The notes below the pieces were generated by a model. The model was not told where the DNA came from, made no database searches, and worked only from the letters and a program-made list of their open reading frames with translations. 64,000 nucleotides of DNA. Origin: Lachnospiraceae bacterium P6A3 (GTDB lineage: Bacteria; Bacillota; Clostridia; Lachnospirales; Lachnospiraceae). The translations under genes and the position numbers were made by a program. Below, piece after piece: positions 1 to 64,000 of this stretch; within the stretch, counting starts at the first letter, position 1; every line of letters starts with the position of its first letter. The DNA is taken from positions 62,001 through 126,000 of the forward strand of contig JNKP01000006.1 in NCBI GenBank assembly GCA_000702085.1, written 5' to 3'.

Positions 1-649
1 TCTGGATATACCCATGAATTTCAATTCACCTTATAAAGCGGATTCCATAAGCGACTTTTGGAAAAGATGGCACATATCCCTTACATCCTTCCTCAGAAAA
101 TATGTTTATTTTCCTCTGGGAGGAAACAGGAAGGGGAAATTCAGAACATATCTTAATATGATGGCTATCTTTATCATCAGCGGTTTCTGGCACGGTGCAA
201 ACTGGACATTTATAATCTGGGGTGCACTTCACGGAATTTTGATGATAATTGAAAGGATCGGATGGAAATATATCGGGAAGATACCGAAGATCATCAGAAC
301 TTTTATTACCTTCGCACTTGTAAATATCGGATGGGTGTTTTTCGCATCCCCCAATCCTGCGATGGCTGTGGATGTGATCAAAGAAATGTTCAGGTTCGAT
401 AACATAATGCCCGCAGTGCAGTTCTATGATACCTTCGATATGGGAACCGTTCCTTTTATCAGATATCACCTGAATATCGCAATCCCTCTTTTCTATGTCG
501 TGACCTATATATGCCTTTTGTGTACAGGGAATATTTACGAGAAGAAATATAAGCCGAATTTCAGAACGGCGCTTGCCTGCGGAATACTGTTTGTATGGTC
601 GTTCCTTTATGCCAACAGCGTATCGAGCTTTATATATTTCCGATTCTGA
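1..649 (+). CDS. MBOAT-family membrane O-acyltransferase, C-terminal part (5' truncated)
   Basis: The reading frame is open from base 2, so the gene begins upstream of the window. The visible part holds the family's conserved core: an N-F-x-x-P-Y segment, a W-x-R-W-H-I-S-L motif, F-P-L-G-G and the F-W-H-G-A-N-W motif, whose histidine (bases 191-193) is the presumed catalytic residue. At least four hydrophobic segments follow. AlgI/DltB-type MBOAT proteins move acyl groups, usually acetyl or D-alanyl, across the membrane onto surface polymers. The next gene, 13 bases downstream, encodes a membrane-anchored SGNH-like protein, the usual partner in polysaccharide O-acetylation pairs. The acceptor polymer cannot be told from the sequence. 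Confidence 0.9.
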   Translation, partial: LDIPMNFNSPYKADSISDFWKRWHISLTSFLRKYVYFPLGGNRKGKFRTYLNMMAIFIISGFWHGANWTFIIWGALHGILMIIERIGWKYIGKIPKIIRTFITFALVNIGWVFFASPNPAMAVDVIKEMFRFDNIMPAVQFYDTFDMGTVPFIRYHLNIAIPLFYVVTYICLLCTGNIYEKKYKPNFRTALACGILFVWSFLYANSVSSFIYFRF

Positions 650-662
650 TACTTTGAAATAA

Positions 663-1739
663 ATGGAAGATAAAAAAATCTGGAAAAAATTTCTTATACA
701 GGAACTGTCGGTAACGGCACTGCTTCTTACAGCGGTGGCGGTAATTGTTGCGTATGTGGATCCTTTCTTCCATTATCATGCGCCCATAGACGGAATATCC
801 TACATCATGGACAATGAAAGATACCAAAATGACGGTATCACGAGAAACTTCGAGTATGATGCTCTTATAACCGGAACCTCTGTTTCCGAGAATTTCCGTG
901 CTTCCATGGTGGATGAGCTCTTCGGCGTCAACAGTGTTAAGGCAACTTATGCCGGCGGATATTATAAAGAAATCGGCGACGGCGAAAGAAGAGCACTTGA
1001 ATATAATGACAATATCAGGCTGGTTATCCGCAGCATGGATATGTATTTTGCCATGACGGAAACAGATTACAGAAATCCCGAAGCTGCGGACCCCGCATTT
1101 TTGTACGACAACAATATTTTTAATGACGAAGCGTATCTGTATAACGCGGATGTTCTTTTTGAATATGTTAATAACGAGATAAAAAGAACGGCTTCCGGAG
1201 TGCCTTCGGATAATTTTGACACATATATGCGCTTTGCCGAAGACAGGCCTCTCGGTGCGGCTTATGTTCTTCCATATGTTACCGAAAGGGAAGCGTCCGG
1301 TGCGGAAATCCATATGACGGATGAAGAACGTGAAATGCTTACCGCCAATGTAAGAGCAAATCTTACCGCAAATATCGCCGCATACCCGGATGTACAGTTC
1401 TATTACTTTTTCCCTCCTTATTGCATAGCAGACTGGTATACAAACCATTATGTAAAGGGAGACATTCCCGCACTTATCGAAGAGATGGAGCTTGTTACCG
1501 AAGAAGTGCTAAAGTACGACAATGCTCACGTATTTTGTTTCTATGATGACACTGATGTCATAACCAATCTTAACAATTATTCGGATCTTCAGCACTACAG
1601 CGGAGAGGTGTCCGACAGCATTCTCAGGTCAATGGCTGCCGGGGAACATGAACTTACGCGTGATAACTATAAAGAGTATTTCGAATCTATAGAAGCATAT
1701 TATATGAACTATGATTATTCATGGATCGATGCTCAGTGA
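663..1739 (+). CDS. Membrane-anchored SGNH-like protein, partner of the MBOAT acyltransferase
   Basis: This is a 358-residue protein with a basic N-terminus and one transmembrane segment at about residues 12-32; the rest is probably extracytoplasmic. A G-T-S-V-S-E-N motif (Ser73) resembles the block I serine of SGNH hydrolases, and D-L-Q-H-Y-S near the end (Asp308, His311) resembles the block V Asp-x-x-His pair. This arrangement is known from AlgX/AlgJ and DltD-like proteins encoded beside MBOAT acyltransferases. I infer that it completes acyl transfer to, or removal from, a surface glycan. No closer family name is certain. The gene follows the MBOAT gene after 13 bases and is probably co-transcribed with it. 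Confidence 0.7.
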   Translation: MEDKKIWKKFLIQELSVTALLLTAVAVIVAYVDPFFHYHAPIDGISYIMDNERYQNDGITRNFEYDALITGTSVSENFRASMVDELFGVNSVKATYAGGYYKEIGDGERRALEYNDNIRLVIRSMDMYFAMTETDYRNPEAADPAFLYDNNIFNDEAYLYNADVLFEYVNNEIKRTASGVPSDNFDTYMRFAEDRPLGAAYVLPYVTEREASGAEIHMTDEEREMLTANVRANLTANIAAYPDVQFYYFFPPYCIADWYTNHYVKGDIPALIEEMELVTEEVLKYDNAHVFCFYDDTDVITNLNNYSDLQHYSGEVSDSILRSMAAGEHELTRDNYKEYFESIEAYYMNYDYSWIDAQ

Positions 1740-1767
1740 ATATCACTGTTTGTGAGCGGAGGGGAAT

Positions 1768-4035
1768 ATGCCGAAGAAGAAAAGATTTAATCTCGATCAG
1801 AGATATGTAACGGTAAACTTAACTCTGTCCATCATCATATATGCGGTGGTTGTTCCCTTCTGTATATATCTGTGTGTCGATAATTTTATCCGTCACGATT
1901 ATGTGGTGGCGGTCTATGCATTCTTCTGCGCTCTGTTCACTGCGATCGCAACAGTAAATTTCTCAATCTGCAAATTCGGAAAAAAGAAACGCACCTGGCT
2001 CATGCATGTGGCGATAAATATCCAGTGCGTGGTGTACTGGGTGACATTTACTTTTTTCCTCTATACCGGCGGAACGGAAGGAACCAGTATCTTCCTGATA
2101 TTTGTAGCCGTGCCCGTCGTTTTCTTTTTCTTTAATCTGTTTTACGGTCTGTATTTCACAACAATCTTTTTTATCATCATGACCGTTTATATGCATTCCC
2201 CTCTGTGCGAAACGGGATACCGGTTCCCTGACAGTTATTATTCGAGAATGCCGATGATGTATCTTGCCATCGTTATCATGTGTGCCATTGCACAATACGA
2301 AACTGTGAAGGCTAAGATCAAGCAGGATACGGCACTTGAAGCAGCCAGACATGCCAGTGAGGCAAAGACGGATTTCCTTGCAAACACCAGCCACGAGATC
2401 AGAACCCCCATCAATGCGGTTCTCGGAATGAATGAGATGATCCTGAGGGAAACCTCCAAAGCGGAGAGACTTGATGACTCCGATGTCAAAGGATTCAGAG
2501 AAGCCTTCGGCAAGATCAAAACTTATTCCGGAAATGTAGATTCCGCAGGAAGCAATCTGCTGTCCATCATCAACGACATACTTGATTTCACCAAGATAGA
2601 AGAAGGAAAGATGGATATTATTGAAGTTGAGTACCAGCTCAGCTCCGTTTTGAATGATGTCAGTAACATGATCTACTTTAAAGCCCGTGAAAAAGATCTT
2701 CTTTTTGAAACGGATATAGATAAGAGTCTTCCGGACTCTCTGTACGGAGATGTGGTCAGAGTAAGGCAGATCATGACCAACATTCTTACCAACGCCGTAA
2801 AGTATACCGATAAGGGAAGCGTTCTCCTTAAGATGTACGGGATGGAGAGCGATAAACTGCTGGACGGCAGGAAGATGATAAATCTTGTGATAGAAGTTAC
2901 CGATACCGGAATAGGAATCAGCGAAGATAATCTGGAAAAGCTCTTCGGTAAGTTTGAAAGGTTCGACCTTGAGAAAAACAGCACCAAGGAGGGAACCGGC
3001 CTCGGACTTGCCATAACCAAGATGCTGCTTGAAATGATGAACGGTGAGATCGTTGTCAGAAGCGAGTACGGAAAAGGATCTACGTTTATAGTAACCATCC
3101 CTCAGGTGATAATTTCATCCGAACCCATAGGCAATTTCAAAGAGAAGTTTGAAAAGAGCTTCGGAATGAAGGCGTCCTATCGTGAGAGCTTCAGAGCACC
3201 TTCCGCGAAAATCCTGATCGTTGACGATACAAGGATGAATCTGATAGTTGCGACAGAATTTCTCAAGGATACCAGGATTAAGATCGATACTGCGGGCGGC
3301 GGAAAAGAAGCGGTAGAGCTTGCCCTGCAGAATAAATATGACATTATACTGATGGACCAGCGAATGCCCGAAATGGACGGTGCGGAGGCACTTAACAATA
3401 TAAAGGCGCATAAGGAAGGCCCCAATATCGATACCCCCGTCATATGCCTGACTGCGGATGCGGTTGTCGGAGCAAGGGAGAGATACCTGTCCAAGGGCTT
3501 CAATGATTATCTGACAAAACCCATAGACAGTACTTCTCTTGAAGCCATGCTGAAAAAATATCTTCCCATGAGCAAGGTGACTATTGTAAAAGGAGCCGAT
3601 GACAGCACTTGTGAAAACGGTAAAGAGGATGAGCTGGCTGCACTGAAAAATGCGGGAGTAGATACAGACAAAGGTATTGCAAACTGCGGAGGAGAAGAAT
3701 CGTTTTATAAAGAGATGCTCTCCGAATATATAACCGGTGCATCGGAAAAAATCCGGAAGCTTTCCGGATATCTGGAAAAAGGCAATCTGAAAGAGTACGG
3801 AGTATTGGTTCATTCGATAAAAAGTACATCAGCTACCATAGGTGTGATGAGCGTATCGGCCAAAGCCCTGATCCTTGAAAAGGCTGCGGGCGATGGGGAT
3901 ATGGATTTTATTACCGTAGAACATCCGGGACTTATACAGGAATATGAAAAAATGATTTCCGTCATTAAAGAGGTTGTTCCGGAATCCGAGTCCTCATCAG
4001 ACGATGAAGAGATCATGGAGTTTTCTCCCGAATAA
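1768..4035 (+). CDS. Hybrid sensor histidine kinase with receiver and HPt domains
   Basis: This 755-residue protein starts with about six membrane segments (residues 15-180) and no recognisable periplasmic sensor. A HisKA domain follows with an intact H-box (S-H-E-I-R-T-P, His209), then a HATPase domain with N-box (N-I-L-T-N-A-V-K-Y), G1 (D-T-G-I-G) and G2 (G-T-G-L-G-L-A) motifs up to about residue 450. A receiver domain at about 485-605 has the acidic pair V-D-D and the phospho-acceptor Asp530 in L-M-D-Q-R-M-P. A C-terminal HPt domain carries the H-S-I-K-S motif (His682). All residues of a four-step phosphorelay are present. The hydrophobic input domain suggests a membrane or small-molecule signal. 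Output partner unknown; the gene after it is 12 bases away. Confidence 0.92.
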   Translation: MPKKKRFNLDQRYVTVNLTLSIIIYAVVVPFCIYLCVDNFIRHDYVVAVYAFFCALFTAIATVNFSICKFGKKKRTWLMHVAINIQCVVYWVTFTFFLYTGGTEGTSIFLIFVAVPVVFFFFNLFYGLYFTTIFFIIMTVYMHSPLCETGYRFPDSYYSRMPMMYLAIVIMCAIAQYETVKAKIKQDTALEAARHASEAKTDFLANTSHEIRTPINAVLGMNEMILRETSKAERLDDSDVKGFREAFGKIKTYSGNVDSAGSNLLSIINDILDFTKIEEGKMDIIEVEYQLSSVLNDVSNMIYFKAREKDLLFETDIDKSLPDSLYGDVVRVRQIMTNILTNAVKYTDKGSVLLKMYGMESDKLLDGRKMINLVIEVTDTGIGISEDNLEKLFGKFERFDLEKNSTKEGTGLGLAITKMLLEMMNGEIVVRSEYGKGSTFIVTIPQVIISSEPIGNFKEKFEKSFGMKASYRESFRAPSAKILIVDDTRMNLIVATEFLKDTRIKIDTAGGGKEAVELALQNKYDIILMDQRMPEMDGAEALNNIKAHKEGPNIDTPVICLTADAVVGARERYLSKGFNDYLTKPIDSTSLEAMLKKYLPMSKVTIVKGADDSTCENGKEDELAALKNAGVDTDKGIANCGGEESFYKEMLSEYITGASEKIRKLSGYLEKGNLKEYGVLVHSIKSTSATIGVMSVSAKALILEKAAGDGDMDFITVEHPGLIQEYEKMISVIKEVVPESESSSDDEEIMEFSPE

Positions 4036-4047
4036 GGAAGATAAAAA

Positions 4048-4989
4048 ATGGCATTTAAAATTTTCAGAAAAGGAATAGATGAAATTCCCGCAGATGAGGT
4101 TCGGGAATACTCCGGCGGTGAGGGCGTATTTAAGGAGTACCTGTCGGAATGTATCCTGTCGGCAAAAAGAAAGTCACTTGATGAAATAGCCGTATCCGTA
4201 AGCAGAGATGTAACCGTGTCCGAGGCACTGTCTGCAGTCAGAGAAGAATCCGCGGACACAGATGTAAATGTGAGCCTGATCGTATATGACGATCATGATA
4301 CGGACCTTCCTTTTGATACTGCATCGGGTATAGATGCGTATCTTCTTGATAAGCTCGATGACATGCTGTGCGGCGATATTCTTGAAGATGCGGGAGCTCC
4401 TCATGATGAGCCTGCCGGGAAAATAACGACGCCAAAGCTCAGATCCAAAGTTCCCTTTGTCAGAAAGAATGCAAAGCAGTTCCGGGCATCCGAACCCTGT
4501 GAATCTGCCGCAAGGTATGATAAGCCGGACGATGAGGCTTCTTTTTCGAACTTTACCGTGATGGGAGCCGCTCCCATGGCTGCAATGAGCTGTGCGGCAC
4601 CCTGCAGCCCGGGGGCCGGTAAGTCTCTTGCGGAAAGGGTTGCCGGTATATCGGATACATGGCAGGAATCGCTGCTTCGCCTTATTGATGAAAAGGGATA
4701 CACTGATGCGGAGGTTTACAAGAAAGCCAATGTAGACAGAAAGCTGTTTTCCAAGATCAGATCAAATCCCGAATACCGGCCGGGGAAGGTAACGGCATTT
4801 GCATTCGCCCTGGCACTGGAACTTAATCTGGATGAAACAAAAGATTTTCTGGCAAGAGCGGGATATGCCTTTTCACCCAGTTCGGTATTTGACCTGATCA
4901 TCGAGTACTTCATAGAGAACAAGGTATACGATATTTATATGATCAACCTGGCTCTTTTTGAACACGACCAGCCCACGATCGGCGAATGA
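4048..4989 (+). CDS. Uncharacterised protein with C-terminal helical module also seen on macro-domain proteins
   Basis: This 313-residue soluble protein has two parts. Residues about 1-120 are acidic and match nothing I recognise. A variable, Ala/Pro-rich linker runs to about residue 195. The last ~115 residues form a helical module with the pattern L-L-R-L-I-D-E-K-G, Y-K-K-A-N-V-D-R-K-L-F-S-K-I-R, A-L-E-L-N-L-D-E-T and F-D-L-I-I-E-Y-F. From memory, the same module ends many clostridial macro-domain (ADP-ribose binding) proteins and looks like an XRE-type helix bundle. No macro domain is present here. The gene lies 12 bases after the hybrid kinase, so it may be its co-expressed partner. Function unknown. 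Confidence 0.65.
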   Translation: MAFKIFRKGIDEIPADEVREYSGGEGVFKEYLSECILSAKRKSLDEIAVSVSRDVTVSEALSAVREESADTDVNVSLIVYDDHDTDLPFDTASGIDAYLLDKLDDMLCGDILEDAGAPHDEPAGKITTPKLRSKVPFVRKNAKQFRASEPCESAARYDKPDDEASFSNFTVMGAAPMAAMSCAAPCSPGAGKSLAERVAGISDTWQESLLRLIDEKGYTDAEVYKKANVDRKLFSKIRSNPEYRPGKVTAFAFALALELNLDETKDFLARAGYAFSPSSVFDLIIEYFIENKVYDIYMINLALFEHDQPTIGE

Positions 4990-4994
4990 TAAAT

Positions 4995-5016
4995 GTCGCC
5001 TGACGGGCGACCTTTT
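4995..5016 (+). terminator. Weak intrinsic terminator after the kinase operon
   Basis: A 6-bp GC-rich stem (GTCGCC paired with GGCGAC, 5-base loop) is followed by C and four T. It begins 5 bases after the stop codon at 4989. The T-run is short, so termination may be partial. Confidence 0.5.
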
Positions 5017-5043
5017 GACCTCTGTAATCCCATATATTTATCT
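5015..5043 (+). promoter_or_regulatory. Probable sigma-A promoter for the VWA gene
   Basis: TTGACC and TTATCT are separated by 17 bases, just after the preceding terminator and about 50 bases before the VWA start codon. The -10 box is imperfect. Confidence 0.45.
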
Positions 5044-5095
5044 CAGCAAACGAAACACCGGATAACCGGCTGATCAAGAAAGAGAGGTAAATGAT

Positions 5096-5764
5096 ATGAA
5101 GAAGGGATTAACAGAGGTCGTTTTTATACTGGACAGAAGCGGATCCATGAGAGGACTTGAGAACGATACCATAGGCGGTTATAACTCCATGCTGGAAAAA
5201 CAGCAGAAGGAGGATGGAGATGCGAAAATATCCACCATCCTGTTCGACGGAGCAATCGAAATCCTTCACGACAGAGCGGATCTGAAGAAAATGGAGCCCA
5301 TTACCGATAAGGATTATTACGTCAGGGGAAATACCGCTCTTCTGGATGCACTGGGATCGACCATACACAGGATCGGAAAGCTTCAGAAGTCTGCTCGCGA
5401 AGACGAAAAGCCCGAGAAAACTCTTTTCATCATCACAACCGACGGAATGGAAAATGCAAGCAGGGAATACACATTCGAGAAGGTTAAGAAGATGGTGGAA
5501 AAGAAAAAGTCAAAAAACGGATGGGAATTCATCTTCCTCGGGGCCAATATCGATGCGATCGAAGTGGCGGGAAGATTCGGCGTGGAAGCAAGCCGTGCCG
5601 TTAACTACAAATGTGATTCCGCGGGAACCAAGCTTAATTTTGATGTTCTGTCCAAGGTTGTGGGATGTGCCAGAGCCTGCAAATGCAGCGAAGATATGGG
5701 CGCAATGTTCAACGACTCGGACATGTTTGCGGAGATCAGACAGGACTGTGAAGAAAGAGCATAG
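5096..5764 (+). CDS. VWA (von Willebrand factor A) domain protein with intact MIDAS
   Basis: This 222-residue soluble protein is almost entirely one VWA domain. The metal-ion-dependent adhesion site is complete: D-R-S-G-S at residues 13-17, the G-N-T-A-L-L-D threonine near 85, and T-T-D-G-M-E in the next strand. There is no signal peptide or membrane segment, so it is cytoplasmic and probably binds a protein partner through Mg2+. Such stand-alone VWA proteins are common in clostridia and often sit near stress or AAA-ATPase modules, but no MoxR ATPase is encoded nearby. A good ribosome binding site (AGAGAGG) precedes the ATG. The partner is unknown; the neighbouring gene at 4048 is one candidate. 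Confidence 0.85.
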   Translation: MKKGLTEVVFILDRSGSMRGLENDTIGGYNSMLEKQQKEDGDAKISTILFDGAIEILHDRADLKKMEPITDKDYYVRGNTALLDALGSTIHRIGKLQKSAREDEKPEKTLFIITTDGMENASREYTFEKVKKMVEKKKSKNGWEFIFLGANIDAIEVAGRFGVEASRAVNYKCDSAGTKLNFDVLSKVVGCARACKCSEDMGAMFNDSDMFAEIRQDCEERA

Positions 5765-5790
5765 ACGGAAGCGGATCCGGAATGTATAAT
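5762..5790 (+). promoter_or_regulatory. Probable sigma-A promoter for the PIN-like/acylphosphatase genes
   Basis: TAGACG and TATAAT are 17 bases apart. The -35 box overlaps the stop codon of the VWA gene and the -10 box lies 44 bases before the TTG start at 5834. Confidence 0.5.
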
Positions 5791-5833
5791 TATGAAATGA
5801 GGGTCTAATATTTTATGAGGGAGAATCACAGTT

Positions 5834-6478
5834 TTGGAAACGTACTATCTTATTGACTATGAGAATCTGAAAATCGCCGGAGCAAAATTCAGCTATACCG
5901 GTGTTCCCAAGAATTCCAACGTAATCTTTTTTCTGACTTCCAGAGACAAACTTTCGGAAAGTGAAAAGCCCAAGAGAGCGGATATCGATTGTCAGGTATT
6001 TGATAACATACCCGAAGGCAAAGAATTCGTAGACAAGTATATATCCGCATATATGGGATATCTTGCGGGAGTTTACGACAAGGATACACTTAAGGTTTAT
6101 ATCGTAAGCAGAAACAGGGGATATGATAATATCATCGCCTTTATGAGCGACCTTGTACATGCCGAGAGAAAAGAACAGATCGGAGAAAAGCCTGCTAAAA
6201 AGAATGCTTCGGAATCCGCAGGAAAAAGCAGAAGAAGCGACGACGGCAGGATATCCAAGTGTTTGCTTGAAGTCGAGGAAGCATTATATGAGTACGGCGG
6301 AGGAATTCCCAGACAGGATTTTGATGTTGTGCTGAACATAGTCAATACCTCATTAAACGGTAAGAACAAAAAAGCGGTTTTGTCGGAGATAAAGGAAAAG
6401 CTTTACATGAAATTCCCTTATATCGGTGAATTCTACATGGAGGTCGTTACTCCGGCTGTGGAAGATTATTTCAAATGA
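5834..6478 (+). CDS. PIN/NYN-like putative nuclease domain protein
   Basis: The 214-residue protein starts with Y-L-I-D-Y-E-N (Asp8), the first acidic strand of PIN/NYN-type ribonuclease domains. Further acidic positions are in K-R-A-D-I-D and R-G-Y-D-N-I. The order fits a PIN-like fold over residues 1-115. A charged linker follows, and about 80 C-terminal residues form a helical domain I cannot place. The start is TTG with an ATGAGGGA ribosome binding site; the nearby ATG at 5815 is out of frame. The stop overlaps the acylphosphatase start (ATGA), so the two genes are translationally coupled. An RNase role is inferred from the fold only; the acidic set is not complete enough to assert activity. 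Confidence 0.6.
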   Translation: METYYLIDYENLKIAGAKFSYTGVPKNSNVIFFLTSRDKLSESEKPKRADIDCQVFDNIPEGKEFVDKYISAYMGYLAGVYDKDTLKVYIVSRNRGYDNIIAFMSDLVHAERKEQIGEKPAKKNASESAGKSRRSDDGRISKCLLEVEEALYEYGGGIPRQDFDVVLNIVNTSLNGKNKKAVLSEIKEKLYMKFPYIGEFYMEVVTPAVEDYFK

Positions 6479-6741
6479 CCAGATATCATTTCAGATTTAC
6501 GGGCCGCGTTCAGGGAGTAGGCTTCAGATGGACCGCAACGAGAGCTGCGGATATGCTGGGACTCACCGGATGGGTATATAATGCCTGGGACGGTTCCGTC
6601 GAAATGGAAGTCCAGGGTGATGAAGAGAGTATCGCCGAAATGATCAGGGCTATAGACCGCGGCAGGTTTATTCAGATCGATGCAATTGATAAAGAAGAAA
6701 TCCCGGTCATCGATGATGAGCGGGATTTTAACGTGAAGTGA
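6475..6741 (+). CDS. acyP: Acylphosphatase
   Basis: This 88-residue protein has the standard acylphosphatase size and fold. The phosphate loop G-R-V-Q-G-V-G-F-R contains catalytic Arg18, and G-W-V-Y-N supplies catalytic Asn36. It hydrolyses the mixed anhydride of acyl phosphates such as carbamoyl or 1,3-bisphosphoglyceryl phosphate in the cytoplasm. It overlaps the previous gene by four bases and its stop codon overlaps the next start, so it sits inside a tight three-gene unit. Confidence 0.95.
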   Translation: MTRYHFRFTGRVQGVGFRWTATRAADMLGLTGWVYNAWDGSVEMEVQGDEESIAEMIRAIDRGRFIQIDAIDKEEIPVIDDERDFNVK

Positions 6742-7250
6742 TGAAAGAAAAAATTTGGTATTCACTAACCGAATATCTGCTGATGTTTTTTCTGGCTTCG
6801 TTCATCGGCTGGCTGTACGAGATCATATGTGTTTATGTGGTCTTTGGAAAGTATTTGGACAGGGGCGTGCTTCATATTCCGTGCTGCCCGATTTACGGGT
6901 TCGGAATGCTGATCCTGTTTTTTATTTTCCGGGAAATAAAGAATCCTGCGGTTATATTTCTCGGAAGCGTTTTCATCACCACTGCGGTCGAATATCTGAC
7001 TGCGGTCGTCGCAGAGTACAAATTCCATAAAATCCTGTGGACATATAAGAACTGGCCTCTGAATTTTCAGGGAAGAGTATGCGCCATAAGCAGTGCTCTC
7101 TTCGGCATCATGGCTCTCCTGTTCATGAAGCTGATCGTCCCCGTTTTAGACAGGGTTTTTAAGTCACGGGCAAAGACTGCGGTCTCCGTTTCCGTCATCA
7201 TTCTTTTCCTGTGTATAGCCGCTTGGGAATTGCATTTTGCCGTGAAATAA
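6741..7250 (+). CDS. CmpB-type putative ABC transporter permease (PF06541-like) membrane protein
   Basis: The 169-residue protein has about five membrane segments and the family pattern F-I-G-W-L-Y-E near the N-terminus followed by R-G-x-L-H-I-P-C-C-P-I-Y-G-F-G. These features match the uncharacterised CmpB family, annotated as an ABC transporter permease although no ATPase partner is normally found. I chose ATG 6741, which overlaps the acylphosphatase TGA, over the GTG at 6738. Function unknown; integral membrane. Confidence 0.75.
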   Translation: MKEKIWYSLTEYLLMFFLASFIGWLYEIICVYVVFGKYLDRGVLHIPCCPIYGFGMLILFFIFREIKNPAVIFLGSVFITTAVEYLTAVVAEYKFHKILWTYKNWPLNFQGRVCAISSALFGIMALLFMKLIVPVLDRVFKSRAKTAVSVSVIILFLCIAAWELHFAVK

Positions 7251-7255
7251 AAGGA

Positions 7256-7284
7256 TTGTTATACAGTTCCCAAAAGAGTAAAAT
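7256..7284 (+). promoter_or_regulatory. Sigma-A promoter for the small membrane protein at 7326
   Basis: TTGTTA and TAAAAT are separated by exactly 17 bases, 41 bases before the ATG. Confidence 0.6.
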
Positions 7285-7325
7285 ATCTGTGTTGACTTTA
7301 GTCGTTCGAAGGGGTTGGAACACTT

Positions 7326-7646
7326 ATGATAGTCGCATTTATCATTTGGACAATTGTCGCGCTTTTGTTCGCAGGTATCGGCGCCTGGGCGTGGTTTTCT
7401 AATACCGAAGTGGGGTTCTTCGCCGGGGTTAAAGCTCCCAAGGTTAAGGATCCGGTCAAATACAATCATCAGGTTGCGACGCTTTGGTTTGCATATGCGA
7501 TCATTTATGAACTGCTGGGAATTCCTTTTTTATTCTTCAAGCAAAATTCCGCAATGTTTATAGTCACGTTGTTGGGTGTGATGGCGCTTACCATAGGACT
7601 TCTGGTGGCATACACTTACATATCGGCTTCGAATCAGGATAAATAA
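7326..7646 (+). CDS. Small three-helix membrane protein, function unknown
   Basis: This 106-residue protein has hydrophobic segments at about 3-25, 48-68 and 75-97. A short polar loop between the first two contains G-F-F-A-G-V-K-A-P-K-V-K-D-P-V-K-Y-N. I do not recognise the family. It has its own promoter (7256-7284) and a strong terminator directly after, so it is a monocistronic unit. A ribosome binding site (GAAGGGG) is about 10 bases before the ATG. Confidence 0.7.
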   Translation: MIVAFIIWTIVALLFAGIGAWAWFSNTEVGFFAGVKAPKVKDPVKYNHQVATLWFAYAIIYELLGIPFLFFKQNSAMFIVTLLGVMALTIGLLVAYTYISASNQDK

Positions 7647-7661
7647 AGATATAAATGCCCT

Positions 7662-7689
7662 GCACTCTCTGAAATGAGAGTGCTTTTTT
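7662..7689 (+). terminator. Strong intrinsic terminator
   Basis: An 8-bp perfect stem (GCACTCTC with GAGAGTGC, 6-base loop) is followed by a six-T run. It ends the gene at 7326. Confidence 0.9.
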
Positions 7690-7694
7690 ATTGC

Positions 7695-7736
7695 TTGACA
7701 ACTATTACAGTAACCGATATAGTTGTATTACAGTAA
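7695..7736 (+). promoter_or_regulatory. PadR promoter with overlapping operator
   Basis: TTGACA (7695-7700) and TATAGT (7718-7723) are 17 bases apart. A perfect 8-bp inverted repeat, ACAACTAT at 7698-7705 and ATAGTTGT at 7719-7726, overlaps both boxes. In addition ATTACAGTAA occurs twice as a direct repeat, at 7704-7713 and 7727-7736. PadR regulators typically bind such elements over their own promoter, so autorepression is the likely mode. Confidence 0.8.
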
Positions 7737-7762
7737 ACGTAATAAATGCGAAGGGGATAAAA

Positions 7763-8086
7763 ATGCGGGACAACGTTAAAGGCGGTGCTCTTACTGAAGT
7801 TACATTCTTTATATTGCTGGCACTTTACACTCCAAAACACGGATATGCCATCATGCAGTTCATCGAAGAAGCGACGGGCGGAAGGCTTTCCCTGGGAGCG
7901 GGAACTTTATACGGGGCCATTAATTCCCTTCTGGAAAAGGAGTGGATCGAACCTCACGGGGATGCTGACGGCCGTAAAAAAGAGTACGTCATCACGTCCA
8001 AAGGTAAAGAAGTGGCGGAAGCAGAACTTAAGAGACTGAAGGCCTTAACAGGGATTGCATCCGGAATTATTGGAGGTGGATCATGA
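7763..8086 (+). CDS. PadR-family transcriptional regulator
   Basis: The 107-residue protein shows the PadR winged helix: L-T-E-V-T-F-F-I-L-L-A-L, H-G-Y-A-I-M-Q-F-I-E-E, then L-G-A-G-T-L-Y-G-A-I-N-S-L-L-E-K and the wing D-G-R-K-K-E-Y-V-I-T-S-K-G. The ATG at 7763 is chosen because AAGGGG lies six bases before it and because an upstream in-frame start would lie inside the promoter. The stop overlaps the ATG of the DUF2812 gene (ATGA). PadR-DUF2812 pairs are common in Firmicutes, where PadR controls its membrane partner in response to an unknown compound. Confidence 0.92.
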   Translation: MRDNVKGGALTEVTFFILLALYTPKHGYAIMQFIEEATGGRLSLGAGTLYGAINSLLEKEWIEPHGDADGRKKEYVITSKGKEVAEAELKRLKALTGIASGIIGGGS

Positions 8087-8685
8087 GTTACGTAAAAAAG
8101 GCAAGATACTTTGCAGGGTTCATAGATGCCCAGAGAAACTGGCTCAATAAGATGGCATCAAAGGGCTACAGACTGGTAAATGTCGGAAGACTGATTTATG
8201 AATTTGAAACCTGTGAGCCTTCTGAATATGTATATCAGATCGAATATATCGGTGATAAATCCAAACCGGAAGGCAAGGACTACGCGGCATTTCTGGAGGA
8301 TATGGGATACAAGGTTTTCTTCAAAAACGTAAACCTGGATTTCGATATCGGAAATATCCTGTGGAGAAAGCTTGCGGATAAAGGCAGTAAGTTCGCTGAT
8401 TACCAGACGGTTATGGAAAGGGCACTCTTAATCGTTGAAAAGAAAGACGACGGAACACCTTTTGAACTTCACACCACCAACACGGACAAAGCAAATTACT
8501 ATGGGAAGTTTTTGATACCGTATTTTCTGTTGTTTCTGCTGTTTACCGTTGTGGGAGCGTTGTCTTTAGCCGATATCAAAATGATGCTTATGTGGTATGC
8601 GGTTGCACTTGTGTTTTTGGCAGGATTCTTTGTGTATCTCATCAGATATTTCAGAGATAAGAAGAAGGCCGGCATTGAGGAATAG
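8083..8685 (+). CDS. DUF2812 membrane protein, PadR partner
   Basis: The 200-residue protein carries the DUF2812 signature near its start (A-G-F-I-D-A-Q-R-N-W-L-N-K-M-A-S-K-G-Y-R-L), a cytoplasmic domain to about residue 145 and two C-terminal membrane helices (about 147-165 and 170-188). It overlaps PadR by four bases and is followed after 2 bases by the next gene. The family is found almost always with a PadR regulator; its biochemical role is not known. Confidence 0.85.
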   Translation: MSYVKKARYFAGFIDAQRNWLNKMASKGYRLVNVGRLIYEFETCEPSEYVYQIEYIGDKSKPEGKDYAAFLEDMGYKVFFKNVNLDFDIGNILWRKLADKGSKFADYQTVMERALLIVEKKDDGTPFELHTTNTDKANYYGKFLIPYFLLFLLFTVVGALSLADIKMMLMWYAVALVFLAGFFVYLIRYFRDKKKAGIEE

Positions 8686-8687
8686 TT

Positions 8688-10058
8688 ATGAGTAAGAAAG
8701 TTAAAAGCGGAATTATAACTGCGATATTCTTTTTGATTTTTATCATTGCTTTCGGAACTGCCAAATATTTCGGATTTATCAGTTCCAGATCCGGATCATA
8801 TACGGGCTTTTCCGAACATGCCGGAATGCATGGCTGGGAAATATCACTGAACTCTTCAAAAGCTACGTTCAAAAAAGCAGTTTTTCCGGAGGGCGGATTT
8901 CTGGAATTTGCCTCAGAATCTGAAGAAGGCGTGATCTCCATAAGCGTAAAAAGCGGCAGGAACGTTATATACGAAGCATCATATATCGGAACGAATACGG
9001 TCGTAATACCTGTAACCGGCAGAGTGATCGTTACGGTTAAAGTAGAGAACTTCAAAGGCGGCTTTAAGATATCTCCGAATGTCAGCCTTCCGGATAAAGC
9101 AGGTGAGATTTATCTCTTTGGCGAAGAACATTCCAATGAACGAATACTGGAAGAGGAGTTGGAGCACTGGAGGGGATACTATGATGCGGGAATGAGAGAC
9201 CTGTTTGTGGAACTTCCCTATTATGATGCATTCTTTCTAAACGAGTGGATGAAAGCTGATGATGACAGGCTTTTGAATGATCTGTTTGTGGATATGGACG
9301 GGACCGCAGCCTGCACTGCACAGGTCCATGATTTCTATAAGAATATAAAAGAAGAATTTCCTGAAACCGTATTTCACGGAACCGATGTGGGTCATCAATA
9401 TGATACTTCCGGAGCAAGATGCCTTGAATATCTGCTTGCTAACGGATACAGCGAATCGTCCGAAGAATACCTTAGGACGCTTGAGACCATAGAACAGGGT
9501 AAAACCTATTATGCTACGAACAATCACGTATTCCGCGAGAATATGCTGTTTGCCAATTTCCTCAGGGAATACAAGGCTTTGGCCGGAAGACCTGTAATGG
9601 GTATATACGGATCTGCACATACTGATCTCTATGGATTGGATTATATGACCGCCACGGTTCCCTGCATGGGAAACAATCTGAGAGCATATTTCGGCGATGC
9701 CGTAATGAGCACGGATCTTACTCTGGTTACCGAACCGGTTGATACCATGACTGTAACGATTATGGGTAAAGAATACACTGCGGTATCTTATGGCTCACAG
9801 AATCTGGCGGGAGTTTTTGAGGGATATGAAAGCAGGGAATGCTGGAGAATCGAAAATGCCTATGAAGATCTCAAGGATGTTAAGACTCTTGATAATGTCC
9901 TTCCCTATGATAATTATCTGATGAATGTAGAAACAGGACAGGTTTTCATGATAGTCTATAATATGACAGACGGATCAAAACGTGTGGAGTATCACAGAGC
10001 CGATGGAGATACCTGGAACGGAAAACCGGCTACTTATCAGATGAATATCAGCGAGTGA
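8688..10058 (+). CDS. Membrane-anchored EreA/ChaN/TraB-superfamily-like protein
   Basis: This 456-residue protein has an N-terminal membrane anchor (about residues 8-28), a small beta-rich domain to about 130, and then a domain beginning I-Y-L-F-G-E-E-H (Glu146, His148), the G-E-x-H motif of the EreA/ChaN/TraB superfamily. A second conserved-looking histidine is in I-Y-G-S-A-H-T (His311). That superfamily includes erythromycin esterase, haem-binding ChaN and the TIKI/TraB proteases; two histidines and an acid act in catalysis or metal binding. The actual activity cannot be told. It is expressed with PadR and DUF2812, so its substrate may be the PadR inducer. The last ~100 residues match nothing I know. 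Confidence 0.6.
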   Translation: MSKKVKSGIITAIFFLIFIIAFGTAKYFGFISSRSGSYTGFSEHAGMHGWEISLNSSKATFKKAVFPEGGFLEFASESEEGVISISVKSGRNVIYEASYIGTNTVVIPVTGRVIVTVKVENFKGGFKISPNVSLPDKAGEIYLFGEEHSNERILEEELEHWRGYYDAGMRDLFVELPYYDAFFLNEWMKADDDRLLNDLFVDMDGTAACTAQVHDFYKNIKEEFPETVFHGTDVGHQYDTSGARCLEYLLANGYSESSEEYLRTLETIEQGKTYYATNNHVFRENMLFANFLREYKALAGRPVMGIYGSAHTDLYGLDYMTATVPCMGNNLRAYFGDAVMSTDLTLVTEPVDTMTVTIMGKEYTAVSYGSQNLAGVFEGYESRECWRIENAYEDLKDVKTLDNVLPYDNYLMNVETGQVFMIVYNMTDGSKRVEYHRADGDTWNGKPATYQMNISE

Positions 10059-10068
10059 GGATACGCAT

Positions 10069-10299
10069 ATGGGATTTAAACTGTTCAGATCAAAAGTGCC
10101 CGGCACGCCTTCATACAAGTACGATCCCGAAAAAGAAAAACCCATAATAAAAGCTTCCATATGCAACGGCGAACAGGTAGCGGGCTTTAAGAACAAAACC
10201 ACCGGGCAGTTCTCGGAAGTGATGTTCATCAAAGATAATGAAGATCTTAATCTGTTTATGAAGACTTACGGATTGGAACATGTGGATAAAGAATATTAA
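10069..10299 (+). CDS. Small conserved soluble protein, function unknown
   Basis: The 76-residue protein has a basic N-terminus, then a beta-rich stretch including A-S-I-C-N-G-E-Q-V-A-G-F-K. The pattern looks familiar from short clostridial proteins of unknown function, but I cannot name a family. It starts 10 bases after the preceding stop with a GTGAGGA ribosome binding site, so it belongs to the PadR operon. Confidence 0.65.
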   Translation: MGFKLFRSKVPGTPSYKYDPEKEKPIIKASICNGEQVAGFKNKTTGQFSEVMFIKDNEDLNLFMKTYGLEHVDKEY

Positions 10300-10317
10300 A
10301 GAGCGGACAACGTAAAT

Positions 10318-10376
10318 AAGTTTAGTTAAAACAGATTAAAAATTTAGTTTATCTTTAAGTAAATGTACGATAGAAT
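10318..10376 (+). promoter_or_regulatory. LacI promoter region with repeated TTTAGTT half-sites
   Basis: TTTAGTTAAA (10321-10330) and ATTTAGTTT (10342-10350) match the half-site of the palindrome at 11541-11556. TAGAAT at 10371-10376 is the best -10 candidate; no good -35 box lies 17 bases upstream. The arrangement suggests autoregulation by the LacI protein encoded next. Confidence 0.5.
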
Positions 10377-10411
10377 ACCTGTGTGGGCATGGCCCGCGCA
10401 GGTATTTTTTT
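10377..10411 (+). terminator. Intrinsic terminator directly upstream of the lacI-type gene
   Basis: A 12-bp stem with two G-U pairs and a 3-base loop (10377-10388 with 10392-10403) is followed by A and seven T. It ends 14 bases before the regulator's start codon. It would stop read-through from the PadR operon. If the -10 box at 10371 is used, transcription would begin inside the left arm and the hairpin could not form on the regulator's own mRNA. Confidence 0.8.
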
Positions 10412-10425
10412 ACAGAGGTATGTAT

Positions 10426-11442
10426 ATGGGCGACAAGGTAAGACTGGCGGATATAGCTGAGAAAACGGGGGTTTCCATAGTATCTGTCTCAAAGGCTCTT
10501 TCCGGAAAAGGCGGAGTGAGCAGGCAGAAACTTGAAGAGATTAAAAAGGTGGCTAAAGAACTGGGGTATGAGCCTCATACTTATGCTGCCAGACATCCGA
10601 GTAAGAACATAGGAGTCATCTGCAGGGAAAGTTACCTGACCAGGTTTTACAGCTTCTACTGGCAGATGTATCAGGACATGAATAAAACGGCATCCCTCAT
10701 GGGAAGCTTTGCCATGCTGGAAGTTATCACTTCCGATATGGAGCGGAGCGTGGAGATGCCCAGGCTCCTTGCCGAGGGCAAGGTTGATGCGTGCATCGTT
10801 GTGGGGAATATGGCAGATGATTATTTAGCTGCCTTGAGAAAGGGCTTTGACATTCCTCTGGTATATCTGGATTATATGGGCACGGATCCGGATATGGACT
10901 GCGTTGTTTCGGACAGCTTCTATGGTGCGTATGCCATGACCAATTACCTGTATGACATGGGTCACACCAAAATCGCATATGTCGGAACCCTTATGGCTAC
11001 AGGTTCCATTACCGACAGATACCTGGGATATCAGAAGTCGGTTCTCGAGCACGGCGGAAAAATCAGGAAGGAATGGGTCATAGATGACAGAGACGCCAAG
11101 ACCGGGCTGACTGACGCGGAGAAGATGCTTACTCTTCCAAAGGAGATGCCGACGGCATTCTTTTGCAACTGTGATCTTACCGCAGCGCTTCTTATAAAGA
11201 AGCTTGAGAAGAGCGGGTATCGCGTTCCGAAGGATATTTCCGTTGCAGGTTACGACAATTATACCTATCCGGGAATATGCGAGACGGAGATCACCACATA
11301 CGAAGTGGATCTGGAGGAGATGTCCAAGCTGGCAGTGGAGATTGCTCTGAATAATGTGTGGGGTGAGGATTATAAAAAGGGGCTTCACATAGTATGCGGC
11401 AAACTGGTGGAAAAAGAGAGCGTCAAAAAGTTGCATAGTTAA
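10426..11442 (+). CDS. LacI/GalR-family transcriptional regulator of the mannoside operon
   Basis: The 338-residue protein has the LacI headpiece at residues 5-30 (L-A-D-I-A-E-K-T-G-V-S, S-V-S-K-A-L-S-G) with the following hinge region, then a periplasmic-binding-protein-like effector domain with A-Y-V-G-T-L and C-N-C-D-L-T-A segments. The start at 10426 is preferred because AGAGG is 7 bases upstream; the ATG at 10420 is too close to it. The gene's last bases (11437-11448) contain another operator half-site. It lies upstream of and in line with the GH130 operon, so it probably represses it and responds to a mannose-containing sugar. Confidence 0.9.
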   Translation: MGDKVRLADIAEKTGVSIVSVSKALSGKGGVSRQKLEEIKKVAKELGYEPHTYAARHPSKNIGVICRESYLTRFYSFYWQMYQDMNKTASLMGSFAMLEVITSDMERSVEMPRLLAEGKVDACIVVGNMADDYLAALRKGFDIPLVYLDYMGTDPDMDCVVSDSFYGAYAMTNYLYDMGHTKIAYVGTLMATGSITDRYLGYQKSVLEHGGKIRKEWVIDDRDAKTGLTDAEKMLTLPKEMPTAFFCNCDLTAALLIKKLEKSGYRVPKDISVAGYDNYTYPGICETEITTYEVDLEEMSKLAVEIALNNVWGEDYKKGLHIVCGKLVEKESVKKLHS

Positions 11443-11448
11443 ATTTAG
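11437..11448 (+). promoter_or_regulatory. Operator half-site overlapping the lacI-type stop codon
   Basis: TAGTTAAATTTA is identical to the first 12 bases of the palindromic operator 104 bases downstream. Paired sites at this distance could allow DNA looping by a LacI-type protein. Confidence 0.5.
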
Positions 11449-11496
11449 TTAAAAATATCCTAATCGCCGAAATGGTGTTTATCGCACAAAATTCCT

Positions 11497-11525
11497 TTGA
11501 ATATCGGGTTTTGTGGATATATAAT
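11497..11525 (+). promoter_or_regulatory. Sigma-A promoter of the mannan-oligosaccharide operon
   Basis: TTGAAT and TATAAT are exactly 17 bases apart. The transcript would start near 11532, just before the operator. Confidence 0.8.
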
Positions 11526-11540
11526 CACAGCAAAAGCAGC

Positions 11541-11556
11541 TAGTTAAATTTAACTA
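11541..11556. promoter_or_regulatory. LacI-type operator, perfect 16-bp palindrome
   Basis: TAGTTAAATTTAACTA is a perfect palindrome with a central AT, beginning about nine bases after the predicted transcription start. Its half-sites recur upstream of the regulator gene (10321-10350) and at its 3' end (11437-11448), which points to the LacI-type protein as its ligand. Confidence 0.8.
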
Positions 11557-11601
11557 AATGCAGGTTAAACATTAATTTATTCAGTTTTAAAGGAGATTAA
11601 A

Positions 11602-12627
11602 ATGAGCGACGTCAAGATCCTGAATGCACCCGATGTTCCCAACATGCCCTGGCAGGACGGCCCTGAAACATTTCAGGATGCTCCTGTATGGAGATACTCT
11701 CAGAACCCCATCATCGGAAGAAATCCCATTGAGGGAGTTGCAAGAATCTTCAACAGTGCGGTTGTAGCATATGAGGGAGCCTTTGTCGGAGTATTCAGAG
11801 GCGAGCAGAGAAACGGTGTTTCATATATCTACTTCGGAAGAAGTAAGGACGGAATCAATTGGGATTTTGATAAGGATAAGATCCGTTTCGTAAATGAAAA
11901 GGGTGAGGAGTTCATGCCTGTTTACGCATACGATCCCAGACTTGTTAAAGTGGAAGATACATATTATGCGATCTGGTGCCAGGATTTCTTCGGAGCTGCC
12001 ATAGGCATTGCCAAGACCAAGGATTTCAAGACCTTTACCAGAATCGAGAATCCCTTCATTCCTTTTAACAGAAATGCGGTTCTCTTCCCCAGAAGAATTA
12101 ACGGCAATTACGTAATGCTTTCCAGACCTTCGGATTCCGGACATACTCCCTTCGGAGATATCTTCCTGTCACAGAGCCCCGACATGGTATTTTGGGGAAA
12201 GCACAGACATGTAATGAGCAGATGCTCGGAGTGGTGGGAGAGCCTTAAGATCGGCGGGGGCGCAGCACCTATTGAGACCACCGAAGGATGGCTGATCTTC
12301 TATCACGGTGTAGCCGGAACCTGCAACGGATATGTTTATTCCATCGGCGGAGCAATCCTTGATATCAACGAGCCTTCAAAGGTTCTTTACAGATGCGAGA
12401 ATTTCCTCCTTACTCCCGAAGAGTGGTATGAGGAAAGAGGATTCGTTCCCAACGTAACATTCCCCTGCGCAACGGTCCACGATCCCGCAACAGGAAGAAT
12501 AGCACTTTATTACGGCTGTGCAGACAGCTATGTATCCCTTGCATTCACCAAGGTTGACCTGATCGTTGATTATATCAAGGCTCACAGCCATGTAACGGAT
12601 AGCGATACCGAACTCGGAATAAGATAA
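11602..12627 (+). CDS. GH130 beta-1,4-mannooligosaccharide phosphorylase
   Basis: The 341-residue protein is a five-bladed beta-propeller of family GH130. The A-Y-D-P-R-L motif supplies the catalytic Asp111, and N-P-I-I-G-R, F-N-S-A-V, R-N-A-V-L-F-P and G-G-G-A-A-P-I are typical GH130 segments. Its length and lack of the N-terminal extension place it with RaMP2-type enzymes, which split non-reducing-end mannose from beta-1,4-mannooligosaccharides with phosphate to give alpha-mannose-1-phosphate. It acts in the cytoplasm; no signal peptide is present. It is the first gene of the operon under the palindromic operator, with a strong AAAGGAG ribosome binding site. Exact chain-length preference is not visible. 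Confidence 0.87.
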
Positions 12628-12633
12628 CAAGAC

Positions 12634-12656
12634 ACCCCTGCCTGACAGGCAGGGGT
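12634..12656 (+). other. Intercistronic hairpin between the two GH130 genes
   Basis: A perfect 10-bp GC-rich stem (ACCCCTGCCT with AGGCAGGGGT, loop GAC) lies in the 46-base gap. No T-run follows, so it is more likely an mRNA-stabilising or processing element than a terminator; it could set the ratio of the two enzymes. Confidence 0.65.
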
Positions 12657-12673
12657 ATGATATAGGTGATAAA

Positions 12674-13852
12674 ATGATCCATCCCAAATATTTTGAATTA
12701 AAAGCCAAGCAGGAAGTATACCTGTCACGTAAGAACCGCGTTGATGAAAATGTGTACAACGGAATTTATGACAGATATGTCAATCCGGTTCTCACAAGGG
12801 AAAGCGTTCCCATAGAGTGGCAGTATGATCTGGACGAAGAGACTAATCCCTTTTTCGAAAACAGACTCGGAATAAACGGAGTGTTTAATTCAGGCGCTCT
12901 GTATCTGAACGGAAAATATATCCTTTGCCCCAGAATTGAAGGAGACGACAGGAAGTCCTTTTTTGCCATAGCGGAAAGTGATTCTCCGGTTGACGGATTC
13001 AGATTCCGGGGAAAGCCCATCCTTATAGATGATTCCAAATATCCTGAGGAAGTCAATGCTTATGACATGAGACTGACTCTTCATGAGGACGGATACATCT
13101 ATGGCGTATACTGCTCGGAGAGTAAGGACACTTCTTCAAACGATCTGTCTGCTGCGGTTGCTGCTGCGGGAATCGTAAGAACCAGGGATCTGGAACATTG
13201 GGAGAGGCTGGATAATCTTATTACAACGAACAGCCCTCAGCAGAGAAACTGTGTACTTTTCCCTGAATTTGTGGATGGCAAGTATGCTTTCTATACAAGA
13301 CCCATGGACGATTTCATCAACACGGGTTCCGGCGGAGGAATCGGATTCGGGCTTTGTGATGATATCGAGCATGCGGTGATAAATGAAGAGAGACTGACAT
13401 CTCTCAGAAAGTATCATACGATCACAGAGGTTAAGAACGGCGCAGGCGCAGTTCCGATCAAGACGGACAGGGGATGGATCCATATAGCTCACGGCGTCAG
13501 GAACACTGCGGCAGGTTTAAGATATGTTATATATGCATTTGCCACCGCACTTGATGATCCTGCGAGAGTTATAGCAGAGCCTTCGGGACTCCTTATCGGA
13601 CCCAGGGGATATGAGAGACTGGGAGATGTAAGCAATGTTGTCTTCACCAACGGAGCCGTGGTAAATGAAATGGGTGATGTGTTCATCTATTATGCATCCT
13701 CGGATACGAGACTTCATGTTGCGGGAACCTCGCTTGAAAGACTTGAAGATTACGTGTTCAACACTCCTGAAGATCCGGGACACAGCGCATCTTGCGTAAA
13801 ACAGAGAATAGCACTCATCGAGAAAAACGAAGCACTTTTTGCGAGAAAATGA
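12674..13852 (+). CDS. GH130 4-O-beta-D-mannosyl-D-glucose phosphorylase
   Basis: This 392-residue cytoplasmic protein belongs to the GH130_1 group: a long N-terminal helical arm, then N-A-Y-D-M-R-L with catalytic Asp131 (the same number as in the characterised Bacteroides enzyme), Q-Q-R-N-C-V-L-F-P, and G-A-G-A-V-P-I. It phosphorolyses mannosyl-glucose to alpha-mannose-1-phosphate and glucose, the last step of beta-glucomannan use. Pairing of this enzyme with a mannooligosaccharide phosphorylase matches the RaMP1/RaMP2 arrangement of Ruminococcus albus and the Roseburia mannan locus. Its stop codon overlaps the start of the esterase gene. Confidence 0.9.
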
Positions 13853-14967
13853 TGACAGGAAAAGCCGAGTCTAACAGAGGAAACAGAAGAAGGATCATAA
13901 GTATATATAGGAAGGCACAGGCCGGTGAACCCATAACCGTGGGATTCCTCGGGGGATCCATAACCCAGGGATGTGCCGCTTCTTCTTATGATAAATGTTA
14001 TGCTTACAAAGTATTCGAATGGTTTAAGAATTCTTTTCCCTTATCGGATGTAAAATATGTAAATGCCGGGATAGGTGCAACGGATTCCCAGTTCGGATGC
14101 GCAAGGGTGGAGGAAGACCTTCTGTCCAAAAAGCCGGATATTTGTTTTGTCGAGTTTTCTGTGAATGACGAAGCAAACGATCATTTCCGGGAAACATATG
14201 AAGGGCTTGTGCGAAAGATACTTTTATCCGATCCTTCGAGGGCACTTATGCTTATCCACAATGTAAGGTTCGATGACGGTGGGAGTGCACAGCTCATCCA
14301 CACAAAAGCCGCAAGATGTTATGATGTTCCTGCGGTGAGCATGAGGGATGTTATCATTCCGGAGCTTGAAAGCGGAAGACTGGAAGCGAAAACAATTACT
14401 TCCGATAACCTTCATCCCAATGATGCCGGACATGAACTTGTTTCGGAAATCATCATATCCGTTTTGAAAGAAATCAAAGATCATATGAACGATCCCGAAC
14501 CGGAAGAAGGGAAGATGCCTCCTGCCGAAACCTTAAATGCGTATGAGGATTCGGTAAGATACAGAAACGATAATGCCGGAGATTTGATCGCAGGTATCAG
14601 CGGATTCACCGCGGATAATCTTCATCAGGATATTATTACCGATATTTTCAGAAAAGGGTGGACTGCGACCGAAAAAGGATCGTATATAATATTTAAGGTA
14701 AAGGGTTCGTGCATCGGAGTTCAGTACAGAAGAACGATAAAAAAGCCTGCTCCCGTCGCAACTCTTACCGTTGACGGCGATAAGGATTCCGCGGTAGAAC
14801 TGAATGCGGAATTTGATGAAGACTGGGGAGACAAACTGTGTCTCAGCACCGTACTCGATCACGGTGAAAATAAAGAGCATACCGTAAAGATAGAACTTAC
14901 ACAGACTCACGAAGGAGATATTCTTCCTTTTTATCTGGTGAGTATAATCGTGTCAGGAAATAAATGA
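13849..14967 (+). CDS. SGNH-fold carbohydrate acetylesterase (CE17-like, two domains)
   Basis: The 372-residue protein has an N-terminal SGNH hydrolase domain: block I G-G-S-I-T-Q-G (Ser37), block II N-A-G-I-G-A-T, block III F-S-V-N-D, and block V D-N-L-H-P (Asp186, His189). A beta-rich C-terminal domain of about 130 residues follows. A SGNH domain plus C-terminal beta-sandwich next to GH130 genes recalls RiCE17 of Roseburia, which removes acetyl groups from mannooligosaccharides. No signal peptide, so it would act on imported oligosaccharides. I chose ATG 13849 because it overlaps the previous TGA; an upstream TTG would overlap the GH130 gene by 61 bases. The CE17 assignment is by context and layout. 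Confidence 0.75.
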
Positions 14968-15905
14968 TGGATAAAGTTATTTTATTAAAACCGTATTTTT
15001 CACATACTATCTGGGGAGGAACAAAACTCAGAGATGAATTCGGTTACGATGAACCGGGTGACGACATAGGCGAGTGCTGGGGAATCTCGGCACATCCTGC
15101 CGGAGAAGCGGTAGCGGAAAACGGTGAGTATGCGGGACTTAAACTGTCCGAGCTTTGGAACGGTCACAAAGAACTTTTCGGAAATGCATCCGGTGACAGA
15201 TTTCCTCTTCTTATCAAGATCATAGATGCAAAAAAAGATCTGAGCATTCAGGTTCATCCGGATGATGCATATGCGGCGGAACATGAAAACGGATCGCTGG
15301 GAAAGAACGAGTGCTGGTATGTGCTTGATTGTCCCGAAGACGGAGAACTGATCGCAGGTCATAACGCATCTTCGAAGGAAGAGCTTTGCGATATGATCGA
15401 TAACGGAAGATGGGATGAACTGATACGCAGGGTTAAGGTTAAGCCCGGTGATATGATCAGGATAGATGCAGGGACCGTTCATGCGATAACTGCGGGGGTA
15501 TGTGTTCTTGAAACCCAGCAGTCCAGTGATGTCACATACAGACTCTACGATTACGGAAGACTTCAAAACGGAAAGCCCAGACCTCTTCATCTGGATAAGA
15601 GTAAGGATGTCATAGAGGTTCCTTCTGCACCTGCGGAGAAACAGGTTTTGCGAAGAGAGTGTGTTTCGGACAATACCGTAACCGAGCTGGTCAAGACAGA
15701 ATATTTTACCGTAGCGAAAGTAAAGGTAAACGGGGAATGTGCTTTTGATACGGATGCGGGCTTTATATGTGCAAGTGTCATTAAAGGATCCGGAAAAGTA
15801 TTTGATAAGAATGTCAAAAAAGGAAGTCACATGCTTATTACCGCGGAGGGCGCAAAGAAAGTTAAGCTGAGCGGTGATATGGAGATTATCATTTCGAGGG
15901 TATAA
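14964..15905 (+). CDS. manA: Mannose-6-phosphate isomerase, class I
   Basis: The 313-residue enzyme interconverts mannose-6-phosphate and fructose-6-phosphate. The zinc ligands are visible: I-Q-V-H-P (Gln and His), N-E-C-W (Glu) and G-T-V-H-A-I (His). It is the short Firmicutes-type form. It overlaps the esterase by four bases. In the operon it links the mannose-1-phosphate made by the two phosphorylases to glycolysis, although the phosphomannomutase needed in between is not encoded in this window. Confidence 0.95.
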   Translation: MMDKVILLKPYFSHTIWGGTKLRDEFGYDEPGDDIGECWGISAHPAGEAVAENGEYAGLKLSELWNGHKELFGNASGDRFPLLIKIIDAKKDLSIQVHPDDAYAAEHENGSLGKNECWYVLDCPEDGELIAGHNASSKEELCDMIDNGRWDELIRRVKVKPGDMIRIDAGTVHAITAGVCVLETQQSSDVTYRLYDYGRLQNGKPRPLHLDKSKDVIEVPSAPAEKQVLRRECVSDNTVTELVKTEYFTVAKVKVNGECAFDTDAGFICASVIKGSGKVFDKNVKKGSHMLITAEGAKKVKLSGDMEIIISRV

Positions 15906-18203
15906 ATGGGAATATATTACGACGAAGAAAGCAGTCTTTTTTTTATAGAGACAAAGAGCACGACCATGTGCCTTGCCATAACCGATAAGGAAGGCTTTCT
16001 TAATAATGTATATTACGGAACGAAGATTCAAAGGGACAACCTCAGGTACCTGCTGCGTACCGGGGTAAGTCCCTTTGTTCCTTCCGTGAACGAAAGAGAC
16101 AGGGGAAGCTATCTTGACTGTGCAAGATTTGAATTTCCTTCGGCGGGTGCCGGCGATTACAGACCCTCCGCAGTAACGGTCACGGATGCTTCCGGACATG
16201 ATGCATCGCAGTTCTTATACGAATCCCACAGGATTTACAAGGGCAAAGAAAATCTTTATGCACAGCAGGTTGACGGGAAAAATGTAAGAATGCCCGCAAC
16301 ATTTGAGGGCGGGGGGAAAGCCGAAACTCTTGAGATTACTTTGTCGGAGGATGTACTGGGACTGAAAGCTCTGCTTTCATATTCCGTATTTGAAGACAGC
16401 GATGCGATTTTGAAAAATGTTAGACTGATAAATGAATCTGACAGTTCCGTCATAATAGAAAAGCTTCTCAGCAGCAATCTTGATCTGGATAAAGGTGTTT
16501 GGGATGAAGACGGCCCGGATGTGGTTACTTTATCCGGAACCTGGGCAAGGGAAAGACATATCGACAGAAGAAATCTTTCAAGAGGAAGTGTTGAAGTATA
16601 TTCTGCGAGGGGAGAAACCTCACACCAGTTCCAGCCCTTTATGGTTGTTTGTGACAAGGATGCAAATGACTCCTGCGGAAAGGTTTATGCTCAGACTCTT
16701 ATCTGGTCAGGCAATTTTATCTGCGGATCCTCCGTGGATCAGTTTGACAATATCAGATCTTATATCGGAATCAATCCCGAACATTTTAAATGGGATCTTA
16801 AACCCGGTGAATCTTTTCAGGCTCCCGAAGCGGTTCTTGTATATACCGCCCAAGGGTTTGACGACATGAGCCATATTTTCCATGATCTGTTCAGGGATCA
16901 TCTGATACGAAGTTCTTATCTTCACAAAGAAAGACCTGTCCTTATCAATAACTGGGAAGCCACGTATTTTGACTTTGATACGGATAAGCTGATAAGCATA
17001 GCGTCCGAAGCTAAGAAGTGCGGAATAGAAATGCTTGTTATGGATGACGGATGGTTCGGTAAGAGAAATGATGACAACTCGTCTCTGGGAGACTGGACCG
17101 TAAACGAAGAAAAACTTCCGGGCGGAATCAGAGCGCTTTCCGATAAGCTGGATGAAATGGGAATGAAGTTCGGTATCTGGTTTGAGCCTGAGATGGTTTC
17201 CCCGGATTCCGATCTGTACCGTGCACATCCCGATTGGGCCATAGCAGTCCCCGGCAGGAAGCCCTGTAAGATGAGAAATCAGTATGTGCTTGATATCACA
17301 AGGAGCGAAGTACGCGATTATGTATATAAATGTGTATCGGATATCCTGAAGAGTGCGAAGATTTCGTACGTGAAGTGGGACATGAACAGACAGCTTTCGG
17401 ACCTTGGAAGTACGCAGTTTGATGCGGAATCCATGGGAAGACTGTCATATTTATATACCATAGCGGTTTACGATCTTCAGGGAAGACTTCTTGAGGACTT
17501 CCCGGATCTTCTTCTTGAAAACTGTTCAGGCGGAGGAGCAAGGTATGATGCGGGAATGCTTTTCTATTCTCCTCAAATCTGGTGCTCGGATGATACGGAT
17601 GCGTATGAGAGACTGAAGATACAGGCCGGAACAGAGATGCTCTATCCCTTAAGCACCATGGGTGCACATGTATCCGCTTCGCCCAATCATATTACGGGAA
17701 GAGCTATGCCTTTCGATGTCAGGGGAGCCGTGGCTCTCTCGGGGACATTCGGATATGAACTTGACATTACACGGATTCCTTCGGAAGAAAGAGATGCCAT
17801 ATCCGAGCAGGTAGAGATCTGTCATAAATATGGTGAAACAGTACGCGAGGGTGATTATTACCGCATAGCATCGGAAGAAGCCGCACAGTATTATGACGCT
17901 TGGATGTCTGTTCATAAGGATAAGTCAAAAGCAGTCTTTACTTACATACAGTGCAGAGCATATCCCAACGGAAAGGGAAGATGCATCAGGCTCAAAGGTC
18001 TTGATCCGGATGCGGATTATAAGATCCTGCTTATAGGCAGCGACAGAGAAGGCTCTTTCTTTTGCAGCGAAGCCAAAAAGAAAGCGTGGGAAGCTCTTGC
18101 CCCGGGAATTCTCAGCGGAAGCACTCTGATGAACGCAGGTCTTATCGTTCCCCTGCTGCCCGGAGATTATGCCCAGATGATGTTTGAAATAGCGAGGATT
18201 TAG
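15906..18203 (+). CDS. Alpha-galactosidase, GH36
   Basis: The 765-residue protein has the full GH36 layout: an N-terminal beta-supersandwich domain, a TIM barrel with M-D-D-G-W-F-G and W-F-E-P-E-M-V, and a C-terminal beta domain. The nucleophile is Asp492 in Y-V-K-W-D-M-N-R and the acid/base lies in W-C-S-D-D-T-D near residue 562. It removes alpha-1,6-galactose from galactomannan oligosaccharides or raffinose-type sugars. There is no signal peptide, so it acts in the cytoplasm. It begins directly at the ManA stop codon (no gap), fitting a role in stripping side chains before GH130 phosphorolysis. Confidence 0.95.
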   Translation: MGIYYDEESSLFFIETKSTTMCLAITDKEGFLNNVYYGTKIQRDNLRYLLRTGVSPFVPSVNERDRGSYLDCARFEFPSAGAGDYRPSAVTVTDASGHDASQFLYESHRIYKGKENLYAQQVDGKNVRMPATFEGGGKAETLEITLSEDVLGLKALLSYSVFEDSDAILKNVRLINESDSSVIIEKLLSSNLDLDKGVWDEDGPDVVTLSGTWARERHIDRRNLSRGSVEVYSARGETSHQFQPFMVVCDKDANDSCGKVYAQTLIWSGNFICGSSVDQFDNIRSYIGINPEHFKWDLKPGESFQAPEAVLVYTAQGFDDMSHIFHDLFRDHLIRSSYLHKERPVLINNWEATYFDFDTDKLISIASEAKKCGIEMLVMDDGWFGKRNDDNSSLGDWTVNEEKLPGGIRALSDKLDEMGMKFGIWFEPEMVSPDSDLYRAHPDWAIAVPGRKPCKMRNQYVLDITRSEVRDYVYKCVSDILKSAKISYVKWDMNRQLSDLGSTQFDAESMGRLSYLYTIAVYDLQGRLLEDFPDLLLENCSGGGARYDAGMLFYSPQIWCSDDTDAYERLKIQAGTEMLYPLSTMGAHVSASPNHITGRAMPFDVRGAVALSGTFGYELDITRIPSEERDAISEQVEICHKYGETVREGDYYRIASEEAAQYYDAWMSVHKDKSKAVFTYIQCRAYPNGKGRCIRLKGLDPDADYKILLIGSDREGSFFCSEAKKKAWEALAPGILSGSTLMNAGLIVPLLPGDYAQMMFEIARI

Positions 18204-18222
18204 AGGGCTGTCCTAAAAATAC

Positions 18223-18251
18223 TTGCGTTATAAAGGATTATTGCTTAAAAT
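18223..18251 (+). promoter_or_regulatory. Putative promoter for the alanine/sodium symporter
   Basis: TTGCGT and TAAAAT are 17 bases apart. It lies before the terminator-like hairpin at 18268-18302, so the symporter leader may contain an attenuator. Confidence 0.5.
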
Positions 18252-18267
18252 GATTTTGTTGACAAAG

Positions 18268-18302
18268 GCGCCAATTCCATAGATTGGCGTCTGTTTTTTT
18301 TT
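18268..18302 (+). terminator. Intrinsic terminator between the mannan operon and the symporter gene
   Basis: A stem of about 8 bp (GCGCCAAT with ATTGGCGT, 7-base loop) is followed by CTG and nine T. It ends one base before the symporter's ribosome binding site. It closes the mannan operon, and may also act as an attenuator for the promoter at 18223-18251. Confidence 0.75.
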
Positions 18303-18318
18303 GAGAGGAGAACAAAAA

Positions 18319-19806
18319 GTGCAGCTGATAGAAAATGTAAATTCGGCCGTAAACGATTTTGTGTGGGGACTCCCGATGCTGGTTCTGCTGGTAGGAACCG
18401 GTATACTCATGACCGCGCTCACCGGATTTTTCCAGGTAAGCCATGTAGGTCACTGGTTTAAAAACACACTCGGCGGAATCTTTAAGAACAAACATGTTAC
18501 CGCACATACCGCAGATCACGATCGCCAGATCAGCCAGTTCCAGAGCCTTTGTACGGCTCTTGCGGCAACCATAGGAACCGGTAATATCGCCGGCGTTGCT
18601 GCAGCACTTGCGACCGGCGGACCCGGAGCAATCTTCTGGATGTGGATCGTTGCATTCTTCGGAATGATGACCAACTATTCGGAGAACGTTCTCGGTATCT
18701 ACTATAGAAGAAAGAATTCCGAGGGAGAGTGGTGCGGAGGCGCCATGTATTACCTCAAGGACGGTCTCGGCTCCAAGAAAGGATGCAAACAGATCGGTGC
18801 TGTACTTGCCGTTTTGTTCAGTATCTTCTGCGTTATCGCATCATTCGGAATCGGTAACATGAGCCAGATCAACTCCATCGCGGTTAACCTCAATTCCGTA
18901 TTCAATATCCCCTATGTTGCGACCGGCGCAAGCCTGATGATCCTTGCCGGACTCGTTATCGTAGGCGGACTCAAGAGAATCGCCAGCGTTACCGAGAAAC
19001 TTGTTCCTTTCATGGCAGTCCTTTATGTTATCGGCTGTATTGTAATAGTAATATCTCACATCACCATGGTAGGTCCCGCATTTGTTGCCATCATAAAGGG
19101 CGCATTTGCAATGAAGGCCGTAGGCGGCGGAATCGTGGGAAGCGGAGTAAAGACAGCCGTTACATGGGGGATGAAGAGAGGCGTTTTCTCCAACGAAGCG
19201 GGTCTCGGTTCATCGGTTATGGTTCACTCCGCGTCCAATGTTAAAGAGCCCGTGAGACAGGGTATGTGGGGAATATTCGAAGTATTCGCAGACACTATCG
19301 TTGTTTGTACTCTCACTGCTCTTGCGGTTCTTTCGTCCGGAGTCATGAATCTTCAGACGGGTGAGATGATATCCACCGCTGAAAAAACCGCTCTTGTTGC
19401 CGAGGCATTCTCCGGAACCCTGGGAGCTGCAGGCGGATGGTTCATAGCGGTAGCGATTACCCTTTTCGCTTTCTCCACTGTATTGGGATGGAGCGTATAC
19501 GGCGGTAAGGCGTTTGAGTATCTCTTCGGAACCAAGGCAACGATCGTTTATAAGATCATTTTCGTAGCCTTCGTTGTGATCGGAGCTACAATGGATCTTT
19601 CTCTTGCATGGGATCTTTCCGATACATTTAACGGTCTCATGGCAATGCCCAACCTTATCGGTGTTCTGGCACTCAGCGGAACCGTAATGAAGATCACCGA
19701 AAATTATGTAGACAGAGTGATCAAAGGCAAGGATCTCAAGCCTATGTATTCCGCACTTCCCGAGGTTCAGAAAGAACAGGAAGAACGTACCGATGATGTG
19801 CAGTGA
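18319..19806 (+). CDS. Sodium:alanine symporter family (AGCS) amino-acid carrier
   Basis: The 495-residue integral membrane protein has about eleven helices and the AGCS signatures: A-A-T-I-G-T-G-N-I-A-G-V-A, G-P-G-A-I-F-W-M-W, and N-E-A-G-L-G-S-S. It imports alanine or glycine with sodium. I chose the GTG at 18319 because GAGAGGAG is eight bases upstream; the upstream in-frame TTG at 18301 overlaps the T-run of the terminator. It has no partner in the window. Confidence 0.93.
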   Translation: MQLIENVNSAVNDFVWGLPMLVLLVGTGILMTALTGFFQVSHVGHWFKNTLGGIFKNKHVTAHTADHDRQISQFQSLCTALAATIGTGNIAGVAAALATGGPGAIFWMWIVAFFGMMTNYSENVLGIYYRRKNSEGEWCGGAMYYLKDGLGSKKGCKQIGAVLAVLFSIFCVIASFGIGNMSQINSIAVNLNSVFNIPYVATGASLMILAGLVIVGGLKRIASVTEKLVPFMAVLYVIGCIVIVISHITMVGPAFVAIIKGAFAMKAVGGGIVGSGVKTAVTWGMKRGVFSNEAGLGSSVMVHSASNVKEPVRQGMWGIFEVFADTIVVCTLTALAVLSSGVMNLQTGEMISTAEKTALVAEAFSGTLGAAGGWFIAVAITLFAFSTVLGWSVYGGKAFEYLFGTKATIVYKIIFVAFVVIGATMDLSLAWDLSDTFNGLMAMPNLIGVLALSGTVMKITENYVDRVIKGKDLKPMYSALPEVQKEQEERTDDVQ

Positions 19807-19842
19807 TTTGCTGGTTTTTTTCAAAGAAATAAGCTAATATAT

Positions 19843-19886
19843 AAGGTGCGAAATCGGAAACGATGACGCACCTTTGTTCTTGTTTT
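19843..19886 (+). terminator. Terminator-like hairpin with GAAA tetraloop after the symporter
   Basis: AAGGTGCG (19843-19850) pairs with CGCACCTT (19867-19874). Inside, AA/GA mismatches separate a second stem ATCG/CGAT closed by a GAAA tetraloop. TGTTCTTGTTTT follows. It is most simply the symporter terminator, with an unusually ordered structure. Confidence 0.65.
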
Positions 19887-19925
19887 AATGTTATATGGAT
19901 TTATAAGTGAAAGAGTGGACCGGTT

Positions 19926-21824
19926 ATGAGTAATTACAATATTTCATATGAAGTGGCCTCAGTTTTTTTCATGGTCATATCCATAGCCTGTCTGGTGATG
20001 ATGCGAAGAACAAGAACGGAAAGATACAGGAGATTTTTGATCCTGATGATCTCCGTATTGTGCGGACTTATTTTCGACATTCTCGGTGCGGTATCGATAG
20101 CGGCACCGGAGTTTTTCACTTCTGCAGTAACTCTTTTGATCAATTCGGTCTATTTCTTCTTTGCAGCTTTCGCAGGATATACATACCTCAGATATGCCGA
20201 AGCTTTTGTGGGCGAATGCAGTCGTTTTGACAGAGTAATGATCAAGGTCAACGCGGCACTTATGCTGGTTTATACCATCGTGCTTGTCGTAAATCTTCAG
20301 ACCGGCTGGATCTTCTATCTGGATGAAGGCAATATCTACAGATTCGGCCCCGTGCATGTTCTGTGCTATGTTCCCACTTTCTATTTCATTATTTATGCTC
20401 TCGTATATGCTCTGATGCATTATAAGAGTCTCAACCTTCGTGAGATGATTTCACTTTCGGGCTTCATCTTCATTACCGTGGGAACCATATTCCAGGCTTT
20501 CATTGCTCCCGGAACACTCCTTGTTTTCTTTTTCGGGACACTGGGAGTTATCATTATTCTGCTCTTTGTGGAGACTCCGGATTATGCACATCTCCAGGAG
20601 ACACTCGTTGAGCTGGATGCATGTAAGATCGAAGCCGAGAAGGCAAAACGCGTAAAGAGCGAATTTCTTACATCCGTATCGAGGGATATCAAAACTCCCA
20701 TGAGCACGGTGCTGGGAATGGACGAGCTGATCTTAAGGGAGAGCAAGGACGAGTACATCACCGGTTATGCAAGGGACATTGAAAGCGCCGGACTTACCCT
20801 TATGGAAACAATCAATAAGATCCTTGATTATGCCGATATCGAGACCGGTAAGCTGGATATAGTAAATGCTCCTTATAAGGTCTCTTCTCTGGTGAAGGAT
20901 GTATATAAGACCTGCCTGTTCAGAGCGGATGAAAAAGGACTTAAGCTTAACTGCGATGTGGGAAATCTTGTTCCTGAGATACTGGTCGGTGATGTGGTTA
21001 GAATCAGACAGATCATCCTCAACCTGATCGGAAATGCGATCAAATATACTTCCAAGGGACATGTAAGCCTGTATGTGGGATCCACAGCACTTGACGGAAA
21101 GAACATATCACTGGAGATAAAAGTAACCGATACCGGAAGAGGAATCAAAGAAGACGAGCTGGGCAAAGTATTCGGAACCTTTGACCGCCTGGGAGATACC
21201 CGCACGAGAGCCGGTGACGGTGTAGGACTGGGACTTGCCATTGTATCCAAACTTACCGACATGATGAACGGAGAAGTGAGCGTCGAGAGCAAGTACGGAG
21301 AAGGATCCGTGTTTACGGTCAAGATACCTCAGAGGATTGCCGAGCAGTCGGATCTGATCGATGAGGTTGTGGACAATCCGGTTTACGGAGAAAAGGCACA
21401 TGAGGGTCCTCTTTTCAAAGCGCCCGAAGCCAAGGTTCTCATAGTTGACGATAATGATATCAACCGCGTTCTGGAAGCAATGCTTCTGAAGGAAACGAGC
21501 GTTATAACAAATCAGGTATCCGGCGGAAAGCAGATGCTTGAAGAACTTACCAAAACCAGCTACGACGTGGTTCTTCTGGATCACATCATGCCCGATATGG
21601 ACGGAGTCGAGGCGCTGAGGCGCGCAAGACAGATAGAGAGAGTAAAGAACGCAAGCACATCCTTCATTGCCATTACGGCCAATGCTCTTTCGGGAGCGAG
21701 AGAGGAATACCTCAGACAGGGCTTCGATGATTTCGTTTCGAAACCGGTTAACGGAAGACGCCTTGAGGAGGCTGTCATGAACCTCCTTGACGACAATCTT
21801 ATAACCGAGAGAAACGATATGTGA
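19926..21824 (+). CDS. Degenerate hybrid histidine kinase lacking the phospho-acceptor histidine
   Basis: The 632-residue protein has seven or so N-terminal membrane helices (to about residue 215), a HisKA-like segment, an intact HATPase domain (N-L-I-G-N-A-I-K-Y, D-T-G-R-G-I, G-V-G-L-G-L-A) and a receiver domain with V-D-D and Asp552 (L-L-D-H-I-M-P). The expected S-H-E-I-R-T-P H-box reads S-R-D-I-K-T-P, so the phospho-acceptor is Arg253. No HPt domain is present. It cannot autophosphorylate in the usual way; it may bind ATP and act as a scaffold, a heterodimer partner or a phosphatase. The EAL-protein gene follows 104 bases downstream. Confidence 0.88.
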   Translation: MSNYNISYEVASVFFMVISIACLVMMRRTRTERYRRFLILMISVLCGLIFDILGAVSIAAPEFFTSAVTLLINSVYFFFAAFAGYTYLRYAEAFVGECSRFDRVMIKVNAALMLVYTIVLVVNLQTGWIFYLDEGNIYRFGPVHVLCYVPTFYFIIYALVYALMHYKSLNLREMISLSGFIFITVGTIFQAFIAPGTLLVFFFGTLGVIIILLFVETPDYAHLQETLVELDACKIEAEKAKRVKSEFLTSVSRDIKTPMSTVLGMDELILRESKDEYITGYARDIESAGLTLMETINKILDYADIETGKLDIVNAPYKVSSLVKDVYKTCLFRADEKGLKLNCDVGNLVPEILVGDVVRIRQIILNLIGNAIKYTSKGHVSLYVGSTALDGKNISLEIKVTDTGRGIKEDELGKVFGTFDRLGDTRTRAGDGVGLGLAIVSKLTDMMNGEVSVESKYGEGSVFTVKIPQRIAEQSDLIDEVVDNPVYGEKAHEGPLFKAPEAKVLIVDDNDINRVLEAMLLKETSVITNQVSGGKQMLEELTKTSYDVVLLDHIMPDMDGVEALRRARQIERVKNASTSFIAITANALSGAREEYLRQGFDDFVSKPVNGRRLEEAVMNLLDDNLITERNDM

Positions 21825-21928
21825 TTTTGCCGAAAAAACACCCTAAAAACCGTACTTTTTACAATAGATAAAATCCCCCCGGTTATGTGATAATAGTCGG
21901 GGGGAATTCTTTATATTTAGGGGATAAA

Positions 21929-23890
21929 ATGTATAGAGTTTACTACCTTGACGTGGCAGCAATATTTGTACTGTTCGCGCTTTTGACATCACTTTATTTC
22001 AGAAGGATGAACAGGGGCCGTGATAACCAGGCATTTGTTAAGTACGTTGTCATTCTCCTCGTTCTCTCTATTACCGATGTTTTAAGATCGGCTCCTTTGC
22101 ATTTTCTTCAGCCCCTTTCCGGGTCGATTCTTTTCAGGGAAATCGTTTGCAGTATCTATAATTTCCTGAACGTTATCAGCTATGCAATGTATATTCATAT
22201 GGTCGGAAGAATGACCGGGACTTTCCGCAGGATAGTCAGGACTCCTTTCTATGCGGTTTGTTACGGACTTCCTGTCGTAGCAGAGCTTGTTCTGCTCGCT
22301 ATTAATTTCTCCAAGCATATATTGTTCAGTTACACCAGTTCGGGTATTGATGTTCAATACAACAGAGGACCTTATCTCTGGATCGTAATCGGTATCGGAT
22401 ATTATTATGTGATCTTTGCATTCATCCTTATTACACACTGCTTCCTGCATAAGAGCCTTGATAAGGTTAAGTATGCGGCGATGATGGTGGTTTTCCCCAT
22501 CAACATCATTGCATTTAACGTTCAGATGCTCCACCCGGAGATTCTTGCGCAGATGTTCGGTTTTGCAATCACAGCTCTTGTTCTGAGTTTCTTTGTTATA
22601 AGTCCCGAAGAAAATGTGGACATGGAAACCGGTGCAAGATCCTATACGGCTTTCAGAAGGGCTGCAAGGAATCTTTATGAAGCCAAGGATGATGCTTATG
22701 TTATGTTCGGAAAGCTTCAGAATATCGCATCCATCAGGGCTACACTCGGATATGAGATGTATATCGATCTTTTGAAGGCCATATCCGATAACTTCTATGA
22801 CATGTTAAAGAACTACCGTACAGAAGATGTAAATCTGTATTATCTCAAAAACGGTTTGTTCGCATATGTTGTCCGCGGAAAGTATCATCTGGATGAGATC
22901 GAAAAAACCGCGGAGGAGATGATCCCCAAACTGAGAGATCTGTTCGAGGTAGACGGAATAAGACTTAAGCTTGATTTTGCGATATGCGGAGTTGTTATTC
23001 CCAATGAGATCAGCAATGACAGACAGCTGGTTAAATTATCCGAAACATTTGACAGTGCGGTTCCGCTGAATAAATATGTCAGATATTCCGAGATGGCTCC
23101 CGAGAAGGATTTCGTAGTTAAGAACAATCTCGACAGGATTATTACCGATGCCATCAAGAATAACCGGTTCGAGATGTATTACCAGCCCATTTATTCCACC
23201 AAGGATGAGAAATTCGTATCCGCGGAAGCTCTTATCAGACTTAAGGACGACCAGCTCGGTTTTATCTCGCCCGCACTTTTTATCCCCGCGGCGGAGAAGA
23301 GCGGAAGTATTCTTCAGATAGGAGAATTTGTAATAAAGGATGTCTGCAGATTTATATCTGAGGGCGATCTTGCAAATACCGGTATCAAATTTGTTGAGGT
23401 TAATCTGTCCGTTGTACAGTGCATGCAGGCCAATATGGCGGATAAGATAAAAGATATCCTATCCGAGTATAATATAGATCCCGACAGGATCAACTTTGAG
23501 ATAACCGAGACCGCTTCCGATTATCTCGGAGATGCGGTTTTAAGGACCATGAGGGATATTACAACAAACGGAAACGGATTCTCACTTGATGATTACGGAT
23601 CGGGTTATTCGAACCTCAGCCGAGTCATGAGCTTCCCTTACAGAATCATTAAGCTCGATAAGTCTCTTGTTGACGGTCTTGTAGATACAAGAAGCTATGA
23701 TATAATGAGACAGACCATCAGCCTGCTTAAGAGTCTCGGTGCCGAGATAGTTGTCGAAGGCGTTGAGGATGAGGAAAAAGCAATGTGGTTCTCTGAGATG
23801 GGTTGTGAATACATTCAGGGATTCTACTACGCAAAGCCCATGCCCGAACATGAATTTATGGCATTTTGCAAAAGCTCTGCGGTAGGATAA
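21929..23890 (+). CDS. EAL-domain c-di-GMP phosphodiesterase with degenerate GGDEF domain
   Basis: The 653-residue protein has about seven membrane helices in residues 1-215, a GGDEF-like region (about 230-385) whose signature is replaced by L-K-N-G-L-F, and a complete EAL domain. The EAL motif is Glu433-Ala-Leu, followed by N-F-E-I-T-E, D-D-Y-G-S-G-Y, K-L-D-K and the E-G-V-E-D motif. It should hydrolyse c-di-GMP to pGpG, while the GGDEF part is at most a regulatory GTP-binding domain. The ATG at 21929 has AGGGG six bases upstream; a start at 21887 would lie in the promoter region. Confidence 0.9.
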   Translation: MYRVYYLDVAAIFVLFALLTSLYFRRMNRGRDNQAFVKYVVILLVLSITDVLRSAPLHFLQPLSGSILFREIVCSIYNFLNVISYAMYIHMVGRMTGTFRRIVRTPFYAVCYGLPVVAELVLLAINFSKHILFSYTSSGIDVQYNRGPYLWIVIGIGYYYVIFAFILITHCFLHKSLDKVKYAAMMVVFPINIIAFNVQMLHPEILAQMFGFAITALVLSFFVISPEENVDMETGARSYTAFRRAARNLYEAKDDAYVMFGKLQNIASIRATLGYEMYIDLLKAISDNFYDMLKNYRTEDVNLYYLKNGLFAYVVRGKYHLDEIEKTAEEMIPKLRDLFEVDGIRLKLDFAICGVVIPNEISNDRQLVKLSETFDSAVPLNKYVRYSEMAPEKDFVVKNNLDRIITDAIKNNRFEMYYQPIYSTKDEKFVSAEALIRLKDDQLGFISPALFIPAAEKSGSILQIGEFVIKDVCRFISEGDLANTGIKFVEVNLSVVQCMQANMADKIKDILSEYNIDPDRINFEITETASDYLGDAVLRTMRDITTNGNGFSLDDYGSGYSNLSRVMSFPYRIIKLDKSLVDGLVDTRSYDIMRQTISLLKSLGAEIVVEGVEDEEKAMWFSEMGCEYIQGFYYAKPMPEHEFMAFCKSSAVG

Positions 23891-23921
23891 GGCCAATTAT
23901 TTACCGGAGGATTTATGTATT

Positions 23922-24296
23922 ATGGTATTTTATTATCGCAGTTATCCGTATTCGGCTAAGGCTACACTCATCTCGATTGTGGCAAACATCGGCGGGTATC
24001 TGGCAGGAATCGGAGCAGTCGTTTCGGTTGCAATGATTGAAAACAAGGTTGTCGGTGTTATTCTGGCGGTTGTGCTTGCTGCACTTGCATTATTCCTTTT
24101 CATATATGTAGGCAGGAAAATGACCGACAAGCTCTCGGAAAAGTGGTCGGAAGAAAACATCAAAACCAAGGCTAATGTAGCTTTTCAGTATGTATTAAAA
24201 CATCCCGAAGAGTATGAAAGGATTGCTGCAATTAATCCCGCGTTCGCCGAGAAATATGAAATGAACGAAAAGGGAAGACCCGCTAAGAGAAAATAA
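23922..24296 (+). CDS. Small membrane protein, function unknown
   Basis: The 124-residue protein has two membrane helices (about 16-38 and 42-65) followed by a basic cytoplasmic tail with Q-Y-V-L-K-H-P-E-E-Y-E. I do not recognise a family. It follows the EAL gene after 31 bases, with GGAGG 11 bases before the ATG; another ATG at 23915 is closer but opens only a 14-codon frame. A strong terminator follows. Confidence 0.65.
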   Translation: MVFYYRSYPYSAKATLISIVANIGGYLAGIGAVVSVAMIENKVVGVILAVVLAALALFLFIYVGRKMTDKLSEKWSEENIKTKANVAFQYVLKHPEEYERIAAINPAFAEKYEMNEKGRPAKRK

Positions 24297-24312
24297 TTTA
24301 ATGAATGAAAAT

Positions 24313-24340
24313 CGGCAGGAGATAATCCTGCCGTATTTTT
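24313..24340 (+). terminator. Strong intrinsic terminator
   Basis: An 8-bp perfect stem (CGGCAGGA with TCCTGCCG, loop GATAA) is followed by TA and five T. It ends the EAL unit. Confidence 0.9.
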
Positions 24341-24367
24341 GTGCAAAAATTTTTTCCCTGAACTGTG

Positions 24368-24419
24368 TTGACATTTTTGGTTTATCAGGATAAACTGACT
24401 TTAGTTTATAGGAATAAAC
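24368..24419 (+). promoter_or_regulatory. BlaI-type promoter with two operator copies
   Basis: TTGACA (24368-24373) and TAAACT (24391-24396) are 17 bases apart. The perfect palindrome GTTTATC-AG-GATAAAC (24380-24395) overlaps the spacer and -10 box. A second, imperfect copy GTTTATAGGAATAAAC (24404-24419) starts 24 bases downstream, between the -10 box and the ribosome binding site. Two operators about two helical turns apart fit a dimeric BlaI/MecI repressor controlling its own operon. Confidence 0.85.
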
Positions 24420-24433
24420 CACGGAGGCATATT

Positions 24434-24805
24434 ATGAAAGATATAGAACTCGGAGCAGTACAGGAGAGATTTGCCGACATAGTATGGGCGAACGAACCTC
24501 TCGGTTCCGGAGAACTTGTAAAGCTTTGTGAAAAAGAACTGGGCTGGAAGAAACCCACTACATATACGGTACTCAGAAAACTTTGCGAAAAAGGACTTCT
24601 CAGAAATGAGGACGGGGTGGTCACCACTCTTATGAGCCGCGATGATTTTTATTCGGCGAAGAGCGAGCAGATAGTTGAGGATTCATATGAAGGATCTCTT
24701 CCCGCATTCATAGCAGCTTTCACATCACGCAAGAAACTTTCCAAATCGGAGGTTGATGAGATACAGAAGATGATCGACGGATTCAGGAAGGATACGAAAA
24801 GATGA
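24434..24805 (+). CDS. BlaI/MecI-family transcriptional repressor
   Basis: The 123-residue protein shows the BlaI winged helix: L-G-A-V-Q-E-R-F-A-D-I-V-W, P-T-T-Y-T-V-L-R-K-L-C-E-K-G-L, and the C-terminal dimerisation helix with the pattern F-I-A-A-F-T... L-S-K-S-E-V-D-E-I. ATG 24434 has a GGAGG site and lies after both operators; an upstream in-frame start would be inside the promoter. The stop overlaps the start of the M56 sensor (ATGA). By analogy with BlaI-BlaR1, the sensor would trigger inactivation of this repressor. Confidence 0.93.
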   Translation: MKDIELGAVQERFADIVWANEPLGSGELVKLCEKELGWKKPTTYTVLRKLCEKGLLRNEDGVVTTLMSRDDFYSAKSEQIVEDSYEGSLPAFIAAFTSRKKLSKSEVDEIQKMIDGFRKDTKR

Positions 24806-27213
24806 GTGCAATATTTTTAAAAATATTAAATCTGTCTTACAGTGCTTCCTGGCTTATTCTCGCCGTGATCGCGGTAAGACTTCTTTTGAAAAAAGCCCCC
24901 AAATGGGTTCCGTGTCTGTTGTGGTCATTGGTTGCCATAAGACTTATGGTACCTTTTTCACTCGAGAGTGCACTTAGTCTTCTGCCCAGCAGTGAAGTGG
25001 TTCCTGCGGATATTCAGGCCGAGAATGCCCCCCACATTGAAACCGGTATTTATGTGTTTAACAGCGCAGTCAATCCTGTTATGGAAACAGCTCTTGCACC
25101 CGCTGAGGCAAACAGTGTAAATCCCATGCAGGTAGTCGTATCCGTTTTGTGTATCATATGGATTACCGGAATCTTTGTGATGGCTTTGTACGCATTTATC
25201 AGCTATGCAAAGATCAAAAGAAGTGTAAGGGAATCGGTACTTCTAAAAAAAGGAATAAGGGAATGCGATGAAGTGAAATCTCCCTTTATTCTGGGAATAC
25301 TTCGTCCCGTTATTTATGTGCCCTCCGGAATGGACTCGGCTACTCTTGAGCTCGTTCTTGCGCATGAAAAGGCGCATTTAAAGAGATACGATTATGTATG
25401 GAAGCCACTCGGCTTTGTGCTTTTGTCAGTTTATTGGTTCAATCCCTTAAGCTGGATCGCATATGTCCTGCTTTGCAGGGACATAGAGTCTGCATGCGAT
25501 GAAAAAGTAATACGTGACAAGAGCAGTGATTACATGGCTGCATATTCCCAGGCACTTCTGGATTGCAGCATTCAGAGAAGAAGGATCGCGGCGTGCCCCG
25601 TTGCGTTCGGAGAGACCGGAGTTAAGATGCGAATAAAGAATGTCCTCAATTACAAAAAGCCCGCTTTCTGGATCATAATTGCTTCGCTTGTTGCATGTGT
25701 GATTCTGGCTGTTTGCTTCCTGACAAATCCCAGAAAAGATGAGGTTTCGGATGCCGTTTCTGCGGGTAATGAGGAAAATGTAACGGAAGAATCCGGTACT
25801 GTATTTGATGAAGAAAGAATATATTATTACAGCGGAAATCATTTTGACGGGACAGGCATGGAGCCTGAAAGCCTGATAGATTTCAGTATTACATTTTCTC
25901 CCGACGGAAGTTATTCCTGGTATGAAACACCGATCAGCAGCTTTATCGGAATGGGAACGTATTCCATAGAAGGCGGAGTGCTTACCATGACTGATGATGC
26001 CGAGATGACGGGAACAAAAAGAGTAAATATGTTTATTGTCTCTGATGACAAACTGTATTACTCTTCGGAAGGATCCGATAATTTCCTGTTTGTACAGCTT
26101 GATGACAAAGCGGAATTTGTTCTCGGTGTGAATCCGGTAGAGGGATGGTATGAAGATACCACGGAGATAGAATCACATGAATTTGCATGGCCCACTGATA
26201 AAGATGTGGTGACTTCCGGGTTCAGCACAGATGAAGAGCATTATCATCCTGAGGTTGACATTGCCGGTGAAAAGGGTGATCCCATATATGCCGCAACGGA
26301 CGGTACCATAACGGAAACCGGATTTAATGATAATGACGGAAATTACATAACAGAGACTTCGGGGCTGATAACGGTTACTTATTGTCATCTCGATGAGATA
26401 AGCGTAAACGTCAATGACGTTGTCGGTGCGGGCGAAATTATAGGCACTTTGGGGTCTACCGGCCGTTCAACCGGACCTCACCTGGCAATCAGGATTCTGA
26501 TTGGAGATGAGCCTTACGATTTCCTTCAGTTGTTTGAGTCATACATCTCACACGAACTGCCCGATACCAAAACCGAGGGATATGAATATGATTATTATTC
26601 CGAAGACGGATCGGTATATTTAAGACAGGATTACAGAACCGGAAAATCCGTAATCGTTGACGGAGATCTGGAGATACCCGTAGATATTGCCATGGGTGCG
26701 TACGGCCCGAAAATCGAGAAGTTTGATGCGGATGGGGACGGGACGGATGAGTACCTGATCGCCGAATGCGAGGGAACCGGCACCGGAATATCGCAGTACG
26801 GACTTTGCATAGTTGACAAAGATGGGGATGAATATAAGCTTACCAGGTATGACAGCTCATATTTTTCCGATTACATTGATGAAAAAGTAACCTGTTACTG
26901 GGATAACATTAGACAGGAATTCAGTGTTTACGAGATAAGACCCGCTTATGTAAGCTCGTGGTTCGGAATACACGTTAAACCGTTTGAACGCCGGTGTGAA
27001 CCGGAGTATATAGTCTGGTCGGACATAGTTGATGTTGAGTTTGAAGACGGACAGATATATGTATCTGCAACTTCGGGATACGTATACAGTGACAGTCCCG
27101 TGCCCGATTATGAAAATGCGGTCAGAGTCAGACTGAAAATAACCGTACTGGAAGATTCAAGCATACAGCGTGGCGGAATCTATGATTTCAGTATGGATGA
27201 CGGTGAAAAATAA
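24802..27213 (+). CDS. BlaR1-like M56 antirepressor fused to an M23/LytM-like extracellular domain
   Basis: The 803-residue protein begins with the BlaR/MecR membrane zinc protease: helices near 10-60 and 105-135, the H-E-K-A-H motif (His188-His192), and a further helix at about 292-310. After an extracellular linker and a small beta domain, residues about 460-590 form a LytM/M23-like domain. Its first ligand motif H-P-E-V-D (His482, Asp486) is present, but the usual H-L-H motif reads H-L-A (560-562), so one zinc ligand is missing. A C-terminal domain of about 210 residues follows, with an E-F-D-A-D-G-D-G-like calcium-type loop. No beta-lactam-binding domain is seen. It likely senses cell-wall state and signals to BlaI. 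Confidence 0.88.
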   Translation: MSAIFLKILNLSYSASWLILAVIAVRLLLKKAPKWVPCLLWSLVAIRLMVPFSLESALSLLPSSEVVPADIQAENAPHIETGIYVFNSAVNPVMETALAPAEANSVNPMQVVVSVLCIIWITGIFVMALYAFISYAKIKRSVRESVLLKKGIRECDEVKSPFILGILRPVIYVPSGMDSATLELVLAHEKAHLKRYDYVWKPLGFVLLSVYWFNPLSWIAYVLLCRDIESACDEKVIRDKSSDYMAAYSQALLDCSIQRRRIAACPVAFGETGVKMRIKNVLNYKKPAFWIIIASLVACVILAVCFLTNPRKDEVSDAVSAGNEENVTEESGTVFDEERIYYYSGNHFDGTGMEPESLIDFSITFSPDGSYSWYETPISSFIGMGTYSIEGGVLTMTDDAEMTGTKRVNMFIVSDDKLYYSSEGSDNFLFVQLDDKAEFVLGVNPVEGWYEDTTEIESHEFAWPTDKDVVTSGFSTDEEHYHPEVDIAGEKGDPIYAATDGTITETGFNDNDGNYITETSGLITVTYCHLDEISVNVNDVVGAGEIIGTLGSTGRSTGPHLAIRILIGDEPYDFLQLFESYISHELPDTKTEGYEYDYYSEDGSVYLRQDYRTGKSVIVDGDLEIPVDIAMGAYGPKIEKFDADGDGTDEYLIAECEGTGTGISQYGLCIVDKDGDEYKLTRYDSSYFSDYIDEKVTCYWDNIRQEFSVYEIRPAYVSSWFGIHVKPFERRCEPEYIVWSDIVDVEFEDGQIYVSATSGYVYSDSPVPDYENAVRVRLKITVLEDSSIQRGGIYDFSMDDGEK

Positions 27214-27245
27214 GGATATATATTATGTAACCTGATCCTTCGAAA

Positions 27246-27272
27246 GCCCGGGAGTAATGCTCCCGGGCTTTT
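27246..27272 (+). terminator. Strong intrinsic terminator after the BlaI-BlaR-like operon
   Basis: A 9-bp perfect GC-rich stem (GCCCGGGAG with CTCCCGGGC, loop TAATG) is followed by four T. Confidence 0.9.
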
Positions 27273-27314
27273 GTATGCATTTAGGCTTGTTCGAAGTGGA
27301 ATTGTCTGAAAAGT

Positions 27315-27343
27315 AGACTTTAGTGAGATGTCGCGATATAATT
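27315..27343 (+). promoter_or_regulatory. Sigma-A promoter for pssA-psd
   Basis: TAGACT and TATAAT are 17 bases apart, 37 bases before the pssA start codon. Confidence 0.55.
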
Positions 27344-27380
27344 TGAGTGCTTTGATTTTGACCAAGTAAAAGGAAGAGTA

Positions 27381-28025
27381 ATGGATAAGAAACGAATAAT
27401 TGGATTTTATAATTATACGGTTGTTCTTACATATATAGGTATGCTGTTCGCGTTTACCGGAATATTGCATGCAATAAAACAGAACTATATAGCCAGCATA
27501 CTGTGTCTTATGTTTGCGGGTATATGTGATATGTTTGACGGATCGGTTGCCTGTACCAAGGAGAGGAACTGTTACGAAAAGCATTTCGGAATAGAGATTG
27601 ACTCCCTGAGCGATCTGGTGAGCTTCGGAGTACTTCCCGCCATATTCGTATTCATGATCACCGGACAGACTGCCGTATCCGGTTTTATCGGTGCCGCATA
27701 TGTTTTGTGTGCCCTTATCCGTCTTGCGTATTATAACGTTCAGGAGCTTGAAAGACAGAAAACCACGGACGGTGCGAGAGAATATTTCCTGGGAGTTCCG
27801 GTAACTACCATAGCGATACTGCTTCCTCTTCTGTATCTGATCAAGGAACGTTTTCAGCTTATGGATGCATTGGGCTATCTGATGCTTATGATCGTAGTGA
27901 CTGTCGGATTTGTCAGCGGTGTAGAGATCAGGAAGCCTAAAATGATCGGAAAGATCGTGATGCTGGTTATCGGACTGCTTGAGTTTTTCAAATTGTTTTT
28001 GATGGCCGGAGCCGAATATCTATGA
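27381..28025 (+). CDS. pssA: CDP-diacylglycerol-serine O-phosphatidyltransferase
   Basis: The 214-residue membrane enzyme makes phosphatidylserine from CDP-diacylglycerol and serine. The CDP-alcohol phosphotransferase signature is visible at about residues 54-85 as D-M-F-D-G-S-V-A, then F-G-I-E-I-D-S-L-S-D-L-V-S-F-G. About six to seven membrane helices are predicted. It overlaps psd by four bases (ATGA), and the pair forms a complete route to phosphatidylethanolamine. Confidence 0.95.
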   Translation: MDKKRIIGFYNYTVVLTYIGMLFAFTGILHAIKQNYIASILCLMFAGICDMFDGSVACTKERNCYEKHFGIEIDSLSDLVSFGVLPAIFVFMITGQTAVSGFIGAAYVLCALIRLAYYNVQELERQKTTDGAREYFLGVPVTTIAILLPLLYLIKERFQLMDALGYLMLMIVVTVGFVSGVEIRKPKMIGKIVMLVIGLLEFFKLFLMAGAEYL

Positions 28026-28834
28026 GCGAAAGCCTGACTGTTGATTTCCTTTACAAGACCGCTGTAGGAAGATTTATTCTCAAGGGACTTGTAAATCCCA
28101 AATTATCAGGACGTGCGGCAAAGATCTTATCTTCAAGAATATCCGCCGCATTTGTTCCCTCATTTATAAAAAGAAACAATATTAATATAGACGACTACAT
28201 AGTACCTGAAGGCGGCTTCAGGTCTTTTAATGATTTCTTTACACGGAAGATCAAACCGGGAAAAAGAAGTCTTGAGGAATGCTCTTTTGTATGTCCGAGT
28301 GACGGATTCCTGACAGTATCGGACATTGATGAAACCAGTATTTTTAATATCAAGAATACGTCGTACTCGTTAAAAGAACTTTTGGATGACGAAGGCCTTG
28401 CGGAGGAATTTATAGGCGGAACGGCACTTGTTTTCAGACTTACTCCGTCTCATTATCACAGATATGTATTCTGCGTATCGGGAAAGGTTGAGAGCACGAG
28501 AGCAATTCCGGGAGTTCTTCATTCGGTAAAACCTGTATGCCATGAAATGTTTCCGGTATTCATACAGAATTCGAGAGAGTACGCGGTGATCGAGTCCGGT
28601 GAGTACGGAAAAATAATTCAAATGGAAGTCGGCGCACTTCTCGTGGGAAAGATTTCAAATTCGGGATATGCCGCGGGAGATGAAGTACGTGTCGGTGAAG
28701 AAAAAGGATATTTTGAATACGGAGGATCTTCCATAGTTGTATTGACAAAGCGGAGGCTTTTTTCGGAAAAAACCGGAGGCGGAGAACAGCCTGTCAAAAT
28801 GGGTGAAAGTATAGAAAAAAAGGACCGGGTATGA
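28022..28834 (+). CDS. psd: Phosphatidylserine decarboxylase
   Basis: The 270-residue proenzyme shows the PSD pattern: F-R-S-F-N-D-F-F-T-R near residue 66, the catalytic histidine region L-T-P-S-H-Y-H-R-Y, V-M-like I-Q-M-E-V-G-A-L-L-V-G, and the self-cleavage site in F-E-Y-G-G-S-S, where the serine becomes the pyruvoyl group. It converts phosphatidylserine to phosphatidylethanolamine at the membrane. Its stop codon (28832-28834) lies in the loop of the terminator hairpin, so gene and terminator overlap. Confidence 0.95.
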   Translation: MSESLTVDFLYKTAVGRFILKGLVNPKLSGRAAKILSSRISAAFVPSFIKRNNINIDDYIVPEGGFRSFNDFFTRKIKPGKRSLEECSFVCPSDGFLTVSDIDETSIFNIKNTSYSLKELLDDEGLAEEFIGGTALVFRLTPSHYHRYVFCVSGKVESTRAIPGVLHSVKPVCHEMFPVFIQNSREYAVIESGEYGKIIQMEVGALLVGKISNSGYAAGDEVRVGEEKGYFEYGGSSIVVLTKRRLFSEKTGGGEQPVKMGESIEKKDRV

Positions 28835-28850
28835 TGACCCGGTCCTATTT
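28821..28850 (+). terminator. Terminator overlapping the 3' end of psd
   Basis: A perfect 10-bp stem (AGGACCGGGT with ACCCGGTCCT) encloses a 6-base loop that contains the psd stop codon. ATTT follows. The hairpin encodes the last four codons of Psd. Confidence 0.8.
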
Positions 28851-28856
28851 ATATAG

Positions 28857-28942
28857 CGGAGAAGGAGGGATTCGAACCCTCGTGCCCCGGAGGGCAAACG
28901 CATTTCGAGTGCGCCCCGTTATGACCGCTTCGATACTTCTCC
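28857..28942 (-). tRNA. tRNA-Ser (anticodon CGA)
   Basis: Read on the minus strand, a 7-bp acceptor stem (GGAGAAG with CTTCTCC), an anticodon stem GCGCA/TGCGT with loop CTCGAAA, a long variable arm (TGCCC/GGGCA) and the T-arm GAGGG-TTCGAAT-CCCTC form a class II tRNA. The anticodon CGA (complement of 28905-28907) reads UCG serine codons. The 3' CCA is not encoded. A promoter lies at 28969-28997. Confidence 0.95.
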
Positions 28943-28968
28943 GTATCGGCAGTAATGCCAACTTCAAT

Positions 28969-28997
28969 AATATATATTTTTTTCACGTATGCGTCAA
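28969..28997 (-). promoter_or_regulatory. Promoter of tRNA-Ser
   Basis: On the minus strand TTGACG (28997-28992) and TATATT (28974-28969) are 17 bases apart, 26 bases before the tRNA. The -35 box overlaps the stop codon of the S-component gene. Confidence 0.7.
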
Positions 28998-29521
28998 TGT
29001 GAAAAAGTTTTTAATTTATTTACCGCGATACGTATGGGCGTATAAAGGACGAACATGATCGAGAAGTTTCCGATCGCATGTGCTACATCGTACGGTATGC
29101 CTGCAACCCACCATGCAAATCCGGCTTTTAATGCGGCGTCAAGTGTTTCGGGTTTGGTAAAAAAAATTATCTGCGCCGGTGTACATAATGCTCCGAAGAA
29201 CAGACCGAAGAATCCGGACAGCAGAGCCCAAAAAAGGACATTGCCGTTTTTGCGGAAAAGATGCGTTAAAAGGATAAGTATGGGCCATACATAAAGGTAC
29301 ATGATGACCCAGACATGAGGACCGTACAGGCCTGCTTCTATCGCTACGAAAATCGGAACGATGATAAGAGCCTTCCACCCCAGGAGCAGCGTAAACATTA
29401 TCAGCCAGAAGGACGTCAGTTCGATGTTGGGCAGATAAGCAAGTGCCATCTTGCAGGTTTCTATAAGCGCAACGGCCATTCCTATATATGCTATGTCCTT
29501 TATTTCGAATTTCTTATCCAT
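28994..29521 (-). CDS. ECF transporter S-component (substrate-binding membrane subunit)
   Basis: The 175-residue membrane protein has about six helices. The N-terminal pattern A-Y-I-G-M-A-V-A-L-I-E...A-L-A-Y-L-P-N-I-E-L-T-S-F-W and the loop Y-L-Y-V-W-P-I-L fit energy-coupling-factor S-components. It would bind a vitamin and deliver it through a shared EcfAA'T module, which is not encoded here. Its upstream neighbour, a DUF4430 protein, belongs to a family related to cobalamin-binding transcobalamin/intrinsic factor domains, so cobalamin is the best substrate guess. The start ATG (29521) follows the DUF4430 stop by 43 bases, with an intervening hairpin. Confidence 0.75.
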   Translation of the reverse strand: MDKKFEIKDIAYIGMAVALIETCKMALAYLPNIELTSFWLIMFTLLLGWKALIIVPIFVAIEAGLYGPHVWVIMYLYVWPILILLTHLFRKNGNVLFWALLSGFFGLFFGALCTPAQIIFFTKPETLDAALKAGFAWWVAGIPYDVAHAIGNFSIMFVLYTPIRIAVNKLKTFSH

Positions 29522-29530
29522 ATATAAATT

Positions 29531-29554
29531 CCGGCAGGTTTATACGCCTGCCGG
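29531..29554 (-). other. Intercistronic hairpin between DUF4430 and the S-component
   Basis: A perfect 8-bp stem (CCGGCAGG with CCTGCCGG, 8-base loop) lies in the 43-base gap. On the minus strand it is followed by AATTTATATA, not a clean T-run, so partial termination or mRNA processing is more likely than a full stop. It sits just before the S-component ribosome binding region. Confidence 0.55.
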
Positions 29555-29564
29555 ATCATACACA

Positions 29565-29978
29565 TTATTCAGCAGCTGCCGTTTCGTAAACTATCGAATA
29601 GGTGTCACCGTCTGTAACGGGCTGTGAATCGATTCCGTACTGTCCATACTCACCGTTAACGTAGAATGCCCAGTAAGCATTGTCCTCTGCGTAGATAGCC
29701 TGCTCTCCGTTTACTACTTCAACCATCATACCATACTCGCTTTCGGTTCCGCTGTAGGTAAGACCATCGGTCTCGTCCATAGCCTGTTTGAGGAATTCTG
29801 CATCGGTAGATACGGCATATGAAGTGGTGGTTCCTTCCGAACCTGTGACTTCGATGGTTATATTCTTGCCGCCTGCGGATGCAGCGGGACGGTTGAGGAT
29901 AAATACTACCGCCATTACGGCAATAAGTGCTGCGAGTGCGATCACTCCTACGATGATACCTGTTTTCTTGTTCTTCAT
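29565..29978 (-). CDS. DUF4430 surface protein (transcobalamin-like domain)
   Basis: The 137-residue protein has a signal-anchor (about residues 8-28) and one DUF4430 domain with the pattern T-Y-S-G-T-E-S-E-Y-G-M-M-V, A-Y-W-A-F-Y-V-N-G-E-Y-G-Q-Y-G-I-D and D-G-D-T-Y-S-I-V-Y-E. This fold is related to the cobalamin-binding C-domain of intrinsic factor. The start at 29978 is chosen for its AAAGGAG site; a longer frame to 30029 would overlap the promoter. No lipobox cysteine is visible. It probably presents a ligand to the S-component encoded next. Confidence 0.8.
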   Translation of the reverse strand: MKNKKTGIIVGVIALAALIAVMAVVFILNRPAASAGGKNITIEVTGSEGTTTSYAVSTDAEFLKQAMDETDGLTYSGTESEYGMMVEVVNGEQAIYAEDNAYWAFYVNGEYGQYGIDSQPVTDGDTYSIVYETAAAE

Positions 29979-30019
29979 TTTTCTGTACTCCTTTGATTTT
30001 ACATAAAAATACGGCAATG

Positions 30020-30048
30020 ATACTATCACAAGCCCCCGATATATGCAA
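30020..30048 (-). promoter_or_regulatory. Promoter of the DUF4430-S-component operon
   Basis: On the minus strand TTGCAT and TAGTAT are 17 bases apart, about 42 bases before the ATG at 29978. The short leader leaves no room for a cobalamin riboswitch. Confidence 0.65.
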
Positions 30049-30061
30049 ATACGGCAAAAAA

Positions 30062-30070
30062 TGGTATAAT
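30062..30070 (+). promoter_or_regulatory. Extended -10 promoter for the debranching enzyme
   Basis: TGGTATAAT is a perfect extended -10 element 39 bases before the ATG at 30110. No good -35 box is visible. It is divergent from the DUF4430 promoter. Confidence 0.6.
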
Positions 30071-30109
30071 TGACAGGTCTGTAGGACGTTTCTTATGGGA
30101 GGATTTTTC

Positions 30110-32386
30110 ATGGCAGAGAGCACAGGAAAGAAGACCCCTTCAAAGAACTCTAAAGGGGTATCAAAGTCCCCGTCCAAATCCGCATCCAAGGTATCCGTAA
30201 AGGTAGCTTCGGATAAGGAAAAGTCCATTGCACTTGAGACTAAAAATGCGGTCAATAAGTTCGCGACCATTTCCGATGTCCGTGCGGCCATCTCCAATTT
30301 GGGAGAGATCCACATGGAGCCTTATGATGTTATCGCGGGATACGGAGTCCGCCCCGGCATCTATGAACTTAACGGAGCGACCGCAATTCCCACAGGTGTA
30401 AATTTCACCATTTCTTCAAATCAGGCATATTATTGCGAACTTCTCCTGTTTAAAAGAGAGAGTAATGTCCCTTATGCCGTTCTTCCTTTTCCCGACAGTT
30501 ACCGAATAGGAAAAGTATGGTCGATGATCGTATTCGACATTGATATTGAAGAGTTCGAGTACGCATACAGATTCGACGGACCTTACGATCCTTCCAAGGG
30601 TCTTATTTTCGACAAGAACAAGATAATACTGGACCCTTATGCAAAGGCTGTTACGGGACAGAGCAAATGGGGAACGTATAACGATTCGATATACAAAGCC
30701 CGAGTCGTAAAAAACAATTTCGACTGGGGTAGACTTACCAGAAAACATAAATCCATGGAAGATCTCATAATCTATGAGATGCACGTAAGGGGATTTACCA
30801 AGGATAAATCATCGGGAACCGGAGATAAGGCGGGAACTTTTGCCGGAATAATGGAAAAGCTTCCTTATCTGAAGGAACTGGGTGTAAATGCGCTTGAACT
30901 TATGCCCATCTTTGAATTCGATGAAACTCTCGATCACAGGGATTTCTACGGAAGAGAGCTGATTGATTATTGGGGATATAATACGGTTTCTTTCTTTTCG
31001 CCCAATACCAGCTATACTTCCGCGATCGAATACAACAGAGAAGGAACGGAGTTAAAAGAATTCATAAAGCTTTGTCATGAAAATGACATCGATGTTTTAC
31101 TGGACGTTGTATTTAACCATACGGCGGAAGGCAACGAGAACGGCCCGGTGTTTTCTTTTAAGGGAATAGACAATAATATCTATTACCTCCTTACACCGGA
31201 GGGATATTATTACAATTTCTCGGGCTGCGGAAATACCCTGAACTGTAATCATCCCATTGTTCAGAACTTTATTCTGGACTGCCTGAGATACTGGGTAACC
31301 ACATATCATATAGACGGATTCAGATTCGATCTTGCATCTATCTTAGGTAGAAATGAGGACGGATCACCCATGAGTAAGCCGCCTCTTTTGCAGAGTCTTG
31401 CTTATGACCCTATCCTGGGCAACGTAAAGCTCATAGCTGAGGCGTGGGATGCGGGCGGACTTTATCAGGTAGGCACTTTCCCCTCATGGAACAGATGGGC
31501 AGAGTGGAACGGCCGCTACAGAGACGATGTAAGATCCTTCCTTAAAGGAGATGCGGGAAAAGCCGGCGATGCCGCCAAAAGAATGTGCGGATCCCCGGAC
31601 CTTTATATCCCCGAAGTAAGAGGTCATAACGCATCCGTCAACTTCATCACCTGTCATGACGGATTTACCCTTCACGACCTGTATACCTATAATCAGAAGC
31701 ATAACGAGGAAAATAACTGGGGAAACACCGACGGAGCCGACGATAACAGAAGCTGGAACTGCGGAAGTGAAGGCGAAACCAGTGATAAAGAGATAAATGC
31801 ATTAAGGCGCAGGATGGTCAGAAATGCAGCGGCGGTTCTTATGATGAGCCGCGGAACCCCGATGTTTTTCATGGGCGATGAATTCGGCAATTCCCAGGGC
31901 GGCAACAATAATGCATACTGTCAGGATAATTACATCGCATGGCTCAATTGGAAGGATCTGGATTCCAACAGGGATCTGTATGATTTCTTCAAGACCTTGA
32001 TCAGATTCAGGAAAGAGCATGACTGTATCAGGAAAAACTGCGGAAACGATGCTTTCGGATTCCCCGGAATGTCGGTTCATGATACGCAGGCCTGGAGAAG
32101 TGATTTCTGCGACTATTCCCACTATGTGGGGGTTTGTTTTGCGGGATATCCGGGTAAGTTTAACAAAAATTACCCTCAGGCGGTGTTTGTTGCGGTCAAT
32201 ACCTATTGGGAGGATCTGGATGCGAATCTTCCCGCGCTTCCCGAAGGCTGCGGCTATAAATGGGTACTTGCCGCAGATACTTATCTGGAGAGGCCCTTTG
32301 ATACGGACAGAGAAAGGTGTGACGGGGCTTTCCGGATAGGGGCAAGGAGCGTAAGGATATACGAAACCACAATTTCTTACGATTAA
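30110..32386 (+). CDS. glgX: Glycogen debranching enzyme, isoamylase type (GH13)
   Basis: The 758-residue protein has a CBM48-like N-terminal domain (about 60-190) and a GH13 barrel. The catalytic triad is visible: nucleophile Asp407 in G-F-R-F-D-L-A, acid/base Glu444 in I-A-E-A-W-D, and Asp517 in F-I-T-C-H-D-G-F. It hydrolyses alpha-1,6 branches of glycogen after phosphorylase action. The first ~40 residues are an unusual Lys/Ser/Thr-rich tail, rare in this family. ATG 30110 is preferred because GGGAGG lies 7 bases upstream; the ATG at 30095 would overlap that site. The glgX symbol follows family usage; pullulanase-type activity is an alternative. Confidence 0.85.
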   Translation: MAESTGKKTPSKNSKGVSKSPSKSASKVSVKVASDKEKSIALETKNAVNKFATISDVRAAISNLGEIHMEPYDVIAGYGVRPGIYELNGATAIPTGVNFTISSNQAYYCELLLFKRESNVPYAVLPFPDSYRIGKVWSMIVFDIDIEEFEYAYRFDGPYDPSKGLIFDKNKIILDPYAKAVTGQSKWGTYNDSIYKARVVKNNFDWGRLTRKHKSMEDLIIYEMHVRGFTKDKSSGTGDKAGTFAGIMEKLPYLKELGVNALELMPIFEFDETLDHRDFYGRELIDYWGYNTVSFFSPNTSYTSAIEYNREGTELKEFIKLCHENDIDVLLDVVFNHTAEGNENGPVFSFKGIDNNIYYLLTPEGYYYNFSGCGNTLNCNHPIVQNFILDCLRYWVTTYHIDGFRFDLASILGRNEDGSPMSKPPLLQSLAYDPILGNVKLIAEAWDAGGLYQVGTFPSWNRWAEWNGRYRDDVRSFLKGDAGKAGDAAKRMCGSPDLYIPEVRGHNASVNFITCHDGFTLHDLYTYNQKHNEENNWGNTDGADDNRSWNCGSEGETSDKEINALRRRMVRNAAAVLMMSRGTPMFFMGDEFGNSQGGNNNAYCQDNYIAWLNWKDLDSNRDLYDFFKTLIRFRKEHDCIRKNCGNDAFGFPGMSVHDTQAWRSDFCDYSHYVGVCFAGYPGKFNKNYPQAVFVAVNTYWEDLDANLPALPEGCGYKWVLAADTYLERPFDTDRERCDGAFRIGARSVRIYETTISYD

Positions 32387-32396
32387 GGACGATTTT

Positions 32397-32415
32397 GCGG
32401 ACGCTTGGCGTCCGC
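32397..32415 (+). other. GC-rich hairpin after the debranching gene
   Basis: A perfect 8-bp stem (GCGGACGC with GCGTCCGC, loop TTG) begins 11 bases after the stop codon. No T-run follows on either strand, so it may act as a 3' stabiliser or a weak terminator. Confidence 0.55.
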
Positions 32416-32427
32416 GAAACTGTCTTA

Positions 32428-32456
32428 TTGAAATTAGTACCTCAAATGTGTAATAT
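32428..32456 (+). promoter_or_regulatory. Sigma-A promoter of pgi
   Basis: TTGAAA and TAATAT are 17 bases apart, 39 bases before the pgi ATG. Confidence 0.7.
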
Positions 32457-32495
32457 ATTCAGCGGATTAGTAAATAGGCCGAGGAGGACAACATT

Positions 32496-34079
32496 ATGGC
32501 TATTAAGTGGATAAACTATGACAAACTGGATGCATCCGCAAAGCTCGCATCCGATACCCCCGCAGATCTTACCAAGGTTATGGCAGGAGAGCAGGGAGCA
32601 GAGAGAGTTTCCAAGTATTCATCCAAGATGGCTGCCGGTATGGCTTTTAACTATGCTGCCAAGAACGTTGATGATACTATTTTGAAGGATCTTCAGAAGC
32701 TTGCCGATGAGGCATGCCTTGCAGATAAGTTCGAGGCTCTTTACAACGGTGAAGTTATCAATACCGGAGAGAAGAGACTTGTTCTTCACCATCTTACCAG
32801 AGGACAGCTCGGTAATAAGGTTGAGTGCGACGGTACTGACAAGAGAGCTTTCTATGTAGAGCAGCAGGAGAGAATCGCCGCATTTGCAAATAAGGTTCAC
32901 TCCGGCGAAATCGCCAATGAGAAGGGTGAGAAGTTCACCACCGCTGTTCAGATCGGTATCGGCGGATCGGATCTCGGTCCCAGAGCTATGTACCTTGCTC
33001 TTGAGAACTGGGCAAAGGTTAACGGCTTCTTCAAGATGCAGGCTCAATTCATTTCAAACGTAGACCCCGATGATGCAGCAGGCGTCCTTGCAAACGTTGA
33101 TGTTGCTCATTCAATCTTTATTCTTGTATCAAAGTCGGGAACAACTCTTGAGACTCTTACCAATGAAGCATTCGTTAAGGATGCTCTTAAGAAGGCAGGT
33201 CTCGATCCCGCTAAGCATATGATAGCAGTTACCTCGGAGACTTCACCTCTTGCAGGAAACAGCGATTACCTCGATGCATTCTTTATGGATGATTATATCG
33301 GCGGAAGATATTCCTCAACCTCAGCCGTAGGCGGTGCGGTCCTTTCCCTTGCATTCGGACCCGAGATCTTCGCAAGATTCCTTAACGGTGCCGCAGAGGA
33401 AGACAAGCTTGCTACAGGCAAGGATATCCTTTCCAATCCCGATCTTCTCGATGCACTTATCGGTGTATATGAGAGAAACGTACTCGGATACGGTTCAACC
33501 GCAGTTCTTCCTTATTCACAGGCTATGAGCAGATTCCCCGCTCATCTCCAGCAGCTTGATATGGAATCCAACGGTAAGAGTGTTAACCGTTTCGGTGAGC
33601 CTGTTGATTATGTAACCGGTCCCGTTATCTTCGGTGAGCCCGGAACCAACGGACAGCACTCCTTCTATCAGCTGCTTCATCAGGGAACCGACATCATTCC
33701 TCTTCAGTTCATCGGCTTCAAAGAGAGCCAGCAGGGTGTTGATGTAGATATTCAGGGTTCAACCAGCCAGAAGAAGCTCTGCGCAAACGTTGCCGCTCAG
33801 ATCATGGCATTTGCCTGCGGCAAGTCTGATGAGAACAGCAATAAGAATTTCGCAGGAAACAGACCTTCAAGTATCATCATCGGAGAGAAGCTTACTCCCG
33901 AAGCACTCGGTGCACTTCTTGCTCACTTTGAGAACAAGGTTATGTTCCAGGGATTTGTATGGAACCTTAACAGCTTCGATCAGGAAGGCGTTCAGCTCGG
34001 AAAGGTGCTTGCAAAGAAGGTTCTTGCTCACGAGACCGACGGAGCACTTAAGGCTTACAGCGATCTGTTCGAAATCTGA
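32496..34079 (+). CDS. pgi: Glucose-6-phosphate isomerase
   Basis: The 527-residue cytoplasmic enzyme interconverts glucose-6-phosphate and fructose-6-phosphate. Typical segments are I-G-I-G-G-S-D-L-G-P, V-S-K-S-G-T-T-L-E-T, D-D-Y-I-G-G-R-Y-S, and G-E-P-G-T-N-G-Q-H-S-F-Y-Q. The C-terminal lysine-containing region near residue 500 is present. A CGAGGAGG-type ribosome binding site and strongly biased codons suggest high expression. It connects the mannan operon's fructose-6-phosphate and the glycogen pathway, and it is monocistronic between its own promoter and terminator. Confidence 0.97.
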   Translation: MAIKWINYDKLDASAKLASDTPADLTKVMAGEQGAERVSKYSSKMAAGMAFNYAAKNVDDTILKDLQKLADEACLADKFEALYNGEVINTGEKRLVLHHLTRGQLGNKVECDGTDKRAFYVEQQERIAAFANKVHSGEIANEKGEKFTTAVQIGIGGSDLGPRAMYLALENWAKVNGFFKMQAQFISNVDPDDAAGVLANVDVAHSIFILVSKSGTTLETLTNEAFVKDALKKAGLDPAKHMIAVTSETSPLAGNSDYLDAFFMDDYIGGRYSSTSAVGGAVLSLAFGPEIFARFLNGAAEEDKLATGKDILSNPDLLDALIGVYERNVLGYGSTAVLPYSQAMSRFPAHLQQLDMESNGKSVNRFGEPVDYVTGPVIFGEPGTNGQHSFYQLLHQGTDIIPLQFIGFKESQQGVDVDIQGSTSQKKLCANVAAQIMAFACGKSDENSNKNFAGNRPSSIIIGEKLTPEALGALLAHFENKVMFQGFVWNLNSFDQEGVQLGKVLAKKVLAHETDGALKAYSDLFEI

Positions 34080-34100
34080 TATGATTTTATATACGGCAAA

Positions 34101-34130
34101 GGCGCCAATCGAATCGGTTGGCGCCTTTTT
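34101..34130. terminator. Bidirectional terminator between convergent pgi and the EEP gene
   Basis: GGCGCCAA (34101-34108) pairs with TTGGCGCC (34118-34125), loop of 9. Five T follow on the plus strand; an AAA tract precedes it, giving a short T-run for the minus strand. Confidence 0.85.
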
Positions 34131-34145
34131 GATCATATAAATGAT

Positions 34146-35225
34146 TTAATTAAGAATTACATCAATAACCACAGGATTATGGTCGGTACATGTGAACATG
34201 TAATCAATGGTCTCTACGGAAGTTACTTCGATATTATTCGAAACTATAAAACCGTCGATAACATAGTACTGGAATGAGTCACGGTCCGCTCCTGCAATAG
34301 GCTTATCCAGGGATCTGCAGGTGGGAGATGAAGGATCCTGGTAAAACGACAGCTGATCTCCGAATTCGGATTCATCAATGAGTCCGCAGTGCCATCTGCC
34401 TTCGTATTCCGGATATGCGGAAGCGTCAGTGCTTGAAAATGTCTGATTGAAATCTCCGCCCGCTATTACGTAATTGCCCGCTGCAGCTTCGGTCTGCAGG
34501 AAGTCTGCCAGCATTCTTGTCTGTGCTATTTTGCCTTCGCCTTCATCGTATGCTTCCAGATGCAGGTTTACTATGACCAGTTCTTTATCGCATCCTTCGA
34601 TGGGGATTCTGTTTACCGAAAGACATCTCTTAAGATTGAGACATCTGACGGGCCATTTAAAGGGACAGGGAAGCTGAATTCTCTCTGCGGAAGAAATGGG
34701 GTAACGGGAGAGGGTCATCAGTCCGCTTTCGACTTTGCCGATGGGCGGAACGGGATAAGGGATGTAATCGACATTGAAATTGTAAGCAAAAGTATAGTCG
34801 TATCCGGGAAGAGCTGCGGAAATCAGATCGGTTTCATCCGTATGATAGGATCTGGAAGAATTAACATCCGTTTCCTGAAGGAGTATGATATCGGGATTAA
34901 TCTCCGCAAGTGTATCGGTGATGCCACTCAGGTTCTCGGAAAGTCTCTGCTCATCCGCAGTGTACACCATCTTTCCGTAATCCATGAAAAAGTCGGCATT
35001 GTCACCGAGGGCGCCGTATCCTGCATTCCAGGAAACTATCCGCAAGGCATCACCGGGAAGAATCACTTCTTCGGGGGAAGCTGAGGAAACGACTTCAATT
35101 TGTTCCCATTCATCCGGTCTGTATTCTCTTATTGACACTACTGTCAGAAGGACCGCGATCAGAATGACGGCAATAAGCAAAACCGATGCCAGGATTTTCA
35201 TCAGAATAATTAACGTTTTTTTCAT
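34146..35225 (-). CDS. Membrane-anchored endonuclease/exonuclease/phosphatase-family protein
   Basis: The 359-residue protein has a single N-terminal membrane helix (about 5-30) and an extracytoplasmic EEP domain. Catalytic motifs are visible: I-V-S-W-N-A-G, L-L-Q-E-T-D (metal-binding Glu), N-L-H-L-E, A-G-G-D-F-N-Q, and the final T-D-H-N-P-V (Asp-His). The family includes DNase I-like nucleases, phosphodiesterases and sphingomyelinases; outward orientation favours a nucleic-acid or phospholipid substrate in the wall. ATG 35225 has GAGGTG six bases upstream; the GTG at 35234 lies inside that site. Confidence 0.87.
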   Translation of the reverse strand: MKKTLIILMKILASVLLIAVILIAVLLTVVSIREYRPDEWEQIEVVSSASPEEVILPGDALRIVSWNAGYGALGDNADFFMDYGKMVYTADEQRLSENLSGITDTLAEINPDIILLQETDVNSSRSYHTDETDLISAALPGYDYTFAYNFNVDYIPYPVPPIGKVESGLMTLSRYPISSAERIQLPCPFKWPVRCLNLKRCLSVNRIPIEGCDKELVIVNLHLEAYDEGEGKIAQTRMLADFLQTEAAAGNYVIAGGDFNQTFSSTDASAYPEYEGRWHCGLIDESEFGDQLSFYQDPSSPTCRSLDKPIAGADRDSFQYYVIDGFIVSNNIEVTSVETIDYMFTCTDHNPVVIDVILN

Positions 35226-35293
35226 CAGTAACACCTCAATTTCACATTTTACTTCAATTGTGTATAATAATCCAGTCGCACGGGTACCCTGAT

Positions 35294-35322
35294 TTAACGC
35301 AGTGGCTAAATTGTGATATACT
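35294..35322 (+). promoter_or_regulatory. Promoter of the ATP-grasp/racemase/MurE-like cluster
   Basis: TTAACG and TATACT are 17 bases apart, 40 bases before the ATG at 35362. A second candidate, TTCACA and TATAAT with 16 bases between (35241-35268), lies upstream. Confidence 0.5.
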
Positions 35323-35361
35323 TAAACTTGTTTGAAAAACAGGAAGAAAGAGGAATTTAAA

Positions 35362-36582
35362 ATGTCCTTATCTTTTACGGAAAGAGAATTCATACCCGTA
35401 ATGCTCGGCGGAGATATCAATACCTACAGCGTCTCGAGAGCATTCTACGAGAAATATAATGTTAAATGTTATGTCTTCGGAAAGTATCCCACAGGTCCCA
35501 GCTATGACAGCAGGATCATCGAATATGAGGCAGATCCCCGAATTGAGACCGACGGGTATTTTGTAGAGAGAATCAACAGATTCGCCGCAGAGCATAAGGA
35601 TAAGACCATTATCTTAGTCGGCTGCGGAGATTCATACGTAGCACTTTGCTCCAAACATAAATCCGAACTGGCGGAAAACATCATCACTCCTTACATAGAT
35701 TATGATCTGATGCATTCGCTTCAGATGAAAGAGACTTTCTACGGACTCTGCGATAAATGGGGAATAGATTATCCCGGAACGGTTATATATGACAGATCCA
35801 TGGGAAAAGAATTCGAGATGAATTTCGAATATCCCGTTATCATGAAGCCTTCAAACGGCATTCAGTATTGGGAGCATCCCTTCGATACGCAGAAGAAGGT
35901 GTATACCATCCATGACCGTGATGAACTTATAAGTGTTCTTGATGATATCTACAATGCAGGATATACCGATAAGATGATCATTCAGGACAGGATTCCCGGA
36001 AACGATGAGTACATGAGAGTCCTTACTTCATATTCCGATCATAACGGAAAAGTAAAGATGATGTGTCTGGGGCATGTTCTTCTGGAGGAACATACACCTC
36101 ACGGTCTCGGTAATCATGCTCTTATCATTACCGAACCCAACGAAGAACTTATGGAGAAGGTTAAGAATCTTCTTGAGTCCATGCACTATGTCGGATATTC
36201 CAATTTCGATATAAAATATGACACGCGTGACGGAAAGTTTAAATTCTTCGAGATAAATACCAGACAGGGAAGAAGCAATTTCTATGTTACGGGTTCCGGA
36301 TTTAATGTAGCCGAATATATTACGGAAGATTATTTCTACGGTAAGGATCTTCCTCTTAAATATGCCAAGGAGGAGCGCCTTTGGACGGTTGTTCCCAAGG
36401 GAGTTGCCCTTAAATATGTCAAGGATCCCGATCTTAAGAGCAGGATGAAAAAGCTCTGGAAGAGCGGCAAAGTCGTAAATCCCGTTTTCCTAAAAGGAGA
36501 TTCCAATCCCGGAAGAATGTACAGAATGATCAGAACCTACTTCAGCCATTATGTGAAGTTCAAGAAGTATTACAAGATCTGA
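35362..36582 (+). CDS. ATP-grasp carboxylate-amine ligase (candidate D-aspartate-type ligase)
   Basis: The 406-residue cytoplasmic protein has an N-terminal Rossmann-like domain beginning P-V-M-L-G-G-D-I-N-T-Y, an ATP-grasp domain from about residue 115 (Y-P-V-I-M-K-P-S-N-G, I-I-Q-D-R-I-P-G), and the metal-binding F-F-E-I-N-T-R-Q-G-R-S motif. These proteins join a carboxylate to an amine with ATP. The next gene is an aspartate/glutamate-type racemase and the third a MurE-like ligase. That context recalls AslA, which adds D-aspartate to the peptidoglycan peptide in enterococci. The substrate is inferred from context. ATG 35362 has AAGAGGA upstream; an in-frame start at 35332 lacks such a site. 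Confidence 0.75.
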   Translation: MSLSFTEREFIPVMLGGDINTYSVSRAFYEKYNVKCYVFGKYPTGPSYDSRIIEYEADPRIETDGYFVERINRFAAEHKDKTIILVGCGDSYVALCSKHKSELAENIITPYIDYDLMHSLQMKETFYGLCDKWGIDYPGTVIYDRSMGKEFEMNFEYPVIMKPSNGIQYWEHPFDTQKKVYTIHDRDELISVLDDIYNAGYTDKMIIQDRIPGNDEYMRVLTSYSDHNGKVKMMCLGHVLLEEHTPHGLGNHALIITEPNEELMEKVKNLLESMHYVGYSNFDIKYDTRDGKFKFFEINTRQGRSNFYVTGSGFNVAEYITEDYFYGKDLPLKYAKEERLWTVVPKGVALKYVKDPDLKSRMKKLWKSGKVVNPVFLKGDSNPGRMYRMIRTYFSHYVKFKKYYKI

Positions 36583-36597
36583 TATGGAGATATCCGC

Positions 36598-37305
36598 ATG
36601 AGAAAGATACTCGGAGTAATAGGCGGAATGGGCCCCGAGGCCACCGCATATTTTTACGAAGAAGTAATTGCACATACCAGGGCTTTAAAGGATCAGGATC
36701 ATATCGACATGGTCATTCTGAGCCATGCTTCAATGCCCGACAGAACCGGTGCGATCAATTCCGGTGAGCATGATGAGCTTCTTGCGGCGATGAAGGGCGA
36801 GATAGAAAAGCTTGAAAAGTGCGGCGCGGGTAATATTGCCATTCCCTGCAATACCTCACATTTCTTCCTGGATAAGATTCAGGCAATGACGCAGATTCCG
36901 GTCATAAACATGATCGAAGAAACCGCGAAATATATCGCCGAGGGCGAGATCAAGGTTAAAAAGGTAGGAATCCTGGCAACGGACGGTGCCGTTAAGACAG
37001 GGCTTTATCAGAAAGCATGCGAGAAATTCGGGCTTGAATCCGAGATACCGGATCCCGAATACCAGCAGAAAGTAATGTCGCTTATTTATGATGACATTAA
37101 GGCAGGAAAGCTCGGCGATGAAGATAAATTCCACGCTGCAGTTGCCAATCTTCAGAGTAAGGGTTGCAATGTCATAATCCTTGCCTGCACAGAACTCAGC
37201 GTTTATAAGAAACATCATAAAGTTCCCATGCATTGCGTAGATGCTCTCGATGTTCTGGTCAGAGAATCGATAACCAGAAGCGGCGCCGAGTATGAGGAAC
37301 TGTAA
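36598..37305 (+). CDS. Aspartate/glutamate racemase-family protein
   Basis: The 235-residue protein shows the two-cysteine racemase pattern: I-G-G-M-G-P-E-A-T at the start, P-C-N-T-S-H (Cys84) and L-A-C-T-E-L-S (Cys197). Both catalytic cysteines are intact, so it should interconvert the enantiomers of an acidic amino acid without cofactor. It lies 15 bases after the ATP-grasp ligase gene and just before the MurE-like gene, suggesting that its D-amino acid product is consumed by them. Aspartate is more likely than glutamate given YgeA/RacD-like motifs, but this is not certain. Confidence 0.88.
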   Translation: MRKILGVIGGMGPEATAYFYEEVIAHTRALKDQDHIDMVILSHASMPDRTGAINSGEHDELLAAMKGEIEKLEKCGAGNIAIPCNTSHFFLDKIQAMTQIPVINMIEETAKYIAEGEIKVKKVGILATDGAVKTGLYQKACEKFGLESEIPDPEYQQKVMSLIYDDIKAGKLGDEDKFHAAVANLQSKGCNVIILACTELSVYKKHHKVPMHCVDALDVLVRESITRSGAEYEEL

Positions 37306-37315
37306 GGAACAGGAT

Positions 37316-38857
37316 ATGGCTCAGGTTTTAAAAATTAATCAATATAAAGATGCACTTAAAGCAGCGGGACTTTTGACCGCCTGCGTTAATGAGGACGGAT
37401 TTTCCAAGGAGATTTCCTTTGTGACCTACGATTCAAGAGAGGTTACCGAAGGAACTCTTTTTGTATGTAAGGGAGCAGCCTTCAAGGCGGAATATCTGAA
37501 ATCTGCGATCTCCGACGGGGCATGCGCATACATCTCCGAAAAAGAGTACGAAGAGGGCGGAAGCGTTCCTGCCATAATCGTATCGGATATCAGAAAGGCC
37601 ATGCCTATATTGGGAGACCTATTCTATGACTATCCTCAGAACAAACTCAATCTGACAGGCTTCGGAGGTACAAAGGGAAAATCCACTTCCACATATTATA
37701 TGAAGTATGTTGTGGATGAATATCTCGAGAGAAACGGAAAGCCCGAAAGCGGCGTTCTCTCATCTATCGATAATTATGACGGCGTGGTCAGAGAAGAATC
37801 CCATATCACAACTGCCGAATCTCTTGAACTTCACAGACATTTCTATAATGCGGTAAACAGCAGGATTGACTTTATGGAGATGGAAGTATCAAGTCAGGCT
37901 CTCAAGTATGACAGAGTTCTCGGAATAAAATACAAGGTATCGGTCTTCCTGAATATTTCCGAAGATCATATCAGCCCCAACGAGCATAAGGATTTTGAAG
38001 ATTACCTTTCTTCCAAGATGAAAATGTTTGCTCTTACGGAGCATGCCGTGGTATGTCTTGATTCGGATTGCATAGACAGAGTGCTGAAAGAGGCGCAGGC
38101 TGCGTCCGATGTTACAACGGTAAGCTGCAAGAATCCGAATGCGGATTTTTATGCTCACGATATTCGTAAAGAAGGCGACAGTATATTCTTTGGTGTCACC
38201 AAGAAAAAGGCTCCCGCATTTGAAGAAGAATTTGAACTTACCATGCCCGGACTTTTCAATGTCGAGAATGCCCTGGGAGTGATCGCTGCGGCTGATATCT
38301 ACGGTATCCCCACAGACTGCATTAAGGACGGTCTCAGGAAAGCAAAATCTCCCGGAAGAATGGAGCTGTTTAAGAGTGATGACGGACTGGTCAATGCGTT
38401 CGTTGACTATGCTCACAACAAGCTCAGCTTCGAAGCTCTCTATTCATCCGTCAAGAAAGAATTTCCCGGATACAGGATAGTCGGAATATTCGGCTGTCCC
38501 GGAGGGAAGGCATATCAGAGAAGATACGAGCTTCCACAGGTTGCTGCAAAATACGGTGATAAGATTTATATCTGTGCGGAAGATCCCGGACCGGACCCCG
38601 CAGACGAGATTTCCGCGGAAGTGGCGAAGTACGCACGCGAAGCGGGAATCGAATATGAAGAAATAGAAGACAGAGGAGTTGCCATTCATAAGGCTATCCT
38701 CGAAGTAAGAAAACCTACCGTGTTATTGATAACGGGAAAAGGCGAAGAAACCAGACAAAAGTACGGAACGGTTTACGCACCCTGTAAATCGGATGCAGAT
38801 TACACCAAGGAATATATCAAAGAGTATAACGAATCACCTCATCTGGCGCGGAAATGA
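37316..38857 (+). CDS. MurE-like UDP-N-acetylmuramyl-tripeptide ligase with altered specificity motif
   Basis: The 513-residue Mur ligase has an N-terminal UDP-binding domain, a central ATPase domain with G-G-T-K-G-K-S-T (118-124 region, Lys122) and a C-terminal domain. Typical MurE segments are T-T-A-E-S, M-E-V-S-S-Q-A-L, P-G-R-M-E and V-D-Y-A-H. The motif that selects the third amino acid, D-N-P-R in diaminopimelate-adding MurE, aligns here with E-D-P-G (422-425), so the arginine that holds diaminopimelate is missing. It may add another amino acid or act on another nucleotide. ATG 37316 with AAGGAAC upstream is preferred over ATG 37292, which has no ribosome binding site. Confidence 0.82.
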   Translation: MAQVLKINQYKDALKAAGLLTACVNEDGFSKEISFVTYDSREVTEGTLFVCKGAAFKAEYLKSAISDGACAYISEKEYEEGGSVPAIIVSDIRKAMPILGDLFYDYPQNKLNLTGFGGTKGKSTSTYYMKYVVDEYLERNGKPESGVLSSIDNYDGVVREESHITTAESLELHRHFYNAVNSRIDFMEMEVSSQALKYDRVLGIKYKVSVFLNISEDHISPNEHKDFEDYLSSKMKMFALTEHAVVCLDSDCIDRVLKEAQAASDVTTVSCKNPNADFYAHDIRKEGDSIFFGVTKKKAPAFEEEFELTMPGLFNVENALGVIAAADIYGIPTDCIKDGLRKAKSPGRMELFKSDDGLVNAFVDYAHNKLSFEALYSSVKKEFPGYRIVGIFGCPGGKAYQRRYELPQVAAKYGDKIYICAEDPGPDPADEISAEVAKYAREAGIEYEEIEDRGVAIHKAILEVRKPTVLLITGKGEETRQKYGTVYAPCKSDADYTKEYIKEYNESPHLARK

Positions 38858-39994
38858 TTATCTGACCCAGCCGAGGGACATGGCGATGAATTCGCCGATA
38901 TCATACATTCCTTTAAGCCAGATCAAAACAGCACCGAGATAAAGAGGCCACAGTGCCTCTTTTTTCTTTTCAATCATAAGCATGCTGCGGGATGCGATCA
39001 CGCATATCATAAGGCACATTGTACCGAAGGTTGCCCTGTCGGGATAGTGAGGAGAAAGAATCATTGCTCCCCAGGAAAGAAGTGCGCTTACCAGCAGGAT
39101 GATCTCGGCTTTCTTAAGCTTTATTCCCATGATGCCCACACTCATGATCAGAACCGATGCAAGTACGGTAACGGTCAGCATCTGGAAGGAAAAGAGTGCT
39201 TTGCATTCGCTGTAGCATCTGAGGAAAAACTTCCACAAGGTACCGTAGTCGTTTGTTATTGAACTTACCCTGACGAAATTTCCCGGAGCGGCGATACACA
39301 TAATGCATCCGAAAAGACAGATGATGCTTCCTTCGATCATCCAGAAGGGGATTTTACCCGTACTCTTTTTACGAAGGAACATAACGATCAGGGATACGAT
39401 AAAACAGGTGGGGCCCATGTTCTCATTGCTCCATCCGGTGATGAGTGCCAGGGGAATCATCCAGAATACTATTCCGGGAAGGGGCTTTGCCTCTCCCTCG
39501 GCTTCTCTTAAATAGCAGAACATGTAAAAAAGTAAGAATGCGGTGATATAGAGATAATTTGCGGCGCCTGCCTGCCAGAACATGCTCATTTTCCAGTTTG
39601 CCGCAAAGCCGGTGATAAGACCTGCGGTGAGGACAACTGAGACAAATTTATTACGGAGTGCTTTGACGGAAGTGTCCGAGCAGATAACTATCGTAAACGA
39701 TAAAAGGAAAAGCCATAAGGTGTTCAGTACATCTGAAACATTTTCCCCGGACATAAGGAGCAGCTGGAGAAGGCCGTGAGCTATGCTCCTTCCGCCCCAG
39801 TTATGCCAGTGCCATGCCTGGGCCTGTATAATGCCTGATAATGACGATACGGGATCGGGTGAAAACAGAAGAGTCGAGTACCAGAGATCATCCATCATAA
39901 AAGGGATGAGGTGATTTGCATAATATACAATAACTATAGTTATTGCAAGGATTATAAGTGTAATGACAGTCAGTTTTTTCTTAGATTTTTCCAT
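38858..39994 (-). CDS. DUF6056-like polytopic membrane protein
   Basis: The 378-residue protein has about ten membrane helices and an outward loop motif M-D-D-L-W-Y-S followed by H-W-H-N-W-G-G-R-S, reminiscent of GT-C-fold membrane glycosyltransferases and DUF6056 proteins, in which an acidic pair after the first helix is catalytic. A role in surface glycan assembly is inferred. Its stop codon is directly adjacent to the convergent MurE-like stop, with no spacer and no terminator. No ribosome binding site precedes the ATG, and a good -10 box lies only six bases upstream, suggesting a leaderless mRNA. Confidence 0.65.
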   Translation of the reverse strand: MEKSKKKLTVITLIILAITIVIVYYANHLIPFMMDDLWYSTLLFSPDPVSSLSGIIQAQAWHWHNWGGRSIAHGLLQLLLMSGENVSDVLNTLWLFLLSFTIVICSDTSVKALRNKFVSVVLTAGLITGFAANWKMSMFWQAGAANYLYITAFLLFYMFCYLREAEGEAKPLPGIVFWMIPLALITGWSNENMGPTCFIVSLIVMFLRKKSTGKIPFWMIEGSIICLFGCIMCIAAPGNFVRVSSITNDYGTLWKFFLRCYSECKALFSFQMLTVTVLASVLIMSVGIMGIKLKKAEIILLVSALLSWGAMILSPHYPDRATFGTMCLMICVIASRSMLMIEKKKEALWPLYLGAVLIWLKGMYDIGEFIAMSLGWVR

Positions 39995-40000
39995 AAAAAA

Positions 40001-40029
40001 ATAATATATCAGTGCCTGATTTTGGTCAA
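40001..40029 (-). promoter_or_regulatory. Promoter of the DUF6056-like gene, possibly leaderless
   Basis: On the minus strand TTGACC and TATTAT are 17 bases apart. Six T separate the -10 box from the ATG at 39994, so the start codon would coincide with the transcription start. Confidence 0.6.
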
Positions 40030-40049
40030 ACGGTTAAGGGGGCATTTGA

Positions 40050-40078
40050 TTGAAATATCCTATTTAAAATAGTATTAT
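40050..40078 (+). promoter_or_regulatory. Sigma-A promoter of the trkA-trkH-fruK-ptsI unit
   Basis: TTGAAA and TATTAT are 17 bases apart, 54 bases before the trkA ATG. It is divergent from the promoter at 40001-40029. Confidence 0.7.
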
Positions 40079-40132
40079 ACATCATGTAGTGTTATGCACG
40101 AATAAAGGTGGCATATATGCCCCGGAGGATTT

Positions 40133-41488
40133 ATGAATATAGTCATAGTCGGATGCGGCAAGGTAGGTATGGTTATTACCAAACTGTTATCCAGCGAAGA
40201 TCACAATATCACACTGGTCGATGAGGACAGTGAAGCCATAGCCGCGGTAACCAACCACTACGATGCGATGGGGGTTATCGGAAACGGCGTAAGTTACCAG
40301 ACACTTGTTGAAGCCGGAATTAAGGAATGCGATCTCTTTATTGCTGTTACGGATTCCGATGAAAAAAACCTTCTTGCGTGTCTTATCGCAGGAAGAGCCG
40401 GAAGATGCAAGACCATAGCCAGAGTCAGAAATCCCATCTATTCACATGAAATAGATTTCCTTAAGAGAGAATTTAACCTTGCGATGGTAATCAACCCCGA
40501 AGATACCGCCGCAATGGAGATATCCAGAGTTTTCCTCTTCCCCCAGGTGTTTAAGATAGACACATTCTCCGGCGGAAGAGTCGAGCTTTTCCACTTCCAC
40601 GTAACCGAAGAGATGCCTATATGCGGACAGCCTCTTTCGGTGCTCAGGGAAGATATATTAAAGGGAATAATCGTGTGTACCATCAGGAGGGGCAAGGATG
40701 TAATTATCCCCAAAGGTAATTTCTCCTTTGCCGCGGATGATGATGTAAGCATCGCAACCACCAGAAAGGATGCGCTTGCATTCTTCAAAAAACTCGGAGT
40801 TGTAAAGGGCAGAGTCAGAAATGCCATGATCGTAGGCGGCGGTACTTTGTCTTATTATCTTGCGGAAAGACTCCTCAGATCCGGCATCGAAACCACCATT
40901 GTAGAGATGGATTATAAGAGATGCGAGGAACTCTCGGAGGGACTTCCCTCCGCAAGGATCATTCACGGAGACGGAACAAACAGAGACCTGCTCGATCAGG
41001 AAGATCTGTCATCCTTCCAGGGTTTTGCCGCGCTTACCGGACTTGATGAGGAGAACATCCTTCTGTCTCTTTATGCCGGAAAACATTCCAAGGCAAAAGT
41101 TGTTACCAAAATAGGAAGGCTGAATTTCGGATCCGTAATTGATGCTCTTAATCTTGATACGATAATCAACCCTTCCGCAATAACCGCGGATTATATCGTT
41201 AAGTTTGCACGTTCTCTGTCTACGGATCCTTCCAATGATGTTGAATCCCTGTACAAGCTTGAGGACGGAAAAGCGGAAGCAATCGAGTTTAAGATTAAGG
41301 AAGAATCCGCAGTAACGGGAGCCATGCTTAAAGACCTTAAGCTTCGTAAGGATACTCTTGTCTGCAGTATTTTCAGAAACGGTAAGAACATCATCCCTAC
41401 AGGTCAGGACAGGCTGATGGTTGGTGACAGAGTCATTATAGTCATGAGCGGCGGAAGGATCGCCAATATCAAGGAGATTCTCGAGTAA
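40133..41488 (+). CDS. trkA: Trk system potassium uptake protein TrkA
   Basis: The 451-residue cytoplasmic protein has two RCK units. Each has a Rossmann domain (I-V-G-C-G-K-V-G at the start; M-I-V-G-G-G-T-L-S near residue 230) that binds NAD(H) or ATP, followed by a TrkA_C domain. It gates the TrkH channel. A CCGGAGGA ribosome binding site precedes the ATG. The trkH gene follows after two bases. Confidence 0.96.
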   Translation: MNIVIVGCGKVGMVITKLLSSEDHNITLVDEDSEAIAAVTNHYDAMGVIGNGVSYQTLVEAGIKECDLFIAVTDSDEKNLLACLIAGRAGRCKTIARVRNPIYSHEIDFLKREFNLAMVINPEDTAAMEISRVFLFPQVFKIDTFSGGRVELFHFHVTEEMPICGQPLSVLREDILKGIIVCTIRRGKDVIIPKGNFSFAADDDVSIATTRKDALAFFKKLGVVKGRVRNAMIVGGGTLSYYLAERLLRSGIETTIVEMDYKRCEELSEGLPSARIIHGDGTNRDLLDQEDLSSFQGFAALTGLDEENILLSLYAGKHSKAKVVTKIGRLNFGSVIDALNLDTIINPSAITADYIVKFARSLSTDPSNDVESLYKLEDGKAEAIEFKIKEESAVTGAMLKDLKLRKDTLVCSIFRNGKNIIPTGQDRLMVGDRVIIVMSGGRIANIKEILE

Positions 41489-41490
41489 TC

Positions 41491-42930
41491 ATGAAGAAGA
41501 ATTCGATAATCCTTTATATCGTGGGAATACTCCTTTTGTTTGAGGGGGCTTTTCTTCTCCTTCCCATGATCATTTCATTAATATACAGTGACGGTAACTG
41601 GATGTGGTATCTGCTGACCGTCTTTATCTGTCTCGTTCCCGGTATTCCGCTTGCGAGGATCAAGCCCGGAAAAAATCTTTCACTCAAAGAAGGCTATATA
41701 ATAGTCGCACTGTGCTGGGTCGTTCTTTCGATCTTTGGCGCGATTCCTCTTATGCTCAGCGGAGATATTCCCGATTATGTCGATGCACTTTTTGAAACCG
41801 TATCCGGATTTACCACAACCGGAGCAAGTATTCTTTCGGATGTAACGGTGCTCAGCAGATCCGGAATGTTCTGGAGAAGCTTCATGCACTGGATCGGCGG
41901 TATGGGAATATTCATGTTCATGATGGCGGTTCTTCCCATGCTCGGAACTTCCGACATGAATCTTATGAGGGCCGAGTCCACCGGTCCGTCCGTGGAGAGG
42001 ATAGTTCCTCATGTGCGTGATACCGCAAGACTTATGTACAGCATGTATTTCGGAATCACCATTGCCGAAATGATCGCACTGCTTATATCCGGTATGGATC
42101 TGTATACCTCCGCACTTCTTACATTCGGAACCGTCGGCACCGGCGGATTCGGCATGGTTAATGAATCCTGCGGAACTTATACTGCGGCGCAGCAGCTCAT
42201 TATTGCGGTGTTCATGGCGGCCAGCGGAATCAATTATACTTTCTATTTCTTTATTTTATCCCGCAAGATAAAAGAAGCTTTCCACATAGAAGAGGTAAAA
42301 TACTATCTTGCGATAGTGCTTACTTCAACGATCATTATTGCGATAAACATCAGTCATATATATCAGAGCACGGGAGAATCTCTTCGACATGCGTTCTTCC
42401 AGGTTGCATCCATCATGACCACAACCGGTTATTCAACCGTTGATTTCGATCTTTGGCCCGAGCTGTCAAGAACCATCCTCATAATGCTGATGATGATAGG
42501 GGGATGTTCCGGATCCACTGCGGGAGGAATCAAGGTATACAGAATAGTTCTTCTTATGAAGCAGTTTGCCAAGGAGTTATCGGTTCTCAGGCATCCCAGA
42601 GAAGTTAAGCTTCTCAGAATGGACGGGAATACCGTTAAGGAACCTGTTATCCGTTCGACCAATGTTTTTATCTCGATCTATTTTGTGATCTTCTTCATAT
42701 CACTCTTATTTATCAGTATCGAGAACTATGATTTCACCACGGGATTTACCGCAGTTACCGCGACCATCAACAATATCGGTCCGGGCCTTTCGCTTGTAGG
42801 TCCCACATGCAACTACGGATTCTTTTCCCCGTATTCGAAAATAATACTGATCTTCGATATGCTTGCAGGAAGACTTGAGCTGTTCCCGGTGCTTCTGTTC
42901 TTCAGCATGTTGAAACCAAGGAGGAAATAA
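41491..42930 (+). CDS. trkH: Trk system potassium uptake channel TrkH
   Basis: The 479-residue membrane protein has the four-repeat TrkH/KtrB layout with selectivity-filter loops such as T-V-S-G-F-T-T-T-G-A, F-G-T-V-G-T-G-G-F-G and A-S-I-M-T-T-T-G-Y-S. It imports potassium with TrkA. It lies between trkA (2-base gap) and fruK (1-base gap), so potassium uptake is co-transcribed with a sugar-phosphate kinase and Enzyme I. Confidence 0.96.
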   Translation: MKKNSIILYIVGILLLFEGAFLLLPMIISLIYSDGNWMWYLLTVFICLVPGIPLARIKPGKNLSLKEGYIIVALCWVVLSIFGAIPLMLSGDIPDYVDALFETVSGFTTTGASILSDVTVLSRSGMFWRSFMHWIGGMGIFMFMMAVLPMLGTSDMNLMRAESTGPSVERIVPHVRDTARLMYSMYFGITIAEMIALLISGMDLYTSALLTFGTVGTGGFGMVNESCGTYTAAQQLIIAVFMAASGINYTFYFFILSRKIKEAFHIEEVKYYLAIVLTSTIIIAINISHIYQSTGESLRHAFFQVASIMTTTGYSTVDFDLWPELSRTILIMLMMIGGCSGSTAGGIKVYRIVLLMKQFAKELSVLRHPREVKLLRMDGNTVKEPVIRSTNVFISIYFVIFFISLLFISIENYDFTTGFTAVTATINNIGPGLSLVGPTCNYGFFSPYSKIILIFDMLAGRLELFPVLLFFSMLKPRRK

Positions 42931-42931
42931 A

Positions 42932-43867
42932 ATGGTCTACACTCTTACACTTAATCCTTCTCTCGACTATGTAATGTATCCCAGTGCATATCTCAAAAAG
43001 GGAGGAACCAACAGATCCGACAGAGAAGAACTTCGCGCGGGCGGAAAGGGAATAAATGTTTCCGTCGTCCTTAAGAATCTTGATGTTCCCACAAGAGCTC
43101 TCGGATTCATAGCGGGTGCAACGGGAGATGAGATCGAAGGTACACTGAGAAGTATCGGTATCCGTACCGGTTTCATTATGCTTCCCTATAAGAACGGAAT
43201 AAGCAGGATCAATGTTAAGATCAGAACTCCTTATGAAGATGAGGCTGAGCGCGGATATGAAGAGACCGAGCTTAATGCAGCAGGTCCCCTTGTGGAGGAT
43301 GAATCCGTAGACGAACTTTGCGAGAAAATAGAGAAGCTTACCGACGAAGATTTTCTGGTCATCGCAGGAAGCATGCCTTCACAGGCTCCGAAGGATACTC
43401 TTGAAAGAATCCTTAAAGCTGTTCCCGAAGGAGTAAAGGTTGTTGTTGATATGACGGGCGACAGACTTAAGAAGGCTCTTAAGTTCAAACCTTTCCTGAT
43501 CAAGCCCAATCTTGAAGAGCTCTGCCAGGCTTCGGGAAAAGAACTTAAGACCATAGAAGAGATTACCAAAGAGGGGGAAAAACTTCACAAAGAAGGCGCC
43601 GAGAATGTTATAGTATCTATGGGAGCGGACGGCGCTCTGCTTCTTGATAAGAACGGCGAAGTTCATAAATGCAAGGCTCCTGCCGGAAAAGCACTTGGTG
43701 CATTCGGCGCGGGCGATTCAATGACCGCCGGATTTATCAAAGGATTCCTTGATGAACATGATCCGGGATATGCTCTGAAACTCGGAGTTGCTGCCGGAAG
43801 TGCCGCAGTATTTGAGGGCAAACTTCCGGAGTATGAAGAGATAATGAAGGTATTCGATGAAGTATAA
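42932..43867 (+). CDS. fruK: 1-phosphofructokinase-type PfkB sugar kinase
   Basis: The 311-residue kinase has the PfkB signatures T-L-N-P-S-L-D at the start, A-G-G-K-G-I-N-V-S, and the C-terminal G-A-G-D-S-M-T-A-G-F with the catalytic Asp. It phosphorylates fructose-1-phosphate, or less likely tagatose-6-phosphate, to the bisphosphate. It overlaps the ptsI start by 11 bases, yet no fructose PTS permease (EIIABC) or regulator is encoded nearby. The fruK symbol is by family resemblance. Confidence 0.88.
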   Translation: MVYTLTLNPSLDYVMYPSAYLKKGGTNRSDREELRAGGKGINVSVVLKNLDVPTRALGFIAGATGDEIEGTLRSIGIRTGFIMLPYKNGISRINVKIRTPYEDEAERGYEETELNAAGPLVEDESVDELCEKIEKLTDEDFLVIAGSMPSQAPKDTLERILKAVPEGVKVVVDMTGDRLKKALKFKPFLIKPNLEELCQASGKELKTIEEITKEGEKLHKEGAENVIVSMGADGALLLDKNGEVHKCKAPAGKALGAFGAGDSMTAGFIKGFLDEHDPGYALKLGVAAGSAAVFEGKLPEYEEIMKVFDEV

Positions 43868-45551
43868 GGGATTGCCCATTAATGAAGGTATCGTAATAGG
43901 ACGTATCCGTGAGAGGTTTGCGTCAGGCTCCGGCGGCAGTAAGCGGGAGAAAGCTGACGCGGACTTCGAGAGGATGCGTTTTTTTGATGCTCTTTTGGAG
44001 TACGAAAGCTCCATGAAGCAGGTGGCATCAGAGAGTTCCAGCAAGGAAGGGAAGGATATCATATCCGCACAGATCATGATATCAAGAGATCCCGTGCTGA
44101 GCGATGAAGTTCTGGAACTGATAGATTCCGGAATGTTTGCGGATGATGCACTGGAGGAAGCGTGCAAAAAATATGGCGATCTTCTGAATGCATCGGGGGA
44201 TGAAACCATTATTGCCAGAAATGAAGATCTTGAAGAAGTGAAAAACGGCATAATGGCGCTTATGGGCGGCGAATCGGCTAAGTCAGCGCAGGATGGTACT
44301 GCAGAAAACGACGAGAATGTCATTTTTGCAGACAGACTCTCTGCGGCTCAGATAGTAAGCTGCAAAGCAGAGAACATAAAAGCCGTAGTAATGCGCGGCG
44401 GAAGCGAAGCATCCCATGCTGCCGTAATCTTAAGATCGATGGGCATTGTAGCGGTGTTCGGAGTTCCTTATACATCCGAGGATGTTTCGGATAATAAAGA
44501 ATGCATCGTAGACGGTAAAAACGGAATTGTAATAATCGGTCCGACTCAGGAAGAAAAGGCCGGATATTCAGGAGGGCATATTCCCGAGGTGAAGTCTGAG
44601 CCGGTGGTAAAAGGTGCTGCTGCGGAGGCTGCAAAAACCAAGGACGGAACAGAGATTGGTGTTTTGTGTAATATCAGCTCCGGCGATGTGCCTGCGGAGG
44701 CAGCCTGTTCGGACGGCGCGGGCCTTGTAAGGACAGAGTTTTTGTTCATGAGCGGAGGACTGAATTTCCCGGAAAATGAACAGGAGGAAATATATGCCCG
44801 TATAGCGGATTCTTTTACCGGTAAGGAAACGGTTATCAGAACTATGGATGTGGGCGCAGACAAGGGTCCTGACGGACTTCTTGAAAGCGAAGGACATGAA
44901 GATAATCCTGCCCTGGGATTAAGAGGCATCAGAAGAAGTCTTCTCGATCCCGACGGATTTATGGTGCAGGTAAGGGCAATACTTAAAGCTTCGCACGGAA
45001 GAAAGATAAATATCATGATTCCCATGGTCACTTCCCTTTCGGAGGTTATCGAAGCAAGGCATCTGATCGAGGGGTGCAGATACGAACTCGGAAAGCACGG
45101 CATAGCCTACCGCGAAGATATAAAACTGGGATGCATGATGGAGACACCTGCTGCGGTTATGTGTGCCAGTGAGCTTGCGAGGGAAGTCGATTTCTTTTCC
45201 ATAGGAACCAATGATCTGTCTCAGTACATAATGTGTGCCGACAGGGGTAATCCTGCCATGGCAAGCTATGTCAGTATATATCAGCCGGCGGTCATCAGGG
45301 CTGTAAAGCATATCTGTGACGCGGCACTGGGCACGGGGATTCCCGTAACCGTATGCGGTGAAGCGGCGTCGGATCCTGCCATGCTTCCCGTATTCTTAGG
45401 CCTGGGCGTCAGAAACCTGAGCGTATCGCCATATAAGGTTGCCGAGATAAAGAAGGCCGTCCGCGGACTTACCATGTCAAGTTGCAGAAGCCTTACTTCT
45501 CTCGTTCTTGAATCAGACAGCGCGGAGAAGATAAAAGAAATACTTAAATGA
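43857..45551 (+). CDS. ptsI: PTS Enzyme I (phosphoenolpyruvate-protein phosphotransferase)
   Basis: The 564-residue protein is close to the usual Enzyme I length. It has a helical HPr-binding region (about 30-140), the phospho-His domain with G-G-S-E-A-S-H (His187, E. coli His189), and the PEP-binding C-terminal barrel: V-R-T-E-F-L-F-M, R-T-M-D-V-G-A-D-K, M-M-E-T-P-A-A, G-T-N-D-L-S-Q-Y and V-C-G-E-A-A-S-D with the catalytic Cys. All key residues are present, though the HPr-binding part is divergent from the standard one. A second, shorter Enzyme I-like protein is encoded at 54557. No HPr or EII gene is in the window. Confidence 0.9.
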   Translation: MKYKGLPINEGIVIGRIRERFASGSGGSKREKADADFERMRFFDALLEYESSMKQVASESSSKEGKDIISAQIMISRDPVLSDEVLELIDSGMFADDALEEACKKYGDLLNASGDETIIARNEDLEEVKNGIMALMGGESAKSAQDGTAENDENVIFADRLSAAQIVSCKAENIKAVVMRGGSEASHAAVILRSMGIVAVFGVPYTSEDVSDNKECIVDGKNGIVIIGPTQEEKAGYSGGHIPEVKSEPVVKGAAAEAAKTKDGTEIGVLCNISSGDVPAEAACSDGAGLVRTEFLFMSGGLNFPENEQEEIYARIADSFTGKETVIRTMDVGADKGPDGLLESEGHEDNPALGLRGIRRSLLDPDGFMVQVRAILKASHGRKINIMIPMVTSLSEVIEARHLIEGCRYELGKHGIAYREDIKLGCMMETPAAVMCASELAREVDFFSIGTNDLSQYIMCADRGNPAMASYVSIYQPAVIRAVKHICDAALGTGIPVTVCGEAASDPAMLPVFLGLGVRNLSVSPYKVAEIKKAVRGLTMSSCRSLTSLVLESDSAEKIKEILK

Positions 45552-45566
45552 AGGATAATATGCTAA

Positions 45567-46979
45567 GTGAATGAGGATGAAGCAAAACAGTATAAAAAGA
45601 TGATACTGACGCCGCCGGGGAGGCTTGTTTTTACACTGGCGGTACCGACGGTCATCAGCATGCTTATCACGATGGTATATAATCTGGCGGATGCGTATTT
45701 CGTCGGAAAGATCAATACAAGCGCAAGTGCCGCAATCGGAATAGTAATGAGTGTTCAGTCCGTATTTCAGGCCTTCGGGTTTATGTACGGACAGGGAAGC
45801 GGCTCTAAAATAGCAAGACTTCTTGCAGCAGGTAAAAAAGACGAAGCCGATAAGACGCTGACTTTGGGAATCACTGCTTCTCTTGCTTCGGGATTGTTTC
45901 TTTCATTGATGGGATTTGTTTTTCTGGATGTTCTCATCAATTCCATGGCAACGCCTACCATTTTCCCCTACGCCAAAACATATGCGATGTATATACTCGC
46001 GTCCGGGCCTGTTCTGGCCGTAAGCTGCGTACTCAACAATGTCCTCAGGTATGAGGGCAGAGCCTTTTTTGCCATGTTCGGTCTTGTCTCGGGAGGACTT
46101 CTGAATATTGTGCTTGACCCGATACTTATGTTTAATTACGGTCTCGAGATAAAAGGAGCAGCCATATCCACCGTGGTATCCCAGATCGTAAGCCTTGCAA
46201 TCCTTCTCTATATGTTCCTGTCACACAGGGCAATAAGTTCGATCAATTTTTCATATCTGAAATTACCTTTTCCGGAAATCGGAAAAAGAGTTTTTGAGAT
46301 CATCAAGACCGGTTTTCCTTCTCTTCTCAGACAGCTCTGTGCAACTCTTTCGACGATGGTACTCAACGGGGTTTCGAAGCCCTACGGAGATGCGGCAATT
46401 GCGGCCATGACCATAGACGGAAGAGTATTGATGTTCATCGGAAGTACCATGATAGGCGTGGGCCAGGGTTTTCAGCCGGTATCAGCATTTAATTACGGCT
46501 CCGGAAAGTATAAGAGATTGAGGAAGGCATGCTTTGCCACATGGCGTGCGGGAACGATACTTATGACCGCACTTGCCGTACTCGGTTTTGTGTACTCGGC
46601 AGATATCATAAGGGTATTCAGGGATGATGATATGGTTGTTTATTACGGAATACCCGCTCTGAGATTCATGTGTATTGCTGTAGTCGTACAGCCCATATCC
46701 GTTGTGAGCAACATGCTGTTTCAGAGCATAGGTGAAGCAAGAAAAGCTTCGATCCTGTCCATGCTCAGATCGGGGCTTTGTTATATACCGCTTTTGATCA
46801 TACTTCCTCCTTTTATAGGATTTTTGGGAATACAGTGCTCCCAGATGTGCGCGGATATTCTGTCCTCACTTATCTCTGTCCCGTTTTTGATCAGGTTTTT
46901 CTCCGGACTTCCGAAGGAGGATAAGCATACGGAGCAGGATGAAAAATATGAAGAGTTTAAGAGAATAAACATGTTATAA
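45567..46979 (+). CDS. MATE-family multidrug/lipid efflux transporter
   Basis: The 470-residue membrane protein has twelve helices and the MATE pattern: P-T-V-I-S-M-L-I-T-M-V-Y-N-L-A-D-A-Y-F-V-G near the start and G-F-P-S-L-L-R-Q in the middle. It exports cationic compounds by sodium or proton antiport. GTG 45567 is the start, with AAGGATA about 11 bases upstream; nearby ATGs are out of frame. It follows ptsI by 15 bases. Confidence 0.93.
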   Translation: MNEDEAKQYKKMILTPPGRLVFTLAVPTVISMLITMVYNLADAYFVGKINTSASAAIGIVMSVQSVFQAFGFMYGQGSGSKIARLLAAGKKDEADKTLTLGITASLASGLFLSLMGFVFLDVLINSMATPTIFPYAKTYAMYILASGPVLAVSCVLNNVLRYEGRAFFAMFGLVSGGLLNIVLDPILMFNYGLEIKGAAISTVVSQIVSLAILLYMFLSHRAISSINFSYLKLPFPEIGKRVFEIIKTGFPSLLRQLCATLSTMVLNGVSKPYGDAAIAAMTIDGRVLMFIGSTMIGVGQGFQPVSAFNYGSGKYKRLRKACFATWRAGTILMTALAVLGFVYSADIIRVFRDDDMVVYYGIPALRFMCIAVVVQPISVVSNMLFQSIGEARKASILSMLRSGLCYIPLLIILPPFIGFLGIQCSQMCADILSSLISVPFLIRFFSGLPKEDKHTEQDEKYEEFKRINML

Positions 46980-46980
46980 T
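46972..46980 (+). promoter_or_regulatory. Extended -10 promoter inside the MATE stop codon
   Basis: TGTTATAAT overlaps the MATE TAA. It is a perfect extended -10 element, 35 bases before the TTG start at 47015. No clear -35 box is seen. Confidence 0.5.
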
Positions 46981-47014
46981 AATATGATATGTATGTTTTT
47001 TGGAGGATCCGGGC

Positions 47015-48226
47015 TTGAAAAAAACAACGAAGATAGCATATTTTCTTCTTTTGGCGGCATATACATGTCTGCTTTTTGTGCTGTTTAAAAATCAGGCATA
47101 TCATACCGAATATCTGGTCTACGGATCCGATGTGGATGCTTATCTTCTCGAGATGCAGGGAATCGACAGCGGATTTGATTTCCCTTATCCGGTTTATTTC
47201 CTTCTCGGTAAATTCTTTGCACTGTTCGGAGGCGTTAAGATGGGAGCCGCCTTGTCGGCAACACTTCTCAACTCCGTATCCCCCGCGGTTCTTTCTCTTT
47301 TTATGCTTAAGTATTTAAGCCCTCTTGTTCCCGAAAAAAATAAAAACAGAGCGGCATTTGAGCAGTTTATTCTGCTGGTTACTTATGCCTTGTTTTTTGT
47401 ATCAATGCTATATCCTCCGAAGGGGATATATCTTCCGGGAATGACTCTCAGAAATCTCGGAGTCTACAGCGCGAATCCTTACTATAATCAGACTTATCTT
47501 GCCGCAAGAGGATTTGCAATCGTCGCATTTTTCCTCTTTGCGCATATCCTTACCTATTACGAAGATCATGTCGATATCCGTGAATACGTGACTTTTTCGG
47601 TTTTCCTGCTTCTTGCAACCCTTACCAAACCAAGTTTTACTTTTGTCCTTGTAAGTGCGGCTGCGGTACATATGATCGTTAAGCTGATCATGTCAAAAGG
47701 AAAGAAGACCAAAGAATTCTTTTGCCTTCTTGCAACGGCCGTTCCCACGTTCATAACCCTGATAATACAGTTCGGCGGAGTATTCGGGGCACATTCTCAT
47801 GCGGGAGAAGACGGTGGCATCGGATTTGCAATCGGAAAAGCATGGGGCGTCTATACGGACAATATCATCCTTGCGATAATGCTTGCCAACGCGTTTCCCG
47901 GAGTGATGATGCTGCTTAATTTCAAGAGATTTAAAGACAATAAGATATTCCTGCTTTCATGGGAGGTTATGATGGCAGGCTTTTTGGAATTTCTGTGCCT
48001 TTATGAAAAGGGAGACAGATTCATTCATTGTAACTTTGCATGGGGGTACATCTACGGAATCTTTTTTGTATTCGTATCCGGACTTATGCTCCTTGTGGAA
48101 AATTCCGTAAAAAGAAAACAGCCTGTTCCTGTTCTTGTTTTTGAGTGGGCGGTATTTGTATGGCATCTCGGATGCGGTCTTGCATTTTTCGTAATGCTGT
48201 ACGGAGGAGGATATTTCTATGTCTGA
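47015..48226 (+). CDS. Polytopic membrane protein, paralogue 1
   Basis: The 403-residue protein has about ten membrane helices. An early outward loop with V-Y-G-S-D-V-D-A-Y, and later N-P-Y-Y-N-Q-T-Y, T-K-P-S-F and E-K-G-D-R-F...N-F-A-W-G-Y are shared in pattern with the next protein. Such layouts are found in GT-C-type membrane glycosyltransferases, but no family is certain. The TTG at 47015 is used, with TTGGAGG eight bases before it; the upstream in-frame TTG is inside that site. It overlaps the next gene by eight bases. Confidence 0.7.
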   Translation: MKKTTKIAYFLLLAAYTCLLFVLFKNQAYHTEYLVYGSDVDAYLLEMQGIDSGFDFPYPVYFLLGKFFALFGGVKMGAALSATLLNSVSPAVLSLFMLKYLSPLVPEKNKNRAAFEQFILLVTYALFFVSMLYPPKGIYLPGMTLRNLGVYSANPYYNQTYLAARGFAIVAFFLFAHILTYYEDHVDIREYVTFSVFLLLATLTKPSFTFVLVSAAAVHMIVKLIMSKGKKTKEFFCLLATAVPTFITLIIQFGGVFGAHSHAGEDGGIGFAIGKAWGVYTDNIILAIMLANAFPGVMMLLNFKRFKDNKIFLLSWEVMMAGFLEFLCLYEKGDRFIHCNFAWGYIYGIFFVFVSGLMLLVENSVKRKQPVPVLVFEWAVFVWHLGCGLAFFVMLYGGGYFYV

Positions 48227-49397
48227 CAAGAAAACATCATCCGCCGTATTTAGAATTGCTGCGCCGGTTCTGACCGTGCTGTATACCGCATTGTGCATTT
48301 TCCTGTATTACAAATATATGGGCTGGACCGAAGGATCCGTTTATGAATCCGATCTTCCCGCGCATATCAGCCTGGCAGTTGATGACGGTCTGATATATTC
48401 GCTCATATCACTTATCATAATCGGACTGTCAAAGAGCGGAACTCTTATCGTGCTTCCTGTTTTACTGGGACTGTTTGCGGCATTATCGGTTTTCTTTACA
48501 GCGGAACTGATTATCGAGATTACCGATAAGAAAACGAATCCGAATGCCGCGGTCCTTTTGGCACTGCTTCTGAATATAGTTATGCCATGCTACATAAGAG
48601 GACTTTCCGACGGCAGATATATGGGAATGCATGCTTCATCCATCTGGCATAACTCGACTTATCTGATGATGAAGTGGCTTGGACTTTGGACAATCCTTGT
48701 ATATCTGAATATTGAAAAGGATATCTCCAAGAAACTGACAGTAAAGTCATATTTATTCTTCACAGTCATTCTTACAATAACAACTGCGGCAAAGCCGAAT
48801 TTCTTTCTGGCAGTTACACCCGCAATGCTTGTTTTCCTGATCATCGATCTTGCAGGGAAAAAGGCACCGCTTCGGAGGCTTGTAATGTTCGGCTCTGCGG
48901 TTCTTCCTTCTTTTGCCGTGATGATCCTTCAAAACAGGGCACTTTTTAACGCAGGAGCCGGGGGAAGCGGGATCGTGATCGCACCCGGAAAAGCCATGGG
49001 CGCTCACACGGGATATCTGCTTATAGTAAGCGTGCTTTCAATCGCATTTCCTTTGATGATGCTGTTACTTCACATAAAGGAAATTTTCAAAAACAGATAT
49101 CTGCTCTTTGCGTGGCTTTGTGCGGGATGCGGATATATGGAATATTTTCTCTTCAGTGAAAAGGGCGCAAGAGATATGGATGCCAACTTCAGCTGGGGAT
49201 ATGCTTTTACGATAATACTTATCTTCGGAATATCTCTTGTCCTATGGATAAATGATCTGAAGGATATTAAGAAAAAGAACATTCTTACCAAATGCTATCT
49301 TGCGGGATGCGGACTGGTACTTGCATATCACACCTATTGCGGACTTTTGTTCTTTATAAGACTTTGCATGGGTGTCTCTTATATGATGTGGGGTTAA
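48219..49397 (+). CDS. Polytopic membrane protein, paralogue 2
   Basis: The 392-residue protein is a divergent duplicate of its upstream neighbour: about ten helices and matching motifs Y-E-S-D-L-P-A-H-I, I-W-H-N-S-T-Y, A-K-P-N-F, P-G-K-A-M-G-A-H-T and E-K-G-A-R-D...N-F-S-W-G-Y. The acidic S-D-x-P/V-D loop after the first helix is where GT-C enzymes keep catalytic acids. I infer a glycan-assembly role. It is embedded in the operon (8-base overlap upstream, 4-base gap downstream). Confidence 0.7.
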   Translation: MSDKKTSSAVFRIAAPVLTVLYTALCIFLYYKYMGWTEGSVYESDLPAHISLAVDDGLIYSLISLIIIGLSKSGTLIVLPVLLGLFAALSVFFTAELIIEITDKKTNPNAAVLLALLLNIVMPCYIRGLSDGRYMGMHASSIWHNSTYLMMKWLGLWTILVYLNIEKDISKKLTVKSYLFFTVILTITTAAKPNFFLAVTPAMLVFLIIDLAGKKAPLRRLVMFGSAVLPSFAVMILQNRALFNAGAGGSGIVIAPGKAMGAHTGYLLIVSVLSIAFPLMMLLLHIKEIFKNRYLLFAWLCAGCGYMEYFLFSEKGARDMDANFSWGYAFTIILIFGISLVLWINDLKDIKKKNILTKCYLAGCGLVLAYHTYCGLLFFIRLCMGVSYMMWG

Positions 49398-49401
49398 TGA
49401 T

Positions 49402-51234
49402 TTGGAGAAGCAGGCTTCTTTACAAAAAAATACCGGCCGCGAAAATCTGATATTTATAATTTCGTCGCTTCTTGCGGGATATGCGCTGACATTCGGATTC
49501 ACAAGCGGAGATCCGTTCTGGGCATATGGAAGAGTCAGCCTTGACTTTTTCAAAGCAAGGATTTTTTCCGCACTCGGTGATTATCAGTTCGATATGCTCG
49601 TGTGTGCACTTTTATGCGGATGCGCAATTTATTTCGTTAAGGAGAAGCTTTCGGCATATTTAAGAGGATATGTAATGCCCTTCATCCTCGGATTCATAGT
49701 TGTGGCCGGAAGAGCGGCTGCGGAATACGGAAACCTCTACTATGCATTCGGAACGGTTCCTTTCACCCTCAGAGCTGTTCTTGCTTCCCTCGGATTCGGG
49801 GTTATATTCAGACTTGTCTTTGCACTTTTCGAAGCGGGATTAAAGAAAGTATCTTCACTTGAGAACGGTCCGAAGTTTTTGGATACATTATTCGGAGATC
49901 ATACGGCGAGAAATGTATTTATATTACTGATCGTCTTATGGCTTCCTGTTACAATCCTAAACTTTCCGGGAAATTACAATGCGGATTTCATCGGCCAGAT
50001 GATGCAGAATACCGGAGAGATGCCCTGGTCGGGACATCATCCGATAGTTCTTACCGCACTTATCGGAATATGGTTCAGATTTTTCAGGATGGTATTCGGA
50101 AATTATGATCTCGGATTGTTTTTCTGGATTGTTCTTCAGGAGATTGCCCTGGCATCCGCACTTTCACTTACCATTAGGGAATTGAAAAAAAGAGGAGCAA
50201 AAACTCCGCTCCTTGCCTCAGTTTTCGGCATATATGTTTTTTCTCCCATTTATTCGAACATCGTAACCACCGCAATCAAGGATGTTTTCTTCATCTCCGC
50301 CGTAATATGGTATGTTTTGCTGACGGTTTCTTATTACGAAGACGAAAAAGAATTTCTTGCGGATAAAAAGAAACTGTTCATGATATGCCTTGCTGCATTT
50401 CTTGCATGCATGTGCAGAAATAACGGCTCCATCCTGGTATTCGTAAACGGTGTGGTTATGTGCGTTCACGGTATGGAAAAATCATCCGTTAAAGGTCTTG
50501 CGAAGAAGGCGGCGGTTTTTATCATACTTCCCCTCGGCATATATACGGCTTTTTCGTCAGGAATCAAAGCTGCGGTTAACGCAGAGAGTGACGGACTTAA
50601 AGAAATGCTTTCCATACCGATGCAGCAGACTGCACTTTATATGACTGAGTATGAGGACGAGCTTACCGAAGAAGAGATCGGATCCGTAAATGCGTTATTC
50701 GGTAATTACAAAGATATGATTGAAAGTTATGACCCGACCATATCGGATCCCGTTAAGCAGTACTATGATACAAATGCCGATGGAAGGGTTGTGGCCGGAT
50801 ATCTGAAGAGCTGGGCAAAGATGTTTTTCAAACATCCCGGCACATATTTCGAATCATTTTTCCTGAGTGTATACGGATGGTTTGACCCCGAAACCGATAC
50901 ATCCGTCAGATACGAAGGAGACAGCGAGTTTTTTACAAGAACCGGATTATTTGAAGGTGCGGATGAGATATTGATCTTCGCATACAGATATATAGACAGG
51001 ATTTCGTTTTTCGGAATGCTGCAAAGCCCCGGACTGTGGACATGGATAATGTTTCTTCTCATCAGGAGGCGTAAAGGTTCATCGCATCTGTATGCGGTGC
51101 AGCTTATCTCTCTTTTGATATGTATGGCCGGTCCCTGCTTCATGAAGCATGCCAGATATGCTTTCCCCATTATGTTTACGATTCCGTTTATGATGGGTTA
51201 TGAGGGATTATTAATGAACGGAGAAAAAGAATGA
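49402..51234 (+). CDS. DUF6020-like large membrane protein
   Basis: The 610-residue protein has about fourteen membrane helices. The middle contains L-N-F-P-G-N-Y-N-A-D, S-G-H-H-P-I and N-G-S; a large polar loop (about 415-500) carries D-P-T-I-S-D-P, and the C-terminus has K-H-A-R-Y-A-F-P. This pattern fits DUF6020, a family of surface-polymer-associated membrane proteins in clostridia with a GT-C-like layout. The TTG start follows the previous stop by four bases. Activity unproven. Confidence 0.7.
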   Translation: MEKQASLQKNTGRENLIFIISSLLAGYALTFGFTSGDPFWAYGRVSLDFFKARIFSALGDYQFDMLVCALLCGCAIYFVKEKLSAYLRGYVMPFILGFIVVAGRAAAEYGNLYYAFGTVPFTLRAVLASLGFGVIFRLVFALFEAGLKKVSSLENGPKFLDTLFGDHTARNVFILLIVLWLPVTILNFPGNYNADFIGQMMQNTGEMPWSGHHPIVLTALIGIWFRFFRMVFGNYDLGLFFWIVLQEIALASALSLTIRELKKRGAKTPLLASVFGIYVFSPIYSNIVTTAIKDVFFISAVIWYVLLTVSYYEDEKEFLADKKKLFMICLAAFLACMCRNNGSILVFVNGVVMCVHGMEKSSVKGLAKKAAVFIILPLGIYTAFSSGIKAAVNAESDGLKEMLSIPMQQTALYMTEYEDELTEEEIGSVNALFGNYKDMIESYDPTISDPVKQYYDTNADGRVVAGYLKSWAKMFFKHPGTYFESFFLSVYGWFDPETDTSVRYEGDSEFFTRTGLFEGADEILIFAYRYIDRISFFGMLQSPGLWTWIMFLLIRRRKGSSHLYAVQLISLLICMAGPCFMKHARYAFPIMFTIPFMMGYEGLLMNGEKE

Positions 51235-52013
51235 ATCTGATATTTCTTGATATAGATATGACAATCTGGGATGAGCTGCTTCGCATCCCGGAAAGTACCA
51301 AGGATGCAATCCGACTCGCAAGGGTTATGGGCAACAAAGTGTTTATAAACACGGGAAGGTCCAGATCCAATACAATGTATAAAGAACTGGATGAGCTGGG
51401 AATGGACGGAGTGGTAGCCGCATGCGGATGCCATGTTGAGATAGGAGGAGAGATTCTTTATCAAAAGCTCTTAACATGGGATCAGGTACAGACTTCACTG
51501 AAAGTTCTTCACGACGAGCATATGCCGCTTGTCCTTGAAGGAAGTAGAAATTGTTTCTTCGATCCTGAAGACTTCCCGGATGATCCTTTTGCCAAAACTC
51601 TGTGGGAATCCCTGGGCGACAGGGCGAAGAAACTGAATACGGTAACAAAGGATGATCCCATAAACAAATTCAGTGCGGATATAACCGATGAAACGGATTA
51701 TGATCTGGTATGCGAGAAGCTGGACGATTTTCTATATGAGATAAACCATAATAATATTGTTGTTGAGTTTGTTCCCAAAGGCCATTCCAAAGCAACGGGA
51801 ATGGAGTTTGTAAGAAAGTATTACGATGTGCCTGCCGAGAACGTTTATGCCGTAGGAGACGGTATGAATGACATGGAAATGATCAAGGCGGCAGCACACG
51901 GCATTGCGATGGGACAGGGAAATCCGGAACTTCTCATGGCATCGGACTATGTTACCGACTCTATTTACGAAGACGGGATTTACAAAGCATTCAAGCATTA
52001 CAAACTGATCTGA
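51231..52013 (+). CDS. Cof-type HAD-superfamily phosphatase
   Basis: The 260-residue protein has the HAD motifs F-L-D-I-D-M-T (Asp7, Asp9), I-N-T-G-R (motif II), Lys in G-H-S-K-A-T-G, and V-G-D-G-M-N-D-M-E-M (motif IV), with a C2 cap. Cof-type enzymes hydrolyse sugar phosphates or flavin nucleotides. It overlaps DUF6020 by four bases, so it is translated with the membrane-protein cluster. Confidence 0.92.
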   Translation: MNLIFLDIDMTIWDELLRIPESTKDAIRLARVMGNKVFINTGRSRSNTMYKELDELGMDGVVAACGCHVEIGGEILYQKLLTWDQVQTSLKVLHDEHMPLVLEGSRNCFFDPEDFPDDPFAKTLWESLGDRAKKLNTVTKDDPINKFSADITDETDYDLVCEKLDDFLYEINHNNIVVEFVPKGHSKATGMEFVRKYYDVPAENVYAVGDGMNDMEMIKAAAHGIAMGQGNPELLMASDYVTDSIYEDGIYKAFKHYKLI

Positions 52014-52032
52014 ACGCCCGCAGATGCTTGAT

Positions 52033-52061
52033 TTGACTGTATAACGGGTTGTATATTTAAA
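52033..52061 (+). promoter_or_regulatory. Possible internal promoter before the epimerase gene
   Basis: TTGACT and TTTAAA are 17 bases apart, in the 82-base gap before 52096. The -35 box is good and the -10 box poor. Confidence 0.35.
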
Positions 52062-52095
52062 GAAACTGAGAGTTGTTACACAAATGGAGGGTCAT

Positions 52096-52758
52096 ATGCG
52101 CTTTAACATTCATGCTTCTATGATGTGTGCCGATTTCGGAAATCTTAAAGAAGAAGTTAAAAAGCTCGAAGAAGCCGGTGTGGATTATTTTCACATCGAT
52201 ATCATGGACGGAAGATATGTTCCGAATTTTGCCATGAGTCTTTACGATATGAAGTACATCGCAAAAGCTACGGATAAACCGCTGGATGTACATCTGATGA
52301 TCGAGCATCCCAATAACAATATCGAGATGTTCCTGCATAACTTAAGGCCGGGAGATATAGTTTATATTCATCCCGAAGCAGAGTATCATCCTTCGACCAC
52401 ACTTCAGAAAGTTATCAACGCAGGAATAACACCCGGAATAGCCATCAATCCCGGAACAAGCGTCGAATCCATTCTCGAGCTTCTCAGAATAGTCGACAAG
52501 GTTCTGGTTATGTCGGTAAATCCCGGAAATGCGGGGCAGATGTTCCTGCCTTATGTCGGCGAAAAGATCAACTATCTTCTCGAACTTCAGAAGACAATGC
52601 ATTTCGATCTTATCTGGGACGGTGCGTGCACTCTTGAAAGAATGAAAACATATGCGCCTATGGGAATGAGCGGATTTGTACTCGGAACATCCGTACTGTT
52701 CGGTCATGATAAACCTTATAAAACGATCATAGATGATATCAGGAGAATGAAATTCTGA
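52096..52758 (+). CDS. Ketose-phosphate 3-epimerase (Rpe/AlsE family)
   Basis: The 220-residue TIM-barrel enzyme has the family motifs S-M-M-C-A-D-F, H-I-D-I-M-D-G (His and Asp ligands), L-D-V-H-L-M-I, S-V-N-P-G-N-A-G-Q and W-D-G-A-C. The last two and the G-T-S-V-L-F end look closer to D-allulose-6-phosphate 3-epimerase than to housekeeping ribulose-5-phosphate epimerase. It would interconvert a ketopentose or ketohexose phosphate. ATG 52096 has GGAGGG seven bases upstream. Its stop overlaps the cytidylyltransferase start. Confidence 0.85.
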   Translation: MRFNIHASMMCADFGNLKEEVKKLEEAGVDYFHIDIMDGRYVPNFAMSLYDMKYIAKATDKPLDVHLMIEHPNNNIEMFLHNLRPGDIVYIHPEAEYHPSTTLQKVINAGITPGIAINPGTSVESILELLRIVDKVLVMSVNPGNAGQMFLPYVGEKINYLLELQKTMHFDLIWDGACTLERMKTYAPMGMSGFVLGTSVLFGHDKPYKTIIDDIRRMKF

Positions 52759-53438
52759 TGATTGCCGCGATCATATTATCCGGAGGAACAGGCCTGCGGA
52801 TGGGAAAGGATATTCCCAAACAGTACCTGGAGGTGGCCGGAAAACCGATAATCGCATATTGCATCGAAACCTTCGAAAGATCGAACAAGATCGATAAGAT
52901 CGTGATCGTGTGTGCCGATGAGTATAAAGATCTCATGGAAGGACAGATACATTCGCGGGATAAATTTGTCTGCTTTGCACCCCCCGGTGAAACAAGACAG
53001 CTTTCCATATTGTCCGGAATGAATGCACTTAAAGAAATATTGTCGGAAAGCGACAGTGTTATCATCCATGATGCGGCCAGACCTCTTGTGACCGAAGATA
53101 CGATTGAAAAGATTGCGGAGGCTCTTGAAAGCTCGGATGCGGTTCTCCCGGTTTTGCCGATGAAAGATACCGTATACGAAGTGGAAGACGGTAAAGTAGT
53201 ATCAAATCTCGAAAGAAGCAGGATAGCTGCCGGACAGGCGCCGGAAGGATTTAAATTCGGCGCATATCTCAAAGCAAACGAGATGCTTCTCCCTGACGGG
53301 ATCCTCGAAATAAGCGGATCCATGCAGCCCGCCGTTATGGCCGGAATGAACATTAAAACCATCCCCGGAGACGAGAATAATTTTAAGATAACCACTCCGG
53401 CGGATCTTGAAAGGTTTGAAGAGATTACGGGAAGATGA
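52758..53438 (+). CDS. IspD/TarI-family cytidylyltransferase
   Basis: The 226-residue enzyme has the nucleotide-binding loop L-S-G-G-T-G-L-R-M-G, P-K-Q-Y, and H-D-A-A-R-P. It transfers CMP from CTP to a sugar- or polyol-phosphate. IspD (isoprenoid synthesis) and TarI (CDP-ribitol) share this fold. Context favours the TarI side: an epimerase gene precedes it and a polyol-phosphate-type dehydrogenase gene follows with a 4-base overlap, the same logic as TarI-TarJ. No ispF is nearby. Confidence 0.85.
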   Translation: MIAAIILSGGTGLRMGKDIPKQYLEVAGKPIIAYCIETFERSNKIDKIVIVCADEYKDLMEGQIHSRDKFVCFAPPGETRQLSILSGMNALKEILSESDSVIIHDAARPLVTEDTIEKIAEALESSDAVLPVLPMKDTVYEVEDGKVVSNLERSRIAAGQAPEGFKFGAYLKANEMLLPDGILEISGSMQPAVMAGMNIKTIPGDENNFKITTPADLERFEEITGR

Positions 53439-54547
53439 AAGCATATGTATTAAACGGCATAGCCGATATCGGATTGAGAGATGCTGAAACACCCTTATCC
53501 GGAGGCGAAGGTATAGTCGGAAGAAACGGCCAGACATCCGTTTCCGAAGCAGACTGCGTGATCGTAAAGGTACATGCTGCAGGCATATGCGGATCCGATA
53601 TACCCAGGATTTACAAAACGGGAGCATATCATCATCCCCTTATTCCGGGACATGAATTCAGCGGTGAAGTAACGGACGCCGGAAGCGATAGGCTTAAGAG
53701 TTACATAGGAAAGAGAGTCGGGATATTTCCTCTGATCCCCTGTGGAAAGTGTTCTTCGTGCAAAAAGAAACTTTACGAGATGTGCAAGAATTACAATTAC
53801 CTCGGATCAAGATGTGACGGGGGATTTGCGGAATATGTAAAGGTTCCCGCATCGGGGCTTATAGAACTTCCCGATAATGTAACTTATGAGCAGGCTGCCA
53901 TGCTTGAGCCCATATCCGTTTCCATGCATTCCATAAGACAGTGCGGACTTTCGCTTGAACCCGGTGCGGAAGAAAGAGGCCTTAATATCGTTATCTCGGG
54001 AATGGGAACAATCGGCCTGTTCACACTTATGCTGTTAAAAGGCATGGGCTATAAAAATATATTCTGTGTGGGCAACAAGGAATGCCAGAAAGAATACGCC
54101 GAATCTTTGGGACTGGGCGCCGGGAGATTTTGCAATATAAAAAATGACGATCCTGTCGCTTTTGTAAACGAAGTAACCGGCGGCGAAGGTGCTGATGTTT
54201 ATTTCGAGTGCGTGGGCAGGAATGAATCGGTCCGTCTCGGACTGAATGTCCTTTCGGGCGGCGGAAGGCTCCAGCTTGTGGGCAATCCGGCATCCGATAT
54301 GGATTTTCCGAAAGACGAATATTGGAAAATTTTAAGAAAGCAGTTTAAGGTGACCGGAACATGGAATTCCTCTTTTACCGGAGAAGAAGACGATGACTGG
54401 CATCTTGTTCTTAAAGCTTTGAAGGAAGGAAAAATCTCTCCGGAAAAGCTTATATCTCACAGGTTTTCTTTTGAGGAACTGATCAGGGGTTTTGAGATAA
54501 TGAGAGATAAAACGGAGGATTACGTCAAAGTAATGACCCTCCTGTAG
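53435..54547 (+). CDS. Zinc-dependent MDR dehydrogenase, polyol-phosphate type (GatD/TarJ-like)
   Basis: The 370-residue MDR enzyme has catalytic zinc ligands in A-G-I-C-G-S-D and P-G-H-E-F, the structural zinc motif C-G-K-C-S-S-C-K-K-K-L-Y-E-M-C, and the NAD(P)-binding G-M-G-T-I-G-L-F. The pattern is nearest galactitol-1-phosphate 5-dehydrogenase. Acting in reverse it would reduce a ketose phosphate to the alditol phosphate that the adjacent cytidylyltransferase activates. Substrate not determined. An insertion at residues 20-35 is unusual for the family. Confidence 0.85.
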   Translation: MKAYVLNGIADIGLRDAETPLSGGEGIVGRNGQTSVSEADCVIVKVHAAGICGSDIPRIYKTGAYHHPLIPGHEFSGEVTDAGSDRLKSYIGKRVGIFPLIPCGKCSSCKKKLYEMCKNYNYLGSRCDGGFAEYVKVPASGLIELPDNVTYEQAAMLEPISVSMHSIRQCGLSLEPGAEERGLNIVISGMGTIGLFTLMLLKGMGYKNIFCVGNKECQKEYAESLGLGAGRFCNIKNDDPVAFVNEVTGGEGADVYFECVGRNESVRLGLNVLSGGGRLQLVGNPASDMDFPKDEYWKILRKQFKVTGTWNSSFTGEEDDDWHLVLKALKEGKISPEKLISHRFSFEELIRGFEIMRDKTEDYVKVMTLL

Positions 54548-54556
54548 GATGATCGA

Positions 54557-55942
54557 ATGTTAAACGGATCTGAAGTTTCAAAAGGAATAGGAATCGGTAT
54601 CGCTAAGGTTATATCATCACCGGAAAGCGGTGTTATGAGCAACGATGAATTTACTGCTGCGATATCCGGAATGAAACCGGGTGCTGTTTTGGTAACCTCC
54701 TTCCTTACACCGTATATGGTAGGAGTACTTAAGGATTACAGCATCGCGGGACTCGTATGCGAAACGGGAGGTATGGCTTCACACTCGGCCCTTGCGGCCA
54801 AGTCTATGGGAATACCCACTGTTTATGATGTATACGGTGCGACTGAAGAGATACATGACGGTGACACTGTTATAGTAGACGGAATAGGCGGGTATGTGTA
54901 TGAAAGACCCGACCCTGATATTGTTGCCGTGTATTCGGATAAAAGAAAAAAATATCTTGCGGATCTTGAAGATCTGAAAAGCTACAGGAATCTCAAAACC
55001 GTCATGGCAGACGGAACCGAAGCGGTCATTATGTGTAATGCATCCGACATACTGAGCGTTATGCATGCGATCGACGAAGGCGGAGAGGGAATCGGACTGT
55101 TCAGAACCGAGAATCTCCTTTCGGGTGAAGGACGTATCCCTGATGAAGAAGAGCAGACCAGAGTTTACTCAAGAATCGCATCCGCAATGAAGGGTAAGGA
55201 AGTCATTGTCAGAACGCTGGACATAGGCGGCGATAAGAGTATTCCCTTCCTGGAGCTGGAAAAAGAAGACAATCCCTTTCTGGGATACAGAGGCGTAAGG
55301 TACAGCCTCGGTCACAGGGATGTATTTACAACGCAGCTCCGCGCCATACTCAGGGCAAGTGCCGGCGGGAATCTGTCCATAATGATCCCGATGGTTACAT
55401 GTGTAGAAGAGATGAGAAACATCAAATCCCTTATTCATGAGATCAAAACGGATCTGCGGGATGAAGGATTTGATTTTAACGATGATATCAAAGTCGGTGC
55501 AACCATAGAAACTCCTTCCGCTGCGATCATTGCGGATATGCTTGCGCACGAGTGCGATTTCTTTTCCATAGGAACCAACGATCTGGTGCAGTATGTAATG
55601 AGCGCGGACCGCGGAAACAGCAGAGTTGCATATCTTCAGTCCGTAACACAGCCTTCGATACTGCGCATGATAAAACAGACCATCGATGCCGCAAGGTCTG
55701 CCGGTATCGATATTTCAATATGCGGTGAAGCAGCATCGGATCCTGAAGTGATCCCCATAATCGCAGGTTTCGGATGCAGAAAGTTCAGTGTTAATCCCCG
55801 TTCCGTTTCGGAAGTAAGGAGAACTCTTTCGGAGTGGACTACGGCCGATGCGGAAAAATTGGCTTCGGACATTCTGAAGATTCCTGTCGATCAGGAGATC
55901 AAAGAATACCTTCACAAAATCTACAAGGACAGAAAGTCGTAA
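54557..55942 (+). CDS. Enzyme I-like PEP-utilising protein lacking the HPr-binding domain
   Basis: The 461-residue protein is about 110 residues shorter than Enzyme I. It starts with the first beta strands (G-I-G-I-G-I-A), then goes directly to the phospho-His domain with G-G-M-A-S-H (His76; E. coli His189). The HPr-binding four-helix insert is absent. The PEP barrel is complete: F-R-T-E-N, R-T-L-D-I-G-G-D-K, Y-R-G-V-R, I-E-T-P-S-A, G-T-N-D-L-V-Q-Y and I-C-G-E-A-A-S-D. It should take phosphate from PEP onto His76, but its acceptor cannot be HPr by the usual interface. It sits between a polyol dehydrogenase gene and an EamA transporter gene. Confidence 0.85.
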   Translation: MLNGSEVSKGIGIGIAKVISSPESGVMSNDEFTAAISGMKPGAVLVTSFLTPYMVGVLKDYSIAGLVCETGGMASHSALAAKSMGIPTVYDVYGATEEIHDGDTVIVDGIGGYVYERPDPDIVAVYSDKRKKYLADLEDLKSYRNLKTVMADGTEAVIMCNASDILSVMHAIDEGGEGIGLFRTENLLSGEGRIPDEEEQTRVYSRIASAMKGKEVIVRTLDIGGDKSIPFLELEKEDNPFLGYRGVRYSLGHRDVFTTQLRAILRASAGGNLSIMIPMVTCVEEMRNIKSLIHEIKTDLRDEGFDFNDDIKVGATIETPSAAIIADMLAHECDFFSIGTNDLVQYVMSADRGNSRVAYLQSVTQPSILRMIKQTIDAARSAGIDISICGEAASDPEVIPIIAGFGCRKFSVNPRSVSEVRRTLSEWTTADAEKLASDILKIPVDQEIKEYLHKIYKDRKS

Positions 55943-56850
55943 TGAATAAAGCTCGTATATTGTTTGCATTGCTCCAGCTTTTTGGAGCACTTATATGGGG
56001 ACTTGCCTTCGCCTTTCAGAGTATCGGAATGGATAAGGTCGGCCCCTTTACTTTTTCGGCTGTAAGATTCGCCATGGCCACGGCCACGGTTTTCGGTTTT
56101 TCTTTTATTCATGACAGGTTCGGTAATTCGGGCAAGGATCCCAAAGCATGTTCCTGGAAGAACCCTAAGCTGTGGAAAGCGGGAATAATAATAGGAATTC
56201 TTTTATCCTTTGCCTCGAATCTGCAACAGATAGGTATTTTAAAAACCGATTCCGTGGGAAAAGCGGGATTCATAACCGCAATGTATATAGTTATCGTCCC
56301 TGTTCTGGGTCTTTTTATGAAAAGAAAGATCGGGGTAAATGTCTGGATCGGTATCATCATCGCAGTGGCCGGATTATATTTCCTGACCATGAGCGGAAGC
56401 TTTAAGGTAACTTCCGGAGATCTGTATCTGATAGCGTGTGCGGCGGTTTTTGCGGTTCAGATACTGGCGATAGATGCGTTTTCGGGAGAGTATGACAGCG
56501 TGAAGCTGGCATGTATAGAGTTTTTGACGGTAACCGTAACCAGTTCCGCCTTTATGTTCGCACTTGAAGATGTGAATTTGACCATGATAATGGCGGCCAT
56601 GATACCGCTTTTGTATTCGGGCGTTTTGTCCGGGGGCATCGCATATACGATACAGATAATATGCCAGTCCAGGATAGAGCCATATGTTGCATCGATCCTT
56701 ATGAGTTCGGAGGCACTGTTTTCCGTTTTGGGCGGATTCCTGATCCTGCATCAAAGGCTGTCTTCCAGGGAAATGATAGGAAGCCTTTTGATGTTCGCGG
56801 CTATAATGATCGTTCAGGCAGTACCCGAAAAGAAAAAGAAAGAGGCATAA
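55942..56850 (+). CDS. EamA/DMT-family transporter
   Basis: The 302-residue membrane protein has ten helices in two EamA repeats, with G-A-L-I-W-G-L-A-F-A-F-Q-S at the start and S-R-I-E-P-Y-V-A-S-I-L-M-S-S-E-A-L-F-S-V-L in the second repeat. It moves a metabolite or amino acid across the membrane. ATG 55942 overlaps the previous TAA by one base; a longer frame would overlap the Enzyme I-like gene by over 100 bases. Confidence 0.92.
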   Translation: MNKARILFALLQLFGALIWGLAFAFQSIGMDKVGPFTFSAVRFAMATATVFGFSFIHDRFGNSGKDPKACSWKNPKLWKAGIIIGILLSFASNLQQIGILKTDSVGKAGFITAMYIVIVPVLGLFMKRKIGVNVWIGIIIAVAGLYFLTMSGSFKVTSGDLYLIACAAVFAVQILAIDAFSGEYDSVKLACIEFLTVTVTSSAFMFALEDVNLTMIMAAMIPLLYSGVLSGGIAYTIQIICQSRIEPYVASILMSSEALFSVLGGFLILHQRLSSREMIGSLLMFAAIMIVQAVPEKKKKEA

Positions 56851-56852
56851 AT

Positions 56853-56879
56853 AAAGGGCAGGATTTAATCCTGCCCTTT
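56853..56879. terminator. Bidirectional terminator between EamA and the diguanylate cyclase
   Basis: An 11-bp stem (AAAGGGCAGGA with TCCTGCCCTTT, loop TTTAA) lies exactly between the two convergent stop codons. A-tracts and T-tracts on both sides make it work in both directions. Confidence 0.9.
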
Positions 56880-56882
56880 ATA

Positions 56883-58514
56883 TCATTCGTTTTGTTTCGG
56901 CGGATCGATTCCGAAAAGAGCGCTTTCCGTGTAGGAATCTTCGGAAAAAGTGATGGGTGCGGAAGGGGTATCGCCGCCTTCGAGTGCGGCCTCTTCGTCA
57001 GCTTTTCCGCTGAGAATGTCTTCCAGCTCTTTGGCGGAGAGGTTTTCGAAATGGCCGGATCCGTCGGTGGATAAAGGAATATTGTCCGGTGAGCCACCGC
57101 CTATGGATCTTAAGAATGCATCAAGCTCGTTTTCTTCGGAGCTTTCTTCTTTTTCTTCGGTTTCAATCTTGCTTACGACCCTGTTTCTTCCGCTGTTCTT
57201 GGCAAAATACAGCTTATCGTCCGCATTTCTTATCAGGTCGTCCAGACTTTCTTCCTTGTCCCATTCGCTGACACCGTAGCTCATGGTTACCTTGATCACG
57301 TAGTTGTCGTACCTGATCTCGGCGGCTCTGATCTTATCGAGAAGGCCCCAGAGACTGTTTTCGGCCATCAGAAGGCTTGTTCTGTCAAATACCATGAGGA
57401 ATTCTTCTCCGCCCCATCTGGAAACAAAGCCGTAGTTTTTCATATGTTCCCTGATGATATCTGCAACTTTTATAAGAACCTCGTCGCCTGCGTCATGACC
57501 GTAGGTGTCATTAACGTGCTTGAAAAAGTCGATGTCACCGATTGAGATACAGAAGGATTCGGGTGAATTCTTGGCCTTGGCTATGATGGGAGCCAGTTTT
57601 CTGTGAGCCGAGCGGCGGTTGAAAAGTCCGGTGAGAGGATCGGATTCCATCATGGCTCTCATGGAGCGCTGCATCAACAATACGCTTTCACCGATCTCAC
57701 CAAGTTCGTCACGCCTTCTGAGCAGGTTTTCGTCGAGGGTTACGGTCTCGTTACCGCCGGAAGCTTCCTTGACGAATGAAAAGATGCTCTCGATGGCTCC
57801 GGTCATGGGCCTTGTAATTGATACGACTATGAAGATCATGACTCCGGTGAGGATGAGAGCTATTCCCGCAAGGATGAGGATATAAGATCTTATGGTCTTG
57901 TTGACATTGGCCGAAGGACGGGCTGCGGCTATCATTCCCTGTATATTGCCGTGGCTTGAAACCAAGGGGATATAGTAGGTGTAATAGGGGGTTCCGAAGA
58001 TCACCGTATTGTTGTAAAAGGCTTCTTGTCCGTCTTCAAATACGGTCTTGTAGATCTGGGACGCGACTCCGGTTCCCACCATTCTGGCTCCGTCTTCACC
58101 GGCGAGGGTGGTGAGAATACGGGTGTCTTTATAGAAAATGGAAATATCCAGGTCCGTGGACTCTTTAATGGAATCGATCACGGAATAATCCATGGTTATA
58201 TTCGAGTCACCCTTGTAGAAATACAGGGCATCGCTGCCGGTGAGTCTGTAGTCGCCCGCATATGTGGCATCCATGAGAAGCGCGGTGCTCATACAGGCGT
58301 TACGGAGTTCCTTTTCCGCCATATCATGCATGATACCGCTCAAAAAGGGGATTCCGGCGAATGTAATCACGAGTGCGAAAAGGATGACCGGAAGGATGGC
58401 AACGGTGTACATCTGACCGCTTATGGACCCTTTTCTGGCACGTTTATGTTTCTTTTTTGTTGTCTTAGTATTTTTATCAGCCACTTTTGTGATCCTCATA
58501 AAATAACTACCCAT
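56883..58514 (-). CDS. Membrane diguanylate cyclase with Cache-like sensor, HAMP and GGDEF
   Basis: The 543-residue protein has a basic N-terminus, a membrane helix (about 35-60), an extracellular Cache-like domain (about 62-205), a second helix (about 208-232), a HAMP domain, and a GGDEF domain with intact G-G-E-E-F (368-372), D-P-L-T-G-L-F-N-R and F-K-H-V-N-D. It makes c-di-GMP. No R-x-x-D inhibition site precedes the GGEEF. About 90 acidic, Ser-rich residues follow the GGDEF domain, which is unusual. The start may instead be Met6 (58499): a -10 box lies three bases before 58514. Confidence 0.92.
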   Translation of the reverse strand: MGSYFMRITKVADKNTKTTKKKHKRARKGSISGQMYTVAILPVILFALVITFAGIPFLSGIMHDMAEKELRNACMSTALLMDATYAGDYRLTGSDALYFYKGDSNITMDYSVIDSIKESTDLDISIFYKDTRILTTLAGEDGARMVGTGVASQIYKTVFEDGQEAFYNNTVIFGTPYYTYYIPLVSSHGNIQGMIAAARPSANVNKTIRSYILILAGIALILTGVMIFIVVSITRPMTGAIESIFSFVKEASGGNETVTLDENLLRRRDELGEIGESVLLMQRSMRAMMESDPLTGLFNRRSAHRKLAPIIAKAKNSPESFCISIGDIDFFKHVNDTYGHDAGDEVLIKVADIIREHMKNYGFVSRWGGEEFLMVFDRTSLLMAENSLWGLLDKIRAAEIRYDNYVIKVTMSYGVSEWDKEESLDDLIRNADDKLYFAKNSGRNRVVSKIETEEKEESSEENELDAFLRSIGGGSPDNIPLSTDGSGHFENLSAKELEDILSGKADEEAALEGGDTPSAPITFSEDSYTESALFGIDPPKQNE

Positions 58515-58516
58515 AT

Positions 58517-58545
58517 ATTATATATTTCGCGTTATCAAAAAACAA
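58517..58545 (-). promoter_or_regulatory. Promoter of the diguanylate cyclase gene
   Basis: On the minus strand TTGTTT and TATAAT are 17 bases apart. Transcription would start near 58510, inside the first annotated codons, which favours the in-frame ATG at 58499. Confidence 0.55.
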
Positions 58546-58564
58546 TGCAAAACCCGCTATAATA

Positions 58565-58593
58565 TTGACAATATCGGCATTTTCAACTAAAAT
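58565..58593 (+). promoter_or_regulatory. Sigma-A promoter of ileS
   Basis: TTGACA and TAAAAT are exactly 17 bases apart, giving a leader of about 78 bases before the ileS ATG. Confidence 0.75.
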
Positions 58594-58630
58594 TGCGTTT
58601 GATACATTTTTATAGTAGAGAAGCAAAGAC

Positions 58631-58661
58631 GCCTCGCTTACCAGGGTGAGGTTTGTTTTTT
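58631..58661 (+). terminator. Small terminator-like hairpin in the ileS leader
   Basis: A 7-bp stem with two or three G-U pairs (58631-58637 with 58646-58652) is followed by TTTGTTTTTT and ends 10 bases before the ribosome binding site. It may attenuate ileS. No T-box sequence is present. Confidence 0.5.
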
Positions 58662-58677
58662 ATTACAGGAGGAATTT

Positions 58678-61600
58678 ATGTATAAGCAGGTTAATTCCGA
58701 TCTCTCTTTTACTCAGAGAGAGGAAGAAGTAGAAAAATTCTGGGCGGAGAATGACATATTCAGAAAGAGCATTGATTCCCGCAAGGAAGGACCGGTCTAT
58801 ACATTCTATGACGGACCTCCCACCGCAAACGGAAAGCCCCATATCGGTCACGTCGAGACCCGTACCATCAAGGACATGATCCCCAGATACCGTACCATGA
58901 AGGGATATCAGGTTCCCAGAAAGGCCGGATGGGATACTCATGGTCTTCCCGTAGAGCTTGAGGTTGAGAAACTCCTTGGAATAAACGGCAAGGAACAGAT
59001 CGAAAGCTACGGACTTGAGCCTTTCATCGGCAAGTGTAAGGAGTCCGTTTGGAAATATAAGGGAATGTGGGAGGATTTCTCCGGCAAGATCGGCTTCTGG
59101 GCTGATATGGACAATCCCTACATCACCTATGACGACAACTATATCGAGTCCGAATGGTGGGCTCTTAAAACAATCTGGGACAAGGGACTGCTCTACAAGG
59201 GATTCAAGATCGTTCCTTACTGCCCGAGATGCGGAACTCCTCTTTCATCCCACGAGGTAGCGCAGGGGTATAAGACCGTTAAGGAGCGTTCCGCAATCGT
59301 ACGTTTCAAGGCTAAGGACGGAGATTTCTATTTCCTCGCATGGACCACAACTCCCTGGACCCTTCCTTCGAACGTTGCACTCTGCGTTAATCCTGCCGAG
59401 AGCTATGTAAAGGTTAAGGCAGCAGACGGATTCACCTACATCCTTGCCGAGGCACTTTGCGATACCGTTCTCGGTAAGTTCAAGACCGACGATGCACCCG
59501 CTTACGAGATTCTTGAGAAGTATGTCGGAAGCGACCTCGAGAGAATGGAGTACGAGCCTCTCTTCGAAGGCGCCGCAAAGGCAGCGGACAAGCAGCACAA
59601 GAAAGCACATTTCATCGTTAAAGACGATTATGTAACAATGACCGACGGTACCGGTATCGTACATATCGCTCCCGCATTCGGTGAGGATGACTCCCGTGTA
59701 GGCCGCGAGTATGACCTTCCCTTCGTACAGTTCGTAGACAGCAAGGGTAACATGACCGCAGATACCCCTTACGAAGGAAAGTTCGTTAAGGATGCCGATC
59801 CTCTTGTTCTTAAGGATCTTGATGCCGACGGAAAGCTCTTCGATGCTCCCAAGTTCGAGCACGATTATCCTTTCTGCTGGAGATGCGATACTCCGCTTCT
59901 CTACTATGCACGTGAGTCATGGTATGTAAAGGTTACCGCGGTTAAGGATGACCTTGTAAGAAACAATAAGACCGTTCACTGGATGCCCGAATCCATCGGA
60001 ACCGGAAGATTCGGTAACTGGCTTGAGAATATTCAGGACTGGGCACTTTCAAGAAACCGTTACTGGGGTACTCCTCTCAACATCTGGGAGTGCGAGTGCG
60101 GTAAGAGAATCTGCATCGGATCGAGAGAAGAACTCTTTGCTGCAAGCGGAGACGAGAAGGCTAAGACCGTCGAGCTCCACAGACCCTATATCGATGAGAT
60201 AACCTGCAAGTGTCCCGACTGCGGCGGCTCCATGAAGAGAGTTCCCGAAGTTATCGACTGCTGGTTTGACTCCGGTGCAATGCCTTTTGCACAGCACCAT
60301 TATCCTTTTGAAAACAAAGAGCTGTTTGAGCAGCAGTTCCCCGCAGCATTCATTTCCGAAGCCGTAGACCAGACCAGAGGATGGTTCTACTCCCTCATGG
60401 CCGAAGGAACTCTTCTGTTCAACAAGTCCCCTTATGAGAATGTCATCGTTCTCGGCCTTGTTCAGGATGAGCAGGGCAGAAAGATGAGTAAGCATCTCGG
60501 AAATGTTGTAGATCCCATGGAAGCACTCGGCAAGTTCGGTGCGGATGCCATCAGATGGTATTTCTATACCAGTGCGGCTCCCTGGCTTCCCAAGAGATTC
60601 TCCGAGGCTGCGGTTATCGAGGGACAGAGAAAATTCCTCGGTACTCTCTGGAACACATATGCATTCTTCGTACTCTATGCAAATATCGACGGCTTTGATG
60701 CAGGAAAGTACAGCCTTGATTATGACAAGCTTCCCGTTATGGATAAGTGGCTCCTTTCAAGACTTAATACCTGCGTAAAGGAAGTCGACGCTGACCTTGA
60801 TCAGTACAAGATTCCCGAAGCGGGCGCGGCACTTGAGAAATTCGTCGATGAGATGAGTAACTGGTATGTACGCCGCAGCCGTGAAAGATTCTGGGCTAAG
60901 GGAATGGAGCAGGATAAGATCAATGCTTACATGACTCTTTATACCGCACTTGTTACGATCTCCAAGGTTGCAGCTCCCATGATTCCTTTCATGACAGAGA
61001 GCATCTATCAGAACATCGTAAGAAATTCCGATCCTAAAGCTCCCGAGAGCATTCATCTCTGCGATTATCCCGTAGCAGACGAGAAGCTTATCGATGCGGA
61101 ACTTGAGGAGAAGATGGAGACCGTTCTTGATGCCGTTGTTCTCGGACGTGCATGCAGAAATGAAGGCGCAGTTAAGAATCGTCAGCCCATCTCCAAGATG
61201 TACATCAAGAGCGATGAGAAGCTTGACGAGTTCTACATCGATATCATCAGAGAAGAACTCAATGTTAAAGAAGTTCTCTTTACCGATGACGTAAGGGCGT
61301 TCACCACATATATCTTCAAGCCTCAGCTTAAGACCGTAGGTCCCAAGTACGGAAAACTTCTCGGAGGAATCCAGAAGTATCTCAAAGAGATCGACGGAAA
61401 TGCGGCTATGGACGAGCTTGAAGCCAAGGGTGCGATCTCCTTTGACGTAAACGGAGATGCCGTAGAACTTACCAAGGACGATCTTCTCATTGAGATGACC
61501 AAGAAGGAAGGCTACGAAGCATCAGAGGATCACGGCATGACGGTTGTCCTTGATCTTAACCTCACCGATGAGCTTATCGAAGAGGGATTTGCGGCAGAGC

Positions 61601-61830
61601 TTGTTTCTAAGGTTCAGACCATGCGTAAGGATTCCGGATTCGAGGTTATGGATCACATTCGCATCTCCCTCAACGGAAACGACAAGCTTTACGGAATAGT
61701 TAGAAGAAATCAGGAGCAGATCTCCACTAAACTTCTCGCAGACGAAATTACATCAGGCAAAGATTTCGCATTCTCCAAGGAATGGGATATCAACGGCGAA
61801 AAGGTTACCATCAGTCTCGAAAAAATCTGA
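58678..61830 (+). CDS. ileS: Isoleucyl-tRNA synthetase (long, type-2-like)
   Basis: The 1050-residue class I synthetase charges tRNA-Ile. The H-I-G-H motif is at residues 55-58 in P-H-I-G-H-V-E-T-R and the K-M-S-K-x motif reads K-M-S-K-H (Lys602). The editing domain lies between. Its length (usual bacterial type about 930) and the H-V-E-T-R sequence after H-I-G-H fit the type 2 enzymes, which resemble archaeal and eukaryotic forms and are often mupirocin-tolerant. It is followed after 37 bases by glycogen phosphorylase. The ATG has an AGGAGGA site. Confidence 0.96.
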   Translation: MYKQVNSDLSFTQREEEVEKFWAENDIFRKSIDSRKEGPVYTFYDGPPTANGKPHIGHVETRTIKDMIPRYRTMKGYQVPRKAGWDTHGLPVELEVEKLLGINGKEQIESYGLEPFIGKCKESVWKYKGMWEDFSGKIGFWADMDNPYITYDDNYIESEWWALKTIWDKGLLYKGFKIVPYCPRCGTPLSSHEVAQGYKTVKERSAIVRFKAKDGDFYFLAWTTTPWTLPSNVALCVNPAESYVKVKAADGFTYILAEALCDTVLGKFKTDDAPAYEILEKYVGSDLERMEYEPLFEGAAKAADKQHKKAHFIVKDDYVTMTDGTGIVHIAPAFGEDDSRVGREYDLPFVQFVDSKGNMTADTPYEGKFVKDADPLVLKDLDADGKLFDAPKFEHDYPFCWRCDTPLLYYARESWYVKVTAVKDDLVRNNKTVHWMPESIGTGRFGNWLENIQDWALSRNRYWGTPLNIWECECGKRICIGSREELFAASGDEKAKTVELHRPYIDEITCKCPDCGGSMKRVPEVIDCWFDSGAMPFAQHHYPFENKELFEQQFPAAFISEAVDQTRGWFYSLMAEGTLLFNKSPYENVIVLGLVQDEQGRKMSKHLGNVVDPMEALGKFGADAIRWYFYTSAAPWLPKRFSEAAVIEGQRKFLGTLWNTYAFFVLYANIDGFDAGKYSLDYDKLPVMDKWLLSRLNTCVKEVDADLDQYKIPEAGAALEKFVDEMSNWYVRRSRERFWAKGMEQDKINAYMTLYTALVTISKVAAPMIPFMTESIYQNIVRNSDPKAPESIHLCDYPVADEKLIDAELEEKMETVLDAVVLGRACRNEGAVKNRQPISKMYIKSDEKLDEFYIDIIREELNVKEVLFTDDVRAFTTYIFKPQLKTVGPKYGKLLGGIQKYLKEIDGNAAMDELEAKGAISFDVNGDAVELTKDDLLIEMTKKEGYEASEDHGMTVVLDLNLTDELIEEGFAAELVSKVQTMRKDSGFEVMDHIRISLNGNDKLYGIVRRNQEQISTKLLADEITSGKDFAFSKEWDINGEKVTISLEKI

Positions 61831-61867
61831 CAGGACAAATCATATTTCTTTGAAAGGAGATACGATA

Positions 61868-64000
61868 TTGAAGAATTCAGGTGCTACAAAGAGAGATAAG
61901 TTTGATAAGGAACTTTTCAAGAGGAGTGTCAATTACAATGTAAAGACACTTTTCAGAAAGACATTGGAGGAGGCAACTCCCCAGCAGATCTTCCAGGCAG
62001 TATCATATGCGATCAAGGATCAGATCATGGATATGTGGATCGAGACCCAGGAAGCATATGAAAAAGAAGATCCCAAGATGGTCTATTACATGTCGATGGA
62101 ATTCCTTATGGGAAGAGCCCTCGGCAACAGCCTTATTAATATGGAGGCTTATAAGCCCGTAAAAGAAGCATGTGAGGAAATGGGACTCGATCTTAACGTG
62201 GTGGAGGATCAGGAACCCGATGCAGCTCTCGGAAACGGCGGTCTCGGAAGACTTGCCGCATGTTTCCTGGATTCACTGGCAACCCTCGGATATCCCGCAT
62301 ACGGATGCGGAATCCGCTACCGTTACGGAATGTTCAAGCAGAAGATCGAGGACGGATATCAGGTAGAGGTTCCGGATAACTGGCTTGCAAACGGAAATCC
62401 TTTCGAACTCCGCCGTCCCGAATATGCCAAGGAGATCAAGTTCGGAGGATATGTTGATTTTCATACCGATGAGAACGGAAGAGGAATCTTCACTCAGAAG
62501 GATTATCAGTCAGTAAGGGCAATTCCTTTTGATATTCCCATCGTAGGTTACGGAAACGGAATCGTTAATACTCTCAGAATCTGGGATGCAGAGCCTGTTG
62601 AGTGTTTCCAGCTGGATGCATTCGATAAGGGTGATTATCAGAGATCCGTTGAACAGGCAAACCTTGCAAAGAACATCGTTGAGGTTCTCTATCCCAACGA
62701 CAATCATTATGCAGGTAAGGAACTCAGACTTAAGCAGCAGTACTTCTTTATATCGGCATCCGTTCAGGAAGCGGTTGATAAGTACATGCGAGCTCACAAG
62801 GATATCAAGAAGTTCCATGAGAAGGTAACATTCCAGCTAAATGATACCCATCCTACCGTTGCAATCGCAGAGCTTATGAGAGTTCTTATGGATGACTACG
62901 GACTTACATGGGATGAAGCGTGGGATGTAACCACCAAGACATGTGCTTACACCAACCACACCATCATGAGCGAAGCTCTCGAGAAGTGGCCCATTGAACT
63001 CTTCAGCCGTCTTCTTCCCAGAATCTATCAGATAGTGGAAGAGATCAACAGAAGGTTTATCGAGCAGATCAAAGAGAAGTATTCGAATGTTCCCGGTGTT
63101 GATGTTAACGAGAAGATCCGCAAGATGGCAGTCATTTATGACGGACAGGTCAAGATGGCACACATGGCTATCGTATCCGGATATTCCGTAAACGGTGTTG
63201 CGGAGCTTCATACCGAGATCCTTAAGAAGCAGGAACTTAAGGACTTCTACGAGATGTTCCCCGAGAAGTTCAATAATAAGACAAACGGTATCACCCAGAG
63301 AAGATTCCTTCTTCACGGAAATCCTCTTCTGGCAGACTGGATTACCGATCATATAGGAGATGAGTGGATCACGGATCTTCCTCATATTCATGAGCTTGCA
63401 ATCTACGCCGATGATAAGAAGGCTCAGAAGGAGTTCATGAATATCAAGTACCGCAACAAGGTACGCCTTGCAAAGTACATCTCCGAGCATAACGGAATCG
63501 AAGTCGATCCCAGATCCATATTCGATGTTCAGGTAAAGCGTCTCCACGAGTACAAGAGACAGCTTATGAACATTCTCCATATTATGTATCTGTACAATGA
63601 GCTCAAGGATCATCCCGATAAGGACTTTACTCCGAGAACATTTATATTCGGAGCCAAGGCTGCAGCAGGCTACAGAAACGCAAAACTTACGATTAAGCTC
63701 ATAAACTCCGTAGCTGATGTTGTAAATAACGATCCCGATGTTAAGGGACTGATGAAGATCGTATTCATCGAGAACTACAATGTATCCAATGCGGAACTTA
63801 TCTTTGCGGCATCCGATGTTTCGGAGCAGATCTCAACCGCTTCCAAGGAAGCATCCGGAACCGGTAACATGAAGTTCATGCTCAACGGTGCACTTACCCT
63901 CGGAACCATGGACGGAGCTAACGTAGAGATCGTCAAAGAAGTCGGAGAAGAAAATGCATTTATCTTCGGCATGAGTTCGGATGAGGTTATCGGATTCGAA
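61868..64000 (+). CDS. glgP: Glycogen/maltodextrin phosphorylase (3' truncated by the window)
   Basis: The frame is open for 711 codons to the window end; full-length enzymes are about 800-850 residues. It opens with a TTG seven bases after AAGGAGA, followed by K-N-S-G-A-T-K-R-D-K. Typical GT35 segments are Y-Y-M-S-M-E-F-L-M-G-R, G-N-G-G-L-G-R-L-A-A, L-N-D-T-H-P, V-K-R-L-H-E-Y-K-R-Q and E-A-S-G-T-G-N-M-K-F with the pyridoxal-phosphate lysine (Lys669). It releases glucose-1-phosphate from glycogen and works with the debranching enzyme at 30110. Only 37 bases separate it from ileS, with no terminator. Confidence 0.96.
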   Translation, partial: MKNSGATKRDKFDKELFKRSVNYNVKTLFRKTLEEATPQQIFQAVSYAIKDQIMDMWIETQEAYEKEDPKMVYYMSMEFLMGRALGNSLINMEAYKPVKEACEEMGLDLNVVEDQEPDAALGNGGLGRLAACFLDSLATLGYPAYGCGIRYRYGMFKQKIEDGYQVEVPDNWLANGNPFELRRPEYAKEIKFGGYVDFHTDENGRGIFTQKDYQSVRAIPFDIPIVGYGNGIVNTLRIWDAEPVECFQLDAFDKGDYQRSVEQANLAKNIVEVLYPNDNHYAGKELRLKQQYFFISASVQEAVDKYMRAHKDIKKFHEKVTFQLNDTHPTVAIAELMRVLMDDYGLTWDEAWDVTTKTCAYTNHTIMSEALEKWPIELFSRLLPRIYQIVEEINRRFIEQIKEKYSNVPGVDVNEKIRKMAVIYDGQVKMAHMAIVSGYSVNGVAELHTEILKKQELKDFYEMFPEKFNNKTNGITQRRFLLHGNPLLADWITDHIGDEWITDLPHIHELAIYADDKKAQKEFMNIKYRNKVRLAKYISEHNGIEVDPRSIFDVQVKRLHEYKRQLMNILHIMYLYNELKDHPDKDFTPRTFIFGAKAAAGYRNAKLTIKLINSVADVVNNDPDVKGLMKIVFIENYNVSNAELIFAASDVSEQISTASKEASGTGNMKFMLNGALTLGTMDGANVEIVKEVGEENAFIFGMSSDEVIGFE

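Follow-up and report, generated by a model that had tools for sequence, protein, structure and literature searches.

A natural Enzyme I paralogue without the HPr-binding subdomain in a gut Lachnospiraceae bacterium and its close relatives

Enzyme I (EI) of the PTS is defined by the passing of phosphate to HPr, and a conserved natural EI without a dock for HPr departs from this definition. A gene for such a protein is located at positions 54557..55942 (+) of the window, the 64,000-nucleotide stretch of DNA from Lachnospiraceae bacterium P6A3 that was analyzed here. PEP can probably still charge this protein, which would then have to put the charge to another use.

Domain organization of the short Enzyme I

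The open reading frame of this short EI paralogue (P0001, 461 aa) begins with ATG at 54557, ends with TAA at 55940-55942 and contains no internal stops. The protein scored 438.3 bits against TIGR01417, over the cut-off of 341.7, and the match spans only positions 154-564 of the 565 in the profile. The Pfam matches included the mobile, phosphohistidine (swivel) domain PF00391 at residues 40-110 (54674..54886, +) and the PEP-binding barrel PF02896 at residues 141-426 (54977..55834, +), and neither the HPr-binding domain PF05524 nor the ATP-grasp nucleotide domain PF01326 was among them. The residue His76 (codon 54782..54784, +), which is aligned to His189 of E. coli EI and is invariant in 12/12 rows of our alignment A1, sits in the sequence GGMASHSAL, in agreement with the GG-x-x-SH motif. 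When the short forms were aligned with E. coli PtsI, the H189 column held His and the Arg126 column a gap in 15/15 short rows. Residues R296, R332, R358, E431, N454, D455, R465, and C502 (E. coli numbering), which we take to be the catalytic list of EI, were conserved in each of the 14 short rows spanning the whole barrel, and the fifteenth row, a 235-residue piece, has the His, R296, and R332. These data bear out the preliminary description of this DNA in its claims of a phospho-His motif at His76, a complete PEP barrel and a missing HPr-binding insert, and the residues checked support the view that the short EI would be competent for charging.

The limits of the deletion were determined by alignment to the E. 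coli protein. Residues 1 to ~20 of the short EI align with the N-terminal ~20 residues of E. coli EI, and residue 41 aligns with EI residue 154, which argues that the first strands of the swivel domain are present and that the insert alone is missing. These strands correspond to residues 1-19 (54557..54613, +), with a strand predicted at residues 11-19 in the structural model. They are followed by a variable linker of residues ~20-40 (54614..54676, +), which replaces the ~119-residue HPr-binding subdomain. The limits of this subdomain in E. coli EI are given as 25-143 (PMC5537066), and the subdomain linkers as 19-32 and 143-156 (PMC8295985). As judged from the alignment, the deletion falls in both linkers and removes exactly the HPr-binding subdomain.

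The AlphaFold model of the short EI is composed of a swivel domain, a long linker helix and a barrel, and no extra substrate domain was found either in this model or by Pfam. The best of five models had a mean pLDDT of 81.6 and a pTM of 0.76, while the others ranged from 75.2 to 48.5; the input alignment had 11 rows, and the weak stretches were at residues 223-228, 235-247, and 350-361. The best PDB matches found by Foldseek were EI entries, among them 2hwg_A with a TM of 0.85 by query length, and 2hro, to which the short EI is 40% identical (425 columns in the Foldseek alignment). By sequence, too, EIs (2hro, 2wqd, and 2hwg) came nearest among proteins of solved structure, aligned from query residue 36-42.

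Distribution, selection and relation to the full-length Enzyme I

The set searched for the short EI contained 59 genomes, including 31 of the genus, with the window genome (G000) among them, and 28 other relatives. The short EI was found in 14 of the 31 genus genomes (G000, G001, G004, G007, G015, G017, G018, G020, G022, G023, G026, G027, G028, and G030, the last counted from two pieces at contig ends), and there was none among the matches listed for the 28 relatives outside the genus. Of the 17 other genus genomes, 16 contain a single EI, seen either with its HPr-binding region or as a contig-edge fragment of such an EI, and in the remaining one (G006) this search detected no EI. A wider scan of relatives with two short peptide patterns identified the short form in 14 of 80 loci (13 genomes), among the best 80 of 351 relatives, and the other 66 loci had no intact frame of its size, frames of 317 and 392 residues being partial. 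The motif search in these 80 loci left 7/66 non-short loci without a His position, and its first match was wrong in 2/14 short ones. The named records were Lachnospiraceae, mostly MAGs, many of them from rumen or omasum, plus AC2028 (L131), which seems to be a cultured isolate. No further short EI was present among the matches listed from 392 genomes of the order, where frames of 163 and 274 aa were set aside, or among those listed from 398 genomes of the phylum; rare or distant cases could escape all of these scans. In the phylum scan, matches beginning at query position 3-4 belong to frames of ~590-615 aa, presumably pyruvate kinases with a swivel tail. A plasmid search with the short EI gave no match of at least 60% identity, and the five matches listed were annotated as ptsP and aligned from residue 36 or 44; PADLOC returned no matches.

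The dN/dS values were 0.044-0.087 for the short EI (10 pairs from five close genomes) and 0.065-0.117 for the full-length EI in five close genomes, with synonymous sites near saturation in both cases. The short EI thus has its phosphohistidine domain, its PEP barrel and those catalytic residues that were checked intact and under strong purifying selection. The preliminary description had allowed that the short form could arise from a sequencing deletion, which is excluded by its presence in 14 genomes. The listings from searches of open-licence PMC texts named no natural EI without the HPr-binding domain, and the genome searches found this natural, selected form in no group other than the gut bacterium and its close relatives.

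The window also encodes a full-length EI of 564 aa, here called B (43857..45551, +), which matches PF05524, PF00391, and PF02896 and has the sole PF05524 match of the G000 genome. B lies upstream of the short EI, at 10.7 kb from start to start, as expected from the normal-length EI that the preliminary description had placed ~11 kb upstream. The test for a partner, which was co-occurrence and a shared gene run, gave a positive result for B, as it is present in 14/14 short-EI genomes and is on the same contig and strand as the short EI in 11/11 testable ones, G017, G018, and G022 having contigs that do not allow this test. B was found without the short EI in two of the 16 B genomes, which are G010, where the absence of the short EI is visible at the locus, and G002, which is 83% complete and has its short-EI locus off the contig seen; hence, B does not need the short EI. 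In G020 (L049:1340-3022) the B gene is in two pieces, of 145 and 386 aa, and the short EI is intact. The broken frame could reflect decay or perhaps a MAG error.

In the tree, the short rows formed one clade (100/100) and the B EIs another (100/100). On columns common to all EIs, B grouped with the pfkB-linked EIs of seven other genus members (98/90), and the pfkB-linked EIs of G019 and G025 fell elsewhere. The short form and B as one clade, corresponding to a recent duplication of B, was disfavoured (AU p 0.028), with long branches making this unsure, while the grouping of the short form, B, and the seven PfkB-linked EIs was not rejected (AU p 0.41). Hence, as far as the long branches allow, the short form probably represents an older paralogue and not a fresh copy of B. 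We read the short EI as a vertically inherited EI paralogue.

The two proteins also differ in how far they have diverged. The dimer-interface loop, located at residues 333-366 of E. coli EI (PMC5537066), is 57% identical to 25 other EIs in the short form and 44% in B, as compared with 61% among those EIs themselves. Judged by these identities, the short form has an EI-like loop and the loop of B has drifted. The NPALG change of the B loop also occurs in G021, where the search found no short form. In the barrel, B was more divergent than the short form in 62/66 comparisons, which are non-independent and come from 12 genomes. There are 18 positions conserved in the short form (at least 92%) and rare (<15%) in B and other EIs, and examples from the swivel domain are C68, L79, Y90, T104, and E116. 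B carries the same catalytic residues as the short EI in the alignment with E. coli PtsI.

Gene neighbourhood and PTS components of the host

The short EI belongs to a gene run with the order trkA-trkH-pfkB-EI(B)-MATE-m408-m392-m610-HAD-[rpe-ispD-adh]-short EI-eamA, followed by a reversed GGDEF gene and ileS, and neighbouring genes in this run are separated by gaps of ≤102 bp among the loci listed. The same-strand run begins upstream with trkA and trkH (40133..42930, +) and a PfkB-family, 1-phosphofructokinase-like kinase (42932..43867, +), which overlaps the full-length EI gene. The order trkH-pfkB-EI (41491-45551 in the window) is such that potassium uptake genes lead into B in 16/16 B genomes, with trkA further upstream where the stretch reaches. 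Between 47000 and 51234 the window encodes three consecutive large membrane-like proteins, of which only the third matches Pfam (DUF6020). The run shows local gains and losses among genomes. A consensus scan of 39500-58700 gave 30 promoter-like sites, which is not above the shuffle mean of 35.2, and 28 terminator-like sites against 18.2 in shuffles (sd 3.7), scattered on both strands. With variable genes between the two EIs and terminator-like sites above shuffles, a single transcript is uncertain.

Three neighbours of the short EI are constant: upstream it has a HAD hydrolase gene, and downstream it is followed by the reversed GGDEF gene and by ileS. The HAD (Cof-like) hydrolase gene (51231..52013, +) is upstream of the short EI in 14/14 genomes, either directly or with an optional cassette between them, which encodes an Rpe-like epimerase, an IspD-like cytidylyltransferase and a zinc dehydrogenase (52084..54547, +). 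An EamA-family transporter gene (55942..56850, +), with the ATG at 55942 as its likely start, shares 1 bp with the stop codon of the short EI (TAATG). In 12/14 genomes eamA overlaps the short EI or lies no more than 4 bp from it, and it is absent in G020 and G023.

The preliminary description had assigned the short EI to a sugar-nucleotide or surface-polymer cassette, and the three genes do precede it in this window, as stated there. They lie between HAD and the short EI in 7/14 genomes, the window genome and six relatives. A check of whether homologues always adjoin the cytidylyltransferase and dehydrogenase genes, which had been suggested together with this assignment, was run, and it showed that only these 7/14 do; in the other seven loci the cassette is absent and the short EI directly follows HAD. 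In G010, one contig carries HAD-Rpe-IspD-ADH and then the GGDEF gene, and the short EI and EamA are missing. With the two dissociated in both directions, there is no longer a basis for linking the short EI to sugar-nucleotide synthesis.

The G000 genome contains three PF02896 proteins, which are the short EI, B, and an 899-aa PPDK. It has one HPr with GLHLRPAG and NAKS motifs, which we take to contain His15 and Ser46, and the HPr of five short-EI relatives is 96.6-98.9% identical to it. One Crh-like protein without the His was read by eye beside a WhiA-like gene. A third HPr-like protein (L006:1456-1686, G000:C4:77700) is small, is without the phospho-His region and is barely over the Pfam cut-off, and similarly weak matches occur in many relatives. 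Outside the window, the neighbouring 762- and 840-aa frames at G000:C3:187101-192614 match PF01326 with no PF02896 match; the 840-aa frame also matches the swivel domain, and both resemble phosphotransferase dikinases.

A search of G000 for three PTS permease families, PF02378, PF00359, and PF03610, gave no matches; EI and HPr are probably regulatory in this organism. PF02378 is present in 8/31 genus genomes, one of which, G022, has the short EI together with one EIIC. The comparison of 1/14 short-EI genomes with 7/17 others gave a Fisher p of 0.045, which ignores kinship and was given no evidential weight. A separate HPr-binding domain acting in trans was discarded, as PF05524 occurs once in G000, within B, and so was a DhaM/EIIA-man route, as PF03610 is absent in the 20 genus genomes searched.

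A possible link of EI to chemotaxis was noticed elsewhere in the genus. In six members (L054 G009, L055 G005, L056 G014, L057 G012, L058 G029, and L060 G013) a PfkB gene and a single full-length EI are followed by a CheV-like protein of ~302-325 residues with a CheW and a receiver domain (by Pfam in L054 and L057, and by eye in the other four), and PF02378 is absent in 5/6 of these genomes. In L066 (G016), the gene after EI encodes a methyl-accepting chemotaxis protein. For E. coli, PMC4996493 describes signalling from EI to CheA, so such a link deserves a look.

Possible roles of the short Enzyme I and comparison with known systems

The absence of the HPr dock supports the view that HPr should not be the acceptor of the short EI. 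The HPr-independent role claimed in the preliminary description is therefore upheld in part: the protein is a real EI derivative without the dock, and no free-standing PF05524 protein was found in this genome, while the cassette role did not stand. From what is known of EI chemistry, His76 would autophosphorylate from PEP, and the charged protein, having no exit to HPr, would equilibrate with pyruvate; E. coli EI is described as carrying pyruvate-to-PEP back-flux in vivo (PMC5290146). As transfer to HPr should be impossible, the phosphorylation state of the short EI would settle with the PEP/pyruvate ratio. The affinity for PEP may be judged from an engineered E. coli protein, EI-delta-EINalpha, which consists of residues 1-21 and 146-575 with the H189A mutation (Lee et al. 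2017, PMC5537066). Its Kd for PEP is given as 0.037 uM, about 12-fold tighter than the 0.43 uM of EI(H189A), with 260 uM for the barrel alone; removal of the subdomain is described as sparing the hinge cost of EI closing, and dimerisation as priming closure allosterically (PMC5537066). If the natural protein behaves likewise, the short EI would be expected to bind PEP tightly, more so than the full-length EI, to favour the closed state and to charge His76. With less certainty, its barrel would pair with B from the same gene run and tune B's charging of HPr, although, with the sister relation of the two proteins disfavoured, pairing is not the default expectation.

We tentatively propose, at somewhat less than even confidence, that the short EI is a PEP/pyruvate-poised regulatory protein, which most likely acts as partner to B. 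The PEP-sensing switch, which the preliminary description had also offered, would be the reading that fits best. It is possible, although we hold this more loosely, that the short EI serves as a PEP/pyruvate ratiometer, in which the state of its His, set with high PEP affinity, is relayed by dimer exchange or by a private acceptor. An acceptor other than HPr could be one of two live options, the other being an acceptor-free, PEP/pyruvate-poised partner of B.

The chief rival is that the short EI is a dedicated PEP-dependent phosphodonor, which would pass phosphate to another protein or to a small molecule through the freed phosphohistidine domain. Several of the 18 short-form-specific positions are in the swivel domain, and the EamA gene adjoins the short EI in 12/14 genomes. 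Swivel domains are also able to deliver phosphate to various acceptors: B. subtilis EI alone is described as phosphorylating rifampicin in vitro, with no such activity detected in vivo (PMC13099321), and a two-component dikinase as having a separate swivel protein for phenolic substrates (PMC12167813). On the other hand, EamA is missing in G020 and G023, the constant neighbours HAD, GGDEF, and ileS include no evident acceptor, and the short EI is without an extra substrate domain, so we consider this explanation possible but doubtful. The existence of split swivel kinases (PMC12167813) is also consistent with the short EI being half of a split PEP synthase or dikinase, with the ATP-grasp domain as a separate protein, and PPDK_N matches are present in 13/14 short-EI genomes as compared with 7/17 other genus genomes. 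This distribution can follow from kinship alone, however, and the PPDK_N frames listed for G000 are long (899, 840, and 762 aa) rather than stand-alone ATP-grasp domains, while by score the short EI is much closer to EI than to PEP synthase or PPDK, all of which makes a split dikinase very improbable.

A division of labour between the two EIs would have the short form take phosphate from PEP and charge the N-terminal half of B in trans, with B serving HPr. The short form's more EI-like barrel loop, as against the drifted one of B, and the greater divergence of the B barrel are consistent with this, and separate EI halves reportedly complement each other, as Fomenkov is said to have found in 1998. 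But B has the same catalytic residues and should therefore charge itself, and G010, and apparently also G002, have B but no short form, which makes such a division unlikely. That the short EI phosphorylates or regulates a step of sugar-nucleotide or surface-polymer synthesis would agree with its position directly after Rpe-IspD-ADH in the window and six relatives, but with seven loci without the cassette, and G010 having the cassette without the short EI, there is little likelihood of this. A decaying gene or an assembly artefact could have been suspected, as a domain is gone and the organism lacks the PTS permeases that were looked for; it is refuted by the occurrence in 14 genomes, the kept catalytic residues and the low dN/dS, which leave it a negligible chance.

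The PEP/pyruvate-poised regulatory reading may be set against known systems. Like permease-less regulatory PTS, for example that of Brucella (PMC2937029), the host keeps EI and HPr without a sugar permease of the families searched, while an EI without the HPr-binding subdomain does not appear in the descriptions of such systems that were found. A conserved dockless EI in an organism without a permease of the tested families suggests a separate use for the half of the enzyme that reads PEP. With only two proteins and standard assays, it becomes possible to ask what EI/HPr systems without permeases sense and control. PPDK, PEP synthase, and rifampin phosphotransferase share with the short EI the swivel His domain, and the first two also the PEP barrel, but they have an ATP-grasp domain, which is absent from the short EI. 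DhaM (met as NF008478) is likewise an EI-derived piece outside the classical chain; presumably, it is the opposite of the short EI, with the N-terminal part of EI and an HPr domain, and no barrel. The EI of the PTS itself (PtsI; TIGR01417; PDB 2hwg, 2wqd, and 2hro) has the same swivel domain, linker helix, barrel and active-site residues checked, and differs in having the HPr-binding alpha subdomain (PF05524), the HPr dock and Arg126, which has no equivalent in the short EI. The closest likeness in the cut is to EI-delta-EINalpha, from which nearly the same part was removed. Unlike this laboratory construct with its H189A mutation, the short EI is natural and selected, keeps the His and has a variable linker of ~20 residues, and it is thus the natural counterpart of the protein that biophysicists built to dissect EI.
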